Below, piece after piece: positions 1 through 64,000 of a stretch of 64,000 nucleotides of DNA (position 1 is the stretch's first letter; each line of letters begins with the position of its first letter). Made by a program: the position numbers and the translations under genes. Below the pieces are notes generated by a model. That model searched no databases. It was not told where the DNA came from and saw only the letters and a list, made by a program, of their open reading frames with translations. This DNA comes from Capsaspora owczarzaki ATCC 30864. Its lineage: Eukaryota; Opisthokonta; Filasterea. The DNA lies in contig NW_011887294.1 of the NCBI RefSeq assembly GCF_000151315.2, positions 913,951-977,950 of the forward strand, written 5' to 3'.

Positions 1-469
1 AACAATCGAATTTAAATCGCTTTTGGATTGGGGTCTTTTGGAGCGAGTATGAAATATCAGTGGAGAGTTGTTTGAATTTTGTGATTTTCGCAAGCACAGA
101 ACCCCGAAGGGTTTTGTGCTTCAACATCAGTCTAAACAGTGCATTGTGGGATAGAGTCAAAGGAAAAGGGTGCAAAGAAAATCACTTGAAATCAGTTCGT
201 TTTGATTGGGTTTTGAAAGCTTTTTAATTCAATGAGAGTGATCCTCGAAAGCTTTGCTGTCCCACGAAGTGAGGATGGCATTGGTGCGAGAGGATCACTC
301 TATGTTGTGCTAGAAATGACCAGAGAAACGAGGAAAACGGAAAGCCAGAATCAAACTGCTCTTCTTGCATCGACAAGTTCTTTCCACAGTGGCTCGTCAT
401 CTGGGTTGTTTTCAGGGTCGTCACAAAGTGTTCAATTTAGGGTAGCGACCCCACGCAACCGCAACAATT
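1..469. other. Intergenic stretch, no gene seen
   Basis: Short open frames here show neither recognisable protein character nor a clear splice partner. The stretch probably holds 3' sequence of the minus-strand gene that ends at 470. Nothing else can be supported. Confidence 0.5.
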
Positions 470-1825
470 TCAAGCCTGGGGATGTGGAGTACAGCGGCAA
501 TTCGTGCTCGCCAAAGCAGAAGAGTACAATGATCGCACACATCCAGCATTGAAAAAAAAAACGAGGGAAAAGCGTTTGGAAGCGCGATCATCCCACGGAA
601 CAGCGTCGATCTGCTGTGCAAGATGCGACAATGCGACCATCTCGGCGTCGACGAGGCCTGTGAGTGTCGGAGACGAGCGGACGCCTGTTGCAGTCGCACT
701 GGACAATCTGGGAGTGGTCGATTTCTCAGCAGTGCTCGACGCATTGAAGGCTGGCGAGGTCGATTTCACAGCCGAGCTCGATGCGTTGGAAGCAGAAGTG
801 GTCGATTTGACGGCAGTGCTCGAAGCATCAACATTAGAGCTTAAAACATTGACAGAAGGAGTGCTCGAAGCAGCGGTGCTCGTTGACACGAGGTTGGCGG
901 TGGCTGCGGAAGGCTTTCGCGCAGTCGAGTTGTCGGTTTGAAACGGGATGGCTCGATAAAGGCATTCAATAAGCTCTTTATAACGGGCTGCCAAGGGTTC
1001 CGTTTGACAAATCCGGTCGGGGCTTACAGGAAAGGGGTGAACACTCCGGAGCGTGGAAAGTAGAAATGCTGCATCAAAGCGATTGGTTGGTGGCTGTTGG
1101 AACAACCATTTGTCGACCTCCATTGTCCCGCGCACAAAAGCAACCTTGCGTTGAGCTTCATTTTTAGTCGACTTGCTGGATTTTTGAAGCTGAGCGTCGT
1201 CGAAGAACTCGTACACAAGAGCATCCTCATGACAAAAGAGATGAAGCGATGCAATGTTTCCACCTTTCATGAGATTGGTATTCTCCAACGAGTCCGACAG
1301 AATGTTCTCGTTGCTCGAGGTGCTGATCAGTTTGTCGAAGTCACTCTTGGTGCGTTCAACATGCTTCTGAAAACGCATCAGAGCATTGTGACGTTCGGCG
1401 AGGTCACCGCGTGCTTGTCCTGAAGTGTGTTGGGTCAGATCATGGATTGTTTTAAGGACTGTTTCCAAGTCATCGCTGACGCAGCCAAAGGCAGTCAGCG
1501 CTTTGTCGGCTGTTGCGGCCTTGCTGATTCGACCAAGAGCCTTCTCAAAGACCGGTAAAGATGGTAAAACCGTGGCGTTGGCCCTGGAAAGGGCGTTCCA
1601 TTGCCGAAGGAGGAGGATGAGGTCTTGTCTGAAGTCTTGAAAATGAGAAGAAATTTTCTCGTCTCCCACAGCAGTCATCAACCAGTAAAAGCTGATGTAA
1701 GAATCCCAAAACGATGTAGCCGATGTCAAACGGGACGGATCGATAGTTCTCCAGCAAGGCACTGTGGAAGTCGATGCCGAGGCAGGGACTGTCGATGAAG
1801 TCCGATCAAGAGAAAAAAAACTCAT
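470..1825 (-). CDS. Unrecognised alpha-helical protein with Ser/Thr/Ala tail
   Basis: Single-exon frame of 451 residues from the ATG at 1825. The open frame extends upstream to 1852 without another ATG. Residues about 30-280 look alpha-helical and well mixed in composition (for example SFWDSYISFYWLMTAVGDEK, then amphipathic stretches with LLLRQWNALS and VFEKALGRISKAAT), which could be a BAR-like or other helical bundle; no family signature is certain. Residues about 300-400 are low complexity, rich in Ser, Thr and Ala, with a roughly 14-residue unit (SSTAVKSTTSASNA) repeated about three times. The last 40 residues are less protein-like, so the true 3' end may lie earlier or be spliced. It faces the gene at 1894 head to head. 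No function is assigned. Confidence 0.6.
   Translation of the reverse strand: MSFFSLDRTSSTVPASASTSTVPCWRTIDPSRLTSATSFWDSYISFYWLMTAVGDEKISSHFQDFRQDLILLLRQWNALSRANATVLPSLPVFEKALGRISKAATADKALTAFGCVSDDLETVLKTIHDLTQHTSGQARGDLAERHNALMRFQKHVERTKSDFDKLISTSSNENILSDSLENTNLMKGGNIASLHLFCHEDALVYEFFDDAQLQKSSKSTKNEAQRKVAFVRGTMEVDKWLFQQPPTNRFDAAFLLSTLRSVHPFPVSPDRICQTEPLAARYKELIECLYRAIPFQTDNSTARKPSAATANLVSTSTAASSTPSVNVLSSNVDASSTAVKSTTSASNASSSAVKSTSPAFNASSTAEKSTTPRLSSATATGVRSSPTLTGLVDAEMVALSHLAQQIDAVPWDDRASKRFSLVFFFNAGCVRSLYSSALASTNCRCTPHPQA
712..845 (-). repeat. Coding tandem repeat of about 42 bp, three copies
   Basis: Three diverged units built around GTCGATTT and a GCTCGA core encode the repeated Ser/Thr/Ala-rich 14-mer of the gene at 470-1825. 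The repetition is visible in both DNA and protein. Confidence 0.65.
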
Positions 1826-1893
1826 GATTTGAAAACTGAAAGAGATCCCCAAAACAAGAAAAGATCACTCTTTCCTCCATCACTCTTTCCTCC
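1826..1893. promoter_or_regulatory. Very short divergent intergenic region (68 bp)
   Basis: Only 68 bp separate the two start codons that face away from each other. It is A-rich and contains the 15-mer ATCACTCTTTCCTCC twice in tandem just before the plus-strand ATG. Both 5' UTRs and promoters must overlap here or extend into the opposite gene, unless one start is wrong. Confidence 0.5.
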
Positions 1894-2688
1894 ATGCCGA
1901 CACTTTACGACCTTGCAACCAGCAATCCTGTCATTGGAACCGTTCTCAAGTTGGAGGCGAACTCGCCCCCAGGCAGTTGGCCAGTGGTTGGAGCGATGCA
2001 AATCCCGCGATCAGCCCTGTTCAACATTCTTTTTGAGTTGTGCGACGTCACTTCACACAATATGCGCCATGTTGTGTGTGAGCTGATGCTCGATCTCATC
2101 TATGCCCGCTTTGAAGAACCATCGAGCAAGTCGACGCAAGACGTTGCAGTTGTTGGCAACTGTCTCGACATCTCCGGGCGAGTTTCGTCATCTGAACTGC
2201 CACTTCGTCCAGGCTCTATTTCGGCAAAAGAACTAGAGTGCTACATTCAAAAACTGCTCCCAGACGCCAGGTCGGCCTATGCTGTCACCACGCTTATCCT
2301 CTCTGACAATGAGCTCCGGAATCCAGACATGGCTTACGCCGCCGCGGCTGTTCAATTGCTACCATTGTGCCGTGCAGTCAAGTTGCGTCGCAATCGGTTT
2401 GGCTACGGCACACCCGACCGCGCTATGATTGCCGAGCTGCGTAAGATCGTCGAGAATGAGTCTGTCCGATTTGTCGATGTCGCTGGCGAGATGTTCACTG
2501 GCAGTGACTGGCAAGAGGCGTTCAGCGACTGGCCTGAGGCCCTCTGGCAAAAGCTTGTGTTTATTCCGCTGGTTTGGCTGAAGGGACACAACTGGAACAA
2601 CCCCGACATTTGCGGGCCGTTCGTGGCCGCATCTCGAGCATGCCATGAGCGCTACTATGCCAGCAACGAGCCCGAGCCCATCTTCTGA
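1894..2688 (+). CDS. Unrecognised intronless protein, 264 aa
   Basis: ATG at 1894, stop at 2688, no introns. The protein has balanced composition. Residues about 110-170 contain two leucine-rich-like lines (TTLILSDNELRNPDMAYAAA and LLPLCRAVKLRRNRF) that resemble the strand and turn of an LRR or RNI-type repeat, but two copies are too few to call the family. The N-terminus has PRSALFNILFELCD and the C-terminus is rich in Trp (SDWPEALWQ, LVWLKGHNWNNP). It lies 68 bp from the divergent gene at 1825. The function is unknown. Codon use matches the recognised genes nearby, so it is probably a true gene. Confidence 0.65.
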   Translation: MPTLYDLATSNPVIGTVLKLEANSPPGSWPVVGAMQIPRSALFNILFELCDVTSHNMRHVVCELMLDLIYARFEEPSSKSTQDVAVVGNCLDISGRVSSSELPLRPGSISAKELECYIQKLLPDARSAYAVTTLILSDNELRNPDMAYAAAAVQLLPLCRAVKLRRNRFGYGTPDRAMIAELRKIVENESVRFVDVAGEMFTGSDWQEAFSDWPEALWQKLVFIPLVWLKGHNWNNPDICGPFVAASRACHERYYASNEPEPIF

Positions 2689-2732
2689 GGTTTCTGGTGC
2701 TCTCTTTTGCCTGAACCATGCTTCGGAAAGCC

Positions 2733-3056
2733 TCATGGCGATAACCATGAAGTCTCGCTTTTGGAAGGCGTCGAACTATCGAACAATCGAAATGCGAGCT
2801 GGTGAATCGTAAATAAAAAAGTGCTATCATCGCAGTTATCACACACAACCAACGGCTGCTTTTTGAGCGATCGACGCCCAAAAGTCGCAAACTTCCCGCT
2901 TGCTTTTTGTTTTTTTTGCACAACTTCCTCGACTGAGTCACGAAGATCTGTCTCGGGAGCGGTAGTTGCTTGGACCAGTTCTTTCAGCGGCTGTGGCTTG
3001 TATGCAGCGTTGAGATAGTTCAGGATCTGCCGTACAAGCTGCAGCACACTGCTCAC
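2733..3056 (-). CDS. Possible small protein, winged-helix-like, start unclear
   Basis: A minus-strand frame reads about 107 residues with protein-like character: LVRQILNYLNAAYKPQPLKE, then LRDSVEEVVQKKQKASGKFA, then a strand-rich end. This resembles a small winged-helix fold as in transcription-factor or recombination accessory subunits, but I do not recognise a family. The frame lacks an ATG (position 3056 is GTG). The nearest upstream ATG, at 3093, reads MTTNNVTFSDEQSE and is in another frame, one base out of register. No intron of plausible size joins them. Either the start lies elsewhere, the sequence has a one-base error, or the gene is broken. It runs convergent with the gene ending at 2688. 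Confidence 0.35.
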   Translation of the reverse strand: MSSVLQLVRQILNYLNAAYKPQPLKELVQATTAPETDLRDSVEEVVQKKQKASGKFATFGRRSLKKQPLVVCDNCDDSTFLFTIHQLAFRLFDSSTPSKSETSWLSP

Positions 3057-3093
3057 TCTGCTCGTCTGAGAACGTGACGTTATTCGTAGTCAT

Positions 3094-3463
3094 CCACTCT
3101 CTCAGCAATCTATCACAGACTTCAATACATGTACTGTAGTGCCCGTGTAATTTTTTCCACCGTCACCAAAATTAGCTGCAGTACATTCTTGCTCTTGATT
3201 GTCTGAGTGCTTCCCAGGCACTCTGATAGGCTGAACAAGAATCACAATTACCGCGGCTTGCAATGCGACCTCCGCAGTGAGAGACATTTCCGCGATATAT
3301 TGATGCCCAATTAAAAAAAACGAAAGGAGGCTTAGGCCATGTACCACACAACCACTCGATAAGGGCGGTTCCCATTTCTAACAATCCCAATGCAGTCGAA
3401 TCGAAACTAGTCTCTTTTTTGTATTATCTTTTTTTTTTTTTTAATTCACTTCTTCTTAACAAA
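3094..3463. other. Intergenic, upstream of eIF3e
   Basis: No gene is seen. A T tract just before the eIF3e start codon (about 3421-3442) and the AAAATGG start context are the only notable features. Confidence 0.5.
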
Positions 3464-5874
3464 ATGGCAGCTTACGACCTGTCAACAGTCCTCGGCCAGC
3501 ATCTCGACCGGCACTTGGTCTTGCCACTCCTTGACTTTTTGCAGACCCGCGGCGTGAGTTCTCCTCCACCCCCCCCACTTCTTGCATCATCCTCGGCACT
3601 CGCGGAAGCACGTCTTTGATTTTTTTTTTTTTTTTGCCACGCGGTTGTAACTTTTTTTTTTTATTCCATTGCGTTTTCAGCTTTTCGATGCAAGCAATCG
3701 TGGGCGTCCCGTTCGCCACAGAAGCAGCACATCGTTCATTTGTCTGTGGAACATGAAGCAGTGAGAGCCGCTGGTGCGTTGCATCCACAGCGGAGCAGAG
3801 TCGGCAACAAGTGTCGAGATCGCGCTTTTTTTTTTCCCTCTTTTTTTTTTTTTTCTTGTGATCTCGCCTTTTCAACGGGCTGCTGCTCACTCCGGACAGC
3901 AGTGCTCGCGTTCCATTCAATGCTGTGATGCTTTTCAATCTCTGCGTTGGTGAAAGAGCCAAGTTCCCAGGTCATGTCGCTCACTTTTTCCACGTTGCTT
4001 TTTGCCCAATGTCGCAATATTGCTGCAACAATGCCTTTCGCTCTTTCTCTCTCAATCATTGCCAGATCTACGCCGACGAGGAAATCGCGCGTGGAAAGCT
4101 CGATCTGATCTCGTCAACAAATATGGTCGACTTTGCCATCGACATTTACAAGACCATCCAGCAAACCGAGGAGGCACCGGCAGACCTCGTCGAGAAGCGC
4201 GAAAGTACGGTGGCACGCTTGAAAGTGCTGCACAACTCCGCCGAGCCCGTGCTCAACCTCTTCCAAAACGAGGAGGTGATCAAGCAGCTCCGCCAGGACA
4301 AGCAACACAACCTGCAGTACTTGCAGCAGCACCACCAGTTCCAGCCTGAAATGCTGGACACGCTATACGAGTACGCCAAGTTCCAGTTTGACTGCGGCAA
4401 CTACACTGGCGCTGCCGACTATCTTTACCACTTTAATCTGCTGTCCACCGACACCGAGCGGACGTTCAGCGCACTTTGGGGCAAGCTTGCTTGCGAGATT
4501 CTTTTGCACAACTGGGAGACTGCTCTTGAGGAGATGACTCGCCTGAAGGAAATTATCGACTCACGGGTAAGTAGCGCGACGGCTTGTCTCTATTCTCTGC
4601 TGTTTTTTCTCGCATTTGTGGTACATTCGGCTGATGGATTCAGCAGGAATGATCGCGGTAGTTTGTTTTTTTCCTTTTTTTTTTTTTTGCTTCCTCTCTC
4701 TCTCTCTCTCTTTCTGAGAACAGTCGGAATTGATGAACAACACATCCCAAATATTAGACTGAACAAGCGTTCATTTTCACAAATACGCTAGAACGTTTCA
4801 TATGCTGATTGTGATGGCACCAGAGCTGATCCCACTCTTCTCCCTCCTTTTTTTTTTCTTCCATTTTCTCTTTTGCTTTTTGTTTTGCTTTTTGCCTCCT
4901 CTTGAATTCCTCTTGGCTACCCTTTCGTTGCTCACTCGATTCTCTCCCCCGCCCTTGTGCAGACATTCGCAACACCACTGCTCCAGCTCCAACAACGAAC
5001 GTGGCTTATTCACTGGTCTCTGTTTATTTTCTTCCACCACCCCCGAGGGCGTGACGGTATTGTCGACCTCTTCTTCCAAACACCGTAAGCAATGTTGGAT
5101 GTGTACTTTTTTGATCGTTGTTCGTTTTCGCAGCACAAGCGTCTCACTCATTCTTTTCCGTGTCCACCTGCCACCAAACAGCTACCTCAACGCAATCCAG
5201 ACAACTTGCCCACACATGCTGCGCTACCTCGCCACCGCTGTTATTACCAACAAGCGCCGACGCCCGATGCTGAAGGATCTTGTGCGAATCATCCAACAAG
5301 AGTCGTACACGTACCGAGACCCCATCACCCAATTGCTCGAGTGCCTCTATGTCAACTACGACTTTGACGCTGCACAGCTTGTGCTGCGCGAGTGCGAGAA
5401 GGTGGTCAACAACGACTTTTTCCTGTGCTCGCTGCTCGACGACTTTATCGAGAGCGCACGCATGCTCATTTTCGAGACGTACTGCCGCATCCACGAGGTC
5501 ATTAGCATTGGCCTGCTCGCCGAGAAGCTCAACATGACTGCCGACGATGCCGAGCGATGGATTGTCAACCTCATCCGCAACGCCAAGATGGACGCCAAGA
5601 TTGACTCGCAACTCAGCCACGTCGTGATGGGCGCCCCCACCAAGAACATTCATCAGGATATCATCGAAAAGACCAACATTTTGTCCTTCCGAGCGCAATT
5701 GCTGTCCTCTGCCCTTGACAAGTTGCCTTCCGACAGCCAAAAAGTGAGTTGCGAGGAAAAAAAAAAGTGAACGCATGACGAGTTCTGTTTGGTTTCTGAC
5801 CCCCCCCCCCTTTGTTTTTGCATCTTTTTTTTTTTGCTTTTGCTTGATAGGTACAGGATCCTGCCGACCTTTAA
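3464..5874 (+). CDS. EIF3E: Translation initiation factor eIF3 subunit e (INT6)
   Basis: Subunit of the eIF3 complex that recruits the 40S ribosome; cytosolic. Exons are 3464-3553, 4066-4566, 4963-5084, 5182-5743 and 5851-5874, all GT-AG and phase-compatible, giving 432 residues, close to the animal length (about 445). The order matches eIF3e throughout: N-terminal [19 protein letters not shown], then [20 protein letters not shown], then [44 protein letters not shown], and the PCI domain ending [17 protein letters not shown] and HVVMGAP. The final exon is tiny, coding only VQDPADL. Introns hold long T runs. The first intron (512 bp) and second intron (396 bp) contain no other gene on either strand that I can support. 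Confidence 0.97.
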
Positions 5875-6169
5875 TGCTGTGAATGTTGCATTGTAGTCTT
5901 GGTGTGTTGTTGTGCTTGTTGCTTTTTGAGATCAATGTACTAGTAGCTGGTTTTTGCTTTTTAAATTTGGAAATCCTTTTTTGCAAAATTCTCTCCTTCA
6001 CCAGCCTCCACAGCTTTGTCAAGTACCGTTTGATTCGCTCTACTACTTGTCCTCTACTACTTGTCTCTCGCCTTTCCTCTCTCTTGCGTTGGGGCACACT
6101 GCGGTCTGACTTGGATTGAGGGAATGCGCAGTTTTCCTTTTTCATTTTCATTTTTTTAAAAACAAAATC

Positions 6170-8188
6170 ATGTCTCGACCGCTCGGCGCGCTCGTCAACA
6201 ACACCGAGCACGACGAAGACACCAAGCGACCGCTGCTCGGCGGCGCACGACGTGCTGGCAGCAGGCTTCGTTGCTTTGCCCTGGGCGCGGTGGCACTGCA
6301 GGCCGCTCTGGTGATTACCACGCTGATTGTCGTCCTGCTCAACTACCACAAGCTGCAAAACCTGTCCCTCAACGGCGACAGCAACCCAGCAGGCTACAAG
6401 GACCCCCGGCGGTGCTCCACTGTCATTGTCGGAGGCGGCATTGGCGGCCTCTACATGGCCGACCAGCTCGCGCGCTCGGGCAAGGAGCCGTCCGTCTGCC
6501 TGGTCGAGCGCGAAGCGTGGCTTGGTGGTCGCATTCTTGACAAGGTGTTCTCGCAAGTCCCGACAGCCGTCGCTGGTGAGTGCGTCGTCGCCGGCCCAGC
6601 GCTGGCTTGGTAGATCGCTTTGTCATTGATTGATTGTGGCTGTGGTGAAGGCAGCACGGTGGTGCGTTGGAGGGCAGCAACAACCGCAATTTTTTGGGGC
6701 AAAGGCGTGGTGCGCATGTTGTTGGGAATAAGGCGGTTTCAAACATTTTGACCAACAAAAACAAGAAAAAAAAAAAAGTTGGCTCAGATTCTGATTTTGC
6801 TGCGTGACACAAACTCTGGGGAAACCAATACTTACACCACGACACGAAAAATCTGCACGTCAAAAAACAGGCATGGGCGCGTGGCGATTCAATGAAAACC
6901 ATGCCAACGTCAAGTGAGTAAATTGCTGCAGCCATGCTGATGGAAGCAAAATTTAGCTCACTGATAAACCGACCAACACCACACAATGGGGGTTGTTTTT
7001 TGTTTTGTGGTCTGCCTCCTCGTGTGTTGCAGAGCCTTGGCGGATCGATTCTCTGTGCCATACGAGCTGTGGAACTTTGCAGCAGAGAACAAGATGGAGG
7101 CCCGCGGGATTTTCACCAACTCGACCGACTATCTGCGCAAGATGGCCTTCCCGGTGTTTGCCGCCCACCCGATGCTGGGCAACATGTCCGACAGCGACTT
7201 GTGGTCGTACGTCACCTCGCCAACTCTGATCCAGAACGCCTCGGTGTACCCGGACTTTGGCAGCTACCTTCGCGACAAGCTTTCGCCCGAAGGCTGGCAG
7301 TACCTGCAGTCGGTGCGCGCGTACGAGGGCGATCTGTTTGAGGTGGACGCCGACTCGTATGTGGAATTCTCACAGCTGGAAGATCAGGACGGCCCCAATC
7401 AGTACCGCCCGCTTGAAGGCATGTCCGCACTCGTGCGCGCGCTCACCGCGTCTTGCGACAGCGCTGGCGTGCGCATCTACCTGAACGAGCCCGCTCGATC
7501 GATTGGTCGCACCGAAAAGCACACATTCATCGTGCAGACCGACATGTACTACATTGAAACCGACAAGCTTGTCATCAACCTGCCTCCGCTCGCGCTCGCC
7601 AAGGTGGAGGGCTCGATTGTCGAGCAAATCACGCAGCAGCTGGCCTACCAATCCATTCTGCCCGAAGTCGCCATGAAGGGCGTCGCGCTGTATGCCGAGG
7701 CCTGGTGGGAAAAGCTGCCAGAGGGTGTCGCCATTGTCGATCTGCAGCGCTACGTGACCCACTCCGAGTGCCTCACCACCACGCTTCCCTACACTGGCCG
7801 TGGCCCCAACGGCGAGGCTGTTCTGCACACCATCTACGCCGATGGGCCGTGTGGGACGCACTGGCAACGCATCGTTTACGAGTCCAAGTCGTCGCTGGAC
7901 GCGGCCGTCAAGCGTCAGCTCAGCTACATCTTCCCTGGCGCGCAAGTCCCGGACTCGATGGCCTCCGAGTACGCTCTCTGGGACGAGGGCGCATGGCACT
8001 TCCAAAAGCCGCTCACGGGCTTCAACCTCACCAACATTGAGGACTGGGCCTCCCAGCCAATCGACAACCTGCCCGTCTATCTTGTGGGCGAGGCCTACAA
8101 TCGTCGTCGAACCTGGTCTGAGGGTGCACTTCGCTCTGCCAAGGATGTTCTTGCACGCCGCTGGAACATTACGTCCGAGTATAATTAA
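6170..8188 (+). CDS. Membrane-anchored FAD-dependent amine-oxidase-like protein
   Basis: Two exons, 6170-6575 and about 7035-8188, give about 519 residues. The acceptor that keeps frame is the AG at 7033-7034, two bases after a stronger-looking one, so this border is approximate. A cytosolic N-terminus (about 38 residues, Arg-rich) precedes one membrane span (LGAVALQAALVITTLIVVLL), so topology is probably type II. A Rossmann dinucleotide-binding motif follows (VIVGGGIGGLYMADQLARSG) with the family GGRI a little later. Near the C-terminus LVGEAYNRRRTWSEGALRSA matches the second FAD-contacting block of flavin amine oxidases. The family oxidises amines or amino acids; substrate cannot be told. 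The membrane anchor suggests an endomembrane or cell-surface enzyme. Confidence 0.85.
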
Positions 8189-9738
8189 CACAATGGCAGC
8201 ACGGTGCGCTTTGTCGGTGCGCTCTGTCGGTGTGCTTTGTTGTGCGTGTTTTGAGTGTGTGTTTGTTTTGGTTGTTATTTCAGTTTTTGCGCTTTCTTTG
8301 TTTTGTCGCTGTCGCTGTCGCTGTTGCGTTTCACCATCTATTCTTTCCAAGAGAGTTGGCAAGATTTATCCGCTTCCTTTTTTTCGCAGTCACAAGAGTT
8401 GAATTGCATTTTCCAGCCAATTGCGATCATCACAATATTCTATGGTCATTTACACGCAGATATCACTTTGTAACATGAAGCAGGGCCGCTCTCCTTGCTT
8501 GCAATCCACGGCGACATGACAGAAACACGGCGCACAGTCCACAAATCACTTTCGCCTGTGAGAACGTGATTTTTGTCAATGTTTTGATGTTTCGGTTTTT
8601 TTATTTTTATCTTTTTTTATGCTTCTTTTATTTTAAAATTGTTGGGTGAAACGAAAGGGGCGACGCTGTCTCCCAACCAAGTCGACGCTGGTGGAATGAA
8701 TCACACCTCTGTTGCGAGGGCCGATGAGGGAGGGGCGGCAGGGGAGGTGAGGGAGAGCCAGAGAGAGAGGACGGTTATCGGCCGTCACGGTGGAGCATTC
8801 AGTGTCAGTGACAGCTTGACGCTCTTCCAGCCAGCAGACGAAAAGCCGGACTCTCCCAGCTGGCTTGGCTTTGGGCTGGGTCGGCTCGTCTCATTCCGGT
8901 GCAAGTGAGCAGCGTGGTGACACGAGCTTGGGGCGCCTGCTCGTCCGACTACAGCCGTCGGTGTTCGCGTCCCATTTTGAACATTGTCCCGATGACGCTC
9001 GTTGGTAAACTGTGAGCCCGCGACTCCCAAGTCATGCTGCGATGGCTGCCCCCCAAAAAAGCTTCATTCACAATTAATCTTGGATTTTGCATTCGCTTGA
9101 TGCTGTCTCTGTGCGAGTGGTGGTGGTGGTGCGATGCGATGGCGACCGCTGAAGTGTGGTAGCCGCAACCTCGAACTGAGAGAGGTTATCCGACGCTCCT
9201 TCTGACGCCAGCTGTTTGCCCCCGCCCCCCACAAGTCAAAATCCCTATGCGTCGAGTGCTTAGACACGCACCTCGTCCTTGTCTTCCAGCACCATTCTCA
9301 CGCATCTGACTCACCTCGAGCAACCATTATTGTATTGGAAAAGCGTTGTTGAGGATGCTTTTTTTTTCTTTTTCGAATTCAGCCAACCGTCAACCAGCCA
9401 ACACGTGCAGACACAGATTGAATGAATCGCGCCAAACCCTTCTCTCCTCCTCCTCTCCTCTTCCTCCTATTCTCTGAGGTTTTCGATTTTCTTATATATT
9501 TTTTTTTATCGTTCTTTGTGCTTGGACTTGTAGTCACAAGGCGGAAAACAAAAAATGGCTCACTTTGCGTTGTTGCGTTGCATTCTGACAGAATTTGGTT
9601 TTTGCTGCAAAATTGCGAAATTTGGCCGGGCACGATTGATTCTTCAAGCTGCTGTCGGTCGTTCACGTTGATCTGAGATTCGCTGGAATCGCACACTCCC
9701 TCCGTCTTTGTCTGTCTCTCTGTCTCTCTCTGGTCACC
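8189..9738. other. Long intergenic region (1.55 kb), no gene supported
   Basis: Frames on both strands are short and compositionally unlike proteins. It holds T- and C/T-rich tracts and a purine-rich patch at about 8729-8772. It presumably contains the 3' end of the oxidase gene and the promoter of the STAND gene. No RNA gene was recognised. Confidence 0.5.
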
Positions 9739-12700
9739 ATGGATCCAAGCATGAACGGAGCTAACGCCTTCGCCATGCAGCACGAGTTCCAGCTCCGGTA
9801 TCAAGAGCAAATCCGGCAGCAAGTGTATGGCCAGCAGCAGCACCAGATGGACAACCCGGCTGCTGCAGCCTCATCGTCCTTCCTGCGCGACTTTATTGCC
9901 GCAGACGCATCCGAGCAACTGGACGCCACCCTCGTTTCCATGCTCTGGAATGCACCTGCACCACCATCAATAGCACCTCAGCAACTAGACTTCACGACTG
10001 ATGCTGCTGCAACCCCAATACCCGCTCAACCACCACAAGCATCTTCCACCGGCTCGGGACGCCGACGGCGCGGCTCTGCTGAACACGCTCAGGCTCAACA
10101 ACAACCAGCGGTGCAATCCTCGTACACCGTGCCCGAAATGCGTGGAAAGGACATTGTCTACAATCCAGACTTGCATCTGTGGTGCTCTGAGACGTTCGAG
10201 ATTGACTGCAGCGCCGGATATAAGCTTCCGTTGATTATTCTCGACATTGTTGCATGGGTTTCAGGTACATTGGATGATGCCACTTGTTGTTTCGTGGACA
10301 AATTGGTGGTGCGTTGCTTGTGACGATGATTTTGATGTTTGACGGCCCCGCTCCTGTTTGTGTGTGTTTTTTTTTTCCTTTTCTCCAAAACAGCCAACTC
10401 CATGCGCATCCGTTTGAGAAACGTTCCAATGGAGGACATTCGAACAGCGCGATACTCTCCAGGCGATGAGTGGTCAAAGTTTCCCTCTGACGGCACCATG
10501 GGCTACATTGTCCCGGAAAAGGCGTTTGCCCTCTTCCACGCAAACCAGCGCGGGAAAGGCATCACCCTGTTTCACTCGGGCAACAACAAGAATCCAACCA
10601 TCAAACTGCTACACGACCGAACAGATCGTCCAGCCTATGTGCGCTACTCGGCGTCGTTTCGTGAACCCGACATTGGGTTTTGCATGGAGCACTACTACGA
10701 GCTGTTTGATTGCTCCACCCCAGGTAATACAATCGCGGGCTTGCGTTTTCGTGCACTTTTTGTTGACTCCATTGCACTCACCCGACTTTTCTGCTTCTGT
10801 TTCTGCTTCTTCTTCTTCTTCTTCTTCTTCTTCTTTTTCTTCTCCTCGCTCTTTCTGGGCTCTCTCAGGTCCTTTTCTGCTTCTGCTCCCTTCTTCTTCT
10901 TCTTCTTCTTCTTCTTCTTCTTTTTCTTCTCCTCGCTCTTTCTGGGCTCTCTCAGGTCCGAAAGATACATACATTTGGATTAAAATGTCATCGGCACCCA
11001 AGAAACGAAAGCTGCGCGTCCTCCCGGTAGGCGGCGCATCTCCTGTTGCCCCGCCAGCGCCAGCCGCCGCACCCGCACCAGGACCCGGTGCTGCAAAGAT
11101 TCGGGGTGGCAAGCGCAAGCTCGACGCTACCACGCAGCTGCTCTCGTCGGTCCTGCAAGGTGTGGATATCGAAGCCGCGGGGGGAGACTCTGCCGTGCCA
11201 TCGCTGCATGACATTGCCTCCTCCTTGCCTGCGCAGGCCTGTGAGGATTTGCGACAATTCTTCCAGCCGGACATGCTCAATAATTCCGGCGTGTTTGGAA
11301 GAGTCGCCAATGCCCCAGATATCGTGAGCCACGCGGCGGAGAACACATTCGCCACGCGCGTCGTCAATATTTACGGCCAGTCTGGCGCCGGCAAGTCTTC
11401 CATGGCGCTCTTGTACGAGTCCCTGTATGCAGACAAGTACAGCTTCATTCGAACCATCAGCGGCGAGAACATTGAGCACGAGCTGCGCGAGCTAAAGAAA
11501 TCGCTGCGCCTCAGCGAGATGGTCCACGACAACATTCTGAAGGCCACGCTTGCGCGGTTCCCCGGCTGGCTCATGATTGTTGATGATCTGCACCAGAACG
11601 ACGTGTTGCGTCTCTTTTCCACAATTTCACCCACGGGTGGCCATGTGATTGTCCTGTCGTCCCAAGAGCTCGACTTGTCGCAGCTGCCGCAGGACATGAC
11701 GGCCTCGCACTCGGACACCGTCAGCACCGATAGTGGCGATGTGCCCGTGCAAACCGTGGCCGGGTTTGTTGTCGCCCAGCACGAAATCACCAGCTCCAAC
11801 GCGGACATGCTCCACCGCCTCTCTGGCATTGAGCGCGATCACGAAGGCGCGTTGGCACTCGCCTCCTGCCCCACCTGCGCATCGCACTCGCATGCCCTCA
11901 CGCTGTCTCAGGCGGCCATTGTCATTAGCAAAAACTACCAGCACCTTCCGCTTCCCTTCCACGCGTACCACAACGACTTGCATCTAACAGGAGCCACGGT
12001 CTCTGCGGCTCCCAAGCGGGTCGCGACCGATTCGCACAATGTTGAGACCGGATTGAGCTCTTCTTCCACCTGTTCCACCGCCGGCCACGACACTCTGGAT
12101 TCTGCCGCCGCGAACGGTAGTACTAGTAGCAGTGGCACCGCCGCTATGGATGAGGGCAGTGGTCCTCGAAGCGAAGAAGCGGTGCCAGAGCCTCGGCCAT
12201 TGTCGCGCCAGCGCCGAGGAGGCTCTCTGAACCGGAAAACGCGCTCGTCTGACAGCAGCTCACTTGGCTCGGCACTCGATCGAGAGCTCCAAGCTGCCGG
12301 ATATCCTGGAGGGAAATCGCCCGTGCCGCCCGCAATGCCGCAGCCGCCGCCGCCAAACCAATTCAATCTCATGCTGGGACTCACCCCAAATTGGATGCAG
12401 GTTTTGGGCACTACGAGCAGCATCAGTCAGTTCAGCCAGTCGCCCGTCGGCTCGCCTGGCAGCTCAAGTCCACTGCAAATGGCTCTCAGGCAACCGCCGT
12501 TCGGAACCGCGCCATCCACCACCATGTCAATCCCTCCTAGTGCCATTTCTTCAGCGGGAGCAATTCCCATGTTCAGCTCGCAGCCACTTCCCCTATCAGC
12601 CGGACTCACCTCGGCGCAATACCAGCAGCAACAGCAACAGTTCCAGCAGGCACAATCACAGTTTCAGCTGCAGCAGCAACAGCAGCAGCAGCAGCAGCAA

Positions 12701-15338
12701 CAACAAACGCACCGGTCTGCTCCGTTCTTTACCGACGCGCGTCGTTCGCTCTCTTCTGGTGCGTTGATGAGTTTGGACGATCCCGATGTTGATTCCGCTG
12801 GGAGAAATAGTCAAAATGCAAACAGTTCTGCTGCTCGACAGCACCAGCACCAGCACCAGCAGCAGCGCCTCTTCCAACTCTCTCCCCATCCGGGCGACAT
12901 GGTCTCGGTAGAGCTGCTGTCGAAAGAGCTTCAGCACCAAGTGCAGTCGCCCCAAGATGCCTTCTTTGCGAATGCTGCGCCATCGGAGCCGCCGCCGCAG
13001 CCGCTGCCAATGTCGTCTGGCAAGACCAAGCTGCGAGCCCATTCCGCGTCGTCGTCGATGGAGCGGCTCCCCACCACCGCCAGTGTCTCCAAGCCGCCAC
13101 CTCCCGCCACTGCGACCAACTCTGGACCGCAATTGTCCCTCTCAATGTCCACCCCGCTGCGAACTTCCGTCTTGCCCGAACCCGCGGTCCCAGCCCCTGC
13201 CCCTGTCACAGCCCCTGCCCCTGCCGCAGCCCCTGCCCCTGCCACAGTCGGCGTGCTCACTGCTGCGTCGCTTTTGCCTTTCGCTCAATCCGCCAGCGCT
13301 TCGTCGTCGGCTGCAGCGTTCGCGCCGAGTGTGCGACACGAGCCCCTCCCGCCGCCCGCCGCCGCTCGTGCATTTGAGCAGATTCTCGTGATTGCGAGTC
13401 GCGAGCTCGGGTTTGAAGGACCGCAGCAACTCAGCGTGCAACTCTTTGAAAGCGCGTGCTTCCTCGATTCTCGCAACATTCCCGTCCACTTGCTGATGGA
13501 GCTCGATCTCATGCGTCTGCCAAAGGAGCGCCATGCTGCCCAAAAGGAGCGTTTCACAAAGTACCTCAACAAGCTGTGCGAGCCAGAGTTTCACGGCTTT
13601 GTTTCGCCTGGTACGGTGACGCTGCAAGGTGTGTCGTGCAACACCATCTCCATCCACCCAAGTCGTCTTGCGATGGTCAGATACAGCTTGCGACAGCTGG
13701 TGAAATGGGCGCCCGCGCGTGCGGTGGGAGTCACCTTTGAGGAGCGCAATCTTCTGCAGGTGCTTCGGCACATCAACTCGCGAGACAGCTTCCATTTCGT
13801 CTACAAGAATCTCGCGTCGTGGCGCAGATGTCAGCTGACATATCTCCACGCTGTGAAGATCAGTGAGCACGCACAGGACTTTTTGCGGCGCTTTGACGAG
13901 GAAGTCCTGGCGGCAGCCATGCAGTCTGTTGGTGCAACAGCTGGTGGCGTCGGTGCGCCATTTGGGACGGATTCTGCCACCTCTGATCCCTCCAACAGCT
14001 CTTTCGCACAATGGCTGCTTGATGCCGACCAGGCTAGTGCAGCCGTCGGTGCAGCCGCCATGGCCGTGGACGAGCGTCAGGGTGGCGGCCGCAGCAGCGC
14101 CACGGCCTCAGCGCAAGATACGCCCATCACGTTTGAGTTTACTCCGGTCGAGGAATTTGCGTACGAAAGCCAAGATCACTACGTGCTGACGGTGCCTGCC
14201 GTCCGTCGCTCGCAAGTCATTCGCTTCCACCTTGTGCAACTCTTGTACAACCTGGGCAAGTTCACTGGCTCGCTCTCCTCGGACGTGAACGAGCCCTTGC
14301 AGCTGCTCGAGCGCGCCGCCGTCACCTTGGAGGCCATTCCGCACAGTGGGCAAATTCCTTCGCCAACGCACAAGCTCTGGCAGCTCAAAATCATGAAGGC
14401 GCTCGGGAAAGCGCATCGGCGTCGTGGCGATTTCCAGCAAGCCGAAAAGCTGCTGGGCCATTCGATCGTGTCCTTGGAAAAGCTCCGACAGTTTGCACTC
14501 ACGCTGTCCCTCCAGGACTTGGAGCGCGAGGTTGTCTTTGAGTTGGCCACTGCCCATCACTCGCTTGCGCGCGTGTATCTTGTTCGCAACCTGTTCCATG
14601 AGGCCCTCCGCTCTATTGACGACTGTCTTGCACTCAAGCTGGAGGCTCGCTTCCGCTCTGCACAGAGCAGCAAGCAGCTGAACGGCGAGATTGCAATGTC
14701 GCTCAACATTCGCTCCATCATCAACTACAAGCTTTCTCGTTTGTATGAGGCCACAACAGACATGCAACGGACGCGTGTTGCGCTCGCCGCTTCCGATCTC
14801 GTTCAAAGTGATGTCAGCAGCACTGGCAGCGGCATTGCAACAATGGAAACTCCCGAAACAGCAATTCCCCAGCACGCCGACCATATTGAAATCTCGTTCA
14901 TTGACGCCAACGAAGCCATGATTTTGTACAAGCTCGGACAGTACGGCCGCTCATACCAGCTCTTCCGCACTGCCCGCGATCGCGTCGAAACGTCGCCAAG
15001 CCTCGGAGGCAACGATTTGTGGGTGCCCACCATCTTGCAGAACATGGGTGTTGTGCTGGATTGCGAGTTTCAACACGCCAGGCTGGCGAGACTGCGGGGC
15101 CAGGCGCTGGCCCAAGCTGGCGTCGGGCTTCCCATGCCTGACGAGGCACCCAACGCTTCGTCTGCGCGTCAGGGCCTGGAGCACCTCAGCGAGGCCAAGC
15201 GCATTCTCGACTCCATCTACTCGACGCTTCCTGTGCAGCTGCCCATTTCTGCGACCGACGCGGCCATGCTGACGCTCCGCGATTCCCTCCAGGACACTTC
15301 GCTGGCCGCCTCACGCTCCCTCCTTCCCGGCAGCAGCG

Positions 15339-15385
<47 letters not shown>

Positions 15386-16141
15386 GGCCATGCTGGCGAG
15401 CACACGCAATCCGAGAGTCTTTTGCTCTTGCAAGACCACGCTTCGTCGCCAGGTGTTGCTGCTGCAGCACCCAGCAATGGCACAAACTCGGCCCAGATGC
15501 TGTTTGCTCAACACCAGCAGTACCAAAAGCAGCTGCAAAGTATGCAGTACCACCAGCAACTGCTTGGTGTTCAAATGTCGTACAATGGCATGCGCTGGGT
15601 GTTGGGTGGCGTTCAGCACATCAACCAAGCGGCGGTGCTGCTCAACGTTGCCGTCTACGCGTTTGGCTGCGACGAAATTGATCGGGCGCTCACGCTCCTC
15701 TTGTTCACCGCAAAGGCCATCCAGCTACTCGTCCCGAACGAGGCCCATCTCGAGCACGCATTTTACGGCGCAGTGCTGCACGCGCTGGGCAACGTCCACT
15801 TTGCCAAAGCACACTACGAGGAAGCCTACACGACCTTCCAGTCCGCGCTCGACGTGACGCGGCGCGCGTACAAGAACGATGTGCACGTGTCCATGGTGGA
15901 CACGATGCACAACCAGGCGCTGGCCGAGTTTATGTTTATGCGCAGCGCAGGACTCGACCCAAACCTGGCCATCGTGTCGCTCACACAGGTGCAGCAACTG
16001 CGTGCCCATCCGCAACTGGTGGATGTTTCGCGGGAGATTGCTGGCGAGACGGATCGCCTGATGAAGGCTCTGCGCAGCGGCGCAATGACTGCGATTCCGC
16101 CGTGCTTTTTGACCAACCGACGCATCATGTTGACACACTAA
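9739..16141 (+). CDS. STAND-type (NB-ARC-like) P-loop NTPase with TPR-like C-terminus
   Basis: Three exons, 9739-10264, 10394-10723 and 10956-16141 (all phase 1), give 2,013 residues. Order: Gln-rich N-terminus; an unrecognised domain at about 140-285 (MRGKDIVYNPDLHLWCSETF to FCMEHYYELFDC); a basic patch PKKRKLR near 300, likely nuclear localisation; a P-loop GQSGAGKSS near 425; a hydrophobic strand with paired acids WLMIVDDL near 490 (Walker B or kinase 2); a strand HVIVLSSQ (sensor). Residues about 635-1080 are low complexity with Gln, Ser and Pro-Ala repeats. From about 1080 to the end it is helical with TPR-like pairs (for example HALGNVHFAKAHYEEAYTTF). A signal-dependent switch ATPase with a superhelical sensor is the usual STAND plan; ligand and output here are unknown. 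The mix of NLS and unknown N-terminal domain suggests a nuclear role. Confidence 0.8.
10782..10955 (+). repeat. Tandem duplication of an intron 3' end, two 87-bp units
   Basis: The polypyrimidine tract and acceptor CTCTCAG/GTCC of the second intron of the STAND gene occur twice, 87 bp apart (exon starts 10869 and 10956). Both copies end in the same TTCTCCTCGCTCTTTCTGGG block. Because 87 is a multiple of three and the unit is open, use of the first acceptor would add 29 residues. Confidence 0.85.
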
Positions 16142-16435
16142 GAGTCATTCGTGGTGATGTACTTTTGTTTATTGTTTTTGATGAGTGTTCTGTTGTTTTT
16201 GTTGTTGCCATGTACTGAAAAATGCGCTTTTAGATTTAGTTTCCACTTTGTTTTTGTATTTTCAATGTTGTGGTTGGGGCTGAGGAAGACGAACGACTGC
16301 AGGTCTGCACGGTATATACACAAACAATCACATGTACAGTCACATGCACAATTACAAGCGACTCCAGGTCATTGTAACAAAAAAAGCAGCAGCGCGGGCA
16401 ACAAGAATGAGAATCTGAGCCCGTTTGTTCTCGCG
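16142..16435. other. Short convergent intergenic region
   Basis: It lies between the STAND stop and the 3' end of the minus-strand small gene. It is T-rich, and no gene is seen. Confidence 0.5.
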
Positions 16436-17069
16436 TTACTTTGCGGCAAAAGGATCCAACTCGTCCAGCAAATCTTTTTGCTCTTGCGAGATGTGTTTCT
16501 TGCCTGTGTTTGCAATGGATGCAGATTGGTGCAAGGAATCGGTGATGAGCATGAGATTGACCAACAAAGAACGCAAGTATTTTGGCGCGCATTCATCGAG
16601 TTGTTTTGGTTTGTCAGGATTTGGAATCAAAAAACGGGTTCCCTCTCTCCTTGTCACTGACAGCAACATTCGAGTGATGCTTTGTCTCAAAGTGACACTT
16701 TCCGACCTCAAGAAGAAGGCGAACAAGTTCAAAGAAGGACAACAGAACGAGTGATGACCGATCTCGCTCGTTCGTCATTTTTGCGTTAGACCGGTGTGTC
16801 TCTTTCGTTCACCGACCCATCAACTAACTTTGACGCACGCCTTTAACACACGAACGCACTTTCGATTCACACACACACACACATATACACTCACACATGA
16901 GCGAGTCTTGGCAAAAGAAGAACCACCTCTACAATTGAAAATATGCGAAATGTTCCTCTTTGCTTTTTTTTTTTTTTTTTTTTTTTTTTTGCTTTTTTCT
17001 CCACAGTTTGTTCGTTTTCATTGTCAAAGCGTTTTTTTAATTTTTGGATGACTCATTCATTTCGGTGAG

Positions 17070-17103
<34 letters not shown>

Positions 17104-17439
17104 GCGGGAGCATGCGCGCGTATGTGTGCCGTTATTGTTCCAGCACAAAAACTCACCGTCGTCGGAGGAGAGCGACGTTGTTGAGCCGTGAATGTCGCCG
17201 TTCTTGGTCGCTGCAGCATCGCCTGCTGCTGCTGCTGCGTGGTGCTGGTGGTCTGCGTCGGGCACAACGACGGGCTCGGTCGCAGCCACAGCGACAAGCG
17301 GGTGGTCGCCCCCTTGCTGGAAGAGCTTGGCGGCGATGGGCGTGCCTGGCGCTGGACTGGCCGACGCGCCGCTGCCAGGAGCCCCGCCGACGCCCGTCGT
17401 CGCGCCCGAGATGGAGATGAGCAATGTCGAGTCTGCCAT
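16436..17439 (-). CDS. Unrecognised small protein, 167 aa, two exons
   Basis: Minus-strand exons 17157-17439 and 16436-16656 join in phase 1 across a clear GTGAGT donor and a CAG acceptor. The N-terminal half is Ala, Gly and Pro-rich and probably disordered (MADSTLLISISGATTGVGG onwards, ending SLSSDD). The C-terminal 73 residues look like a conserved helical domain: REGTRFLIPNPDKPKQLDEC, then YLRSLLVNLMLITDSLHQSA, ending LLDELDPFAAK. This composition suggests a small coiled-coil or adaptor subunit, but I do not recognise a family. The intron carries a long T run (about 16968-16990) and a GA microsatellite at 17072-17102. It is divergent from the AT-hook gene at 17952. Confidence 0.7.
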
Positions 17440-17951
17440 GGTTGAAATTTGTGGGGAGTCGAAAAAGCAAGTCACAAAAAGGCGATTCTCAAATGGAGAG
17501 TCAAAGTAACCTGAAGGAAGAAGAATGAGCGCCGAGTTTGAATATGACGCAGGATTTGGTTTTGTTTGAAAACGCAAGTAAGAGTGAGATTGAAGGGTGG
17601 AGGAACAGAGCGAGTGAGTGAGTGAGTGAGTGAGAGGCAAAATAGAAAGAGAAAGAGAAAGAGTTGATCAAGGGGCCAAAGGGATGAAATTCAATGGAGG
17701 CGACAATGCTCGATTGACAATAGACGATTTTGCTGTGATTGAACAGCCTTGCGATGGAATGGACACCCTGATGACATTGATCCAGTATATCTCAGTATCT
17801 TGGTTTCTCAGTCTCTCAGATTCGTTCAGCTCCAGTCATCATTTCAGCTTGTCACCAATCCTTCCACTCGTTCTCTCAATCTTGGTGACTTTTCTTCGTT
17901 TGACTTTCATCTAGTGATTGCCTGCTGTATTACTCGTACTTGTCTTCCATC
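17440..17951. promoter_or_regulatory. Shared divergent upstream region, 512 bp
   Basis: It separates the start codons of two divergently oriented genes and so must contain both promoters. It has a GAGT tetranucleotide run at about 17611-17634. No TATA box is convincing. Confidence 0.45.
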
Positions 17952-19323
17952 ATGATGGCTGCGTCGGGATCGCAGGGCGACGGCCTTGTGCTGGACGCCA
18001 TCCGCCTCATGCTGTCCAACCACCCAAACTCAACCGCTGAGCTCGAGCGACTCGTGCAGAGCCATCGACCTCAGCAGCAGCAGCAACAACAACATGGCGC
18101 TGGATTTGCTTCTGCTGGCAGTGGTGCCCGGGCTGGTCCCGCCGCTTCCTCTGCTGCTACTGGCTCTGCTGCTCCTGCATATACAATGATACAGATGCCG
18201 CGACCTGCATCATCGACCGTCACATCCGCAACGCCCATGACGTCCTTGCTGACACCCTTGCGTGGCCCAACGGCACCGACTCCAGCTGCTGCTGCTGCTG
18301 CTGCTGCTGCTGCGAACACTTCTGGCAGTAGGTTTGACAATCTTGTTTGGCAAAGGACGCGTTCTGAGCAACTCTGACCAAACAAAAATGAAATTATCTT
18401 GCACAAATGTATTGTGGCATGCTTCAACAGATCGGCCTTCTCAACAGCCTTCATTGGCGGCTGGCAAAGCGAGTGGCAGTGCCACAGCGTCAGGTCTCAA
18501 TCCGAAACAACCAAGATTGTTCCAGCCAACAATGCCTGCCGGATTGGGCATTGACTCGCTCAGCGCGTTTAATGCCCAGCCCGAAGATACCAAGCCAGTT
18601 CAATCCAAGACCGCTGGCCGGGGTCGTGGCCGAGGAGGCGCTGCTGCACCTCCGACCCATGCTGCTGCTCCTGCGCCAACAACAACAACACGGAGGCCGG
18701 CCACGACCAGAGCGGCAGCACAGCGCAAGACGAATCAGCGTGGGTATGCTGCCGATGAAGATGAAGAGGATGACGACGACGACGATGACGAGAACAACGA
18801 GTCGGACGACGACGCTGACGAGGATGGTGCCGCCGCCAGCGAGCACGAAGTCGATGAAGACGACGACGAGCAAGACAGCAGCGAAGACGGGGATGATCAC
18901 GAGGATGCCGAGCAAACAGAGTCCGCGGAGAGCACTGACAGTGAAGGCGGCAAGCAATCGCCTGCGCCTCGCAAAGCAACCGCGCGGAAAACAAAGGAGA
19001 AGCAGATTGCACTGCAGCAGCAGCAGCAGCAGCAACAACAACAACAACAACAACAACAGCAAGCAGCACCAGCAGCACCACCGAAACGGCGAGGGCGACC
19101 ACTGACCCAAGAGCAAAAGATTGCCGCCGCTTCGTTGCGCGAAGCAATGAAAGCACAGGCGAGAAAACAGCAGCAAGCAAGCATCAACCAATTCGACTCC
19201 GACTCTAGTGGCGGTGCTCAAAGCGGTGATTCCGACACTGACGCATCAGGCACACGTCCTGCCAAGAGATCCAACACAGACCCTGCAGCTGGCCCCGCAA
19301 AGCGAGCTCGCAGCGGGCAGTAA
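17952..19323 (+). CDS. Acidic, Gln-rich AT-hook protein
   Basis: Exons 17952-18327 and 18431-19323 join in phase 1, giving 422 residues. Residues 1-45 are a small folded segment (DAIRLMLSNHPNSTAELERL); a Gln run, an Ala run and an RGRGRGG patch follow. An acidic block of Asp and Glu (about residues 235-300) precedes a long Gln run, then the AT-hook core PPKRRGRPL that binds the minor groove of AT-rich DNA, and a basic tail with PAKR motifs (likely nuclear). Together these suggest a chromatin or transcription cofactor; only one AT-hook is present and no catalytic domain is seen. CAG codons make most of the Gln run, so its length may vary between strains. Confidence 0.8.
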
Positions 19324-19516
19324 CAAGGCCGAAGTTTGTCTTTGCACGCTGGGGAAGGAGTGCTGTTTTGTTTCCAATGCGGGTGGGTTGATGTGTGCAG
19401 CGTATTAGAGGTTTCGGTTATTAAACAACTTTGATAATGACACTGCAAGGGTGAGGAACAAAACAAATCAAGTCAGGCAAACACAAGCAAGATATAAAAA
19501 AAACGCGCTCATCGCC

Positions 19517-21407
19517 TCATCGGTGAGCGCAGACGAGAGTGGCAACGGCCTCGGCAAAGCCGCACGCAAACACCTCGTCCGAGAAGCGACTCGATACGCT
19601 AGCACGAGCTCGTTCTTGCATGGCGTGTCGCTCTGAATCCTTCATTGCGAGAAGGGCGAGAATCGCCTGGGCGTATTCTTCTTTGGTGGTTGCAAGGTAG
19701 CCTGTTGGTTGGCCTCGGAATGGAGTGACAATGTCCATGAGTGGGCCACCAGAGTGGTGCGCAATGGCAACCGCGCCTGCAGCCATGTACTCGACCACGC
19801 CAATACCAAAATGTTCATTCCACATCGTGTGCATGCCGCCGACGGCGCCGGCGAGTTGAGCCCGCAAGACCTCGTGCGAGACACCGACCAGCAATTCTAC
19901 TTCGTGCTCGACACCCAATTCATGCGCGAGCTTGCGCAGTGAATCGACGCGTGCTTGGTCGTCTGCATGCCGACAGCTACCGACCAGCGCGAGACGCACC
20001 TTGCCACGCAACTGGGGCTGGAGACGCAAGGCCTCGGCCAGGGCGCGTACTTGCAAGGCGTGGTCCTTTTCGGGCCGGAATTGCGCGACAGACACAATCG
20101 TTGCTGGGGAAGCGGATCGCGATTGCAACGGGAAAGCTCGCAAAAGGGTCGTATTGCAAGGAGGGTACAGCACGATGGCATTGGCATGTAGCGCCTTGTT
20201 CAGCCGCTCAAATACGGGCGCGAATGCGTCCTGCCGCGAGTCTGGCGAGGCATACAGCAGCCGTAGTCGCTGTGTCGGGTCGCTGCTGCTGCTGCTGGTG
20301 CTGCTGCTGGTGCTGCTGCCAGCGGCAGGCTCGGTATTGTAGCTCTTGCCACTGCGTGTGGTACCTCCAGTGCTGCTTGCGGTAGCGGCGGCGTGTGCAT
20401 GCTTTTCGAACGCCGCAGTCTCGGTAGCTGCCAGCAGTTCGTCGCCGAGCCGGAAGACGGGTTGACGGTCGAGGTGCCACAATTGTGCGACATGGCCGCG
20501 GGTCCAGGACGAGTTGACCATGACAAGCTCGGCGCAGCTACCGACCAGACTGTACAAGAGCGCAAACCCGCGATAGTAGGCCAGCTTGCCATGGCTGAGC
20601 AATGGGTAGCGGGCAACGAGGGCAGAGTTGTTGTGAGCGGCCGTGCGATCCCGCACTCGTGCAATCATGTCGGTTGAGATGGTCGGGTAATGCACATAGC
20701 ACCCCACTTTGCAGCGCAGCAGCCAGCGGAAGAGCGGCAGGACGAACGCAAAGCCCATCGTATCCAGGAACACGTCAGGGCGCACGGCCGGCGAAGCGAG
20801 ACTCGCAAACAGCGCCTCGTAGCCCAACACGAGCGAGCCGAGACTCTGTCCGAGCAGCGTCAGGAACGGGTACGGCGCAGCTTCCACCCACGGCCGCGAT
20901 CGCAGAAACACAAACTGGATGTGCTCGTCGGGAAGCTGAGCTGGCGTGATCCGAACGACTTGCGCGCCTTGTCGAGAATGGCCTTGCCAGAGCCGCGTTC
21001 ACGTCGCCCGTGAAGATGACGCACCGAACGCTCGCGATGATGCCACTGTCAGACGGTGTGGATGAGGATGAGGACGCGGTGCGCGCGCGGATTGCGGCGG
21101 GAAGGAGCTCGCGCACGGCTTGGACAGCACACCAGAGGACACGCTCGCCACCGCCGCCCGCGTTGCAGTATGGATGGAAGAAGCCCACCGTGATGGTGGT
21201 ATCGGCGGCGGCGGTCTTGGAGGCAGCGGTGGAGCGCGGCGGCGGGGAGACTGCAGCGGCAATCCAGCGCCCGACACGCACAAGCACTGCACCCAACGCT
21301 GCGACTGGCAGGACGATCAGGACAGTGAGCAGAGCGACGGCGAGTAAGACAGTCCATTGCGCAAGTTGCCGCGCGACAAACCCCAGCCGGCGAGCAACCG
21401 AAGTCAT
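19517..21407 (-). CDS. ALG11: ALG11-type GDP-mannose:Man3GlcNAc2-PP-dolichol mannosyltransferase
   Basis: Adds the fourth and fifth mannose of the N-glycan precursor on the cytosolic face of the ER. The N-terminal hydrophobic anchor (about residues 15-50) begins from the ATG at 21407. It is followed by [20 protein letters not shown], then the block from [17 protein letters not shown] to [44 protein letters not shown] and [20 protein letters not shown], all hallmarks of ALG11 (GT4 fold). It is longer than the human enzyme because of a Ser/Thr/Gly insert (about 20250-20420 on the DNA). The coding frame changes twice between about 20,935 and 21,000 although protein similarity continues in all three pieces (FTGDVN, then [13 protein letters not shown], then [12 protein letters not shown]). 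No intron of normal size explains this, so a sequence error or a damaged gene must be considered. Confidence 0.93.
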
Positions 21408-22491
21408 CGAAGGAGAGGCGAGAAAAAGATGACTGAGAGACACGATGCTCGGCTGCTCAGACCCGAACCTGTACCTTGGGCAAACGAGATGCGAATCATT
21501 GAATATACAAGCTGCCTCAAGACGTGGAGGGCGGTTGGAAAACAGCTCGACAAGGTTTCGAGGTTGCACTCCAACAACTCCAGCGTGCGTCGCTCCTCGG
21601 CGTTTGGTCGGCCGCATTCAATCCTGTAGCAATCTTGTTTCATTGATTTTTGAAGTGTGCAGGTGTGTGTGTGTGTGTGTGAGGTTTTGTGGGGTGCTTC
21701 TACAGTCGTTAGTTTGTTCGAGTTTCTTGCAGTCGCATTGGAAATCTTACACACGACCCACCAAGACCTCGAGGTTCTGGTGGAGGGGATGGATGTGCAC
21801 ATGAGCTATTGCACTTATTCTCGGAAATTACTGTATGTATCCGACCTTGGCGATGAACATCATCACAAACAAGCGCCCTTTTTTGTCTGCTCGTTCCTGT
21901 TCGCAGCCCGACACGGTTCTCACGGCTGACACTCTTGAAACGCATCATCATTGAACAAGGTTGTGCCACTGCGGTCTCGTTTTGCGCTGCGGTTGCTCCA
22001 TGCACACAAACCGCAAGGGGGGGAAGGCACATCGGCTGATCCTGTCGGTTGAAAAATTCGCCGTGGTTGTGCTCGTTCGCGCCATCACATGTGTCTTGCA
22101 CTTGATCCGGCCAGCTGCGCAGCGACGTAAAAGCAGTGTGTAAGGGTCTCGAGAAAAAACCAAACCCGTGGTTTTGGACGATAAGGTCACGGAAGGGAGA
22201 CAGGGGGGGGCGAACGATGAAACGATGGAGCTGGGTGTTGGGATTTGTGGAACATGCCAGAATCTGCACTGGCTCGCTCGATCAAAAGTCAGGCGTTGAC
22301 TACACACTCCTGACGCTGCTGCTACCACAACGAACCGAGACCCCATTGCAAACATGTGATGGCGCGAGCGTGCGCAACCGCGGCGAATTCCCCGTCGCAC
22401 GACAGTATAAAAGCGCCGCTCGGCCGAATCGATCCGAGGTCAGTCTTTCAACTTCACTTTGAAAAAACACAACACCTCCACACAAAGCAAC
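21408..22491. other. Divergent intergenic region between ALG11 and GST
   Basis: No gene is supported. It holds a GT microsatellite (about 21662-21681), a G8 run near 22203 and the GST promoter. Frames crossing it are antisense or low complexity. Confidence 0.5.
22406..22413 (+). promoter_or_regulatory. TATA box of the GST gene
   Basis: TATAAAAG lies 86 bp upstream of the GST start codon, with GC-rich sequence just after it and a possible initiator GGTCAGTC about 32 bp downstream. It is the clearest TATA box in the window, consistent with strong or inducible expression. Confidence 0.7.
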
Positions 22492-23274
22492 ATGTCCCTC
22501 CCAAAGATCTACGGCAGCCGATTCTCCACCTGCGGACAGCGCGTCATGACTGCGCTGTACGAGCACAACGTCGAGTTCGAGGTTGTCAATGTCAGCGTGA
22601 CTGAGCTCAAGGAGCCCGCTCACCTCGCCCGCCAGCCCTTCGGCCAGATGCCCGCATTCGAGGATGCCGACGGCTTCCAGGTGTTTGGTAAGGACTGAGG
22701 AGCATCAACCGAATTGGGGGTTTTCGAGTAACTTGATGTTGTGGATCAGCCCACGCATCGCTTCCACAACCTTTTGCAATCCGAAACAACAACCCACTCA
22801 CTGACTCTGTATTGTCATTGCACCATTGTGACAGAATCCCGTGCGATTGCTCACTACATTGACGCCAAGTACAAGGGCCAGGGCAACACTTTGCTCCCCG
22901 AAGACATCAAGCAAGCCGCCCTCGTTGAGCAGTGGCTGTCTGTCGAGTATTCCAACTTCAACCCGTCTGCTGGCGCCATTGTCAAGGAGACTGTTTTCAA
23001 GCCCGTCTTCTACAAGATCGAGGGTGACATGGCTGTTGCTGAGGCCGAGGCTGCCAAGCTTGCCAAGATTCTCGACGTCTACGAGCAGCACTTGTCCAAG
23101 AACGAGTATCTCGCCAACAACCAGTTCTCGCTGGCCGATCTTGCCCATCTTCCGTACGGCCAGCACCTTGTTCGCGGCCCGTTCGGTCACCTCATCACCT
23201 CGCGTCCCAACGTCAACGCGTGGTGGAACCGCATCTCGTCGCGCCCCTCGTGGCAGAAGGCGATTGCCCAGTAG
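22492..23274 (+). CDS. Glutathione S-transferase
   Basis: Exons 22492-22687 and 22835-23274 join in phase 1 to give 211 residues, the usual cytosolic GST size. The N-terminal thioredoxin-like domain starts LPKIYGSRFSTCGQRVMTAL, where the Ser/Cys around residues 10-13 are candidates for thiol activation, as in phi, theta and omega-like classes. It continues to GQMPAFEDADGFQVF (cis-Pro in QMPAF) and ESRAIAHYI, the Glu-Ser pair that contacts the gamma-glutamyl group. The helical C-terminal domain includes FSLADLAHLPYGQHL, with the N-capping Ser-Leu-Ala-Asp box. It conjugates glutathione to electrophiles; class assignment is not certain. A TATA box suggests inducible transcription. Confidence 0.95.
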
Positions 23275-24356
23275 ATCTAATGGAAGCCTTTGTTCGGCAT
23301 GTTTTCAAAAGCAAGAAATTTGTCAATCTGAAATTAGTACATAGCATTACCATAGCAGCAACAACAGCAGATCGTCACATCCATCCGATTCCTTCTGCGG
23401 CGAAATGCTGCTGCTTTTGCCGGGGTTTTTGGGCCTTTTTTGTTCGGTGACAGTACAAGTAGGATGAGATGTGACGCGCAATTCCTGCAGGATCAACTGC
23501 GATGCCTGCGCAGGCTCGCAAAAGCAGGCCAAAAAGGATGACCAAAATGCTCCACTCATCACTCATGATCAGTCTGTTTTTGGTCATTTGGGTTATCCGC
23601 TCTTTGAGGTTGGTTGTTTTTCCACCCCCAAGCAACAGCACGCCAAACTCAAGCAGCCATCTGCTCTTCTTTATCGACCGCTTCTCGCTTCTTTTGGGGG
23701 AATGGAGCTCCTGCACCCCGCAATGGAAACGCAATGACGTCGAAGCACCAAAGAGAGCAGGTTGCTGGTGTCTGTTCTCCCCCGCCTTCCTCCCCCCCCC
23801 CACCACCACCACCACCACCACCACCCCGCGGCTCTGATCCTCGAATGCGTCCTGCAAGCCAATTAAATCAAGCAGAAGAGACGATGACGGAGCGGAAAGG
23901 AAAAAGCGGGGCCCTCAACGCCTGGCCTTGAAAAATTCGCAATGGAACCAAAGAGGAAATAACAAAAACAAAAAAAAAAAACAAAAAAACCAAAAACAAA
24001 AACAAAAAAAAAAACAAAAAACAACCCGCTTTGAACATTTGAACAGATCATACCTGAGCTGGTACGCCGCCGCTTGCCTCGACCCGCCTTCCCCACACTC
24101 ACACTCACACATTTTGATTGAGGGCAAGATTTGTCCACAAACGCAGTGGAAGTGATCGAACAGGGGCGCGCGGGGATTGGGGGAGCGAGGCAACATCACA
24201 CCATCTCTGATTCCCCACAAAACTTGTCTCGAGCCAGATGTCCTCGCACACCCCTCACGCACCCGCACACAACTAGATTATTGGCACTGGCACGATGTGT
24301 GCTCACAAAGCTGCGAGCTCACTCAGGCAATGTCTTTGATTTGCAACACCACAAAG
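23275..24356. other. Upstream region of LRR receptor 1
   Basis: No gene is supported. It has a CCA/CAC microsatellite (about 23799-23825) and an A-rich tract (about 23960-24025). Two blocks recur upstream of LRR receptor 2: GATCAGTCTGTTTTTGGT at 23562-23579, and a block at 23830-23885 beginning CTCTGATCCTC. The last 60 bp before the ATG also match the paralogue. Confidence 0.55.
23830..23885 (+). repeat. Dispersed upstream block P, copy 1
   Basis: The stretch starting CTCTGATCCTCGAATGCG and ending with CAAGCAGAAG matches, at roughly 70 percent by eye, the reverse complement of about 27297-27352. It may be an old mobile fragment or a shared regulatory block. Confidence 0.5.
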
Positions 24357-26800
24357 ATGACACCCAAAGGTTTTGCTGTTGGTCTGCTTCTGCTGTTTTG
24401 CGCTCTGCACCAAGCCCAATTGGCACAAGCAGACAATGCCTGCGACGTGTGCAGTTGTACAGGAACGACGGTCGATTGCGCTTTCAGATTGCTCTCAGCC
24501 ATTCCAAGCGAAGTTCCCGTAGCCACGACGCTGCTGTAATTGTTGCCGTCCAGTTGATCTTGAATTGGGGCATTGTCTGTCTGATTTGGCCTCGGTCGAT
24601 ATCGATAGGAGGCTGAACAATAACCAAATCACCAGCATTCCCGCTAACGCATTCACAGGCCTAACTGCGCTGACACAACTGTAAGCACGCAAACACACGA
24701 AGAATCCCACACAAAACCTCACTTGTTTGAGAGCGTGTCTGTAGGGAGTTGCACACCAACGCCATCACCGAAATTTCCGCAAGCATGTTCACAGGCTTGA
24801 GCTCGCTGACACAACTGTAAGGCAAGCAAAGACAGGAAGAATCAAACATGAACGTCTCACTGCTCTACCTGTAGTTACCTGTTTCTGAACAAGTTCACCA
24901 CCATTCCTGCAAACGCATTCACAGGCCTGACTCAGCTGAGTTCTCTGTAAGCAAGCGCAAAGGAAGCAAGAATCACACACATACGACTCACTCGCTTGCG
25001 ACTACTATTTGTAGCGATCTATCCTACAACCAGATCGTCAGCATTTCTGCAAATGCATTCTCAGACCTGAGCTCGCTGACACAATTGTAAGCAAGAAGAC
25101 CCCCCCCCCAAAGAATAACACACCCAACGGCTCACTCGTTTGCCTCTCGGTCTCTAGACTTCTGAACTACAACCAGATCACCAGCATTTCTGCAAGCACA
25201 TTCACAGGCCTCGCCGTGCTGACGAGATTGTATGCAGGCACACTTCTAAATGCTCGCATTTGAGTTGCCTCTGACTTGATGGTACTTGCAGGGCCTTGAA
25301 TGACAATCCCTTCACCACATTGCCACCCGGTCTGTTCAAGGGCTTGCCGAATGGCTTGTATTTGACGTATCGTTTGTTCCAATATGCCCAACCGCTGCGA
25401 TCCAACAACTTTACCTTTGGTGGGAACACTGTCGCTCCGCCCAGCACATACGGCAGTGTATCCGAACCAAACAGTAAGTTCCGCGGCGACTGCAATCCTG
25501 CTGTGCTCATATCGCTGACAAGTGTACCGCAGAGTGTGATACAGCCTGTGCTACCTGTTATGCTGCTGGGTCTGCTGCGTGCTGCGGGATTAATTGTCTG
25601 ATTTGTAATTCGTCCAATCCCTGCACTCAGTGCTATGAGGGCTATGGCATGATGAGTGGGTCCTGCGTTCCGCTCGCCTCCATCGCTTCGGTCGCGTCCA
25701 CGCAATCTGCCTCGGCTGCCTCTGTTGCTTCCATCGCTTCGGTCGCGTCCACACAATCTGCCTCGGCTGCCTCTGTTGCCTCTCTTGTTTCCGCTGCATC
25801 GACGCTGTCGGCGTCCTTTGCTTCGCTTGCTACGGCATCTTCTGCCTCTATCGCATCTGCTGCAAGCGCGTCGTTTGCCTCTGCTGCTTCCGATGTTTCT
25901 GCTACTTTGGCATCTGCTGCTTCCCGCGCTGCTGCGTCATCCGCGTCAATCGCATCACAAATGTCCGCATCAGCCGCCTCCGATGCTTCCGCTATTTCGG
26001 CCTCCGTTGCTTCCCTTGCTACTGCGGCTTCTGCATCTCAGGCGTCTGCATCTGTCGCCTCTGATGTTTCCGCCACCTCGGCGTCCTTTGCTTCCATCGC
26101 GTCTGCATCTTCAGCTTCCATTGCTTCACTCGCTGCTGCATCTTCAGCGTCAATTGCATCTGCTGCCAGCGCGTCGTACGCATCTCTCGCTTCAGACGTT
26201 TCCGCCACCTCGGCGTCCTCTGCTTCTCTCGCTGCTGTGCCCTCAGCGTCAATTGCCTCACAGGCGTCCGCATCCGCCGCCAGCGCCTCATCTGCATGGC
26301 AGACGTCTGCTGCATCTGCTGCTTCTGCTGCGTCCAATGCTCCAAACGAGTCGAGCGATGCAGCCTCTTTGCCGATTATTCTCGGAGTCATTGGTGGCCT
26401 GCTAGCTCTCCTCTTGCTGGTTGCGCTGTTGGCGGCGTTTCGGCGTCGTCGCTCTAGTACGGCCATCAAACTGCGCGAATCTTCCGAACCGACGTACCAA
26501 TCTGTTGATCGCAGCGCCACTGCATCACACGTTGCGAATCCAACCTACGAACCTTTGTCTGCTTCCGGTACTCATTCGTTGTACGAAGATGTCGGCTCAA
26601 CGCGCCCGGCTACTGTTGGTGCATCGGAACTGCTGTATGCCGAAGCATTCGCTTCCGGGGTGCAGTACGCCGACCCCTCGCTCCCCAATCCCTCGTCTGT
26701 TCGTGCGCTGCCCGCGTCCTCGCCAACCATTTACTCGGCGGTCGCCGATGCACCTTCTGAAAAGATCGGCGATGTCAATTACGCGTTGATAGCAAAGTAG
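24357..26800 (+). CDS. LRR receptor 1: LRRs, Cys-rich module, TM, tyrosine-rich tail
   Basis: Eight exons: 24357-24535, five 72-bp exons (24609-24680, 24745-24816, 24875-24946, 25015-25086, 25158-25229), 25292-25473 and 25533-26800; 662 residues. The ATG is chosen because MTPKGF is conserved in the paralogue. Signal peptide GLLLLFCALHQAQLAQA, a Cys-rich cap (CDVCSCTG), five LRRs each spanning one phase-2 exon (pattern LNNNQITSIPANAFTGLTAL), a capping repeat, then an EGF/furin-like module with about 12 Cys (CDTACATCY to CTQCYEGYG). A stalk of about 220 residues repeats Ala-Ser-Ala. A membrane span (ILGVIGGLLALLLLVALLAA) is followed by RRRR and a tail of about 115 residues with NPTYEPL, LYEDV, YAEA, YADP, IYSAV and a C-terminal NYALI. 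Probably a cell-surface receptor; ligand unknown. Confidence 0.88.
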
Positions 26801-27848
26801 TGTGATTGTTGGCGTGTGCTGTTTGAATGCGTTGTTAATGTGGGTTTTGTTTGGGTTTTTGTCTGCCACTGTCATAAATGCCGTTTTTTTTTTTTTTGCT
26901 CTGACATCCTCGTGTACTTTATTCGTGATATCCGTTTGCTTCAATCCACATTGAACCATTTGACGAACATCAACTTTCGATCGCAGCCGTGTCGAGCTCA
27001 TTCGTGACGGCCCGTTGCAGAATCAGGCCCGTTGCGGAAGTGTCCTGGCAGTTTCAAACGCTGAGGGTTCAAGCATCATTAGGACTTGCTGCTCGAGGTG
27101 CAGAGTCGAAAGAAAGCCAGCAAGGATAACCCAGTAACAAACACAATTCGAACAGATCGAGCTGTGGTGGCCGATCAGTCTGTTTTTGGTATTTTTGTTT
27201 GTGATTTTTGTTTTTCGTTTTTGTCGATTTTGTGCTTTGTTGTTGTTGTTGTTGTTGTTGTTGTTGCTGCTGTCAGCACAGTCGCAGAGCCCCTTCCGCA
27301 CCGCCACATTTTCTGCTTGATGTGATTCGCTTGCTGCAACAGGCCGCATCTGAGGATCAGAGACGCCGGTCGCACGACCAACGGTCAGAGAGGGCGGATG
27401 CCAGAGAAGCCTTTTCATTTTCATTGTTTATCGTTTTGATTTGGCACTTTGACCCTGCCTTGTGTGTTCGAGCTCCATTCTTCAAACGACGCGAGAAAGT
27501 GAAAAGTGAAGCGCGGAGCGTTGCTGGGGTTTGACACTATGCTTTCGCCTACAACTGCTGCAAAATGAGGGTCAGACATCGAAGAATCTTGTTGAATCTC
27601 CTTGTTGAGCTGATGCGTTCCACCACAAAACAAAACAAAAAATTCAAACCTGCGGCAAAGTTTTCCCCCAACAAAAAAAAAATAAATAAATAAATAAAAA
27701 ATAAAATAAAAGGGCCTTGAACTCATCGATCCACCCATCCACCCACCCAACTGGCTTTCCGCACTGTGGCAATCTGTGTTGAATCTTTGAATACGCTTCG
27801 AGCTCACTCTGCAAATGTCATTGATTCGCAACGCTCCCTTTTGCAAAG
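26801..27848. other. Upstream region of LRR receptor 2
   Basis: No gene is supported. It carries a TTG microsatellite (about 27238-27266) and an A-rich run (about 27673-27710). It also has GATCAGTCTGTTTTTGGT at 27173-27190, shared with the upstream region of the first LRR gene, and the inverted copy of block P at about 27297-27352. Confidence 0.55.
27297..27352 (-). repeat. Dispersed upstream block P, copy 2 (inverted)
   Basis: On the minus strand this reads CTCTGATCCTCAGATGCGGC and onwards to CATCAAGCAGAA, matching the block at 23830-23885. Its orientation relative to the downstream gene is reversed. Confidence 0.5.
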
Positions 27849-30800
27849 ATGACACCAAAAGGGTTTGCCTTTGAACTGCTGCTGCTGTTCTGCGTGTTGC
27901 ATCGCGTCCAGTTGGCACTAGCAGTCGATGCATGTGGCACTGGCGGCGTGTGCGATTGCTCGTCGGCCATTGCTATTAATTGCAAAGGCAGGGCTCTCTC
28001 GACCATTCCAAGCGGAATCCCAGTTGGCGTAACGCACCTGTAAGTGTTGGCGTTGAATTGACCTTGAATTGCAGCACTGCCTGCTGATTGGCAAACGATT
28101 GGTAGGTCTCTGTACAACAACACGATCAGCAGCATTCCCGCCTTTGCATTCACAGCCCTGGCTGCGCTCAAGGAGGTGTAAGCAAGCAAAGACCTTTGCA
28201 CGAAGAATCACACACAAACGGCTCATTTCCGGCACTATCTGTAGGGATCTGCAAAGCAACCAGATCACCGCCATATCCCCAGACGCATTCGCGGGTTTGA
28301 CTTCGCTGAACTCATTGTAAGCAAGCTAATGCACGAAGAATCTCACCAACAGCTCACTCGTTGGCAACTTTACCTGTAGATATTTGTCCGACAACCCCAT
28401 CACAAGCATTTCTGCGAACGCGTTCAGCGATCTGACTGAACTGAGTTACTTGTAAGCATGCAGTAAAGTCGGAACAGTCACACAAACGGCTCCCTCGTTT
28501 GCCTCTTTTTCTGTAGACATCTGAGCTACACCCAGCTCACCGACATTTCAGCAAACGCATTCACAACTTTACCCGCGTTGGTGAGCCTGTAAGCGAGCAA
28601 AGTCATGAGTCACACACAAGCGGCTCAATCATTGGCGACTCGATCTGTAGGAATTTAGAATTCACCCAGATTACCACCATTTCTGCAGCCGCATTTACCA
28701 GCCTGGCTAAGCTGAAGAACCTGTCAGTTCGCAAAGACATCACAAATCACACACAGAAAGCTCATTTGTTTCCGATTGTATTTGTAGATATCTGAACAAT
28801 AACCAGATCACCAGCGTTCCCGAATCTGCTTTCACAGGCCTGACTGCACTGGTTTCCTTGTAAGCAAGCAACGACCTGAAGAATCGCACGCAAAAGGCTC
28901 ACTCGGTGCGATTCTTTCGGTAGGGAACTCGATAACAACCAGATTACAAGCATTTCCGCATTGGCTTTCGCAAACCTGACTGCGCTGTCCTATTTGTAAG
29001 CAAGCAAAGACAGTTGCACGAAGAATCACACACAAACAGCTCACTCATTTCCGGCACTATCTGTAGGGGTCTGGCCAACAATCGGATTACCGGCATCTCT
29101 GAAAACACATTTACAGGCCTGACTGCGCTGGCTGCCCTGTAAGGAAGCAACGATGTGAAGCATTGCACGAACAGCTCACTTGTTTGCTACTGCATCTGTA
29201 GATATCTGCTCGACAATCAGATCACCAGCATTTCCGCAAACGCATTCACAGACCTGACTGCCCTGACAACTTTGTGAGCCAGCAATGACATGAAGAATCA
29301 AACACAAACACTCGCTCGTTTGCGTCTCTATCTGTAGATCTCTGGCACTCAACCAGATCACCAGCATTTCCGCCAACGCATTCACGGGCTTGACTACGCT
29401 CGCGGGCTTGTAAGCCAGCAATGACATGAAGAATCAAACACAAACACTCGCTCGTTTGCGTCTCTATCTGTAGATCTCTGGCACTCAACCAGATCACCGG
29501 CATTTCCGCCAACGCATTCACGGGCTTGACTACGCTCGCGGGCTTGTAAGCCAGCAATGACATGAAGAATCAAACACAAACACTCGCTCGTTTGTCTCTC
29601 CATCCGTAGGGATCTGGCACTCAACCAGATCACTGGTATTTCTACCAACGCATTCACCGGCTTGACGACGCTCGCGGTCTTGTAAGCAAGCAATGACATG
29701 AAGAATCACACACCAAGCTGCTCACTCGTTGGCGGATTGATCTGTAGGCGACTCGACAACAACCAGATCGCCAGCATTTCCGCCAACGCATTCACAGGCC
29801 TGACTATGCTGTTCTATTTGTAAGCAAGCACTCTCGATGCTTGTATTTGATTCCCCTCTCACTTCAAGTTACTGTTAGGACTTTGCATAACAATTCCTTC
29901 ACCACTTTGCCGCCTGGTCTGTTTAAGGGCTTGCGAAACGGCTTGTGTTTGTCCATGGAAACTTCACCGTTCCAACTCTTCCTATATCTACGCCCCAACA
30001 ATTTCACCTTTGGTGGAAACACTGTCGCTCCGCCGAGCACATACGGCAATGCATCCTATCCTTACCGTAAGTTTGAGAGCTGACTGCAAGTCCCATGCGA
30101 TTGTTTCACTGATCCTTCGTACGGCAGAGTGTGATACAGCGTGTGCCACCTGCTATGCCTCAGGGAACGGTTCGTGTTGCGGGACCAATTGCCTGACCTG
30201 CACCTCGTCCGATCCCTGCACTCAGTGCTACGAAGGATACGGCATGGTGACTGGATCCTGTGTTCCGCTCGCCTCCATCGCCTCAATCGCGTCTACGCAA
30301 TCTGCCTCGGCTGCTTCAGTTGCCTCTGACGTTTCCGCCGCCTCGACGTCCTTTGCGTCAATTGCCTCACAAGTTTCCGCATCAGCCGCCAGTGCTTCAT
30401 CTGCATGGCAGACGTCTGCTGCATCTGCTGCGTCGAATGCTCCAAAAAGTTCAAGTGACTCAGATTCATGGCCGATTATTCTCGGAGTCATTCTTGGCCT
30501 GTTAGCCCTCATCTTGTTGGCTGCGCTGGTTGTGGCTCTTCGGCGTCGCCGCTCACCAAAGGCATTGGCCACCACCAGCACGGCCACCAGACTTACCAGT
30601 CGGTTGATTCCAGCAACACTGTGTCCAACGTTGTGAATCCAACCTATGCAGCATTGTCTGGCACTGACAACCATGCTCTGTATGAAGATGTTGGCTCGGC
30701 GCGCCTGGCCCCTGTCGGTGCGTCGGAACAGGTGTATGCCGAAGCATCCAGTACAACACAACCGTCAGGTAGCAGTGGCATCGAGTACGCCGATCCTTCG

Positions 30801-31148
30801 CTGCCCAACGCCTCCTCCGTTCGTGCGCAGTCCGCGTCCTCACCAACTTTTTATGCGACGGTAGCTGCTGTACCATCCGAGCAGACCTACGAAGCTGTGT
30901 CTGCTACTGGCACCCATGCCGTGTACGAAGATGCCGGCTCAAAGCCCCAAGCTCCTGCAGGCTCATCGGAACTGCAGGATACTGACGCAGCCGTGTCTGC
31001 ATCCGGTGTCGAGTACGCCAATCCTTCGCTGCCCGATCCCTCGTCTGTTCGTGTGCCAACCGCGTCCTCACCAACTTCTTACGCGACGGTCGCTGTCGTA
31101 CCTTCCACGCAGACCGGGAATGTCGACTACGCGTCGATCACAAACTAA
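27849..31148 (+). CDS. LRR receptor 2: 13 single-exon LRRs, Cys-rich module, TM, tyrosine tail
   Basis: Paralogue of the gene at 24357. First exon 27849-28039, then thirteen 72-bp phase-2 exons starting at 28106, 28245, 28380, 28517, 28651, 28788, 28924, 29067, 29202, 29338, 29474, 29610 and 29748, then 29879-30066 and 30128 onwards. Signal peptide, LRRs (for example LALNQITSISANAFTGLTTL), Cys-rich module (CDTACATCYASGNGSC), a shorter Ala-Ser stalk, a membrane span (ILGVILGLLALILLAALVVA) and a tail with YQSV, NPTYAAL, LYEDV, YAEA, two YATV, YEAV and a final DYASI. The frame shifts between the RRRR after the membrane span and YQSV. A 71-bp intron 30529-30599 would restore it (754 aa) but removes RRRR; a one-base change is the other option. 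Confidence 0.85.
29202..29747 (+). repeat. Tandem exon-intron duplications of the LRR unit (about 136 bp)
   Basis: Four consecutive units start at 29202, 29338, 29474 and 29610, each one 72-bp LRR exon plus a 64-66-bp intron. The units at 29338 and 29474 appear to differ at only one base, intron included, so that duplication is recent. Confidence 0.9.
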
Positions 31149-31592
31149 CGTGATTGTTGGTTTGACGTTTGTGTTGTCGGTTGTTGTCATTGTATCTCTT
31201 CTGCCTGTATGCATCTCTTCTGCCTTTCTGCCTTGTCCTCCCTTCCCTTCCCCCACCTTCCTTCGTGCATGTCCCTCTGATATTCGTTTGTTTCAATACC
31301 ACCTCAACAATTCGACAAACATCAACTTTCGATCGACTCTTGAGTTGTGTTCAACACTTTTGCAGTCTGTCCTCTTTCCGAACCCAATCGAACGTCCCCA
31401 TGCACAGACCCGTGGTGATGTCCCAGACCAATATGTGCTTTTGTTATTTTGTTCTTTTTAAATTTTGGTTTTCTCCCATACTCTCAGAAATCAACAAGTC
31501 CAGTCATCGTTTGTATTTTCTATCCTTCCCCTTTCCAACCACCACCACCACCACCACCACACACACACTCTCTCTCTCTCTCTCATTCCATC
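31149..31592. other. Intergenic and probable 5' end of the EFHD gene
   Basis: It contains the 3' end of the LRR gene, then T-rich sequence with CCA and CT microsatellites (about 31540-31585). The first exon of the EFHD gene, with its start codon, should lie here or just upstream but could not be fixed. Confidence 0.4.
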
Positions 31593-33063
31593 GATCTCGC
31601 ATCCAAGTTGCAGCGTCGCCAGGACATTGACTCGGGCGCCGAAGCAGGCGGCAAGGTTACTCAGGTAAAGTTAAAGTTCTCTCCACTTCCGCCACACTCT
31701 TTTCCTCTCCACCGCTTCCCCCCCCCCCGCCCCGCCCCGATCTCCCGCTGCTCGCTCATGCAAAAGCACTCAAACACGCACCCACACACACATGATCTGA
31801 ACCTCCCTTTCTTTTTTTCTTTTTTTTTTTTTTTTTTTGCTTTTGTTTGCGATTTTCCCTTTCCTTTTGTGGCAACCTTCACATATCCTCGTTCCTTCAA
31901 CTCAACTCTCTCAGGCGCTCAGCCACAGCCCGTCCTCATCAGTCAGTTGTATCATAGCAGCAAAGCCCCCACCCCACCCCCGCATCCGACTCCTGGTCAA
32001 TGCCGCGCTCTGCTGGGGTCGAACAGCCACCAGTAACATCGTTGCGGTTGCTCTTCTTTCAGTTCAAAATTCTCATCCCTTCATACGCAACGCACACTCG
32101 CATACCCTCATCTGTGTGAATGTTTGTGTGTGTATGCTGCAAGTGTGTTCGCGCTGCAGTGCGAACAAGAGCTGTTGGTAGTTCATCGCTCGCTCACTTC
32201 GTTCTTACGTCTTTGTTTGGAGCAGGTTTTCAACGAGTACACCGAGTTCCCCGAATTCTCGCGCTCTGAACTCAAAAAGTTCAAGGACATGTTCAAGAAG
32301 TACGACACAGACAAGAGGTGAGTCACAGCACGGCACGCGATTTTTGACAATGATTGGCTCTCACTCGGGTCGGGTTGCTCACTGTGCAACGGAAACGCTC
32401 CTCCATATCCAGTGGCTTCCTCGATCTGCAGGAACTCAAGTACTTTATGGAGCAGCTCGGCGAGCCCCAAACACACGTCGCCTTGAAGGCCATGATCGCC
32501 CTGGTTGACGAGGATTTCGATGGTACCATCTCGTACCGTGAGGTGAGTGTTTGGCCACTCGCGTTTCTTGACGTGTTCTACCGTGCTTTTCCACCCCCCC
32601 CCCATTGTTTGAAACCATCAGGTGCGTGTGTGTGTGTGTGTGTGTGTGTACTCACTGGGAATGTTCAATTGTCTTTTGCATGTTAGTTTTTGCTCATCTT
32701 CCGCAAGGCAGCTCGCGGTGAGCTCGAGGCCGGCTCTGGCCTCGCCAAGCTTGCCGAGAGCGTAAATGTGTCTGAGGAAGGTGTTGGCGGTGCCAAGGTA
32801 CAGAAACCAGCGCATGCTGCTCTTTTGAGCGTGTTGATGTGCTCGTTTGTTGTTCTTCTAGCGTAGGTCCAAACAATGCTGCCGCTCACATGCACCCTTC
32901 CCCACGCCTGCAGAACTTCTTCGAGGCCAAGTCAAAGCAGCTGGCTGACTCTAACAAGTTTGAGAATGAAATCAAGAAGGAGCAAGAGGCCAAGAAGGCC
33001 GAGCTCGAAGCCGCCAAGCAACGCCGCGCCGACTTCAAGTCCAAGGCTGCCACCTTCCAGTAA
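31593..33063 (+). CDS. EF-hand protein of the EFHD1/EFHD2 (swiprosin) family
   Basis: Calcium-binding, actin-associated adaptor family. Recognisable exons are about 31593-31664, 32226-32317, 32413-32542, 32687-32797 and 32914-33063, with compatible phases. The order matches animal EFHD2: DLASKLQRRQDI, then VFNEYTEFPEFSRSELKKF, EF-hand 1 with loop DTDKSGFLDLQE, QLGEPQTHVALKAMIALV, EF-hand 2 with loop DEDFDGTISYRE, FLLIFRKAARGELEAGSGLA, and the C-terminal coiled coil FFEAKSKQLADSNKFENEIK. Both loops keep acidic residues at calcium-ligand positions. The start codon lies in an upstream exon I could not fix, so the N-terminus is incomplete here. It sits beside cytoskeletal and adhesion-type genes. 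Confidence 0.93.
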
Positions 33064-33333
33064 CGCGGCAATGAATGCACGGAATTGCCACGACGTCGTG
33101 TGATTTTCGCTTTCTGCTGTGTTTTCTGCGTTATGATGCCTGACGTTGCCTCTTGTAAAGAAAGATGTTTTGTTCACTGTATTTTTTTTTCTTTCTCCAT
33201 CGATTCTTCGCCTCTGCAATTGTGCATCCACAGTATTTTTTATTCCAAACAAAAAACAAACAATCTGTTTCTTTGCCCGCATTCGGCAAGGCACCTTGCT
33301 GCGCACTCCCATTCGCAGGTCACAGACACGACA

Positions 33334-36272
33334 ATGGAAGGCTTTCGACGCGCGAGTCGGCGATTCAGCCAACGGTCCAAGCCACTGTTTGGCGTCAACT
33401 ACAACGACCGCGTCGAGGCGCTTGCCTGCGAGGCCATGATCTTCCTCGAGCAAGAAGGTGAGCGCCGAGGCTGAGTGTAATCGAGGGAGAGAGAGTTGGA
33501 GAGAGCAGCAGGAAGCGGGATTCAAAGTCGGGTCCTTCTGCTCTCCTGACTGTCTCGATCACTTCTTGGCGTTTTGGCTTTGGCCACTCTTTTTTTTTGT
33601 GTGTGTGTTTTGCTCCACAACACACACACTCGCACACACACAAAACAGGGCTCAAGGAGGAAGGTCTCTTCCGCGTGCCTGGCTCCGTGCCGACCGTCCA
33701 GCAGATGAAGAAGGACATCAACCGGGGTGAGTCCTCACTCTCGCTCTCGCTCTGCTCAAACTCGCTCCCTTGTCTGCTCTGTTGCTCTTGTCTGCTGTTT
33801 TCGTTGGTTTGATGCGTCGATGGCAAGTTCGAGTATTCGTCCCTGTGGTTTGGGTGGCAGCTGTGGTGCAAGTGTTGGTTGGGAAGCAACAACAACAATA
33901 ACAACAACAAAACACGGCAAAAAAAAAAAAAAAAAAAAAATCTATTTCGATGGTTGTTTGAGTTTAGCATTGGTTTGCATGGCAACTCTATGATCTGCGA
34001 CGGTGGTGGTGAACAACCCAAATCGCTGCATTCAAAATTCTGTTGTTTGCACGCCTTGGCCTGCCTGCTCATGAAAGTGAGAGGGGAAGAGCGGTTGGAC
34101 TTTTGACAACGTTTTGTTGCCAGCAGATGTCAGGCCCACAAAACCAAACAACACATCTAGACTTGGTCTCAATCTAACTTACAACCAACAAAAAAAAAAC
34201 CCTTTTGCCTGATGCACTTGGAACAGGCGAACGAGAGGGGTTTCAACGCGAGGACTCGGTGCACGATGTTGCCAGGCAAGTATCAAACTCTGTTTCTTCG
34301 AGTCGTTCGTTCACCGTTATGCGTTTGTTCGTTCGTTCGATGCTGGTTTTTGGCTGACTTGCATCGTGATTGCTGAATTGACGTAGCTTGCTCAAACAAC
34401 TCTATCGAGAGCTTGCCGAGCCGCTCATGACTTTTGATCTTCATGATGTTTTCATCGCAGCGCAAGGTGCAGTCGGCCGTCTTGTCGCGTTGCTTCGCAT
34501 CTCGTGACATTGAGGGGAAGGGGATGACAACCAAATCTCACTTGACTCGTTGTCTGTGCAATCCCTTCGTTGACGTGCGTAGCCACGAGTGGGGATGCCA
34601 AGTCTCGTCGAGAACGCATTCTCGCCACCTTGGATTTGATGCCGGAAGCCAATCTCAACGGACTGAAGGTAGGTGGTGGCTTTTGATGCGGAGTGTGTCT
34701 CGCCTTATCGTCGTTGGTGAACTGACACGTTGTTACAGCTCTTGATGCAATTCTTGGCCAAAGTTGCTCGCTTCTCGAAATTCAACAAAATGGAGCCGTC
34801 CAACCTGGCCATTGGTGCGTTCGTGTTTGTGGTGTCTGCTGGTCTCTGTTCGATTCGATGCGTGTGCTCATCGTTGCGTTTGCTTTTTTGTCCTGTTCGT
34901 CGTCGTGTCGGCAGTGTTCGCACCAAGTTTGCTGCGATCAAAGGAAGAGTCGACGCAACTCATTACAGACTCGGTTGTCTCGACCGCCCTCCTTGTCAAT
35001 TTGATTCAAGATTTCAATTACTTTTTCGCCGTCAAGCAAGGTAAGTCGCACCTCGCTTTCCGAGGTGTCGAGCATGCACACAAAAATGGCCGAGATTTTG
35101 AATGACTCATCGAATGATCGCATAGAGGCCAAGGCACTCTACGACTACAAAGCAGTGGACGAAAATGAAGTGTCGTTGACACGAGGCGAAAAGATTTTCG
35201 TTTTGACGCCACCAGGTTTGTTTTTGCAACCTTTGGCACGGATGTGGTTGCCATTCCAAAAGCCTCACGTCTTGCGTTGCTGGTTTGTGTTTTTTTGGTA
35301 CGTGATCGGGTTGTAGACGACGAAGAGCCCTCGGACTGGATCAAGGTTGAAGTTGGCTCCAACAATATTGGCTATGTGCCGACCAAATTCATCACGTTTG
35401 ATCTCACAACACCAATGGGTAAGGCAGATTCAGCGCAGATGCAGCGCAGATTCGCTCGTTTCGGCTTTTTCGCCAACTCAACGCGTTTCTCTGCTCGGCT
35501 CGTCGCGCAGGCGAAGGAGAAGCCCCAGATACAGTCTACACTGAGGGCATTCGTCTCACCGCCCAGAAGGTCAAGAGCTTGATGGAGGCACGATACCAAG
35601 AGATTTACTCGAATCTCGAGCGCCGCGACCGAACATTCTCGACCCTCCAAGTCTTCCGCTCGCAAATGGAACAAAAGTACTCGACCTTCCGAAAACTCAG
35701 TTCAAAGCGATTGGAAGAGGTACGGGTTTGTCGCTTTTGAGCATTCTTGTCACGGGGACTTGGATTTGTTGATCGGTTTGTCGCTTTGGAACACTCTCGG
35801 ACCTTGTTGATCGGTTGCTCATAATTCTGGAACGCTTGCACCCCCGACAGGAGCGTGTCAAATTTGAAAACACTCGTGTCGCACGGTTCAAACAAATGAT
35901 GGAATCCCGCTACGGGCGGCCTCCCGGTCAATCTCCAGAGACGGATGCTGAAAATCAAAAGGTGTGATGATTGGCAGATTTTTTTTTTGTTATTTTGGTG
36001 TTGCGGCGTTTTCTCTGCTCACTGTTTTTTGCTCGCTTTGTTCCGCTTGTCCGAAAATACAGATCAGCGACGATTTCAAGCACATTCTGCTCGATCGCAT
36101 GGACCGAATCAAGCGGGGCGAGTTTAACTTTGGCGACGCCAGCGTCTTCAACAAGATGTCCGAGGACGAGCTGATTGATCGCTCGATTATGCTTGCGACT
36201 GCTCGGCCGAATCACTCGCGGTCTGCTTCCTCTGTGAACTCTGAAGATGCGGCCGAGACGAGCGCAGTGTAG
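33334..36272 (+). CDS. RhoGAP-SH3-coiled-coil protein
   Basis: Twelve exons (33334-33457, 33649-33726, 34227-34275, 34387-34466, 34583-34668, 34739-34814, 34915-35040, 35126-35215, 35317-35418, 35511-35719, 35851-35961, 36063-36272) give 446 residues. RhoGAP at about 20-205: FLEQEGLKEEGLFRVPGS (catalytic arginine in LFRVPG), VASLLKQLYRELAEPLM, NLAIVFAPSLLRSKE. SH3 at about 208-270: AKALYDYKAVDENEVSLTRG, DWIKVE, GYVPTKFI. A coiled coil follows (about 280-380). The GAP should switch off a Rho-family GTPase while SH3 binds proline-rich partners. The third intron uses a GC donor (AG/GCAAGT at 34276). The domains recall PI3K p85, but there is no SH2 in this frame and the order differs. Confidence 0.93.
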
Positions 36273-36837
36273 ATCAAAAGCTAATGATGATGAATGAACG
36301 TGCGAATGTGGTTTTTCCAATCTGCGTTTCTTTCGTGTGTGTTTTCGACCTCTCTCCCGCTGTTGCTTTCTCTATCTCGCTCTGTTGCGTGTCTATGTAT
36401 ATTTGTCCAACCATGTTCGCCGTTCCCACATCGTGTCACACTGCAATGTGCAATTTGGGCTCCACTTGTTTCCATTTTGTGCCAGCTGTTGACAGCTGAA
36501 TTCATCCAAGTTTCCCTTTTGGTAAGTTCCACAGCCATTGATTGATGCCGAAATCCCACAGCTGGCCATGATACCTGCCCCTATCACTTTGTAGTTTTCC
36601 CGATCGTCCGGTGGTCTGCGCCGTGTTGCCTCGTGACTCGATTTCCACCATAAATTCAACGGGGGGAAAGAAAGGAAGGCGAGCTTTATTCTGCTTGCGC
36701 ACTTTTTTTTTTTTTTTTTTTTCTTCTTCTTCTTCTTTTTCATTGTTTTTCCTTTGTCAACTTTTTTTTTCTTTTTTTTTTTTTTGTTCGTCTCGCTGTC
36801 GGGGCTCTTCCTGTCCACTCCCCCACTTCCCGCAGCC
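36273..36837. other. Intergenic, upstream of the SH2 transmembrane gene
   Basis: It holds long T tracts (about 36703-36722 and 36760-36785) and no gene. It contains the RhoGAP 3' end and the promoter of the next gene, which has the same orientation. Confidence 0.5.
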
Positions 36838-39800
36838 ATGTCGCGACGCTTGGAAGATGCCATGGAGTTCGAGGTCCTGGACGTCGAAGTCGTGGAAGAG
36901 TACAGGTGCGCGCAAGCTTTTCGAGATGGGACAATCGCGTCGGTGATGTTCGCTCTTTTGGCGGGGGGCAGCCGCGCCTCAGACCACTGCTTGCTGCTGA
37001 GTGTTCGAAGGATGAGGCGGCCGCACGACACAGGGCAGGGACGTGAGGCTCAAGCAGGGGGCCTCCAGCGGTAGTCGCGTCAGGCGTGGTGTCCCGCCTT
37101 GGTTGATTGATTGAGCGAGCGAGCGACGCTTATTCGTTACCGCTCGCTTCGCCTCCACGCCATTCTGCTTGAAGTAGGGGGGAAGGCACCGCAGTCCGAG
37201 CGACGGTGATGATGCAGAGTGTTACATTGCCTTGCAGCACGACTGGTCCCGAGTTGGCTGGCGAGAGCGAGAAAGAAACGAACAACTATTGCGGAGAAGG
37301 GGAAAAAAAAAAAAAAAAAAAAAAAACGAAACCGCGAAACGATTTTTTTTTTGTAATTTTAAGCACTTTCTTATGCGAGATCCACTCACCCAGTTGTGCT
37401 CTCGGCAAGTGGGCGCGTGGTCGATGCCATGAATACGCGCTCATTCGTCGTCTCACGGACTGTGCACACGATTCACCGCATGAAACGCAGCGACAAAAAC
37501 GCAAAAAACAAAAACCACTCCAATCCCACTTTTCCTTACATGGCTTTGGACAGCTGGCTCCAGATCACTTTTTTTAATGCTTTCGCCTGCCTCACCCTCC
37601 CCCCTTCGAATTCGAATTGGAATGTCGTGATACTGCATTTGAATCATGACCTTCCTGCAACGACGATAAAATCCAGCTGGTCGCTCAAACTGACGAAACA
37701 TTGTTCTGTATTTTCGCTCGTTGCCGGTTTTTTTTTTGTGCTGCAGTTACTTCCACCCCGGCATTACAAGACAGCAAGCTGAAGCTCTCCTCGTCAATGT
37801 AGGAGATTTCCTGCTGCGTACCGCTAGTACCGGTGGCTACTCGCTCTCCTTGTTGTAAGCAACTCGATTTGGTTTTTTTTTTTGTTGTTTGGTTTCAGAC
37901 TTGGCGCAAGTTTGTTCTCATCCCCCACGGCACGCACCCCTTGCACTCTCATCTGACAGGGACACGGATCGCGTCCACCACTACCAAATTTCCAACGCAG
38001 CCGAAGGTGGCTTTCGCATCCAGTTTGCTGGACAGTCCATGACCTTTCCGCGCATCTCTGAATTGATCGAGTATTTCTCGACCAAGACGAGCCTTGATGG
38101 AACCTTGCTGGCAACTCCCGTTGCCTACAACGTACGTGTGCACCCTCTTTTTTTTGCTACTGCCGCTGCCTCCTTTTTTTCAATCTTACTTCATTTTTTA
38201 CTATTATTTATTGCCGTAGACAACCGCGAACGCTTCGAGCGACTACAGCTCAATGCTTCCGACGCGGACTCCGCCTGTCGTGCCACCGTCAGACTACTAT
38301 GACAAGGGCGCCCTGGCAGCGAGCATGGCATACCGTGACCCGCCGAGTGCCCCGACATCGGAGCGAACGGACAGGTCACTGAACAATTTGCTCGAAACGC
38401 TCGACTCCTCGACCGGCCGGTTGGAGCGCATGGAGATGCAAAAGTTCAACCGAGCGACCAAGCCAAAGATGGTTGCCACCTCGTCCTCGGTGGAAATCTT
38501 GAACGTTGAGGAGACGCCGGACGACGAGACTGTGCCCGATCAGGCCCGGCGCGGCACGGCGTCTGGCGGCGGTGCTCCTCCAGGCTCCAATGCTGCGGTG
38601 ACTGCGCTGTACTCGGCGAGAGCCAAGGCTTCTCACGGCATGCGCGTGGTTGGCTCGGCCGTCGCATCCTCCATGACCTCGCTGCGTCACGCACTCAACC
38701 GACCCGCGCCCAAGGAAGAAGTCGAGCACGAGAAGCCACACCGCTCCAGCTGCTGCGTTCGCTGTTACAAGGCCATGGTCAAGACACGCAAGCGCCGCAT
38801 TGCCACGACGATTTGCGCCCTGCTGCTGTTGGCCCTGATTTGCTACCTGATTGCCGTCCTCGTCCTGCTTCTCCCCTTGCTCAACGCTGCTGTGTTTGTC
38901 GATACAATCACGCTCCCAGAGCTGTGCTCGGCGGCCGGCGTTCCGTTCGTACTCAAAACATACCTGTACAATCCGGCCTCAGTCGGCGCCTCCTTTGAAG
39001 ACACGACCGCGTACATTTATTCCGACGAGTATGGCCTCTTGGGCCACACAGACCTCACCGGCCAGAGCATCGAACCAGGCAATCTCACACTTTCGTTTGC
39101 GTCAAAGTTTGTGGTGGACAACGAAGTGGCCGTCCGGACTGTCGCTCAGCGGTTTCTCGACGAGTACCAGGTTCCGCTCAAAGTCACCGTCAAGCTGACA
39201 GTCCACACTGGCATCATCTTCCCCATCTCGATTGAGTTTGAAGTCCCGCAAGTCCTAAACGGCCCGCCTGCTGAAGGCGAGGTGGAGCCTCCGCCGTTTC
39301 CACCTTCCGGCCTCAAGGCCCTCTCGCTGCTGCCCGCCAACTACCAAACTGAACTCAACCCGCGGGTCAATGTGTGGATTAGCAACTCTTCGTTCGTTCG
39401 CGCGACTGTCCCGAGCCTCGAGTTTGACGTGTACGATGCCCATGCCCGCAGAATGGGCTCTGGTCGCTCCGAGCCTGGGTTTTACGGGCAAGAAGGCGCC
39501 TATTTGTGGGCGACGGGTGGCATGCGCACGGCCAACTTGGTTCCTGTGCAGGATGCACTGAACGCGTACCTGACCAACTCGAGCCTCCAAGCCGTTATTC
39601 GCGTCGCCGATCGCAATCCCGACGATTGCTACGTGCAGGCGCTTCTTGCCGGCCTGAACGTGACATTGACTCTCAACTCGACCACGGTGGACGACCCCAC
39701 GTCGCCTGGGGGCGACAACTCGACGTCGTCCGGGGATTCGCTCTCCATCAATGGCCTCTCGGTCGACACGATGAGCGACTCGGAGGTCGGTCTCACGTTG

Positions 39801-42800
39801 AACATTACTCTTCCCCAGTTCCTGGCAGATTACGACTTCCATGGTGACATTCCGCCCATTCGCGTTGGAGTCACCGTCTCCGAGTACGGTTTGGCTGAAA
39901 TCCAGCTCGAGCCCATGTTCCTCAGCGAGTTCAGCCCAGACGTCACCATCAACGTGACCGTCCGCTTGCTGAATGCTTCGGTCGTCATGGATGCAACGCT
40001 CGATTATCTGGGAAGCAGCGAGCTCATCGGCGATGTCACTGGTGTGCCGGCGCTCAACCTTTCTCTTGTCACTGATATTTTGACTGCCGTGTCTGTGACG
40101 TTCACCATGAACCCGGGCGACGAAGAGGACGACGACTCGAGCCACGGTGGAAGTGCGCGACGTGCCGTTCTGGATGATGCCGTGACCACTCGCGCACGTT
40201 CTGGCCTGCGATTCGCGTCCGCGCTCAAGTCCTCAATGCACACACGCGCATCGACCACCGCCTCGGTGCCTCACCGTCGCAAGAGCGGCTCTCGTCAAGT
40301 CTCGTCCTTGGCTGACTTTGTCAAGGCTGCGCTGGACTTGCTGCGCTCAGACACCCAACGACAAGCCAAGCCTCTCGGTCTGCCACACTTGGACGAGGGT
40401 GGCATTGCTCGCCGCGATGAGCCCATTCAAAACAACCCCTCCTTGAACAGTGTCAACGTCACGGTCGACGTGCAAAGCACCGAGCCCAGCGTGATGGGCT
40501 TTGTGGATGTTTCGATGCCTCTCGACTACCTGTCGCTCGACATTGCGTGGAAGCGGGTCGAGTGGAGCCTGTTCAACAGCGAGCACATTGGCTCTCTTGT
40601 CATCGAGCCCTTCGCTGGCAAAGGAGGGCACATTACCCTGAACCTGACAGTCTTTGACTCGCAAAATGGCACCCACCTGACCAACCTGGTGACGGACTAC
40701 ACGGACGACATTGACGTCAAGATTGACATCACGGGCACGTATGGCGCAACTCCTCTCGTGACAAGCATTGTCATGCCTCGCAGTCTGCCCAAAAAAGACA
40801 GTGAGAACGACCACTCGGACGACGACTCGGACGCTTCCATCGACGCTGCATCGTGGGTCAGCCTGAACATGATCGAGCTGCAAGGTATCAACCAGACGAC
40901 CTTCTGCTTTGATGTTTCGCTGAATCTTGAGGTCAGCTTTACGTTGCAGCTCAAGTTCCCGGCGCTCGAACTCGACATTGCCTTGAACAACACTGCCATG
41001 CTCACGCTCAACACATCGCCCCTCGACGTGTCCTTGGAGGACAAGCTCGTCAACGTGTCTGCCGGTCTCACGATTATTGCCGCGCAACAGCTGGTCTGGT
41101 CTGTGCTGGACTACATTGACGAGAGCATGCTGGTTGTCGGAGTGAAGGGACGGCCTGGAAGCAACTTTTTGAGCACCATCATCTCCTCGATTGACTTTTC
41201 CGTCGAGCTGGGCGGCGCCTCGCCCTCGTTCAACTCGACCGTCGACCCCAACCTGAGCTTCACCAACAACTCGGATGTGTCCCTCATTGTCGAGTCCGAT
41301 CTGTCTTCCGTGAACGCCTCCCTGGCGTGGCTCTTGAGCTCCGACTCGCTGACCTTCACTGTAGCCTGGGGCGACTTGGATGTGAGCATTTCCTCCTCCA
41401 ACCGGAGGTTTAGCAAGGTTGTCCTCCCGTCCGCGCACATTGGCAAGACCTCGAGTCTCAGTTTGATTCAGGGCGCGCTCTCCATTTTTGGCAACGACAA
41501 TGGAACCTTTGTCCGTGGCATTCTGCAGGACTTTCTCGATGAAGAGTACGTGACCTTGAGCTTCAACGGCAGCTTCACTTCTCGCGCGAACGGGCACAAG
41601 GTCTATCCCATTGCGACGGGGTTCAAGTTCAACCAGGAAACGTTCACGCGCCCTGCCACCGGACCCGAGACCGGCCCTTCGTTGGACGACGGTATCAAGT
41701 TCTTCAATGGTGTGGAGCTCATCTACCTGCGTGGCACGAACGTCTCGGCGGTCGCCAACATCACACTGGCCTCCGGAATCGGCTTCAACGTGACCATCCC
41801 GCCGCTCCTTCTCTTTGCTGATGTTGACGGTAGCCAGCAGTTTGCCAACGTGTCCGTTCGCATTCCCCAAGTTCAGGCCGCGACCCGAGCCCTGCCCACG
41901 CAGGCCAACTTGGCTTTTTCGAGCTGGATGGATTTGTGGACTGTCGGCAACAAGTACTTGAACGAAATTCCAGTCACCGTGGTCGTTTACGGCGATCGTC
42001 GGCGCGGCGCCAACTTTTTGTCCCAGATCATCCCTGAAATCAAGCTGAACGTCACCCGGCCGCCGCCTTCCACCGAAACGCCCTCGTACACTGCGCCCTC
42101 CAATGCCTCCATGGACATCTCGGCGTCCGTGGAATCCACTGCGACAGCTGCCATCCTCAGTGTCAACATCACCGTGGTCAAGGAGCTCGACTTTTACTTC
42201 AAGTGGGGTGCCATCAACGTGGAGGCCAGCAGCCCCAAGATCTCTGTGCGTCAGGCCATTCTGACCTCGCCTGGCACGTTGGTCGGACCGTTGGGGTCCA
42301 AGGCGTCCATTTTGCTTGTCATTGACGGGACGTACGCAAAGGTGTGGGCCAACCAGCTCTACAACGGCACCAACTTTATCATGCGGCTTGTTGGCTCCCT
42401 CGGCTCCGATCCGACTGGATTTGCCTCCGATGTCTACATTCCATCTTCGCTGCTCAAGAACAACACCAAACCGTTGCAACCGACAAACGCGCGCCGTGCC
42501 GCAGCTTGGAACCCATGGATGACTGCCGAGCAACGCCGTGCTCAAGAAGACGAGGCTGCCTTCGAAGCCAGTGAGCTGCGTTTCCAGCGAGCGCGTGCGA
42601 GCACCAAGCGCAGTGATGCCTTTTCCTCCCAATCGACCCGCCACGAGCGTCGCGATGCGTTCATGCGAGCACGTCGTGACACACCCTCGACGACTGCGAC
42701 AGACGATGACTCCATCCCTGGGTTTGCTCTCAAGCAAGTCCGCATCAATGGCGGCGACCGCTACAGCTCTGGAATTGAGCTGCCGTGCTATCTGGGCCAG

Positions 42801-45301
42801 TACTGCGGCTCCCTTGCGCAGACTCTCCAGCCGACTGGAGTCATCGCTGGCCTGCTCATCAAGCTTCCCGATCTCCCTGGCGTCACATTCCAACTCAAAT
42901 CGAACTTGAGCATCACCCTCTATGCCAACGGCCTGCAAGTGGGCACAGTGTCCATCTTTTCGCCCATCCTCCTGACTCCAGGCATGCGCCAGCTTCCAGC
43001 CGCCATCCAGGTGTTGATTTCCAATGTAGCCGACACGAAGGCGGCCGTGACCACCATGATGGAGGGCTCGGACATGAGCTTTAGCGCGTCGGGCACGTCT
43101 GCATTCAACTACCTGTCCGACATGGTCTCGCTGGTCGAAATCAACTTTGACATTCTGGGCAACCCTACGCCCGAGACGGTGGGTCAGCTGCCGGCGTCCA
43201 ACATGACTCTGGTTGCCACGTCCTCCACCGGTATGACCGTTGATATCGAGATGGCCTTCACCAACCCGACTTCGACCACCTTCCTTCTGGGCAACGTCAC
43301 TGCCCAGGTCATCTACGGCCACTTTATGACGGGCGCATCACCTCCGCAGCGCAACGTTGCGACGGGATGGCTCACCAACTTTGCTCTGGTGCCCGGTGAG
43401 AATATCATTCGTGCACGACTCCAATTGAGAGCGCCGGATGCCTGGGGGGTTACGCTCGCGAATGACGTTCTGTCCCGGTTTATCTGGTCGTTGACGCTGC
43501 CGCTCGAGCTGTCCGTGGCGATGAACAATGGCCAGTACTCGAGCGTGTTGCACACAGTCTTCACCATGCCTGAGCAGTATTCCGAGTCTGGGTTTGTTGT
43601 CGGCTTTGACATTTCGTTTGGCGACTCGTTCAGCTCGACGTTGTCGAACGGCTTTAAGATCACCATCGAGGCGACAAAGACCATCCACAACAAGCTCCAG
43701 TGGCCCATCAGAATTCCTCGTCTCTCGTACAATCTGTTCATGTGGGACATGAACGGCGTTCAGGATAACGGATGCGCCGGCCCATGCTCAGTTCTCGGCT
43801 ATTGCGAGACTCCTTGGCCGACCAGCCAAATCATCTCGCCAGTGACAATTGGGCCCTCCACGTCCATTGTGACCGGTCAGACGATTGTACCCGTGGGCGT
43901 CAACGGGCAGATTCCATTTTCGTTCCAGCTGAGCGGTGACAATGCCATGCGCGTCTACGACCAGTACATGACCGAGAATCAAATGTGTGGCGATGTGCTC
44001 AATGGTTTGATTACGGTGGCAATGGCTACCGATGGCTGTCCCGTCGGCGACACGTCGTGCACCTACAACGCTGTCATCAATTTTGACTGGAAGAACTATG
44101 CGTTTGCTGGTACAGACAGTTGCGGCCAGTTTGCCATCACCGGCTGCACGCCAACATTCGCCACTCCATCGTTTAGCTACTCGGGCACCGTTGCTTCCAC
44201 CAACATGGTTGTTCGAGGATCTGCTTCGACCAATTCCAACAAGTTCCCAATTACGCTGACCGACGGCGCATCTGACGTGGGTGGCATGTGGTTCAACTCG
44301 CTCGTCAATGTCCGAGATTCGTGGCGTGCAACGTTCGCGGTGAAAATTACGGACGGAATATCCTGGCTCGCCAACCCAGCTGGCGAAGGGTTTGCCTTTG
44401 TCATTCAGAACAACGCGAATGGCCTGAACGCGCTTGGCTCTGCCGGCGGAAGCTCCGACTCTGGCTGTGGGTACAAGGGTCTCACCAACTCGATTGCAGT
44501 GTACTTTGACTCGATGAACTGCAACGAGATGTACATGCTTTCAAACGGCGTCATCACGCCAAACTTCACCAGCTGGTCAACGCCTGCCGAGTTTGACGCA
44601 GAAGATGTGACCACCCAGTTCGTTGTGACGTACGACGCAGATGGGCATCGCATGTCAGTCGCCACAGGTGGCCGTGTCTCGAACTTTGACTTTGACATCG
44701 ACCGCATGATGACCCTGAATTCCGGAAGAGCGTACGTTGGTATGACGGCGGCCACGGGAAGCTACTATGCTTCTGGTCACATCGTGTCGTTGTTCTCGTT
44801 TGAACAGAGTAAGTTTGACGTAGTTTTTTGGGTTTCTCGGCTTTTTGTCCAATTTTCGCTGCAACGTTTCTCACGTTTCGTCCGTTTGCCTTGTTTTGTT
44901 TGGCTCCGTCCCCCGCTTCTTGCTTTGTGACAGTCACGACCGACTCTTCCAAAACAACGCTTGATGGCTACCTCATGGCACCGTACGAGTTTGCTGCTGG
45001 TTATCTGCACTTCCAAGCTCGTGAATCTTGCAACCGCAGGCGCGTAACTGGAGGTGACACATTCATTGCAACCATGAGCATGGCGTCCGCTCCGTTCACG
45101 GTTGTTCGTACGTTTACCAAGACGGATCCGATCAACTCGATTACGGATTTGGGCACTGGCTTGTACCGCATCAACTTCCAGTCGGCGCCGCCTCGTGGGC
45201 GCTACGATATTCGTGTGCGATTGTCCTCCTGTGCCGCCGGCACAAGCTGCGAAGTCCTCATTGCGAGCATGTTTATGCGACGTGTAGTGATTGAGGATTG
45301 A
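36838..45301 (+). CDS. Transmembrane protein with cytoplasmic SH2, DUF3712/LEA-like ectodomain and L-type-lectin-like domain
   Basis: Five exons: 36838-36905, 37747-37854, 37960-38131, 38220-44808 (one 6.6-kb exon) and 44934-45301; phases agree; 2,434 residues. SH2 at about 22-112: YFHPGITRQQAEALL, FLLRTASTGGYSLSL (the phosphotyrosine-binding Arg in FLLR is present), RVHHYQIS, ISELIEYFS. A linker of about 190 residues has DYSS and SDYYDKG. One membrane span at about 311-336 follows KTRKRR, so the N-terminus should be cytosolic (type II). The ectodomain has several LEA_2/DUF3712-like beta modules (first: LPELCSAAGVPFVLKTYLYN) with many N-glycosylation sites, a Cys-rich segment, an L-type-lectin-like domain at about 2094-2310 (EGFAFVIQNN, NSIAVYFDSMNC) and an Ig/filamin-like C-terminus. 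Ligand and partners are unknown. Confidence 0.88.
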
Positions 45302-45791
45302 GCCTGAGTGATGTTTCACGTTTTGTTTTGTTTTTGTTTTTGTTTGCCTTTTCGTGTTCTTGTGTTTATCTGTAATAGTTACTCAAAAAAAAAATCATGT
45401 TTCAAAGTCTATCCACTGAGCATACTCGCGGCAAACAACCACAACAGACCTGTAGCGACTCGTGAAGGGGATGAATTGTGATGACCAAGATCGAAATGAA
45501 TGGCGAATTTATCAACTTTTTGCACCAGATGACGAAAAACAACATTGGAATTAAAATTGGGCCAGCAGCGAAAGAAAGGCAAGATGTATTGACACAAGCT
45601 ATGTACAGGGAATGCAGGCTCGCCCAAGGGCAGACGAAGCAGTGCAGTTACAGCCAGCGCGGGACGGAGTGGCCAAAAAAAAACGCGGCACGGTGACCTA
45701 AAGCGAGAACATGAACGCTGCACTGTCGGAATTTGAGACTTTTGAAGTTCCAGGGTTATGGAACCTCCGACGAGCAGGACAGCGAGACGTT
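45302..45791. other. Convergent intergenic region
   Basis: It lies between the stop of the SH2 transmembrane gene and the 3' end of the first MLRQ-like gene. No gene or repeat can be supported. Confidence 0.5.
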
Positions 45792-46013
45792 TCAAGGCCT
45801 CCTGTGGTGGCCCACGGGAGGGGTCGCGGGTTGGTTGGTGGACTGCCACGGGAACGGGTTGCTGCGGTGGTGGAAAACAACGTCTTTGGCGCTGACCGAT
45901 GTGTGAATCATCGCTGCAACGCCGAACGTCACTGCAGAGCCGACAAAGGTCACCAGCGGAATGAGCTCCTTGTTGGCTTTCAAGTCGCTAAATACGGTAC
46001 TGATAGCACTCAT
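45792..46013 (-). CDS. MLRQ/NDUFA4-B12D-like small mitochondrial protein, copy A
   Basis: Single-exon 73-residue protein from the ATG at 46013. It has the MLRQ/B12D family outline: LIPLVTFVGSAVTFGVAAM membrane helix, then HTSVSAKDVVF and the NPFPW box near the C-terminus. In animals NDUFA4 is a small inner-membrane subunit associated with cytochrome c oxidase; B12D relatives are in plants. The copy at 46344 shares the same plan and the same strand, so this is a tandem pair that may encode alternative subunits. Confidence 0.8.
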   Translation of the reverse strand: MSAISTVFSDLKANKELIPLVTFVGSAVTFGVAAMIHTSVSAKDVVFHHRSNPFPWQSTNQPATPPVGHHRRP

Positions 46014-46343
46014 GGTTGTGTTGGAAGTTGAAGGTACGAGTCGAGGCAAAGTGCAAAACAAAAGATGGAGTGATTTGGTTTTTTGGTTTCTTTTTCGGTT
46101 TGGTGCCTGCGTCGCCGAATATCGCTCAATGGTTGTGCATAGTCGAAGTGGCGCAGTTGTGTGTATGTGAATGCGTAAACCCGTCATTGTGGATAGAGGA
46201 CGACAACAGCCACACGGGTCAACAAAAGCCGAATCAAACAATTTCCTCCTAATGTATTTTGTAGAAGCTCACAAAGACACTGGCAGCACAAGCATCACAC
46301 AATAAAAACAGAACTAACAACAAGCAATGCCAGATCATCATCA
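46014..46343. other. Spacer between tandem MLRQ-like genes
   Basis: 330 bp with no gene. It must hold the promoter of copy A and the 3' end of copy B. Confidence 0.5.
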
Positions 46344-46553
46344 TCATGGGCGTCGGCGGTGCGACTCGGGCTTGAATTCGTTGGGATCGACGCTCTGCCA
46401 CGGAAATGGATTGTTGACGTGATCCACGACAACGTCCTTCTTCAATGTGGTGTGGATGATGGACCCGATGCCATAGGATACGGCTCCAGTGACAATAACC
46501 ACCAAAGGAATAAGCTCGCGGTGCTTTCGGACGTCGTTGACAAGGGAGTTCAT
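46344..46553 (-). CDS. MLRQ/NDUFA4-B12D-like small mitochondrial protein, copy B
   Basis: Single-exon 69-residue protein from the ATG at 46553, paralogous to copy A. Family features are KHRELIPLVVIVTGAVSYGI (membrane helix), HTTLKKDVVVDH and NPFPWQSVDP, ending ESHRRRP; copy A ends HHRRP, so the C-terminus is conserved too. It probably sits in the mitochondrial inner membrane with the respiratory chain. Divergence between copies is substantial, so the duplication is not recent. Confidence 0.82.
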   Translation of the reverse strand: MNSLVNDVRKHRELIPLVVIVTGAVSYGIGSIIHTTLKKDVVVDHVNNPFPWQSVDPNEFKPESHRRRP

Positions 46554-46892
46554 TGTTGATAAATGGGACACGCTGCAGATTGGTTTCTGAGAGCAAAAGT
46601 TTGTACGCGCTGGGCGAGTGGGGCCAAAGGGAAGCGAGACGAGAAGGGGAGCACACACACAAAGAAAAAAAGTAGGAATGAATCAATCCATTTGTATTTG
46701 GCAGGGCGCTTTTGAAGGGAGGACATGAAAAGTGCGAACAGTGCGAAGAGTGCGAAGAGTGCGAAGAGTGCGAAGAGTGTGAACGGAAGCGCACCCCGGC
46801 ATGCAGGAGTCTTATCAACCAACAAGAAAAGACGTGGATCGATATAGGGGAGAACGAAAAGAGGCTGGTGCCGAAAAAAGCTGGTCAATCCA
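46554..46892. other. Spacer between MLRQ copy B and thioredoxin
   Basis: 339 bp without a gene. It contains the minisatellite at 46732-46785, the promoter of copy B and the thioredoxin 3' UTR. Confidence 0.5.
46732..46785 (+). repeat. 9-bp minisatellite, about six units
   Basis: AGTGCGAAG and one-base variants repeat in tandem. The array lies upstream of MLRQ copy B (minus strand). Confidence 0.8.
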
Positions 46893-48173
46893 CTACGACT
46901 GGGAAGCGAGCTTGTCGACGAACGATTTGACCTTTGGGTAGGGCAGCGCGCCAACGAATTGGTCACTGACAGCTCCGTTCTTGAAAGCAAACACTGCAGG
47001 AATCGAAGAGATCTACATTGAAACAAATTTTGGGGCAGGAGGCGGGGGGGGGGGTCAGAGGGGGTGAGTACAGCAGGTAAGGCATTGTTGCTCGATTCCA
47101 CTTGCCCCACCCCCACCCCTGCGCCTTCACCCCTCTTTGGCATTCCCTCGCGGCATAATTTGTCGATTCGATGGTGTCGTGTATTGCTGCCTTGAAGATG
47201 CTGGTTCAAGTCGTTTTGGAGACAGTCCTGAACTTTTTCGTTCTCCGCTCTCCGCTCGCCGCAACTGCACTTGCAAAACCTGCGACAAGTCTCTGTAAGT
47301 TGACCTACCTGGTACTTGGCCGCAATGTCGCCAACCTCATCCACGTTCACCTTGGCGAGATGGACCTCAGTCGAGCTTTCGCCGACAACGCGGGTCAACG
47401 TCGGCGTCAATGCACGGCACGGACCGCACCAACTGTCAAAGCAAACAATCCAAGCAGCATTTTTAGAATCCAAACAACACACGCACAAGCATGGAGAGAA
47501 CAGTCAGGTGGTTGGGATCTCTGCCGCCGAATTGGAAAATCCCATTCTCAGTTTCGGGGGTGGAGTCTCTCAGGTTTGTAAAATTCGCGGATGGCCTAGC
47601 TCGAATAAGCTCGCATCTGACTCATCAGCTCGAGTCGCGTTCGATCGGCGTTTGTACAGTGTCGGATGTATTGTTTCGCTTGAATCAAAGTTTCCAAAAG
47701 TGCTCGCCGAATCGCTCGAAATATAGTCTGTGCTCTATTCATCTCGAGCTTGTGGATCATGTCCTCGTCCATCGGCTGTTTGGAGTATCATCGTAGACCT
47801 CAACAGAGCAGTAGTTGTCTGATGGCCATTCCAGCTGCGGTTCTCCTCCTTCTCCTCCTCCTTCCGCCACCCCTGACTCAAGCTACGTTAGCGGGATGAG
47901 CACGGATGTGCTGATGATCGGCTGGCACACTTACGCCGCCCAGAAGTCGACAATGACAGGGACCTTGGCGTCGATGACACGCTGCTGAAAGTCGGCCTCG
48001 GACGTAACGTCAAACACGCGTCCGCTCGCCGCATCAGAGCCAGAACCAGCACCAGCACCAGCAGCAGCGAACGCCGAGGTGCTGAATGCAGCGACGGCCA
48101 TCCGCGCTGGAGCCGTCATCGCGACGGAAGATGCAGCGAGAAATCGCCGCGATGCAATACTGGCCAAAAGCAT
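46893..48173 (-). CDS. Mitochondrial thioredoxin
   Basis: Exons (minus) 47935-48173, 47432-47309 and 47012-46893 join in compatible phases, giving 160 residues. The N-terminal 50 residues are rich in Arg, Ala and Ser with few acids (LLASIASRRFLAASSVAMTA), as in mitochondrial targeting peptides. The thioredoxin fold follows: [20 protein letters not shown] with the redox CGPC, KVNVDEVGDIAAKYQ, ISSIPAVFAFKNG with the cis-Pro, and VGALPYPKVKSFVDKL. It reduces mitochondrial protein disulfides with thioredoxin reductase. One exon border splits the codon just before the WCGPC motif, separating targeting and first strand from the active site. It is divergent from the membrane HIT-like gene at 48947. 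Confidence 0.95.
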
Positions 48174-48946
48174 TGGTGTGTGGTTTTGTGGCTTGTCTGA
48201 GAATGAAAGAATGAGGCGAGGCGAGGTGGGGGGGGGGAAAAGCAAAGTAGAGCAAGGAAGGTCTAATGGGATGAGCAAGAATGTGTTTGGCATTCGTCTC
48301 AGAAAGGTGTACTGTACACGGTCTCAGCGCTGCGACTGTAAGTGACTGAGAAGTGAAGTCAGATCCTACTGTACTTGGCCACGGTGCCTTCAAGTGCAGC
48401 TCGCAAGGTTTTACCGCAATGTAGGTTCGCAGTATTACTCAGTGCAGCTGTACACAGTTTGCAGCACGAGTTACTCAGCGCGCACAAGAGACTCTTCCTT
48501 GAGCACCGCCTTACGACTTTGCGTTGTTTTTGTGCTGCACATCCCGCGCGCGTCTGATGTGGTGGTGGTGGTTTTGCTTTTATCTTGACTTGACCACAGC
48601 GTTCTTCTGTTGCTATCTTTCTCAGTCACTTTGCAAAGTGGTTTTTTGTTTGTTTGTTTTTTTGTTTTTTGTTTTTTTGTTTCTTTCTTTCGTTTTGCAC
48701 TGCACTGCTGCTTTGCTGTTTGATGGATGTGCGCACTTTGCTTGTTTCGCCCACTCGTCCATACGCAACCAAGTGCATCTACACACGCGCACGCACTTTA
48801 TTCAGGGGATACGGGTGGATTCAACGCCGCTCAGAAGCAGCAAAAACCCGGAATTCTCAGAGAGCAAATTGTCAACGCTCCTCCTCCTCCTCCTCCTTTC
48901 TTCTCCTTTTCCCCTTTCCCCTTCCCCCTTTCCGAACAACTCTCCG
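48174..48946. promoter_or_regulatory. Divergent upstream region with paired TTACTCAG sites
   Basis: The 773-bp region lies between thioredoxin (minus) and the HIT-like gene (plus). TTACTCAG occurs at 48435-48442 and 48471-48478, 36 bp apart, each followed by a GC step. These resemble AP-1/CNC or Yap-type bZIP half-site pairs, a class known to control thioredoxin genes elsewhere. The role is inferred only. T-rich tracts occur at about 48655-48685. Confidence 0.45.
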
Positions 48947-51420
48947 ATGATGCATTCGCGCAGCCATTCAGGCCAAGCCCGCAAGTCTCATTCGTTCTCA
49001 GTCTTGTTCTTCTTGTTCCTTCCCGTTCTTCTTCTCCTTCTCCTTCTCCTTCTTCTTCTTCTGGGCTTCTGCGCTGCTCCGGCGATGGCGGCGAGCGTTG
49101 CAGTCACTGTCGGTGACTACCGCAATTCCAGCAGCCCGGCTGGCGACGACAACGCCAGCAGTCTGAGCGGCGGTCTGAGCGGCAATCCTTCACTCTTTGC
49201 ATGGCTCGCTTCCTGCGCCCACCTCGTCACCCGCCGCGTCTTCCTCTCGCGCGGCGTTGCTGCTGCCTTCCTCGTGCTCTTCATCATTGCAGGGGCTGCG
49301 CTGCTCGCTGGGTCGCCGCCGTCGTCGTCGACTTCGGGCAGCACCGCAAACGGCGGCGACGTGTCCTGGACGACAGATGACGCGGCTCGCTCGTCCGCCA
49401 GCCTCAACAACGGGGCCAATGTGGATGGCGGTGCAGCGTCCGGCGAGGTCCATGCGCCCTCGCTGCGGCTGCTCGTCGACCATCTGCGGCTGCGGCAGGG
49501 CGGCAAGCTTGTTCACATCGACTTCGAGCACGACGTCCCGCCGCGGTTCCAGGCGCCGTCCGTCAGCCCGGACGACTATGGCAAGTTCGTCCTCGCAGAG
49601 ACGATGGATGGCGTTGCGGTGGCCGCACAGGACGTTGCGGACGCAGGTGGCGCCGTCCCAGTCAGGGCGTCCACAACGACACGCATCGCTTCACTCCCTG
49701 CATCCAGCAAGGTAAACAGCGAGCAGCATTGCATTTGCCAATTGCCTTGCCCCCACCTCCCCCATTTTGTGTGCTTTTGGGGGAATTACAACAACAGCGA
49801 CAACGATGCATTTTGCTGAAAAACGTTTGCGTTCGATTTTTTCGTTTTTGGTAGTGCTCAGGTGGACTTCCAGCTGTCGAGAATGTCAGCGATCTGCCGG
49901 CTTTGCTGGACGCTTGGAAGGCATGCGTGGTTACAGCCGGCTCCCTCTCCAAGGATGCGGAATTTGTCGAATACAAAAACCCTCAAGGCGATGAAGCCAT
50001 CTTGCATGCCATTGCAACGCGGATGATTGCCGTCACGAAACGGACCTCAAGACAGCTCCATTTCCCAGAACCGCTGGTTGAAAAGGTAAGGAGGGAGGGA
50101 GGGAGGAAACGTCGAACACGTCGAACACAAACAATGTGGTGTGCTCACTCTCTCACACTCTCTATTTATCAATCCACCTTTCTCTTCACTCAGGTCAAAG
50201 GATGGCTGGGAAACAAGCCCGAACTCTTTGACGCCATGCAAACGCAGCCGTTCGTCTCAATCGCCAACCAGTTTACGGACGACCACGCTCTGTTCTCTCC
50301 ACTTCGTGGCCAGCGCCCAGGGACTCGTGGAGACCCTGATCAGATTGCCAAGTATGTGCAACAGTTGGTTGATGAAACGCAACCCACGTGCGACTTTTGC
50401 AACCCGCTGCAGATGACGGCGTCCGACTCGTTCGGGCGCATTGAATCGACCTACGCCCACACAGCCTCCAATGCGTTCAAGTACGAAGTGTTTCACGGCC
50501 TTGCATTGCTCAAAACACACCATCCTCTCAAGTTCGACGAGCCCGCGTTTGTTGATTTGATGCAAATTTCCATGCGCTGGTTTGGCAAAGTGTACAAGGC
50601 TGATCGCGCCTTCCGCTTCCCACACCTCATGTGGGACATTTTGCCGAAAGCCAGTGCCAGCCAAGTGCACCCGCATGTCCAGTTGAGCATGGCTCCTGAT
50701 CGATATTATGGTACGTGATGAAGACGCATGATTTTTGGAGTTTTTGTTTTGTTGTTTTTGTTTTTGTTTTTGGTTTGTTTTTTTTTTTGTGTGTTTTTTT
50801 TTTTGTACACGAGTGCTTTGATTGCTTTTCATCTCTGTAATCTCACTTGGTCTCACAACTATGCCTCGATCAACGGGTCTGTTTGTCTGTCAGGTCGCTT
50901 CCAAGAGCTTGCCAACACGCTGGAACTGTACAATATCATTTCCCGAAATTCACCAGAATCGTTCTCGCACAACTACTTTACGGATCTCGCGGCCGTCCAT
51001 ACCGCCCTGGGCCTGGGTGTTCGATTGGGAAGCGCTGTGCTTCTTGTCAGTCTCACACCCACAAAGGAGGCTGAAGTCATGCTGCTGGCGCCCGAGCCCA
51101 ACATTGACCTCTTCCGTCTCACATACTACACGCTGCGGGCGTTTATCGACGACTTGGCCAACCCCGCACTCTCCATTGCCATGTCGTTTGCTCCGCTGGG
51201 CGATGAACCAGATGCCAACGGCCAGGCACAAGGGACGTCTGGCCCCTTGCAGTCCTTCCCAGCCATTGTTCGCATCATTGAGCGCGGCCATCCGGCCGGT
51301 CCGCGCAGCGACGTCTCTGCCATGGAGCTGTTTGGCGCGCCCAACATTTCGACTGACGTGTTTTATCTGATGGCTCAACTGCGCAAGTCCATCAAGCGAC
51401 AGCTTGCCAGTCGTGCATGA
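48947..51420 (+). CDS. Membrane-anchored HIT/GalT-superfamily protein
   Basis: Exons 48947-49711, 49855-50085, 50194-50710 and 50894-51420 give 679 residues with consistent phases. The N-terminus has a hydrophobic leader with a 12-Leu run and a second hydrophobic segment (GVAAAFLVLFIIAGAALLAG), so it is membrane-anchored or secreted. The C-terminal two thirds resemble galactose-1-phosphate uridylyltransferase and related nucleotidyl transferases: CDFCNPLQ (Cys pair), FKYEVFHGLALLKTHHPLKF, and SQVHPHVQLSM, the histidine-triad-like HxHxQ that carries the nucleotidyl intermediate in that superfamily. A further block follows (LELYNIISRN to LTPTKEAEVMLLAP). Substrate is unknown, and a lumenal or extracellular GalT-like enzyme would be unusual. 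The start at 48950 is equally possible. Confidence 0.8.
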
Positions 51421-51742
51421 TGAAGGAGGTTGTTGGATGGATTTTTTGGATCGATTTTTTGGTACTGGTATTTCGTGGTATGGAGCAGCTGCAACAACAC
51501 AAAGACAGCTGTATTGAATGATGAATTGATTTTCGATTTCCTCGCTACAACCCTACAAAGTTGAAGCACTCTTCATTTTTTTTTTTTTTTTTTGTTTCAT
51601 TTCCACTGTGTTGCAGAATAACAAGGCGATACAACTCGCAGTCGTGAGGCTTAAACTCGCCATGCTATCGATCGTTTTCACAACGTTGACTTATCTTGTT
51701 TGCTCTGATGCTGCGTGTGTGTGGGCTCAGTTTCCTTCCCAA
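51421..51742. other. Intergenic, upstream of the CUE-Smr gene
   Basis: T-rich (about 51577-51593). The downstream frame stays open to 51608 with an in-frame ATG at 51662, so the N-terminus of the next gene could extend into this stretch. Confidence 0.45.
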
Positions 51743-53464
51743 ATGGCTCAGAGCGACCCAAACGCGCTCCTCTTCTTCCAGCAACTGCTGCCAGATCGCA
51801 GCGCGTCCGACCTCGAAGCGCTCCTGGCAGCCCACAATGGCGATGTGGACGCCGCGCTCGACCACGCGCTGAGTGAAGCCCTGATTGCCAGCACGGCGAA
51901 CGACGAGGACGACGAGACCCAGGCTGCGGCAGCGGTCATGGCGCTTGACGTAACGCCTGAGACTGCACCCGTCAGCCAACGAGACCAAGACCCAGTCACA
52001 GGCACACTGGTAGGAGATCCAGGAGTGCCCGAGTCAACCAGCAGCCGGAGGATATTCGCGATGGATGCGTTCGCGGTCGAGGACGCGCGTGGCGGGCGAA
52101 GAGGCCATGTACGCGATCAAACTCAGTTTGACAGCGATCTGATTGTCCTGTCCGACGTGTTTCCGAGCTTCCCGCTGGACGTGCTTGCCCAGATGCTCAC
52201 TGGGATGCCATCGGCGGAGCATGTCATTGAGTGCCTGATTGCCGAGAGCGACAGCTCGTCGAGCGACGAGGAGCACAAGTTCGCCACTGATGCTGGTGAA
52301 TGTGAGAATGACGATGATGGTGATGATGATGCCTATGGTGCCGCAGATCAAGCAGCACCTCAAGTTCTCCAGAATCATCCCTCCAGGCATGGAGGAGCTG
52401 GACAAGAGCGCCGTCGCGGGCCGCGCGAGTCTGCTTCGACAATGCAAACACCGTTTGTAAGCGCTTGGGCTCCGCGATCCGTCCGCATGGCCAACAGCAC
52501 AACCCTTCCACCTGCTCGGGAGGAGGCATTGGGCCAAGCGTCAAGGCAAGCCAGCGCAGTGCAACCTGCTGCCATTGCAGGGGCTCCAAAGCCGATTGAC
52601 ATGTCCGATTCCTGCGACACGAGTCGAACCCTGCATAGCGCAGCCTCGGTTCTCAAGCGGTCACAACTGCGAGATGATTTTCCTGAGGCGTCGTCGGATA
52701 CCGTGGATGCAGTGTTTGTCCAGTGCGGGTATGACTTTGGTGCCTCCAGCGCGCGATTGAGTGAGATGTTTCCGCAAGCTGCCAAACGAAAACCGTCATA
52801 TCCCGCCGCTGTTCGGGCTGGCGGCCAAAGCGTTCCTTCCGGCTTGACTAGAGGCGTAGCATCGTCACCCTCGGTCCCCACTCACACAGCAGCCTGGGTT
52901 GGCACCTCCTTCCCCTCGAGCAGCGCTAGCCCAGCAACACACCACACCATCGCAGTGCACGAGGATGCACGCGCGCACTACTTGCAACGAGCTGCAGCCG
53001 CCCATGCCAATGCTACTAGTAGGAACGGAGGCGCGTCTGTGGCTGGACACTACTCACAGCAAGCACATCATCACACGCAGGAGCTGAAGCGCGCCGCACA
53101 ACAAGCCGCTGTGGAAATGGCGCGCGCCTCGATTCGCTCCTCTACAGCCCCATCGATTGATCTACACGGCTACGGGGTCGCGGATGCGGTCGCTGCTGTG
53201 CAGGCAGTGCTCAACGAGCTGCATCAGCGCGCCAAACAAGATGACTCGTTCATGAGCCACCGTGGTGGTAGGTCTGGCGGCAACCGCAACAACAGCGGCG
53301 ACGCTGGAACTTTACGCATTATCACGGGCCGAGGGGCGCATAGCGTCGCAGGAAAGGCCAAATTGCGTCCAGCCGTGCGCGTGCTGATTGATTCACTCCG
53401 ATTCCCTTACTCTGAACCACAGACGGGCGTCTTTTGGGTGGATTATACGCGCAAGATTCGTTAG
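51743..53464 (+). CDS. CUE-DUF1771-Smr domain protein (N4BP2-like)
   Basis: Intronless, 573 residues from the ATG at 51743. A longer start at 51662 would add a hydrophobic leader and is less likely because the CUE domain begins right after 51743. CUE-like ubiquitin-binding helices are at about 5-45 (LLFFQQLLPDRSASDLEALL), 130-168 (LSDVFPSFPLDVLAQML) and 310-345 (LRDDFPEASSDTVDAVF). DUF1771 at about 405-460 has EDARAHYLQRAAAAHANAT and GHYSQQAHHHTQELKRAAQQ. The C-terminal Smr domain at about 470-570 has SIDLHGYGVADAVAAV and LRIITGRGAHSV; DLHG and GRGAHS are signature motifs of Smr nucleases. Relatives act in RNA cleavage linked to ubiquitin, for example in ribosome-stalling quality control. That role is inferred by family. 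Confidence 0.92.
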   Translation: MAQSDPNALLFFQQLLPDRSASDLEALLAAHNGDVDAALDHALSEALIASTANDEDDETQAAAAVMALDVTPETAPVSQRDQDPVTGTLVGDPGVPESTSSRRIFAMDAFAVEDARGGRRGHVRDQTQFDSDLIVLSDVFPSFPLDVLAQMLTGMPSAEHVIECLIAESDSSSSDEEHKFATDAGECENDDDGDDDAYGAADQAAPQVLQNHPSRHGGAGQERRRGPRESASTMQTPFVSAWAPRSVRMANSTTLPPAREEALGQASRQASAVQPAAIAGAPKPIDMSDSCDTSRTLHSAASVLKRSQLRDDFPEASSDTVDAVFVQCGYDFGASSARLSEMFPQAAKRKPSYPAAVRAGGQSVPSGLTRGVASSPSVPTHTAAWVGTSFPSSSASPATHHTIAVHEDARAHYLQRAAAAHANATSRNGGASVAGHYSQQAHHHTQELKRAAQQAAVEMARASIRSSTAPSIDLHGYGVADAVAAVQAVLNELHQRAKQDDSFMSHRGGRSGGNRNNSGDAGTLRIITGRGAHSVAGKAKLRPAVRVLIDSLRFPYSEPQTGVFWVDYTRKIR

Positions 53465-53655
53465 CGACTTTTTTTCATTTTGTGTTTTTCGTTTTGTTAT
53501 GATTCCTCCTCCTCCTCCTCCTCCTCGAGCCCGGCTTGCACTGTTAGACTGATTAAACAACCTTCAGAGAACTTTACAAAGCTCCAAGAAACCTACACAC
53601 ATCTTTGTTGATCGGGTTACGGAACACAGTCTTCAAATTTGAGCCAAACAGTAAA

Positions 53656-54522
53656 ATGTCCTCATGGGTCGACTATTATCGAATTCTGAACGTCGCGCCA
53701 GACAATAGTATCGAAGTCATTCGCAAAGCTTATCAACGCCTGCTACTACGGGTCGGTGAATGAAACGGTGTCTGAGCGAGTGAGAGAATGAGAAAGGGGT
53801 GAGGTGGTTTCATTGATCTCACACGCTTGAAAATCGCAGCACCATCCGGACAAGGCAGCATTAGTGAATGGTCTGCAAGCAGATAGTAGTGCAGCCGCGG
53901 CGACTGCGAGTCCGGCCCCAGGAGCGACTGCGCTTGAGCCTGACACCATGATGATGATGACGGGCGTCACACGTGCGCCTGCAGACCCGAGCACGAGCGA
54001 CACGTCCGTCTTCCTGCTCATTCAAGAAGCTTGGGAAACACTAAGAGATGCCCAATTGCGCGCCGTCTACGATGCCCAGCGAAGCAGTACGAGTGTGGTG
54101 TGCGCTGCGTGTGAATTTTGCTGCTGCTGCCAAACTCAACTCGCGTGTGTCCGGTCGTGGTTGTTTTGTGGCAAACAGATGCCTATCTCTCGCTAGTTGC
54201 TGCTGTTAACGAGGATTTAGTTTTGGAGGATTGGGACTTTGACGATGGTATGTGGCGAAAACGCTTTTTGGGGTTTTTTGGATTGTCGACGCGCGCGAGA
54301 GAGAGGTTTCCCCTTGACTCTGTTCGCCTCAACTCGTCCTTCACTCTTGTCGCAGGCGAAGGCTGCTACATCTATCCTTGCAGGTGCTCTGGGGAGTTTG
54401 TCGCAACACCACGGAACTTTGCGGGTCGTGTCGAATTGTTCGGCTGCACCAATTGCTCGCTGGCAGTACGGATGGTCTATCCGTCGACCGAATCGACCGT
54501 GGAAGATGACGGGGCTGCGTGA
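53656..54522 (+). CDS. DNAJC24: DPH4/DNAJC24: J-domain and CSL zinc protein of diphthamide synthesis
   Basis: Exons 53656-53751, 53840-54086, 54179-54247 and 54356-54522 give 192 residues. The J domain begins WVDYYRILNVAPDNSIEVIR and carries HPD in HHPDKAA at the exon 1-2 junction. A long Ala/Thr/Met insert separates it from the helix EAWETLRDAQLRAVYDAQRS. The CSL zinc-binding domain follows: GCYIYPCRCSGEF with two of the cysteines, then LFGCTNCSLAVRM with the second CxxC. DPH4 delivers iron or electrons to the Dph1-Dph2 complex in the first step of diphthamide formation on EF2. The insert of about 45 residues within the J domain is unusual. The first donor is GTCGGT, a weak match. It is convergent with UBE2N. 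Confidence 0.93.
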
Positions 54523-54727
54523 ATGCCAACAGGACGACTTTATGGTGAAAAAGCCCAAGTTTACATCACAAAAACAGCAACAAAAGAACACCAAACGGAC
54601 ATCAGCTGGACGGGGACGACGGAAGCTCAACAGTACTACCACTCTGTCCTCGCTGGACAACACAGAAACAACAGAGTTCGTGCGATGCAGACCAGCTACA
54701 AATGGATGAAACCAGGAACTGAATGGC

Positions 54728-55957
54728 TCACTTGCCAGTTGCGTATTGCCGAGTCCATTGTCGTGCTGTTCCGATTGGAGAGTGAGGCCCCCAAAAAAAA
54801 AAAATATGTGCGTGTGAGTGATTGTAAATACATGGTTGCTCCCGTGCTTTCCAAATCTGTCACAATCCATCGGCATGCTCAATGCAACGTACCAGTCGCG
54901 ATAGCAGCCGGCTCGTTCGTCTTCCACTGCTCGGCCACGTCGTTTGCAAGCGGGTCATCTGGGTTGGGTGCGCTCAACAAGGCTTGGACTGACAGCAAGA
55001 CTGTTCGGATTTGAAGGGCAGGGCTCCATTTGTCTGGAAGGGAATCAAACAGGTCGATGAGTTCACAAAGCTCGGCATGAACAAGTGGAAATAAGCAGAA
55101 CACCCTCAAGTCCTCGTACCCTTCAAGATATCCAGGCAAATGCGGCCAAGCCTGTCAATGTTGGGGTGGTAGATTTTGGTCAGGAAACGAACCTGAGTTG
55201 TCGAGAAAGCACATCAAACAAACCAAAAGGAAGACAGTGAGCAACTTGTGGACACATCAGCATGCCCCAAAACACACACCAGCCCCGCTAGCCCCAGCAG
55301 CCCCGCTAGCCCCAGCGTGCCATACTTTAGGAGGTGCCATGGGGTAGTCTTCGGGCAGGAAGAGCTCAAGTCGGAAGACACCGCCCTCGAACGGAGACTC
55401 GTGAGGACCATCGATTTTGATGCCAAAGTAGCGCGCGTTCTGTTCGTCCGGCTCTGCAGAGATTCCAGGAACAGGCTCTGCTACGAGTCGCTGGGTTTCC
55501 TGTTGATAGACCACAACACATTGCAATCCCAACAAGTGCAAAAGTGAGCTCGATTGGTGACTGAAGCACAAGCCAAAGTGAGAGTTTGTTTGGCTGTAAG
55601 CACGTCTCTCAATCTCTTGCCCCCCCCCGCCTCTTCTTCCCTGCCTGCGCCCAGCGTGGGCAGCGCTGACAATCTCAGAGATGGGCTGAGCTCGTCATGC
55701 AAAACAGCCGAGATCGTTGCGCTCGACAGCGGGGACGCCCGCCCAAAGAGCACCCAGCCAAAGAGATGACCCAAACAACATATTTAAACGCAGCGACAAA
55801 CTGGTCTGCGGTCAGCCCAGCCGCAAAGGGGACGCGCATGGCTTGGAGCGTCGTTGTGCAACGACCGAGGAGGGGTTTGTGACGAAAGTCGGCCGAACAG
55901 CGCCCTTCGTCGCGGTCGAATCGCTGCGATCTCGCAAAAAAAAAAAAAGCGAAACCG

Positions 55958-55992
<35 letters not shown>

Positions 55993-56168
55993 GGTGATGA
56001 TGCAGCTGTGCTCGGATCGCTGCCCAACGGATGAGTCAAGTCGGAAGAGCCAGATGCATGGCAAGCCTTGGAGAGGGGGGGACACGGGGTGGAGGGGCCG
56101 GAACGAGAAAGGATTGAGCAGAATGGAAACAAAACCTTGATAATCCGCTTGGGAAGACCGCCTTCCAT
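54728..56168 (-). CDS. UBE2N: Ubiquitin-conjugating enzyme E2 N (Ubc13)
   Basis: Exons (minus) 56168-56136, 55499-55326, 55192-55120, 55033-54893 and 54765-54728 give 152 residues, the same length as human UBE2N. Sequence is [11 protein letters not shown], then [59 protein letters not shown] (active-site Cys in RICLDIL), [35 protein letters not shown] and [12 protein letters not shown]. With a Uev partner it builds K63-linked ubiquitin chains in DNA-damage tolerance and signalling. The last exon codes only 12 residues. The first intron (56135-55500) contains a long homopolymer (about 55960-55990, T on the coding strand) and starts GTTTTG. Confidence 0.97.
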
Positions 56169-56382
56169 TGGTGAGAGTTCTGAGAGTTAGAAATGAAGAG
56201 TGCAGGGAAAAAGAGACAGACAACAAAAAACAACAACGAGGTTTGATGGAAGCGAGTCAGGACCCTTCAACTGCAATGTTCGAGCGACTGCATCAGATTT
56301 TCAGATTTGGCTGATGAATTCCGTCAGCATTCGCACGCTCCGGAAAAAGGATCGACTACGCAAAAGCCCCGAGTCTCTCTCG

Positions 56383-56453
56383 GCACTCATAGTTTAGTGG
56401 CAGAACTCCAGATTGTGGCTCTGGCGACCTGAGCTCGATTCTCAGTGAGTGCA
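56383..56453 (+). tRNA. tRNA-His, anticodon GTG
   Basis: Cloverleaf read by eye: acceptor GCACTCA pairs perfectly with TGAGTGC (56446-56452); D stem GTTT/GAAC; anticodon stem CCAGA/TCTGG around loop TTGTGGC, anticodon GTG; T stem CTGAG/CTCAG with loop CTCGATT. The discriminator is A. No intron. Position -1 in the gene is also G, which is normally added after transcription in eukaryotic tRNA-His. Confidence 0.93.
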
Positions 56454-56456
56454 GGC

Positions 56457-56467
56457 TTTTTTTTTTT
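56457..56467 (+). terminator. RNA polymerase III terminator
   Basis: An 11-base T run starts four bases after the tRNA-His discriminator, as expected for RNA polymerase III termination. Confidence 0.85.
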
Positions 56468-56514
56468 CGCTTTTGGGTGTTTTTTTCTTGTTTTGTTCTG
56501 GTTGGTTCTGGTTT

Positions 56515-56694
56515 TCTACCCCGACGTGGACTGCACGCACAACAGCCGTCCCCTCTTCGAGGGTCCAGCCGATTGTGTGTGCGCGGATGATCTTGTCACT
56601 GTTTTCCCACTGTTTTTGGGACCCCCCTGGTTACAAAGGATTCAAACAGATTTTCGGATTTGTTTGAAGCTTGTTGATCAGTCAAACAGTGCAA
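56515..56694 (+). mobile_element. Short inverted-repeat element R, copy 1
   Basis: It starts TCTACCCCGACGTGG and runs to about GTGCAAG, closely matching copy 2 at 60190. Its right terminal repeat is cut short. It begins about 60 bp downstream of the tRNA-His gene and ends about 80 bp from the stop of the Crinkler-type gene. Confidence 0.7.
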
Positions 56695-56773
56695 GGAACG
56701 CACCACGAACCCTTTTCGAGTTCTATAAAAACAAGCCTTTACTGACATAACAGGAAATGCAAAATCGGTGGGA

Positions 56774-58759
56774 TCAGACGATAGCAGCAGGGTTTTGTTT
56801 CGGGAAAATCGCGAAATCTATGCGCAAGGCAAATTGCTGGACGTTCCGGACATTCGCAGGCACAGTCTGAGCAGTCTGAGCAGTCTGAAACACGTGATGA
56901 TCGGTGGTGTGGTAGGGCTGCGGCCGAAAAGCATCGAAAAGTTCAGAGGGCACCACAAAGTACAACTGGGCGACGCTTCCAGGTGGCAAAAGAGCAATGG
57001 CCTCGCTCAAGCGTTGCGCAATGACAGGATGGTCCCGACTGACGGTCATCTGCAAGAACACATAGGGCGAGTTGCGGTTGTTGTTCGGCGAGATGATGGC
57101 GTCGATGGCCGGAAAATTGTCGTGATCTGGCAGATAGTAGTGATTCGGGAGATTGAGATTAACCTGGTCCAGCTGGAGGAAGCGGACGGATGTGAGCGGC
57201 GGAAGGACCTGATTGGTTCTTTGGTTGTTGGACAAGTTTCGAACGTTGAAAGATCCGCCCTGACGGATGAGACGATGGGCGAGCTTCTCAAACACTTGCC
57301 CGCGAAGCGCGCCAGGCTCTGGAAGGAAGGCAGACGCACGCAAAAAGCTGACGAGGTTGTCGCGTTCGTTGGCAAGCGCAAGAGTCAAAAATTGGTCGGC
57401 CACCCAGTCAGACGCAAACAGTAGATAGTAGAGCGAGAAGGGACGACCGCCTGCTCGGATATGGACGTGAAGAATTCGGTGTGAAAAGTCTTCCGCACCA
57501 GAAATCTGACCCACAGCGCTGCGGACCGTCTGGATATTGCAACGACCAAGCGCCTCGTTCAAAAGCAGTTCGGAATACGGCAGAGTCATCCCATCATCGA
57601 GAACCTCGCGCGCGATGCCACCCCAGCGATAAAAACGCTGTTCGGCAGCTAGAACTTGCTCGGGAGTCGCGTTCCGTTGCTGGAGGCGAGCAAGCAGCTC
57701 GTTCCACGACCACACTGGCATGAACATCCTAGGATAGGCGTCTTTCTGGACCTCCTTGTAAAAGTCGTGGCGCGGCAAGGTGACGAGCAGGGTGTAAGCA
57801 CGGTAGATACCAGCGGGATGGCCATCGACAAGGTACCAGAAATCGGCGCGGCGGTCGTCGAGACTGTCGTAAAAGCTGTCCAGAGCAATGCTGCCTCTCA
57901 AAACCTCTCGGTCAGGCCGCAGGAGGTAGCGAATGGTGGCTGGCTGCTGCTGCGGCGCTGGCTCGTAAACCAAGGTCAGCCGAGGGTGTCGCTGGAACAA
58001 GCGATAGACAAAGTACGCCGAAAAGAACGTCTTGCCGGTACCTGGATTTCCAGTGACAATCCAGCGGTGCTTTGGACGCCGCGCAGAGTTTGCTGCTGGC
58101 GCAGAGTTTGCTGCTGGCGCAGAGTTTGCTGGTGGATTGATGATCGCATCGAACATTGCATCGTAGCAACTGCGGACCATGAGGACCGATCCAAGTTCCT
58201 CGTTCCCAAGCCAGAACACGCTGTCAGGCAGGGTCAAGAACCTTGGTTCATTGGCTTGAAGCGGCTGCCCAGGAACATGAGCCACTGCGACCATCCGGTT
58301 GGTGTTAGGATCCAGTCGCAAGACCTGCTCGGTCACTTGGTTGTCAAGAAGGGCTCGCCAAAATCGGACAAGCGGGTCGTTTGCGTCCACTACCAAAGAA
58401 TTAAGACGGAAAGTGAGCATTTTCAACGCCGTGTCTGTTCAACACAAGCATCTCGGGAGAATGGCAGACATACAGAGCACCGCGCCTTGTGCGGCTGCGG
58501 TTGGGGCTAGCAAGGCGAACAGCTGTTGACGAACTGCCGCGAGAGCCGCGCTCGTCGTGTTGATGATTGCCAGGATGGTGTCTGCGCAAGTCTCATACTG
58601 CTGCGCTAGTTGTTCGGTTTTAGCTTCAGTAGCGAGCTGCTCGAAGCGCGCGAGTCGAGTTTCGTTCTGTTCAATACGAACGTTCAATCGAGCGATCTCT
58701 TCTTGGAGTCTTGCTTGCTCGGTGCTTGCTGGAGCAAGTGCGGCCTGGCTCGAACTCAT
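56774..58759 (-). CDS. Crinkler (CRN)-type protein: coiled coil, P-loop NTPase, restriction-fold nuclease
   Basis: Exons (minus) 58759-58474 and 58389-56774 join in phase 1, giving 633 residues; it looks whole. The N-terminal coiled coil (about 15-75) has QARLQEEIARLNVRIEQNET. The NTPase has a P-loop GNPGTGKTFFSAYFVYRLFQ and a Walker-B-like strand FWYLVDGHPAG. The C-terminal part resembles the restriction-endonuclease-like domain of CRN and RHS-type proteins: GQVFEKLAHRLIRQGG, then NFPAIDAIISP and VFLQMTVSRDHPVI (the Q-T-H strand typical of that group). Related eukaryotic effectors have been linked to transposon-derived or conflict systems; cellular role here is unknown. A triplicated AANSAPA unit lies before the NTPase. 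It sits between repeat copies beside a tRNA gene. Confidence 0.82.
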
Positions 58760-59175
58760 GTGCGCGGGTACTGGAGTTGATCGATTTGCCGAGAAAAAAA
58801 AAACGAATGTCACACGACTAGTTCAGTGCTCCATCCAGGCAGATCATATTGTCCCAAATTATTCGGAGCTTGTTCGACCAGTCAAACAAAGCAAGTTGGG
58901 GCGAGAAGTGACGAGATTTCTGTGGGAGTAGCGTGGTGGCCGCTGACGGCCACTCGATTCACCGACCGCAAATTGTGTAGCTCTTTAACTTTCCTATCAT
59001 ATAGCACTGAGGATGAACATCAACCCAATTTCCAAACGTCTGTTTACTAGGCAGGATTTGAGTGATGTCACAGCGAACAAAAAGGTCGGGAAAGTTCCAA
59101 CAGGCGTTTCACCCTCCCGTTTCACTAACAAATGGAAAGACTTTCACCTCGACAACAAAGGACACCTCATCTACA
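58760..59175. other. Upstream region of the CRN-type gene
   Basis: No gene is supported. It has a perfect hairpin GTGGCCG-CTGA-CGGCCAC at about 58930-58950 and a weak similarity (about 58845-58890) to the right half of repeat R. Confidence 0.4.
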
Positions 59176-59449
59176 TCTAGCCCGACTTGTACTGTTCGAC
59201 TGCAAGACTGCATGCAGCCTTCAAACAAATTCCACAATCTTTTTTATGGGGAGGGGGTGCCAAAATCAGTGCAAAATCAGTGGGAATGTTACACCCGAAA
59301 GGGAGGAATAGGTAGATACGAAGTATATTGAGCACTGAGCCAACAGATATGGGTTGGGGTGTAACAGAGAAGATGATCCGGACACACACAATCGGCTGGA
59401 CCCTCGAAGAGGGGACGGCTGTTGTGTGTGCAGTCCAAGTCGGGCTAGA
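59176..59449 (-). mobile_element. Short inverted-repeat element R, copy 3 (inverted, carries a nested insert)
   Basis: Bounded by perfect 14-bp terminal inverted repeats: TCTAGCCCGACTTG at 59176-59189 and its reverse complement at 59436-59449. The inside aligns with the reverse complement of copy 2, except for the extra 80 bp at 59287-59366. Without that insert it is about 194 bp. It has no transposase, so it is a MITE-like non-autonomous DNA element or similar. Confidence 0.8.
59287..59366. mobile_element. 80-bp inverted-repeat element nested in R copy 3
   Basis: Terminal TGTTACACCC (59287-59296) is matched by GGGTGTAACA (59357-59366), a perfect 10-bp inverted repeat. The stretch is absent from R copies 1 and 2 at the aligned position. 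No target-site duplication is obvious. Confidence 0.7.
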
Positions 59450-59567
59450 GTTATCCCAAAACTTGAGCTTTTGGAAGCTTTTCGCAACCAGCTCTGTTTG
59501 AAGCATCGGATGCTCATTTCTATGCTATGGATATTAATAATTCTTGAAACATAAATCAAGAACAACG

Positions 59568-60302
59568 TTACAACCCATAATAAGCTCTCTGAAAGCTGGA
59601 ATTCCATGGATATTCCAATTCCAGTGTCGCAGGTCGAGAGAACCAGCTGGAATTGTCATCGCGACCAAACTTGAACTTTCCAACAGAAGCAATTTCACCC
59701 TGTGCTGGTTTCAAGTCGTACTCCTGTTCAAGCTCCATGTCAAACTTGAACTTCATCCTCACTCTCAGCATCGCAACTGGAATCGGCCTTCTAGACCGGA
59801 GAACATCTTCCCGCTCCCTCAAGAGAAGGCAAAGATCCTCAGTGATTCCCTTGAGAATATCACAGCGCAACTCGTTTTTTCGACGGCTCAGTTCATCTCT
59901 ATTGACGAGACCAGCAAATGCTATTTCCTCCTGTGGTTCTTTCCCCTGATGGTAGAAGTCATGATAATTCGTGAAAGCGGTAAAATTTGACTGCTCTCTG
60001 TGAAGTCTATGAATATACTCACTATGCCGAAGAGTCCACACATTCAGATAACCTCCACGTTCACACATTATTGCTTCTTCGGTTTTGCTGTCTGCCGGCC
60101 AGAAATCCCACGCTTTTTGCTTGACAAACAGCGCATGGCATGTCGTCTTCAAATCTTTATCCACGTCTATAAGATGAATCTGCTCTAGATCTACCCCGAC
60201 GTGGACTGCACGCACAACAGCCGTCCCCTCTTCGAGGGTCCAGCCGATTGTGTGTGCGCGGATGATCTTTTCACTGTTTTCCCACTGTTTTTGGGACCCC
60301 AT
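59568..60302 (-). CDS. Unrecognised 244-aa protein with N-terminus inside repeat R
   Basis: Single open frame from the ATG at 60302. The first 38 or so residues (SEKIIRAHTIGWTLEEGTAV and neighbours) are encoded by repeat R copy 2. The rest is well mixed: KTTCHALFVKQKAWDFWPAD, then LHREQSNFTAFTNYHDFYHQ, then a charged helical part (DLCLLLREREDVLRSRRPIP) and a strand-rich end (MKFKFDMELEQEYDLKP). No family is recognised. The same R-encoded peptide appears in frame in copy 3 on the plus strand (from 59373). Either R derives from a piece of this gene family or it supplied the N-terminus. Expression is unproven. Confidence 0.5.
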   Translation of the reverse strand: MGSQKQWENSEKIIRAHTIGWTLEEGTAVVRAVHVGVDLEQIHLIDVDKDLKTTCHALFVKQKAWDFWPADSKTEEAIMCERGGYLNVWTLRHSEYIHRLHREQSNFTAFTNYHDFYHQGKEPQEEIAFAGLVNRDELSRRKNELRCDILKGITEDLCLLLREREDVLRSRRPIPVAMLRVRMKFKFDMELEQEYDLKPAQGEIASVGKFKFGRDDNSSWFSRPATLELEYPWNSSFQRAYYGL

Positions 60303-60378
60303 GGTTAACAGGATTGAAAAAGATTTTTGGATTTGTTTGAAGCTTGTGGATCAATCAAACAGTGCAAGTCGGACTAGA
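60190..60378 (+). mobile_element. Short inverted-repeat element R, copy 2
   Basis: 189 bp from TCTACCCCGACGTG (60190) to CAAGTCGGACTAGA (60378); these ends are imperfect inverted repeats of each other and match the perfect ends of copy 3. Its left 113 bp overlap the start of the minus-strand frame at 59568-60302. Confidence 0.75.
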
Positions 60379-60658
60379 GGTTTTCGCGCAGGCGCTCCTT
60401 GTTTGATTTCTCTGGTGCTGTGTCTTCCAGCGGCACTAAATCTCCCTACGCAGCTCTCAATGTGTGAGCTCATTGGTTTGGGAATTGCCGCAGCTCGTTT
60501 TGCTGCAAAACGCACCAATTTCATTTGCCGCTTTCTCACTCAAACAAGCCACAAAAAAGACAATAGAGCGGAAACTCAGAGTACAGTACATTTATTACAT
60601 TGGAGTTTGGACTAAACCTCGCATAGCCGAGACGGTGCACAAAGAGCGCGGCAAAATG
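60379..60658. other. 3' flank of AMD1
   Basis: No gene is seen. It holds the AMD1 polyadenylation signal and the right flank of repeat R copy 2. Confidence 0.5.
60591..60596 (-). promoter_or_regulatory. Probable polyadenylation signal of AMD1
   Basis: AATAAA on the minus strand, about 63 bp past the AMD1 stop codon. Confidence 0.55.
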
Positions 60659-62343
60659 TCATCGCGGTGGCAGGGCAAATTTTGCATAGCGAACAATGTG
60701 GCGCTGGAGGGAGGCATCACAGTCAAAGACATCCTGTACAGCGAATCCGGGCACAAGCCAGGTGTGGGCGCTCTGGGTGCACGGCACGGAGGGCAAGCAC
60801 AGGCTTTCGGTTTCGGCAAAGTGTGGTTGTTGTTGTTGTTGTTGTTTTTGGAGGTCCACCTCCACCTCTAGCACACAGTTGTTGTCGTCACCAGTATTAT
60901 TGCTCGCTTCGGGGCCGGCGTGTGGGCAGCGGGAGACTGCGCCGAGAGCTGCTCGTGTTGCAAACACAGACACACTGAATTGGCTCGGTCGGAAAACCCG
61001 AAGCACGCGAGCGACAATTTCGTTGTGGAGATGGAGCGGCGCGTTCGTTTCAAAGCTCACAAACGAGCATTCGGGCTGCGGAGTAACGTGAATGGTAAAG
61101 TAGTGCGGAGGTCGCCGTAGCCGTCCCCGCCGTCGACTCGTCGTCTCGTCGTCTTCCACACCAGCACAGTCACCGTCAAAGATGCCATTGGCGGAGTAGC
61201 CGCAGGGATCGAACAGGAGACTGCAAATGGTCGTTCCGGGGATAATCCCTGCAACACCAGTCGTCAAGTCTGTCGTCGCGTCATTGACGAACGCAGGTGT
61301 GCGGTAAAATTGCTGCATGGCGACCGGATCGAGGTTGGTCATCAGCACTTCGAGCGTTTGGTCAACCTCGGCATGACCGGAGGCACGTTTGGAGATTGGA
61401 TTGAGGCAAAACACATGCCAATCATCACGGGAAATGACCACGCCACTCTGGGCGCCAAAGAGCGAGCGCAGATAATCCACTTCCTCGTCAAACCCGCGAT
61501 GGGGCTCTGGTTGCTCCTCTGGCCGCAAAAATGACTTTCGAGAAAAGAACAAGTCCTGCAGTTCGGACAGTCCGCACCGTTCTCGGGCAATCCGCATGAA
61601 TTCGGGGAGTGCCGGAAGCAGCCGTGTTGTTCCGCATGTTTTGATAACAATCTTGCGTCTTGCGACAAACATGGAGCTTTCGCTGTGATTTCGATGGCCA
61701 GCAGTGGTGGTCACGGTCAAAGTAGCAGCATAGTAAAGATGATCGGGTGAGCTCAACGAACGCCAAGACGAACAAAGAAAAAAAAAAAAAAGAAAAAAGC
61801 TCCGCAAACGACCCCAAAAAAAAAAAAATCACACGCCAGCAACATGCAGAGAGACATTGCAAGAGACACAAGAGCATCGTACCTCAATACGTAGGCATTG
61901 TAGACGCTGCTGGGCGCGGATGTGCGGCAGATTGTGCAGTTGACTAGCCGCAAAACGACCTGCCACTCGTCGGCGGTCACGGCTCGGAGTCCCTGTTGCG
62001 ACAAAGAGCGCAGTGAGCCCAAAGACATGAGAACACGCTGTTCACTGCTGGCTGTGTTGTATGTAATGCCGCAGTGGATAGTGCTCGGCTTGATGCGTGT
62101 GTGTGTGTGTGTGTGTGGTTTCGTTATCGATCGCCACATGCTCATGCAATTTGCAGAGCGAAAGGGCAGTTTCCATGTGTGTCGCTCTCTCTCTCTCTCT
62201 CTCCCTCAACCCTGCCTCACGCTCAATCCCTTTTGCAAAACTGCAAACGAAATGCAGGTAGAGAGGCAAGTCAACGCATCGACTCGTATGCGATCATCTT
62301 GAAGCACTCCGCCAAGAATCAGCGTGAGCGTTGTTTCATCACC

Positions 62344-62378
<35 letters not shown>

Positions 62379-62646
62379 TCTTTTCTTTCAGCCAAGAACT
62401 CACCCGGTCGTCGCAGCTCGGGCTGTCGGCAAACTCAATCTCAAGAAGCTTCTCGGTGCCTTCGAAGAACTCGGGCGATTCCGGCTGCTCCGGAGCGGCA
62501 GGACTTGCGCTGATGGCGGCGCGCGTGTCGGCGTCGGTGTCGGCGTCGGCGTCGGCGGTTTTACAGAGCATGGCACGCTTGAGGAGCTCGCGGTCATCGC
62601 CATGGTCGCCATGGTCGCCAGATCGCTCGCATGTGTGTGCCGTCAT
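60659..62646 (-). CDS. AMD1: S-adenosylmethionine decarboxylase proenzyme
   Basis: Makes decarboxylated AdoMet for spermidine and spermine synthesis; cytosolic. Exons (minus) 62646-62404, 61992-61883 and 61682-60659 give 458 residues. The core starts FFEGTEKLLEIEF. The junction of exons 2 and 3 builds YVLSESSMFVARRKIVIKTC, containing the self-cleavage site (Glu119-Ser120 by my count) that generates the pyruvoyl group. Later motifs are CGTTRLLPALPEF, LFFSRKSFLRPEEQP, DQTLEVLMTNLDPVAMQQFY, DPCGYSANGI and YFTIHVTPQPECSFVSFETN. It is longer than the human enzyme (334 aa): an N-terminal extension of about 55 residues with Asp-Ala repeats, an Arg-rich insert before YFTIH, and a longer C-terminus with a Gln run. 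The ATG at 62571 is an alternative start. Confidence 0.96.
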
Positions 62647-63091
62647 GGGTGCAAAACGAGCCAGGGTCTCTTTTGATGTCTCGCAATGCAGCTTGATGGT
62701 TGGTCGTGTTACTCCCAAAAAAAAAAAAAAATGACTACCCGTTGAAATCTAAAATTGTGATTATCCTCTGCGATATTTCACTCGCATCTCGTGGCCGTGT
62801 TACGACGGCAAAAAAATCACAATCACAAGCCAAGCGAATCGTGGCACGAGAACGCCCACCTCTGAGGTACAGTTCCCGACCTGGAATGTGAGATTTTGTC
62901 GGGGGTTTTTTTTTTTTTTTTTTTCGTTTTTTCTTTTTCTTTTTCTTGACTTTTCACCATCATGATTATTTTAAACAAGTGCATCACCGCAAATTCTCAT
63001 ACTGCATGACATGAAATTTGCACAGGTGGGCTTTTGGTGCGAATTGCTGCATTTGGGTTCCGACACTTTGACACAAATTCAAACAAAAATC
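62647..63091. other. Upstream region of AMD1 and 3' flank of the bZIP gene
   Basis: Contains A and T homopolymers (about 62716-62731 and 62906-62924) and the short upstream frame at 62761-62787. No other gene is seen. Confidence 0.5.
62761..62787 (-). promoter_or_regulatory. Possible upstream open reading frame of AMD1
   Basis: ATG to TAA encoding MRVKYRRG, ending 114 bp before the AMD1 start codon. Animal AMD1 mRNAs carry a short polyamine-sensing upstream frame (MAGDIS), and this one could be analogous. Its sequence differs, and the transcription start is not known. Confidence 0.3.
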
Positions 63092-64000
63092 TCATCGTGA
63101 AGCGCTTGGAAGCGGCATGCCAGGGATGACTTGCGACAAGAGCATCGACTTGAGGTAGCTGACTTCTTGCTCAAGAGAATGGATGCGCACACGGAGATTG
63201 GCATTTTCTTGCGCCACCGTTTCGCATTGAGACTTTGCAGCGAGAGACTTTTCGCGGTTTTTGTCGCGGCAGCGTCGAACAGCAATGTTGTTGCGCTCGC
63301 GTCGAGAGAGCTTGCGCTGCGGAAGATCGCCAGCGTCGAGTTCTTGGGCGCCGTCAGAATCACTGCTTGCAGAAGGAGCAGCAGCAGCAGCCTTCTCGGC
63401 AGCAACTGCAGCAACGGCACTGGCCTTGACAGGCTTGTTGCTGGAAGCAGCGGCACGCTGTGTGGTCGCTCGCGAGCGGGAGGAAGCAGCTCGCGGCTTG
63501 CTAATCGGGGACTGTTCGACAACTGGAGCAGCTGGAGCAGCTGGAGTAGCAGCAGCAGCGGACGGCGAAGGTTGGGGCGTCGACTCTTTCAACGGCGACG
63601 CAGGACTAAAGCTCTGCTCGGAAAAGAAGGCCGCGGGAGGTTGGAACGGCGAGAGGTCGTCAAACTCGAAGAGACCTGCAAAGTCGGGAAAGTGGGCGTT
63701 CGCAACGCTGGACGAGTTCAACGCATGCTCGACGCTCGAGTCGTCCAGCAGGCTCTGGAGGGCCCGAGAAGGGGAAGTGTCCGAGTGCGAGTTTGACACG
63801 GGCAGCGACCAAGAGCCTGCGGGAAGGCTGTCGCCTGCAAGCAGCAACGGAGCGACGGCAAGATTGTGATCGTGGGAGGAAACCAAAGGACTGGATTTGA
63901 GCAGCAAGCCTTCAACCGAAAGCGAGCGAGGATGATCGGCGAGAAGCAGGTGGTGGTCGTCAGCAAGGGTGACCAGGTCGGTGGCCGACGGAACGAGCGG
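63092..64000 (-). CDS. C/EBP-type bZIP transcription factor (5' end outside window)
   Basis: The frame is open to the window edge, so the N-terminus is missing; about 302 residues are visible. The basic region KLSRRERNNIAVRRCRDKNR has the NNIAVRR-RDK pattern of C/EBP-like bZIPs rather than the N-AA-R pattern of AP-1 or CREB. A leucine zipper follows with heptads ENANLRVRIHSLEQEVSYLK and a short tail. Upstream lie Ser, Pro and Ala-rich segments and an acidic hydrophobic patch FAGLFEFDDLSPF, plausibly an activation motif. It should be a nuclear dimeric DNA-binding factor. No intron is seen in the visible part. It lies upstream of AMD1 on the same strand, about 445 bp away. Confidence 0.92.
   Translation of the reverse strand, partial: PLVPSATDLVTLADDHHLLLADHPRSLSVEGLLLKSSPLVSSHDHNLAVAPLLLAGDSLPAGSWSLPVSNSHSDTSPSRALQSLLDDSSVEHALNSSSVANAHFPDFAGLFEFDDLSPFQPPAAFFSEQSFSPASPLKESTPQPSPSAAAATPAAPAAPVVEQSPISKPRAASSRSRATTQRAAASSNKPVKASAVAAVAAEKAAAAAPSASSDSDGAQELDAGDLPQRKLSRRERNNIAVRRCRDKNREKSLAAKSQCETVAQENANLRVRIHSLEQEVSYLKSMLLSQVIPGMPLPSASR

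What the first reader, a model, noticed from the sequence alone, without database searches (positions are those of the whole stretch)
36838..45301. SH2 domain built into a giant transmembrane lectin-like receptor
One 2,434-residue protein joins a cytoplasmic N-terminal SH2 domain (binding Arg present) to a membrane span and about 2,100 extracellular residues of LEA_2/DUF3712-like modules, an L-type-lectin-like domain and an Ig/filamin-like end. SH2 domains are usually in soluble adaptors and kinases; I know of no animal family with this order. It would let a surface protein dock directly onto phosphotyrosine inside the cell, the reverse of a receptor that recruits SH2 adaptors. All splice phases agree between the SH2 exons and the 6.6-kb exon.
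Basis: partly seen in the sequence, partly recalled or inferred. Interest (0 to 1): 0.85.

Follow-up and report, generated by a model that had tools for sequence, protein, structure and literature searches.

The report
Membrane-anchored SH2 protein of Capsaspora
A single-celled relative of animals has a giant membrane protein that carries a phosphotyrosine-reading SH2 domain on its cell-interior tail and, across the membrane, a chain of modules that weakly resemble the human lysosomal protein TMEM106B, ending in a lectin; it could tie tyrosine signalling directly to a membrane receptor or to the lysosome.

Summary
SH2 is unequivocal (54 bits, residues 24-98), keeps three of four recalled pocket residues, and is split by a phase-2 intron at a place shared with 11 of 14 other SH2 loci inspected. 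A membrane span follows at about 310-336; N-glycosylation sites are enriched only beyond it, so the protein is probably type II. An L-type lectin (2094-2312) is confirmed; the Ig/filamin end is not. The middle is a chain of about eleven stretches, of which eight behave as copies of one module. LEA_2 profile scores stay below cut-off, but predicted folds of two modules resemble LEA_2 structures, the TMEM106B luminal domain among them, weakly. TMEM106B, Tag1 and Vac7 sit in lysosome or vacuole, so 'extracellular receptor' is only one option. Transmembrane SH2 proteins are already reported from choanoflagellates; this is a new variant with N-terminal SH2 and another ectodomain. No orthologue was found by searches of limited reach. 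Location, ligands and binding are inferred.

The parts
36838..36905 (+). exon 1: start codon, residues 1-22 and two bases of codon 23
   Evidence: spliced model identical to CAOG_02284
37747..37854 (+). exon 2: first half of the SH2 domain, ends in phase 2 after the YSLSL strand
   Evidence: Pfam SH2; intron place shared with 11 of 14 other SH2 loci inspected
37960..38131 (+). exon 3: second half of the SH2 domain, to residue 116
   Evidence: Pfam SH2 24-98
38220..38798 (+). rest of the cytoplasmic part, residues 117-309: two class I SH3-ligand patterns (at R132 and R155), tyrosines, three cysteines before the membrane
   Evidence: motif scan; motif meanings recalled
38799..38879 (+). membrane span, residues about 310-336
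   Evidence: hydropathy maximum 3.26 over 19 residues
38883..39302 (+). LEA_2-like module A, residues 338-477
   Evidence: Pfam LEA_2 E 0.0036, below cut-off; leave-one-out 18.2 bits; fold matches 8b7d, 3but, 1xo8, all weak
39303..44150 (+). modules B to K, residues 478-2093, with basic linkers after modules C and H
   Evidence: MAFFT alignment A1; leave-one-out test: B-G and I pass, H, J and K do not
44151..44807 (+). L-type (legume) lectin domain, residues 2094-2312
   Evidence: Pfam PF00139 E 1.3e-11, above its cut-off
44934..45301 (+). exon 5: C-terminal tail, residues 2313-2434, and stop; no recognised domain
   Evidence: no Pfam match; chance-level PDB matches; one NCBIfam match far below its cut-off

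Best explanation
CAOG_02284 is a single-pass type II membrane protein that works as a membrane-anchored SH2 adaptor. The cytosolic tail (residues 1-309) binds tyrosine-phosphorylated proteins through its SH2 domain and offers SH3-ligand patterns and tyrosines to kinases or adaptors. The exoplasmic side is a glycosylated chain of about eleven LEA_2-like modules resembling TMEM106B's luminal domain, capped by an L-type lectin that would bind glycans. Retention or clustering by luminal or external ligands would concentrate phosphotyrosine complexes at that membrane. I favour an endolysosomal or phagosomal membrane slightly over the plasma membrane. Shown: gene model, SH2, lectin, module repeat. 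Supported: type II topology, LEA_2 fold. Inferred: binding, location, ligands and signalling.
Confidence: 0.6

Rival explanations
1. Cell-surface receptor: the module chain and lectin face the medium, prey or neighbouring cells, and the SH2 tail docks phosphotyrosine proteins at the plasma membrane.
For: Lectin domain; glycosylation-site-rich exoplasmic side; choanoflagellate transmembrane SH2 proteins have protocadherin, thrombospondin and similar ectodomains.
Against: The folds nearest module A include the luminal domain of lysosomal TMEM106B, and its named yeast relatives are vacuolar; no surface evidence.
Confidence: 0.38
2. Two genes or two mRNAs: an SH2 transcript (exons 1-3) and a separate LEA_2-lectin transcript starting in exon 4.
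For: The SH2 domain ends near the end of exon 3, and exon 4 has its own methionine at residue 128 before the span (sequence). Retention of intron 3 would end the frame after 172 residues.
Against: Exon 3 and exon 4 are 88 bases apart with good splice sites and agreeing phases, leaving little room for an ordinary end and promoter; the database model joins them.
Confidence: 0.08
3. The SH2 fold is kept only as a scaffold and no longer reads phosphotyrosine.
For: One recalled basic pocket position is Q68 instead of lysine, and the stretch after the FLLR arginine reads TAS.
Against: Both recalled pocket arginines and the histidine are present; full-length Pfam match.
Confidence: 0.12

Closest known systems
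Choanoflagellate transmembrane SH2 proteins (Choanoeca perplexa protocadherin-domain protein; five YxxP-repeat transmembrane proteins of Monosiga and Salpingoeca, three of them with SH2-like domains)
   Same: A transmembrane protein of a unicellular animal relative with SH2 in its own cytosolic region and a modular ectodomain (PMC6040629 passage; PMC5043372 section 10).
   Different: In the YxxP-repeat proteins the SH2-like domains are C-terminal; here SH2 is N-terminal, so the orientation is type II, and the ectodomain is a LEA_2-like chain with a lectin instead of protocadherin, thrombospondin or DUF5011 modules.
TMEM106B / Vac7 / Tag1, LEA_2 proteins of lysosome and vacuole
   Same: A membrane span with LEA_2 on the luminal side (LEA-2 and location from a passage in PMC12297828; type II topology recalled).
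   Different: They carry no SH2 and no lectin as far as I know (recalled); here there are about eleven modules, and Pfam's LEA_2 cut-off is not reached.
CAOG_08917, DUF3712 protein of the same genome (P0002)
   Same: By eye, a hydrophobic span after a cysteine-rich stretch, then LEA_2-superfamily modules.
   Different: 606 residues, DUF3712 61.3 bits, no SH2, no lectin; its modules do not match the profile of this protein's modules above shuffles.
Metazoan transmembrane adaptors such as LAT (recalled)
   Same: Membrane-anchored platform for phosphotyrosine complexes.
   Different: Those offer tyrosines to SH2 proteins; this one carries the SH2 domain itself.

Membership tests
SH2 domain proteins | Full SH2 profile match | tested here: met
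   PF00017 positions 1-77, 54.2 bits, cut-off 21
SH2 domain proteins | Phosphotyrosine-pocket arginine in FLxR | tested here: met
   FLLR with R47; also R31 and H66; roles recalled
SH2 domain proteins | Binds phosphotyrosine | not testable with these tools
   needs a binding assay
LEA_2 superfamily (PF03168/PF12505; TMEM106B, Vac7, Tag1) | Pfam match above the curated cut-off | tested here: not met
   best 18.2 bits against 25.4 (LEA_2, module A); DUF3712 18.5 against 24.1
LEA_2 superfamily (PF03168/PF12505; TMEM106B, Vac7, Tag1) | LEA_2 beta-sandwich with helix | tested here: inconclusive
LEA_2 superfamily (PF03168/PF12505; TMEM106B, Vac7, Tag1) | Type II single span with the modules on the exoplasmic side | tested here: met
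   by sequence only: span, basic flank, sequon enrichment; needs an experiment
LEA_2 superfamily (PF03168/PF12505; TMEM106B, Vac7, Tag1) | Lysosome or vacuole location | not testable with these tools
   needs a tagged protein
L-type (legume) lectin | Pfam match above cut-off | tested here: met
   PF00139 44.9 bits, cut-off 26.3; the related PF18483 is below its own, 56.7 against 78.3
L-type (legume) lectin | Metal and sugar binding residues | not tested
   no residue-level alignment to a solved lectin was obtained
Choanoflagellate transmembrane SH2 proteins | SH2 and membrane span in one protein | tested here: met
Choanoflagellate transmembrane SH2 proteins | Several cytosolic YxxP repeats (of the five YxxP proteins) | tested here: not met
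   two YxxP, one of them inside the SH2 domain
   no Pfam match for exon 5; best PDB E 0.12, antibody heavy chains

The most novel reading that the evidence does not exclude
A TMEM106B/Tag1-type endolysosomal LEA_2 protein with an SH2 domain built into its cytosolic tail: phosphotyrosine signals would dock directly on the lysosome or phagosome membrane, and the row of LEA_2 modules with a lectin at its tip would bind lipids or glycans in the lumen, so tyrosine signalling and lysosomal cargo or lipid handling are joined in one chain in a relative of animals.
Probability: 0.3. Interest if true: 0.78.

Novelty: new variant of a known kind. Interest (0 to 1): 0.57.

Why it matters
It shows a second way, with SH2 at the opposite end, in which a unicellular relative of animals wired an SH2 domain into a membrane protein, outside the choanoflagellates for which I found reports. 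If the location is endolysosomal, it would be a direct test bed for how tyrosine signalling met the lysosome before animals, and for what LEA_2 modules, the fold of the neurodegeneration-linked TMEM106B, do in tandem. Capsaspora genome editing has been reported (PMC9170242, title and abstract start seen), so the tests are practicable.

Tried and rejected
Paralogues: the 2195-residue exon-4 protein finds only itself in the genome (2 candidates); LEA_2 has no match, not even in this gene, so that search is insensitive; legume lectin finds only this gene; DUF3712 gives two rows, both in CAOG_08917.

Orthologues: three searches of 5.8 billion proteins gave only the query itself: exon-4 protein (7986 candidates scored), residues 1-470 (7994) and CAOG_08917 residues 150-606 (7994). 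The tool needs shared exact words and a limited length range, so absence in other filastereans is not shown.

First module cuts by rough coordinates gave little pairwise signal (best hhalign probabilities 36-41% and 16-18%, one pair 10%); cuts placed by eye on recurring strand patterns were then used. The by-eye choice could favour the repeat; the shuffles keep composition only. The 74 decoys came from open frames of the window, some of which may be non-coding.

A profile of the eleven modules against PDB sequences gave two chance-level matches. Lectin against PDB sequences: nothing at E 0.01, three chance matches at E 10. NCBIfam: nothing above a cut-off; exon 5 matched a phage spike-fibre model at 15.7 bits against 36.

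A close duplicate among neighbouring SH2 genes: the SH2 locus at C3:982 kb (L014) shows no tblastn match to this SH2 at E 1, so no recent tandem duplication.

A furin-type pattern RARR at residue 1599 and basic linkers suggested cleavage of the ectodomain; left as an idea.

Papers: no held paper names CAOG_02284 or DUF3712/CAOG_08917. Searches for transmembrane SH2 proteins. PMC4265756 was searched for SH2 and has none. The Monosiga tyrosine-kinase paper PMC2453073 is not held.

Full report
What is there. The window lies in an unnamed 27.5-Mb genome; the protein database names the matching protein CAOG_02284 of Capsaspora owczarzaki ATCC 30864. Joining 36838-36905, 37747-37854, 37960-38131, 38220-44808 and 44934-45301 gives 2434 residues, identical to that record. 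Introns are 841, 105, 88 and 125 bases with GT/AG ends. No RNA data could be consulted, and the database model may itself be a prediction.

SH2. Pfam finds SH2 over its full length at residues 24-98 (54.2 bits, cut-off 21; 50.9 bits in the whole protein). The best solved relatives by sequence are ZAP-70 and SYK (137 distinct sequences at E 0.001 or better, 60 shown). R31, R47 and H66 stand where the phosphotyrosine pocket is recalled to be; a further recalled pocket lysine is Q68. The domain is split by an intron in phase 2 just after the YSLSL strand. In the same genome I inspected 14 other loci, picked mostly because their SH2 match was cut at this place; 11 show a donor at the same place and phase, two (L022, L025) did not fit the search expression, and in one (L026) the SH2 found is uninterrupted. 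Seven other fetched SH2 loci with unbroken matches (L015, L027-L031, L033) and L001-L008 were not put through that call. Of the 34 SH2 rows, 17 run through this place without a break or stop, so the intron is common, not universal. It confirms the exon 2/3 junction and ties the SH2 exons to the genome's other SH2 genes.

Membrane and topology. A strong hydrophobic stretch at about 310-336 (best 19-residue mean 3.26) follows KTRKRR. N-glycosylation sequons number 36 in residues 334-2434 against a shuffle mean of 21.5 (0 of 2000 reach it) and 35 against 17.3 in the module region; residues 1-310 have 2 against 1.8, and the lectin plus tail only 1 against 4.1. This fits a cytosolic N-terminus. The cytosolic part also has two class I SH3-ligand patterns (at R132 and R155), tyrosines at 22, 115, 125, 142, 143, 154, 247 and 299 outside the SH2 match, and cysteines 294, 295 and 298 before the span.

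Lectin and tail. Residues 2094-2312 match the legume lectin family above its cut-off. Sugar-binding residues were not tested. The tail, exon 5, has no credible match.

Kin in the genome. CAOG_08917 is a 606-residue DUF3712 protein (61.3 bits) with, by eye, a cysteine-rich stretch, a hydrophobic span and then modules. Pfam shows no SH2 in it. This suggests, without proving, that an SH2 cassette was added to a type II LEA_2-like protein. Its modules do not score above shuffles with this protein's profile, so direct descent is not shown.

Known or new. Transmembrane proteins with intracellular SH2 are in print for choanoflagellates: a Choanoeca perplexa protocadherin-domain protein (PMC6040629, passage) and five YxxP-repeat proteins of Monosiga and Salpingoeca, three of them with C-terminal SH2-like domains (PMC5043372, passages and section 10). 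The present protein differs by its N-terminal SH2 and type II orientation, its LEA_2-like chain and its lectin. The listings showed no paper on this protein; I read only the passages named. I file it as a new variant of a known kind, not as a member of the LEA_2 family, whose profile cut-off it does not reach.

How it most likely works. Shown: gene, SH2, lectin, repeated module. Supported: topology, LEA_2-like fold. Inferred: that SH2 binds phosphotyrosine proteins, that the lectin and modules bind glycans or lipids, and that the two ends are coupled by clustering or retention at one membrane. Endolysosome or phagosome is slightly favoured by the fold resemblance, the cell surface by the choanoflagellate parallels.

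Noticed in passing
window 34570-36272, + strand (3' part of a gene): The gene just upstream encodes RhoGAP (59.9 bits) and SH3 (49.6 bits) domains and its stop lies 565 bases before this gene's start codon; the SH2 protein's tail carries class I SH3-ligand patterns. A link is only an idea.
   Followed up: partly
window 45792-46013 and 46344-46553, - strand: Two tandem small genes of the B12D (MLRQ subunit) family (PF06522, 39.5 and 48.6 bits), 330 bases apart: a local duplication.
   Followed up: partly
genome SH2 loci L014, L016-L021, L023, L024, L032, L034: A phase-2 intron at one place inside the SH2 domain is shared by 11 of 14 inspected loci besides this gene; it could mark an ancestral SH2 intron.
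   Followed up: partly
window 38132-38219: Intron 3, if retained, would give a 172-residue SH2 protein with a hydrophobic stretch in its tail; alternative splicing could make a short form.
   Followed up: no
window 42666-42677 (residues 1599-1602): RARR, a furin-type pattern, lies in a long basic linker after module H; the lectin half might be cleaved off.
   Followed up: no
L013, CAOG_08917: An uncharacterised DUF3712 protein of Capsaspora with a span before its modules, perhaps the genome's plain Tag1-like member.
   Followed up: partly
window 37748-38083 (residues 24-100, exons 2 and 3): Two Pfam domains of unknown function overlap the SH2 domain: DUF7063 (28.2 bits in the N-terminal slice, above its cut-off of 27; 25.7 in the whole protein) and DUF7145 (18.4 bits, cut-off 28.2); they may be divergent SH2 families.
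   Followed up: no
window 51530-53461 (+), 10418-16138 (+), 60662-61828 (-), 3862-4788 (+): Neighbouring genes by Pfam: CUE (with a sub-threshold Smr match), TPR repeats, S-adenosylmethionine decarboxylase, eIF3 subunit 6 N-terminal domain; ordinary.
   Followed up: no
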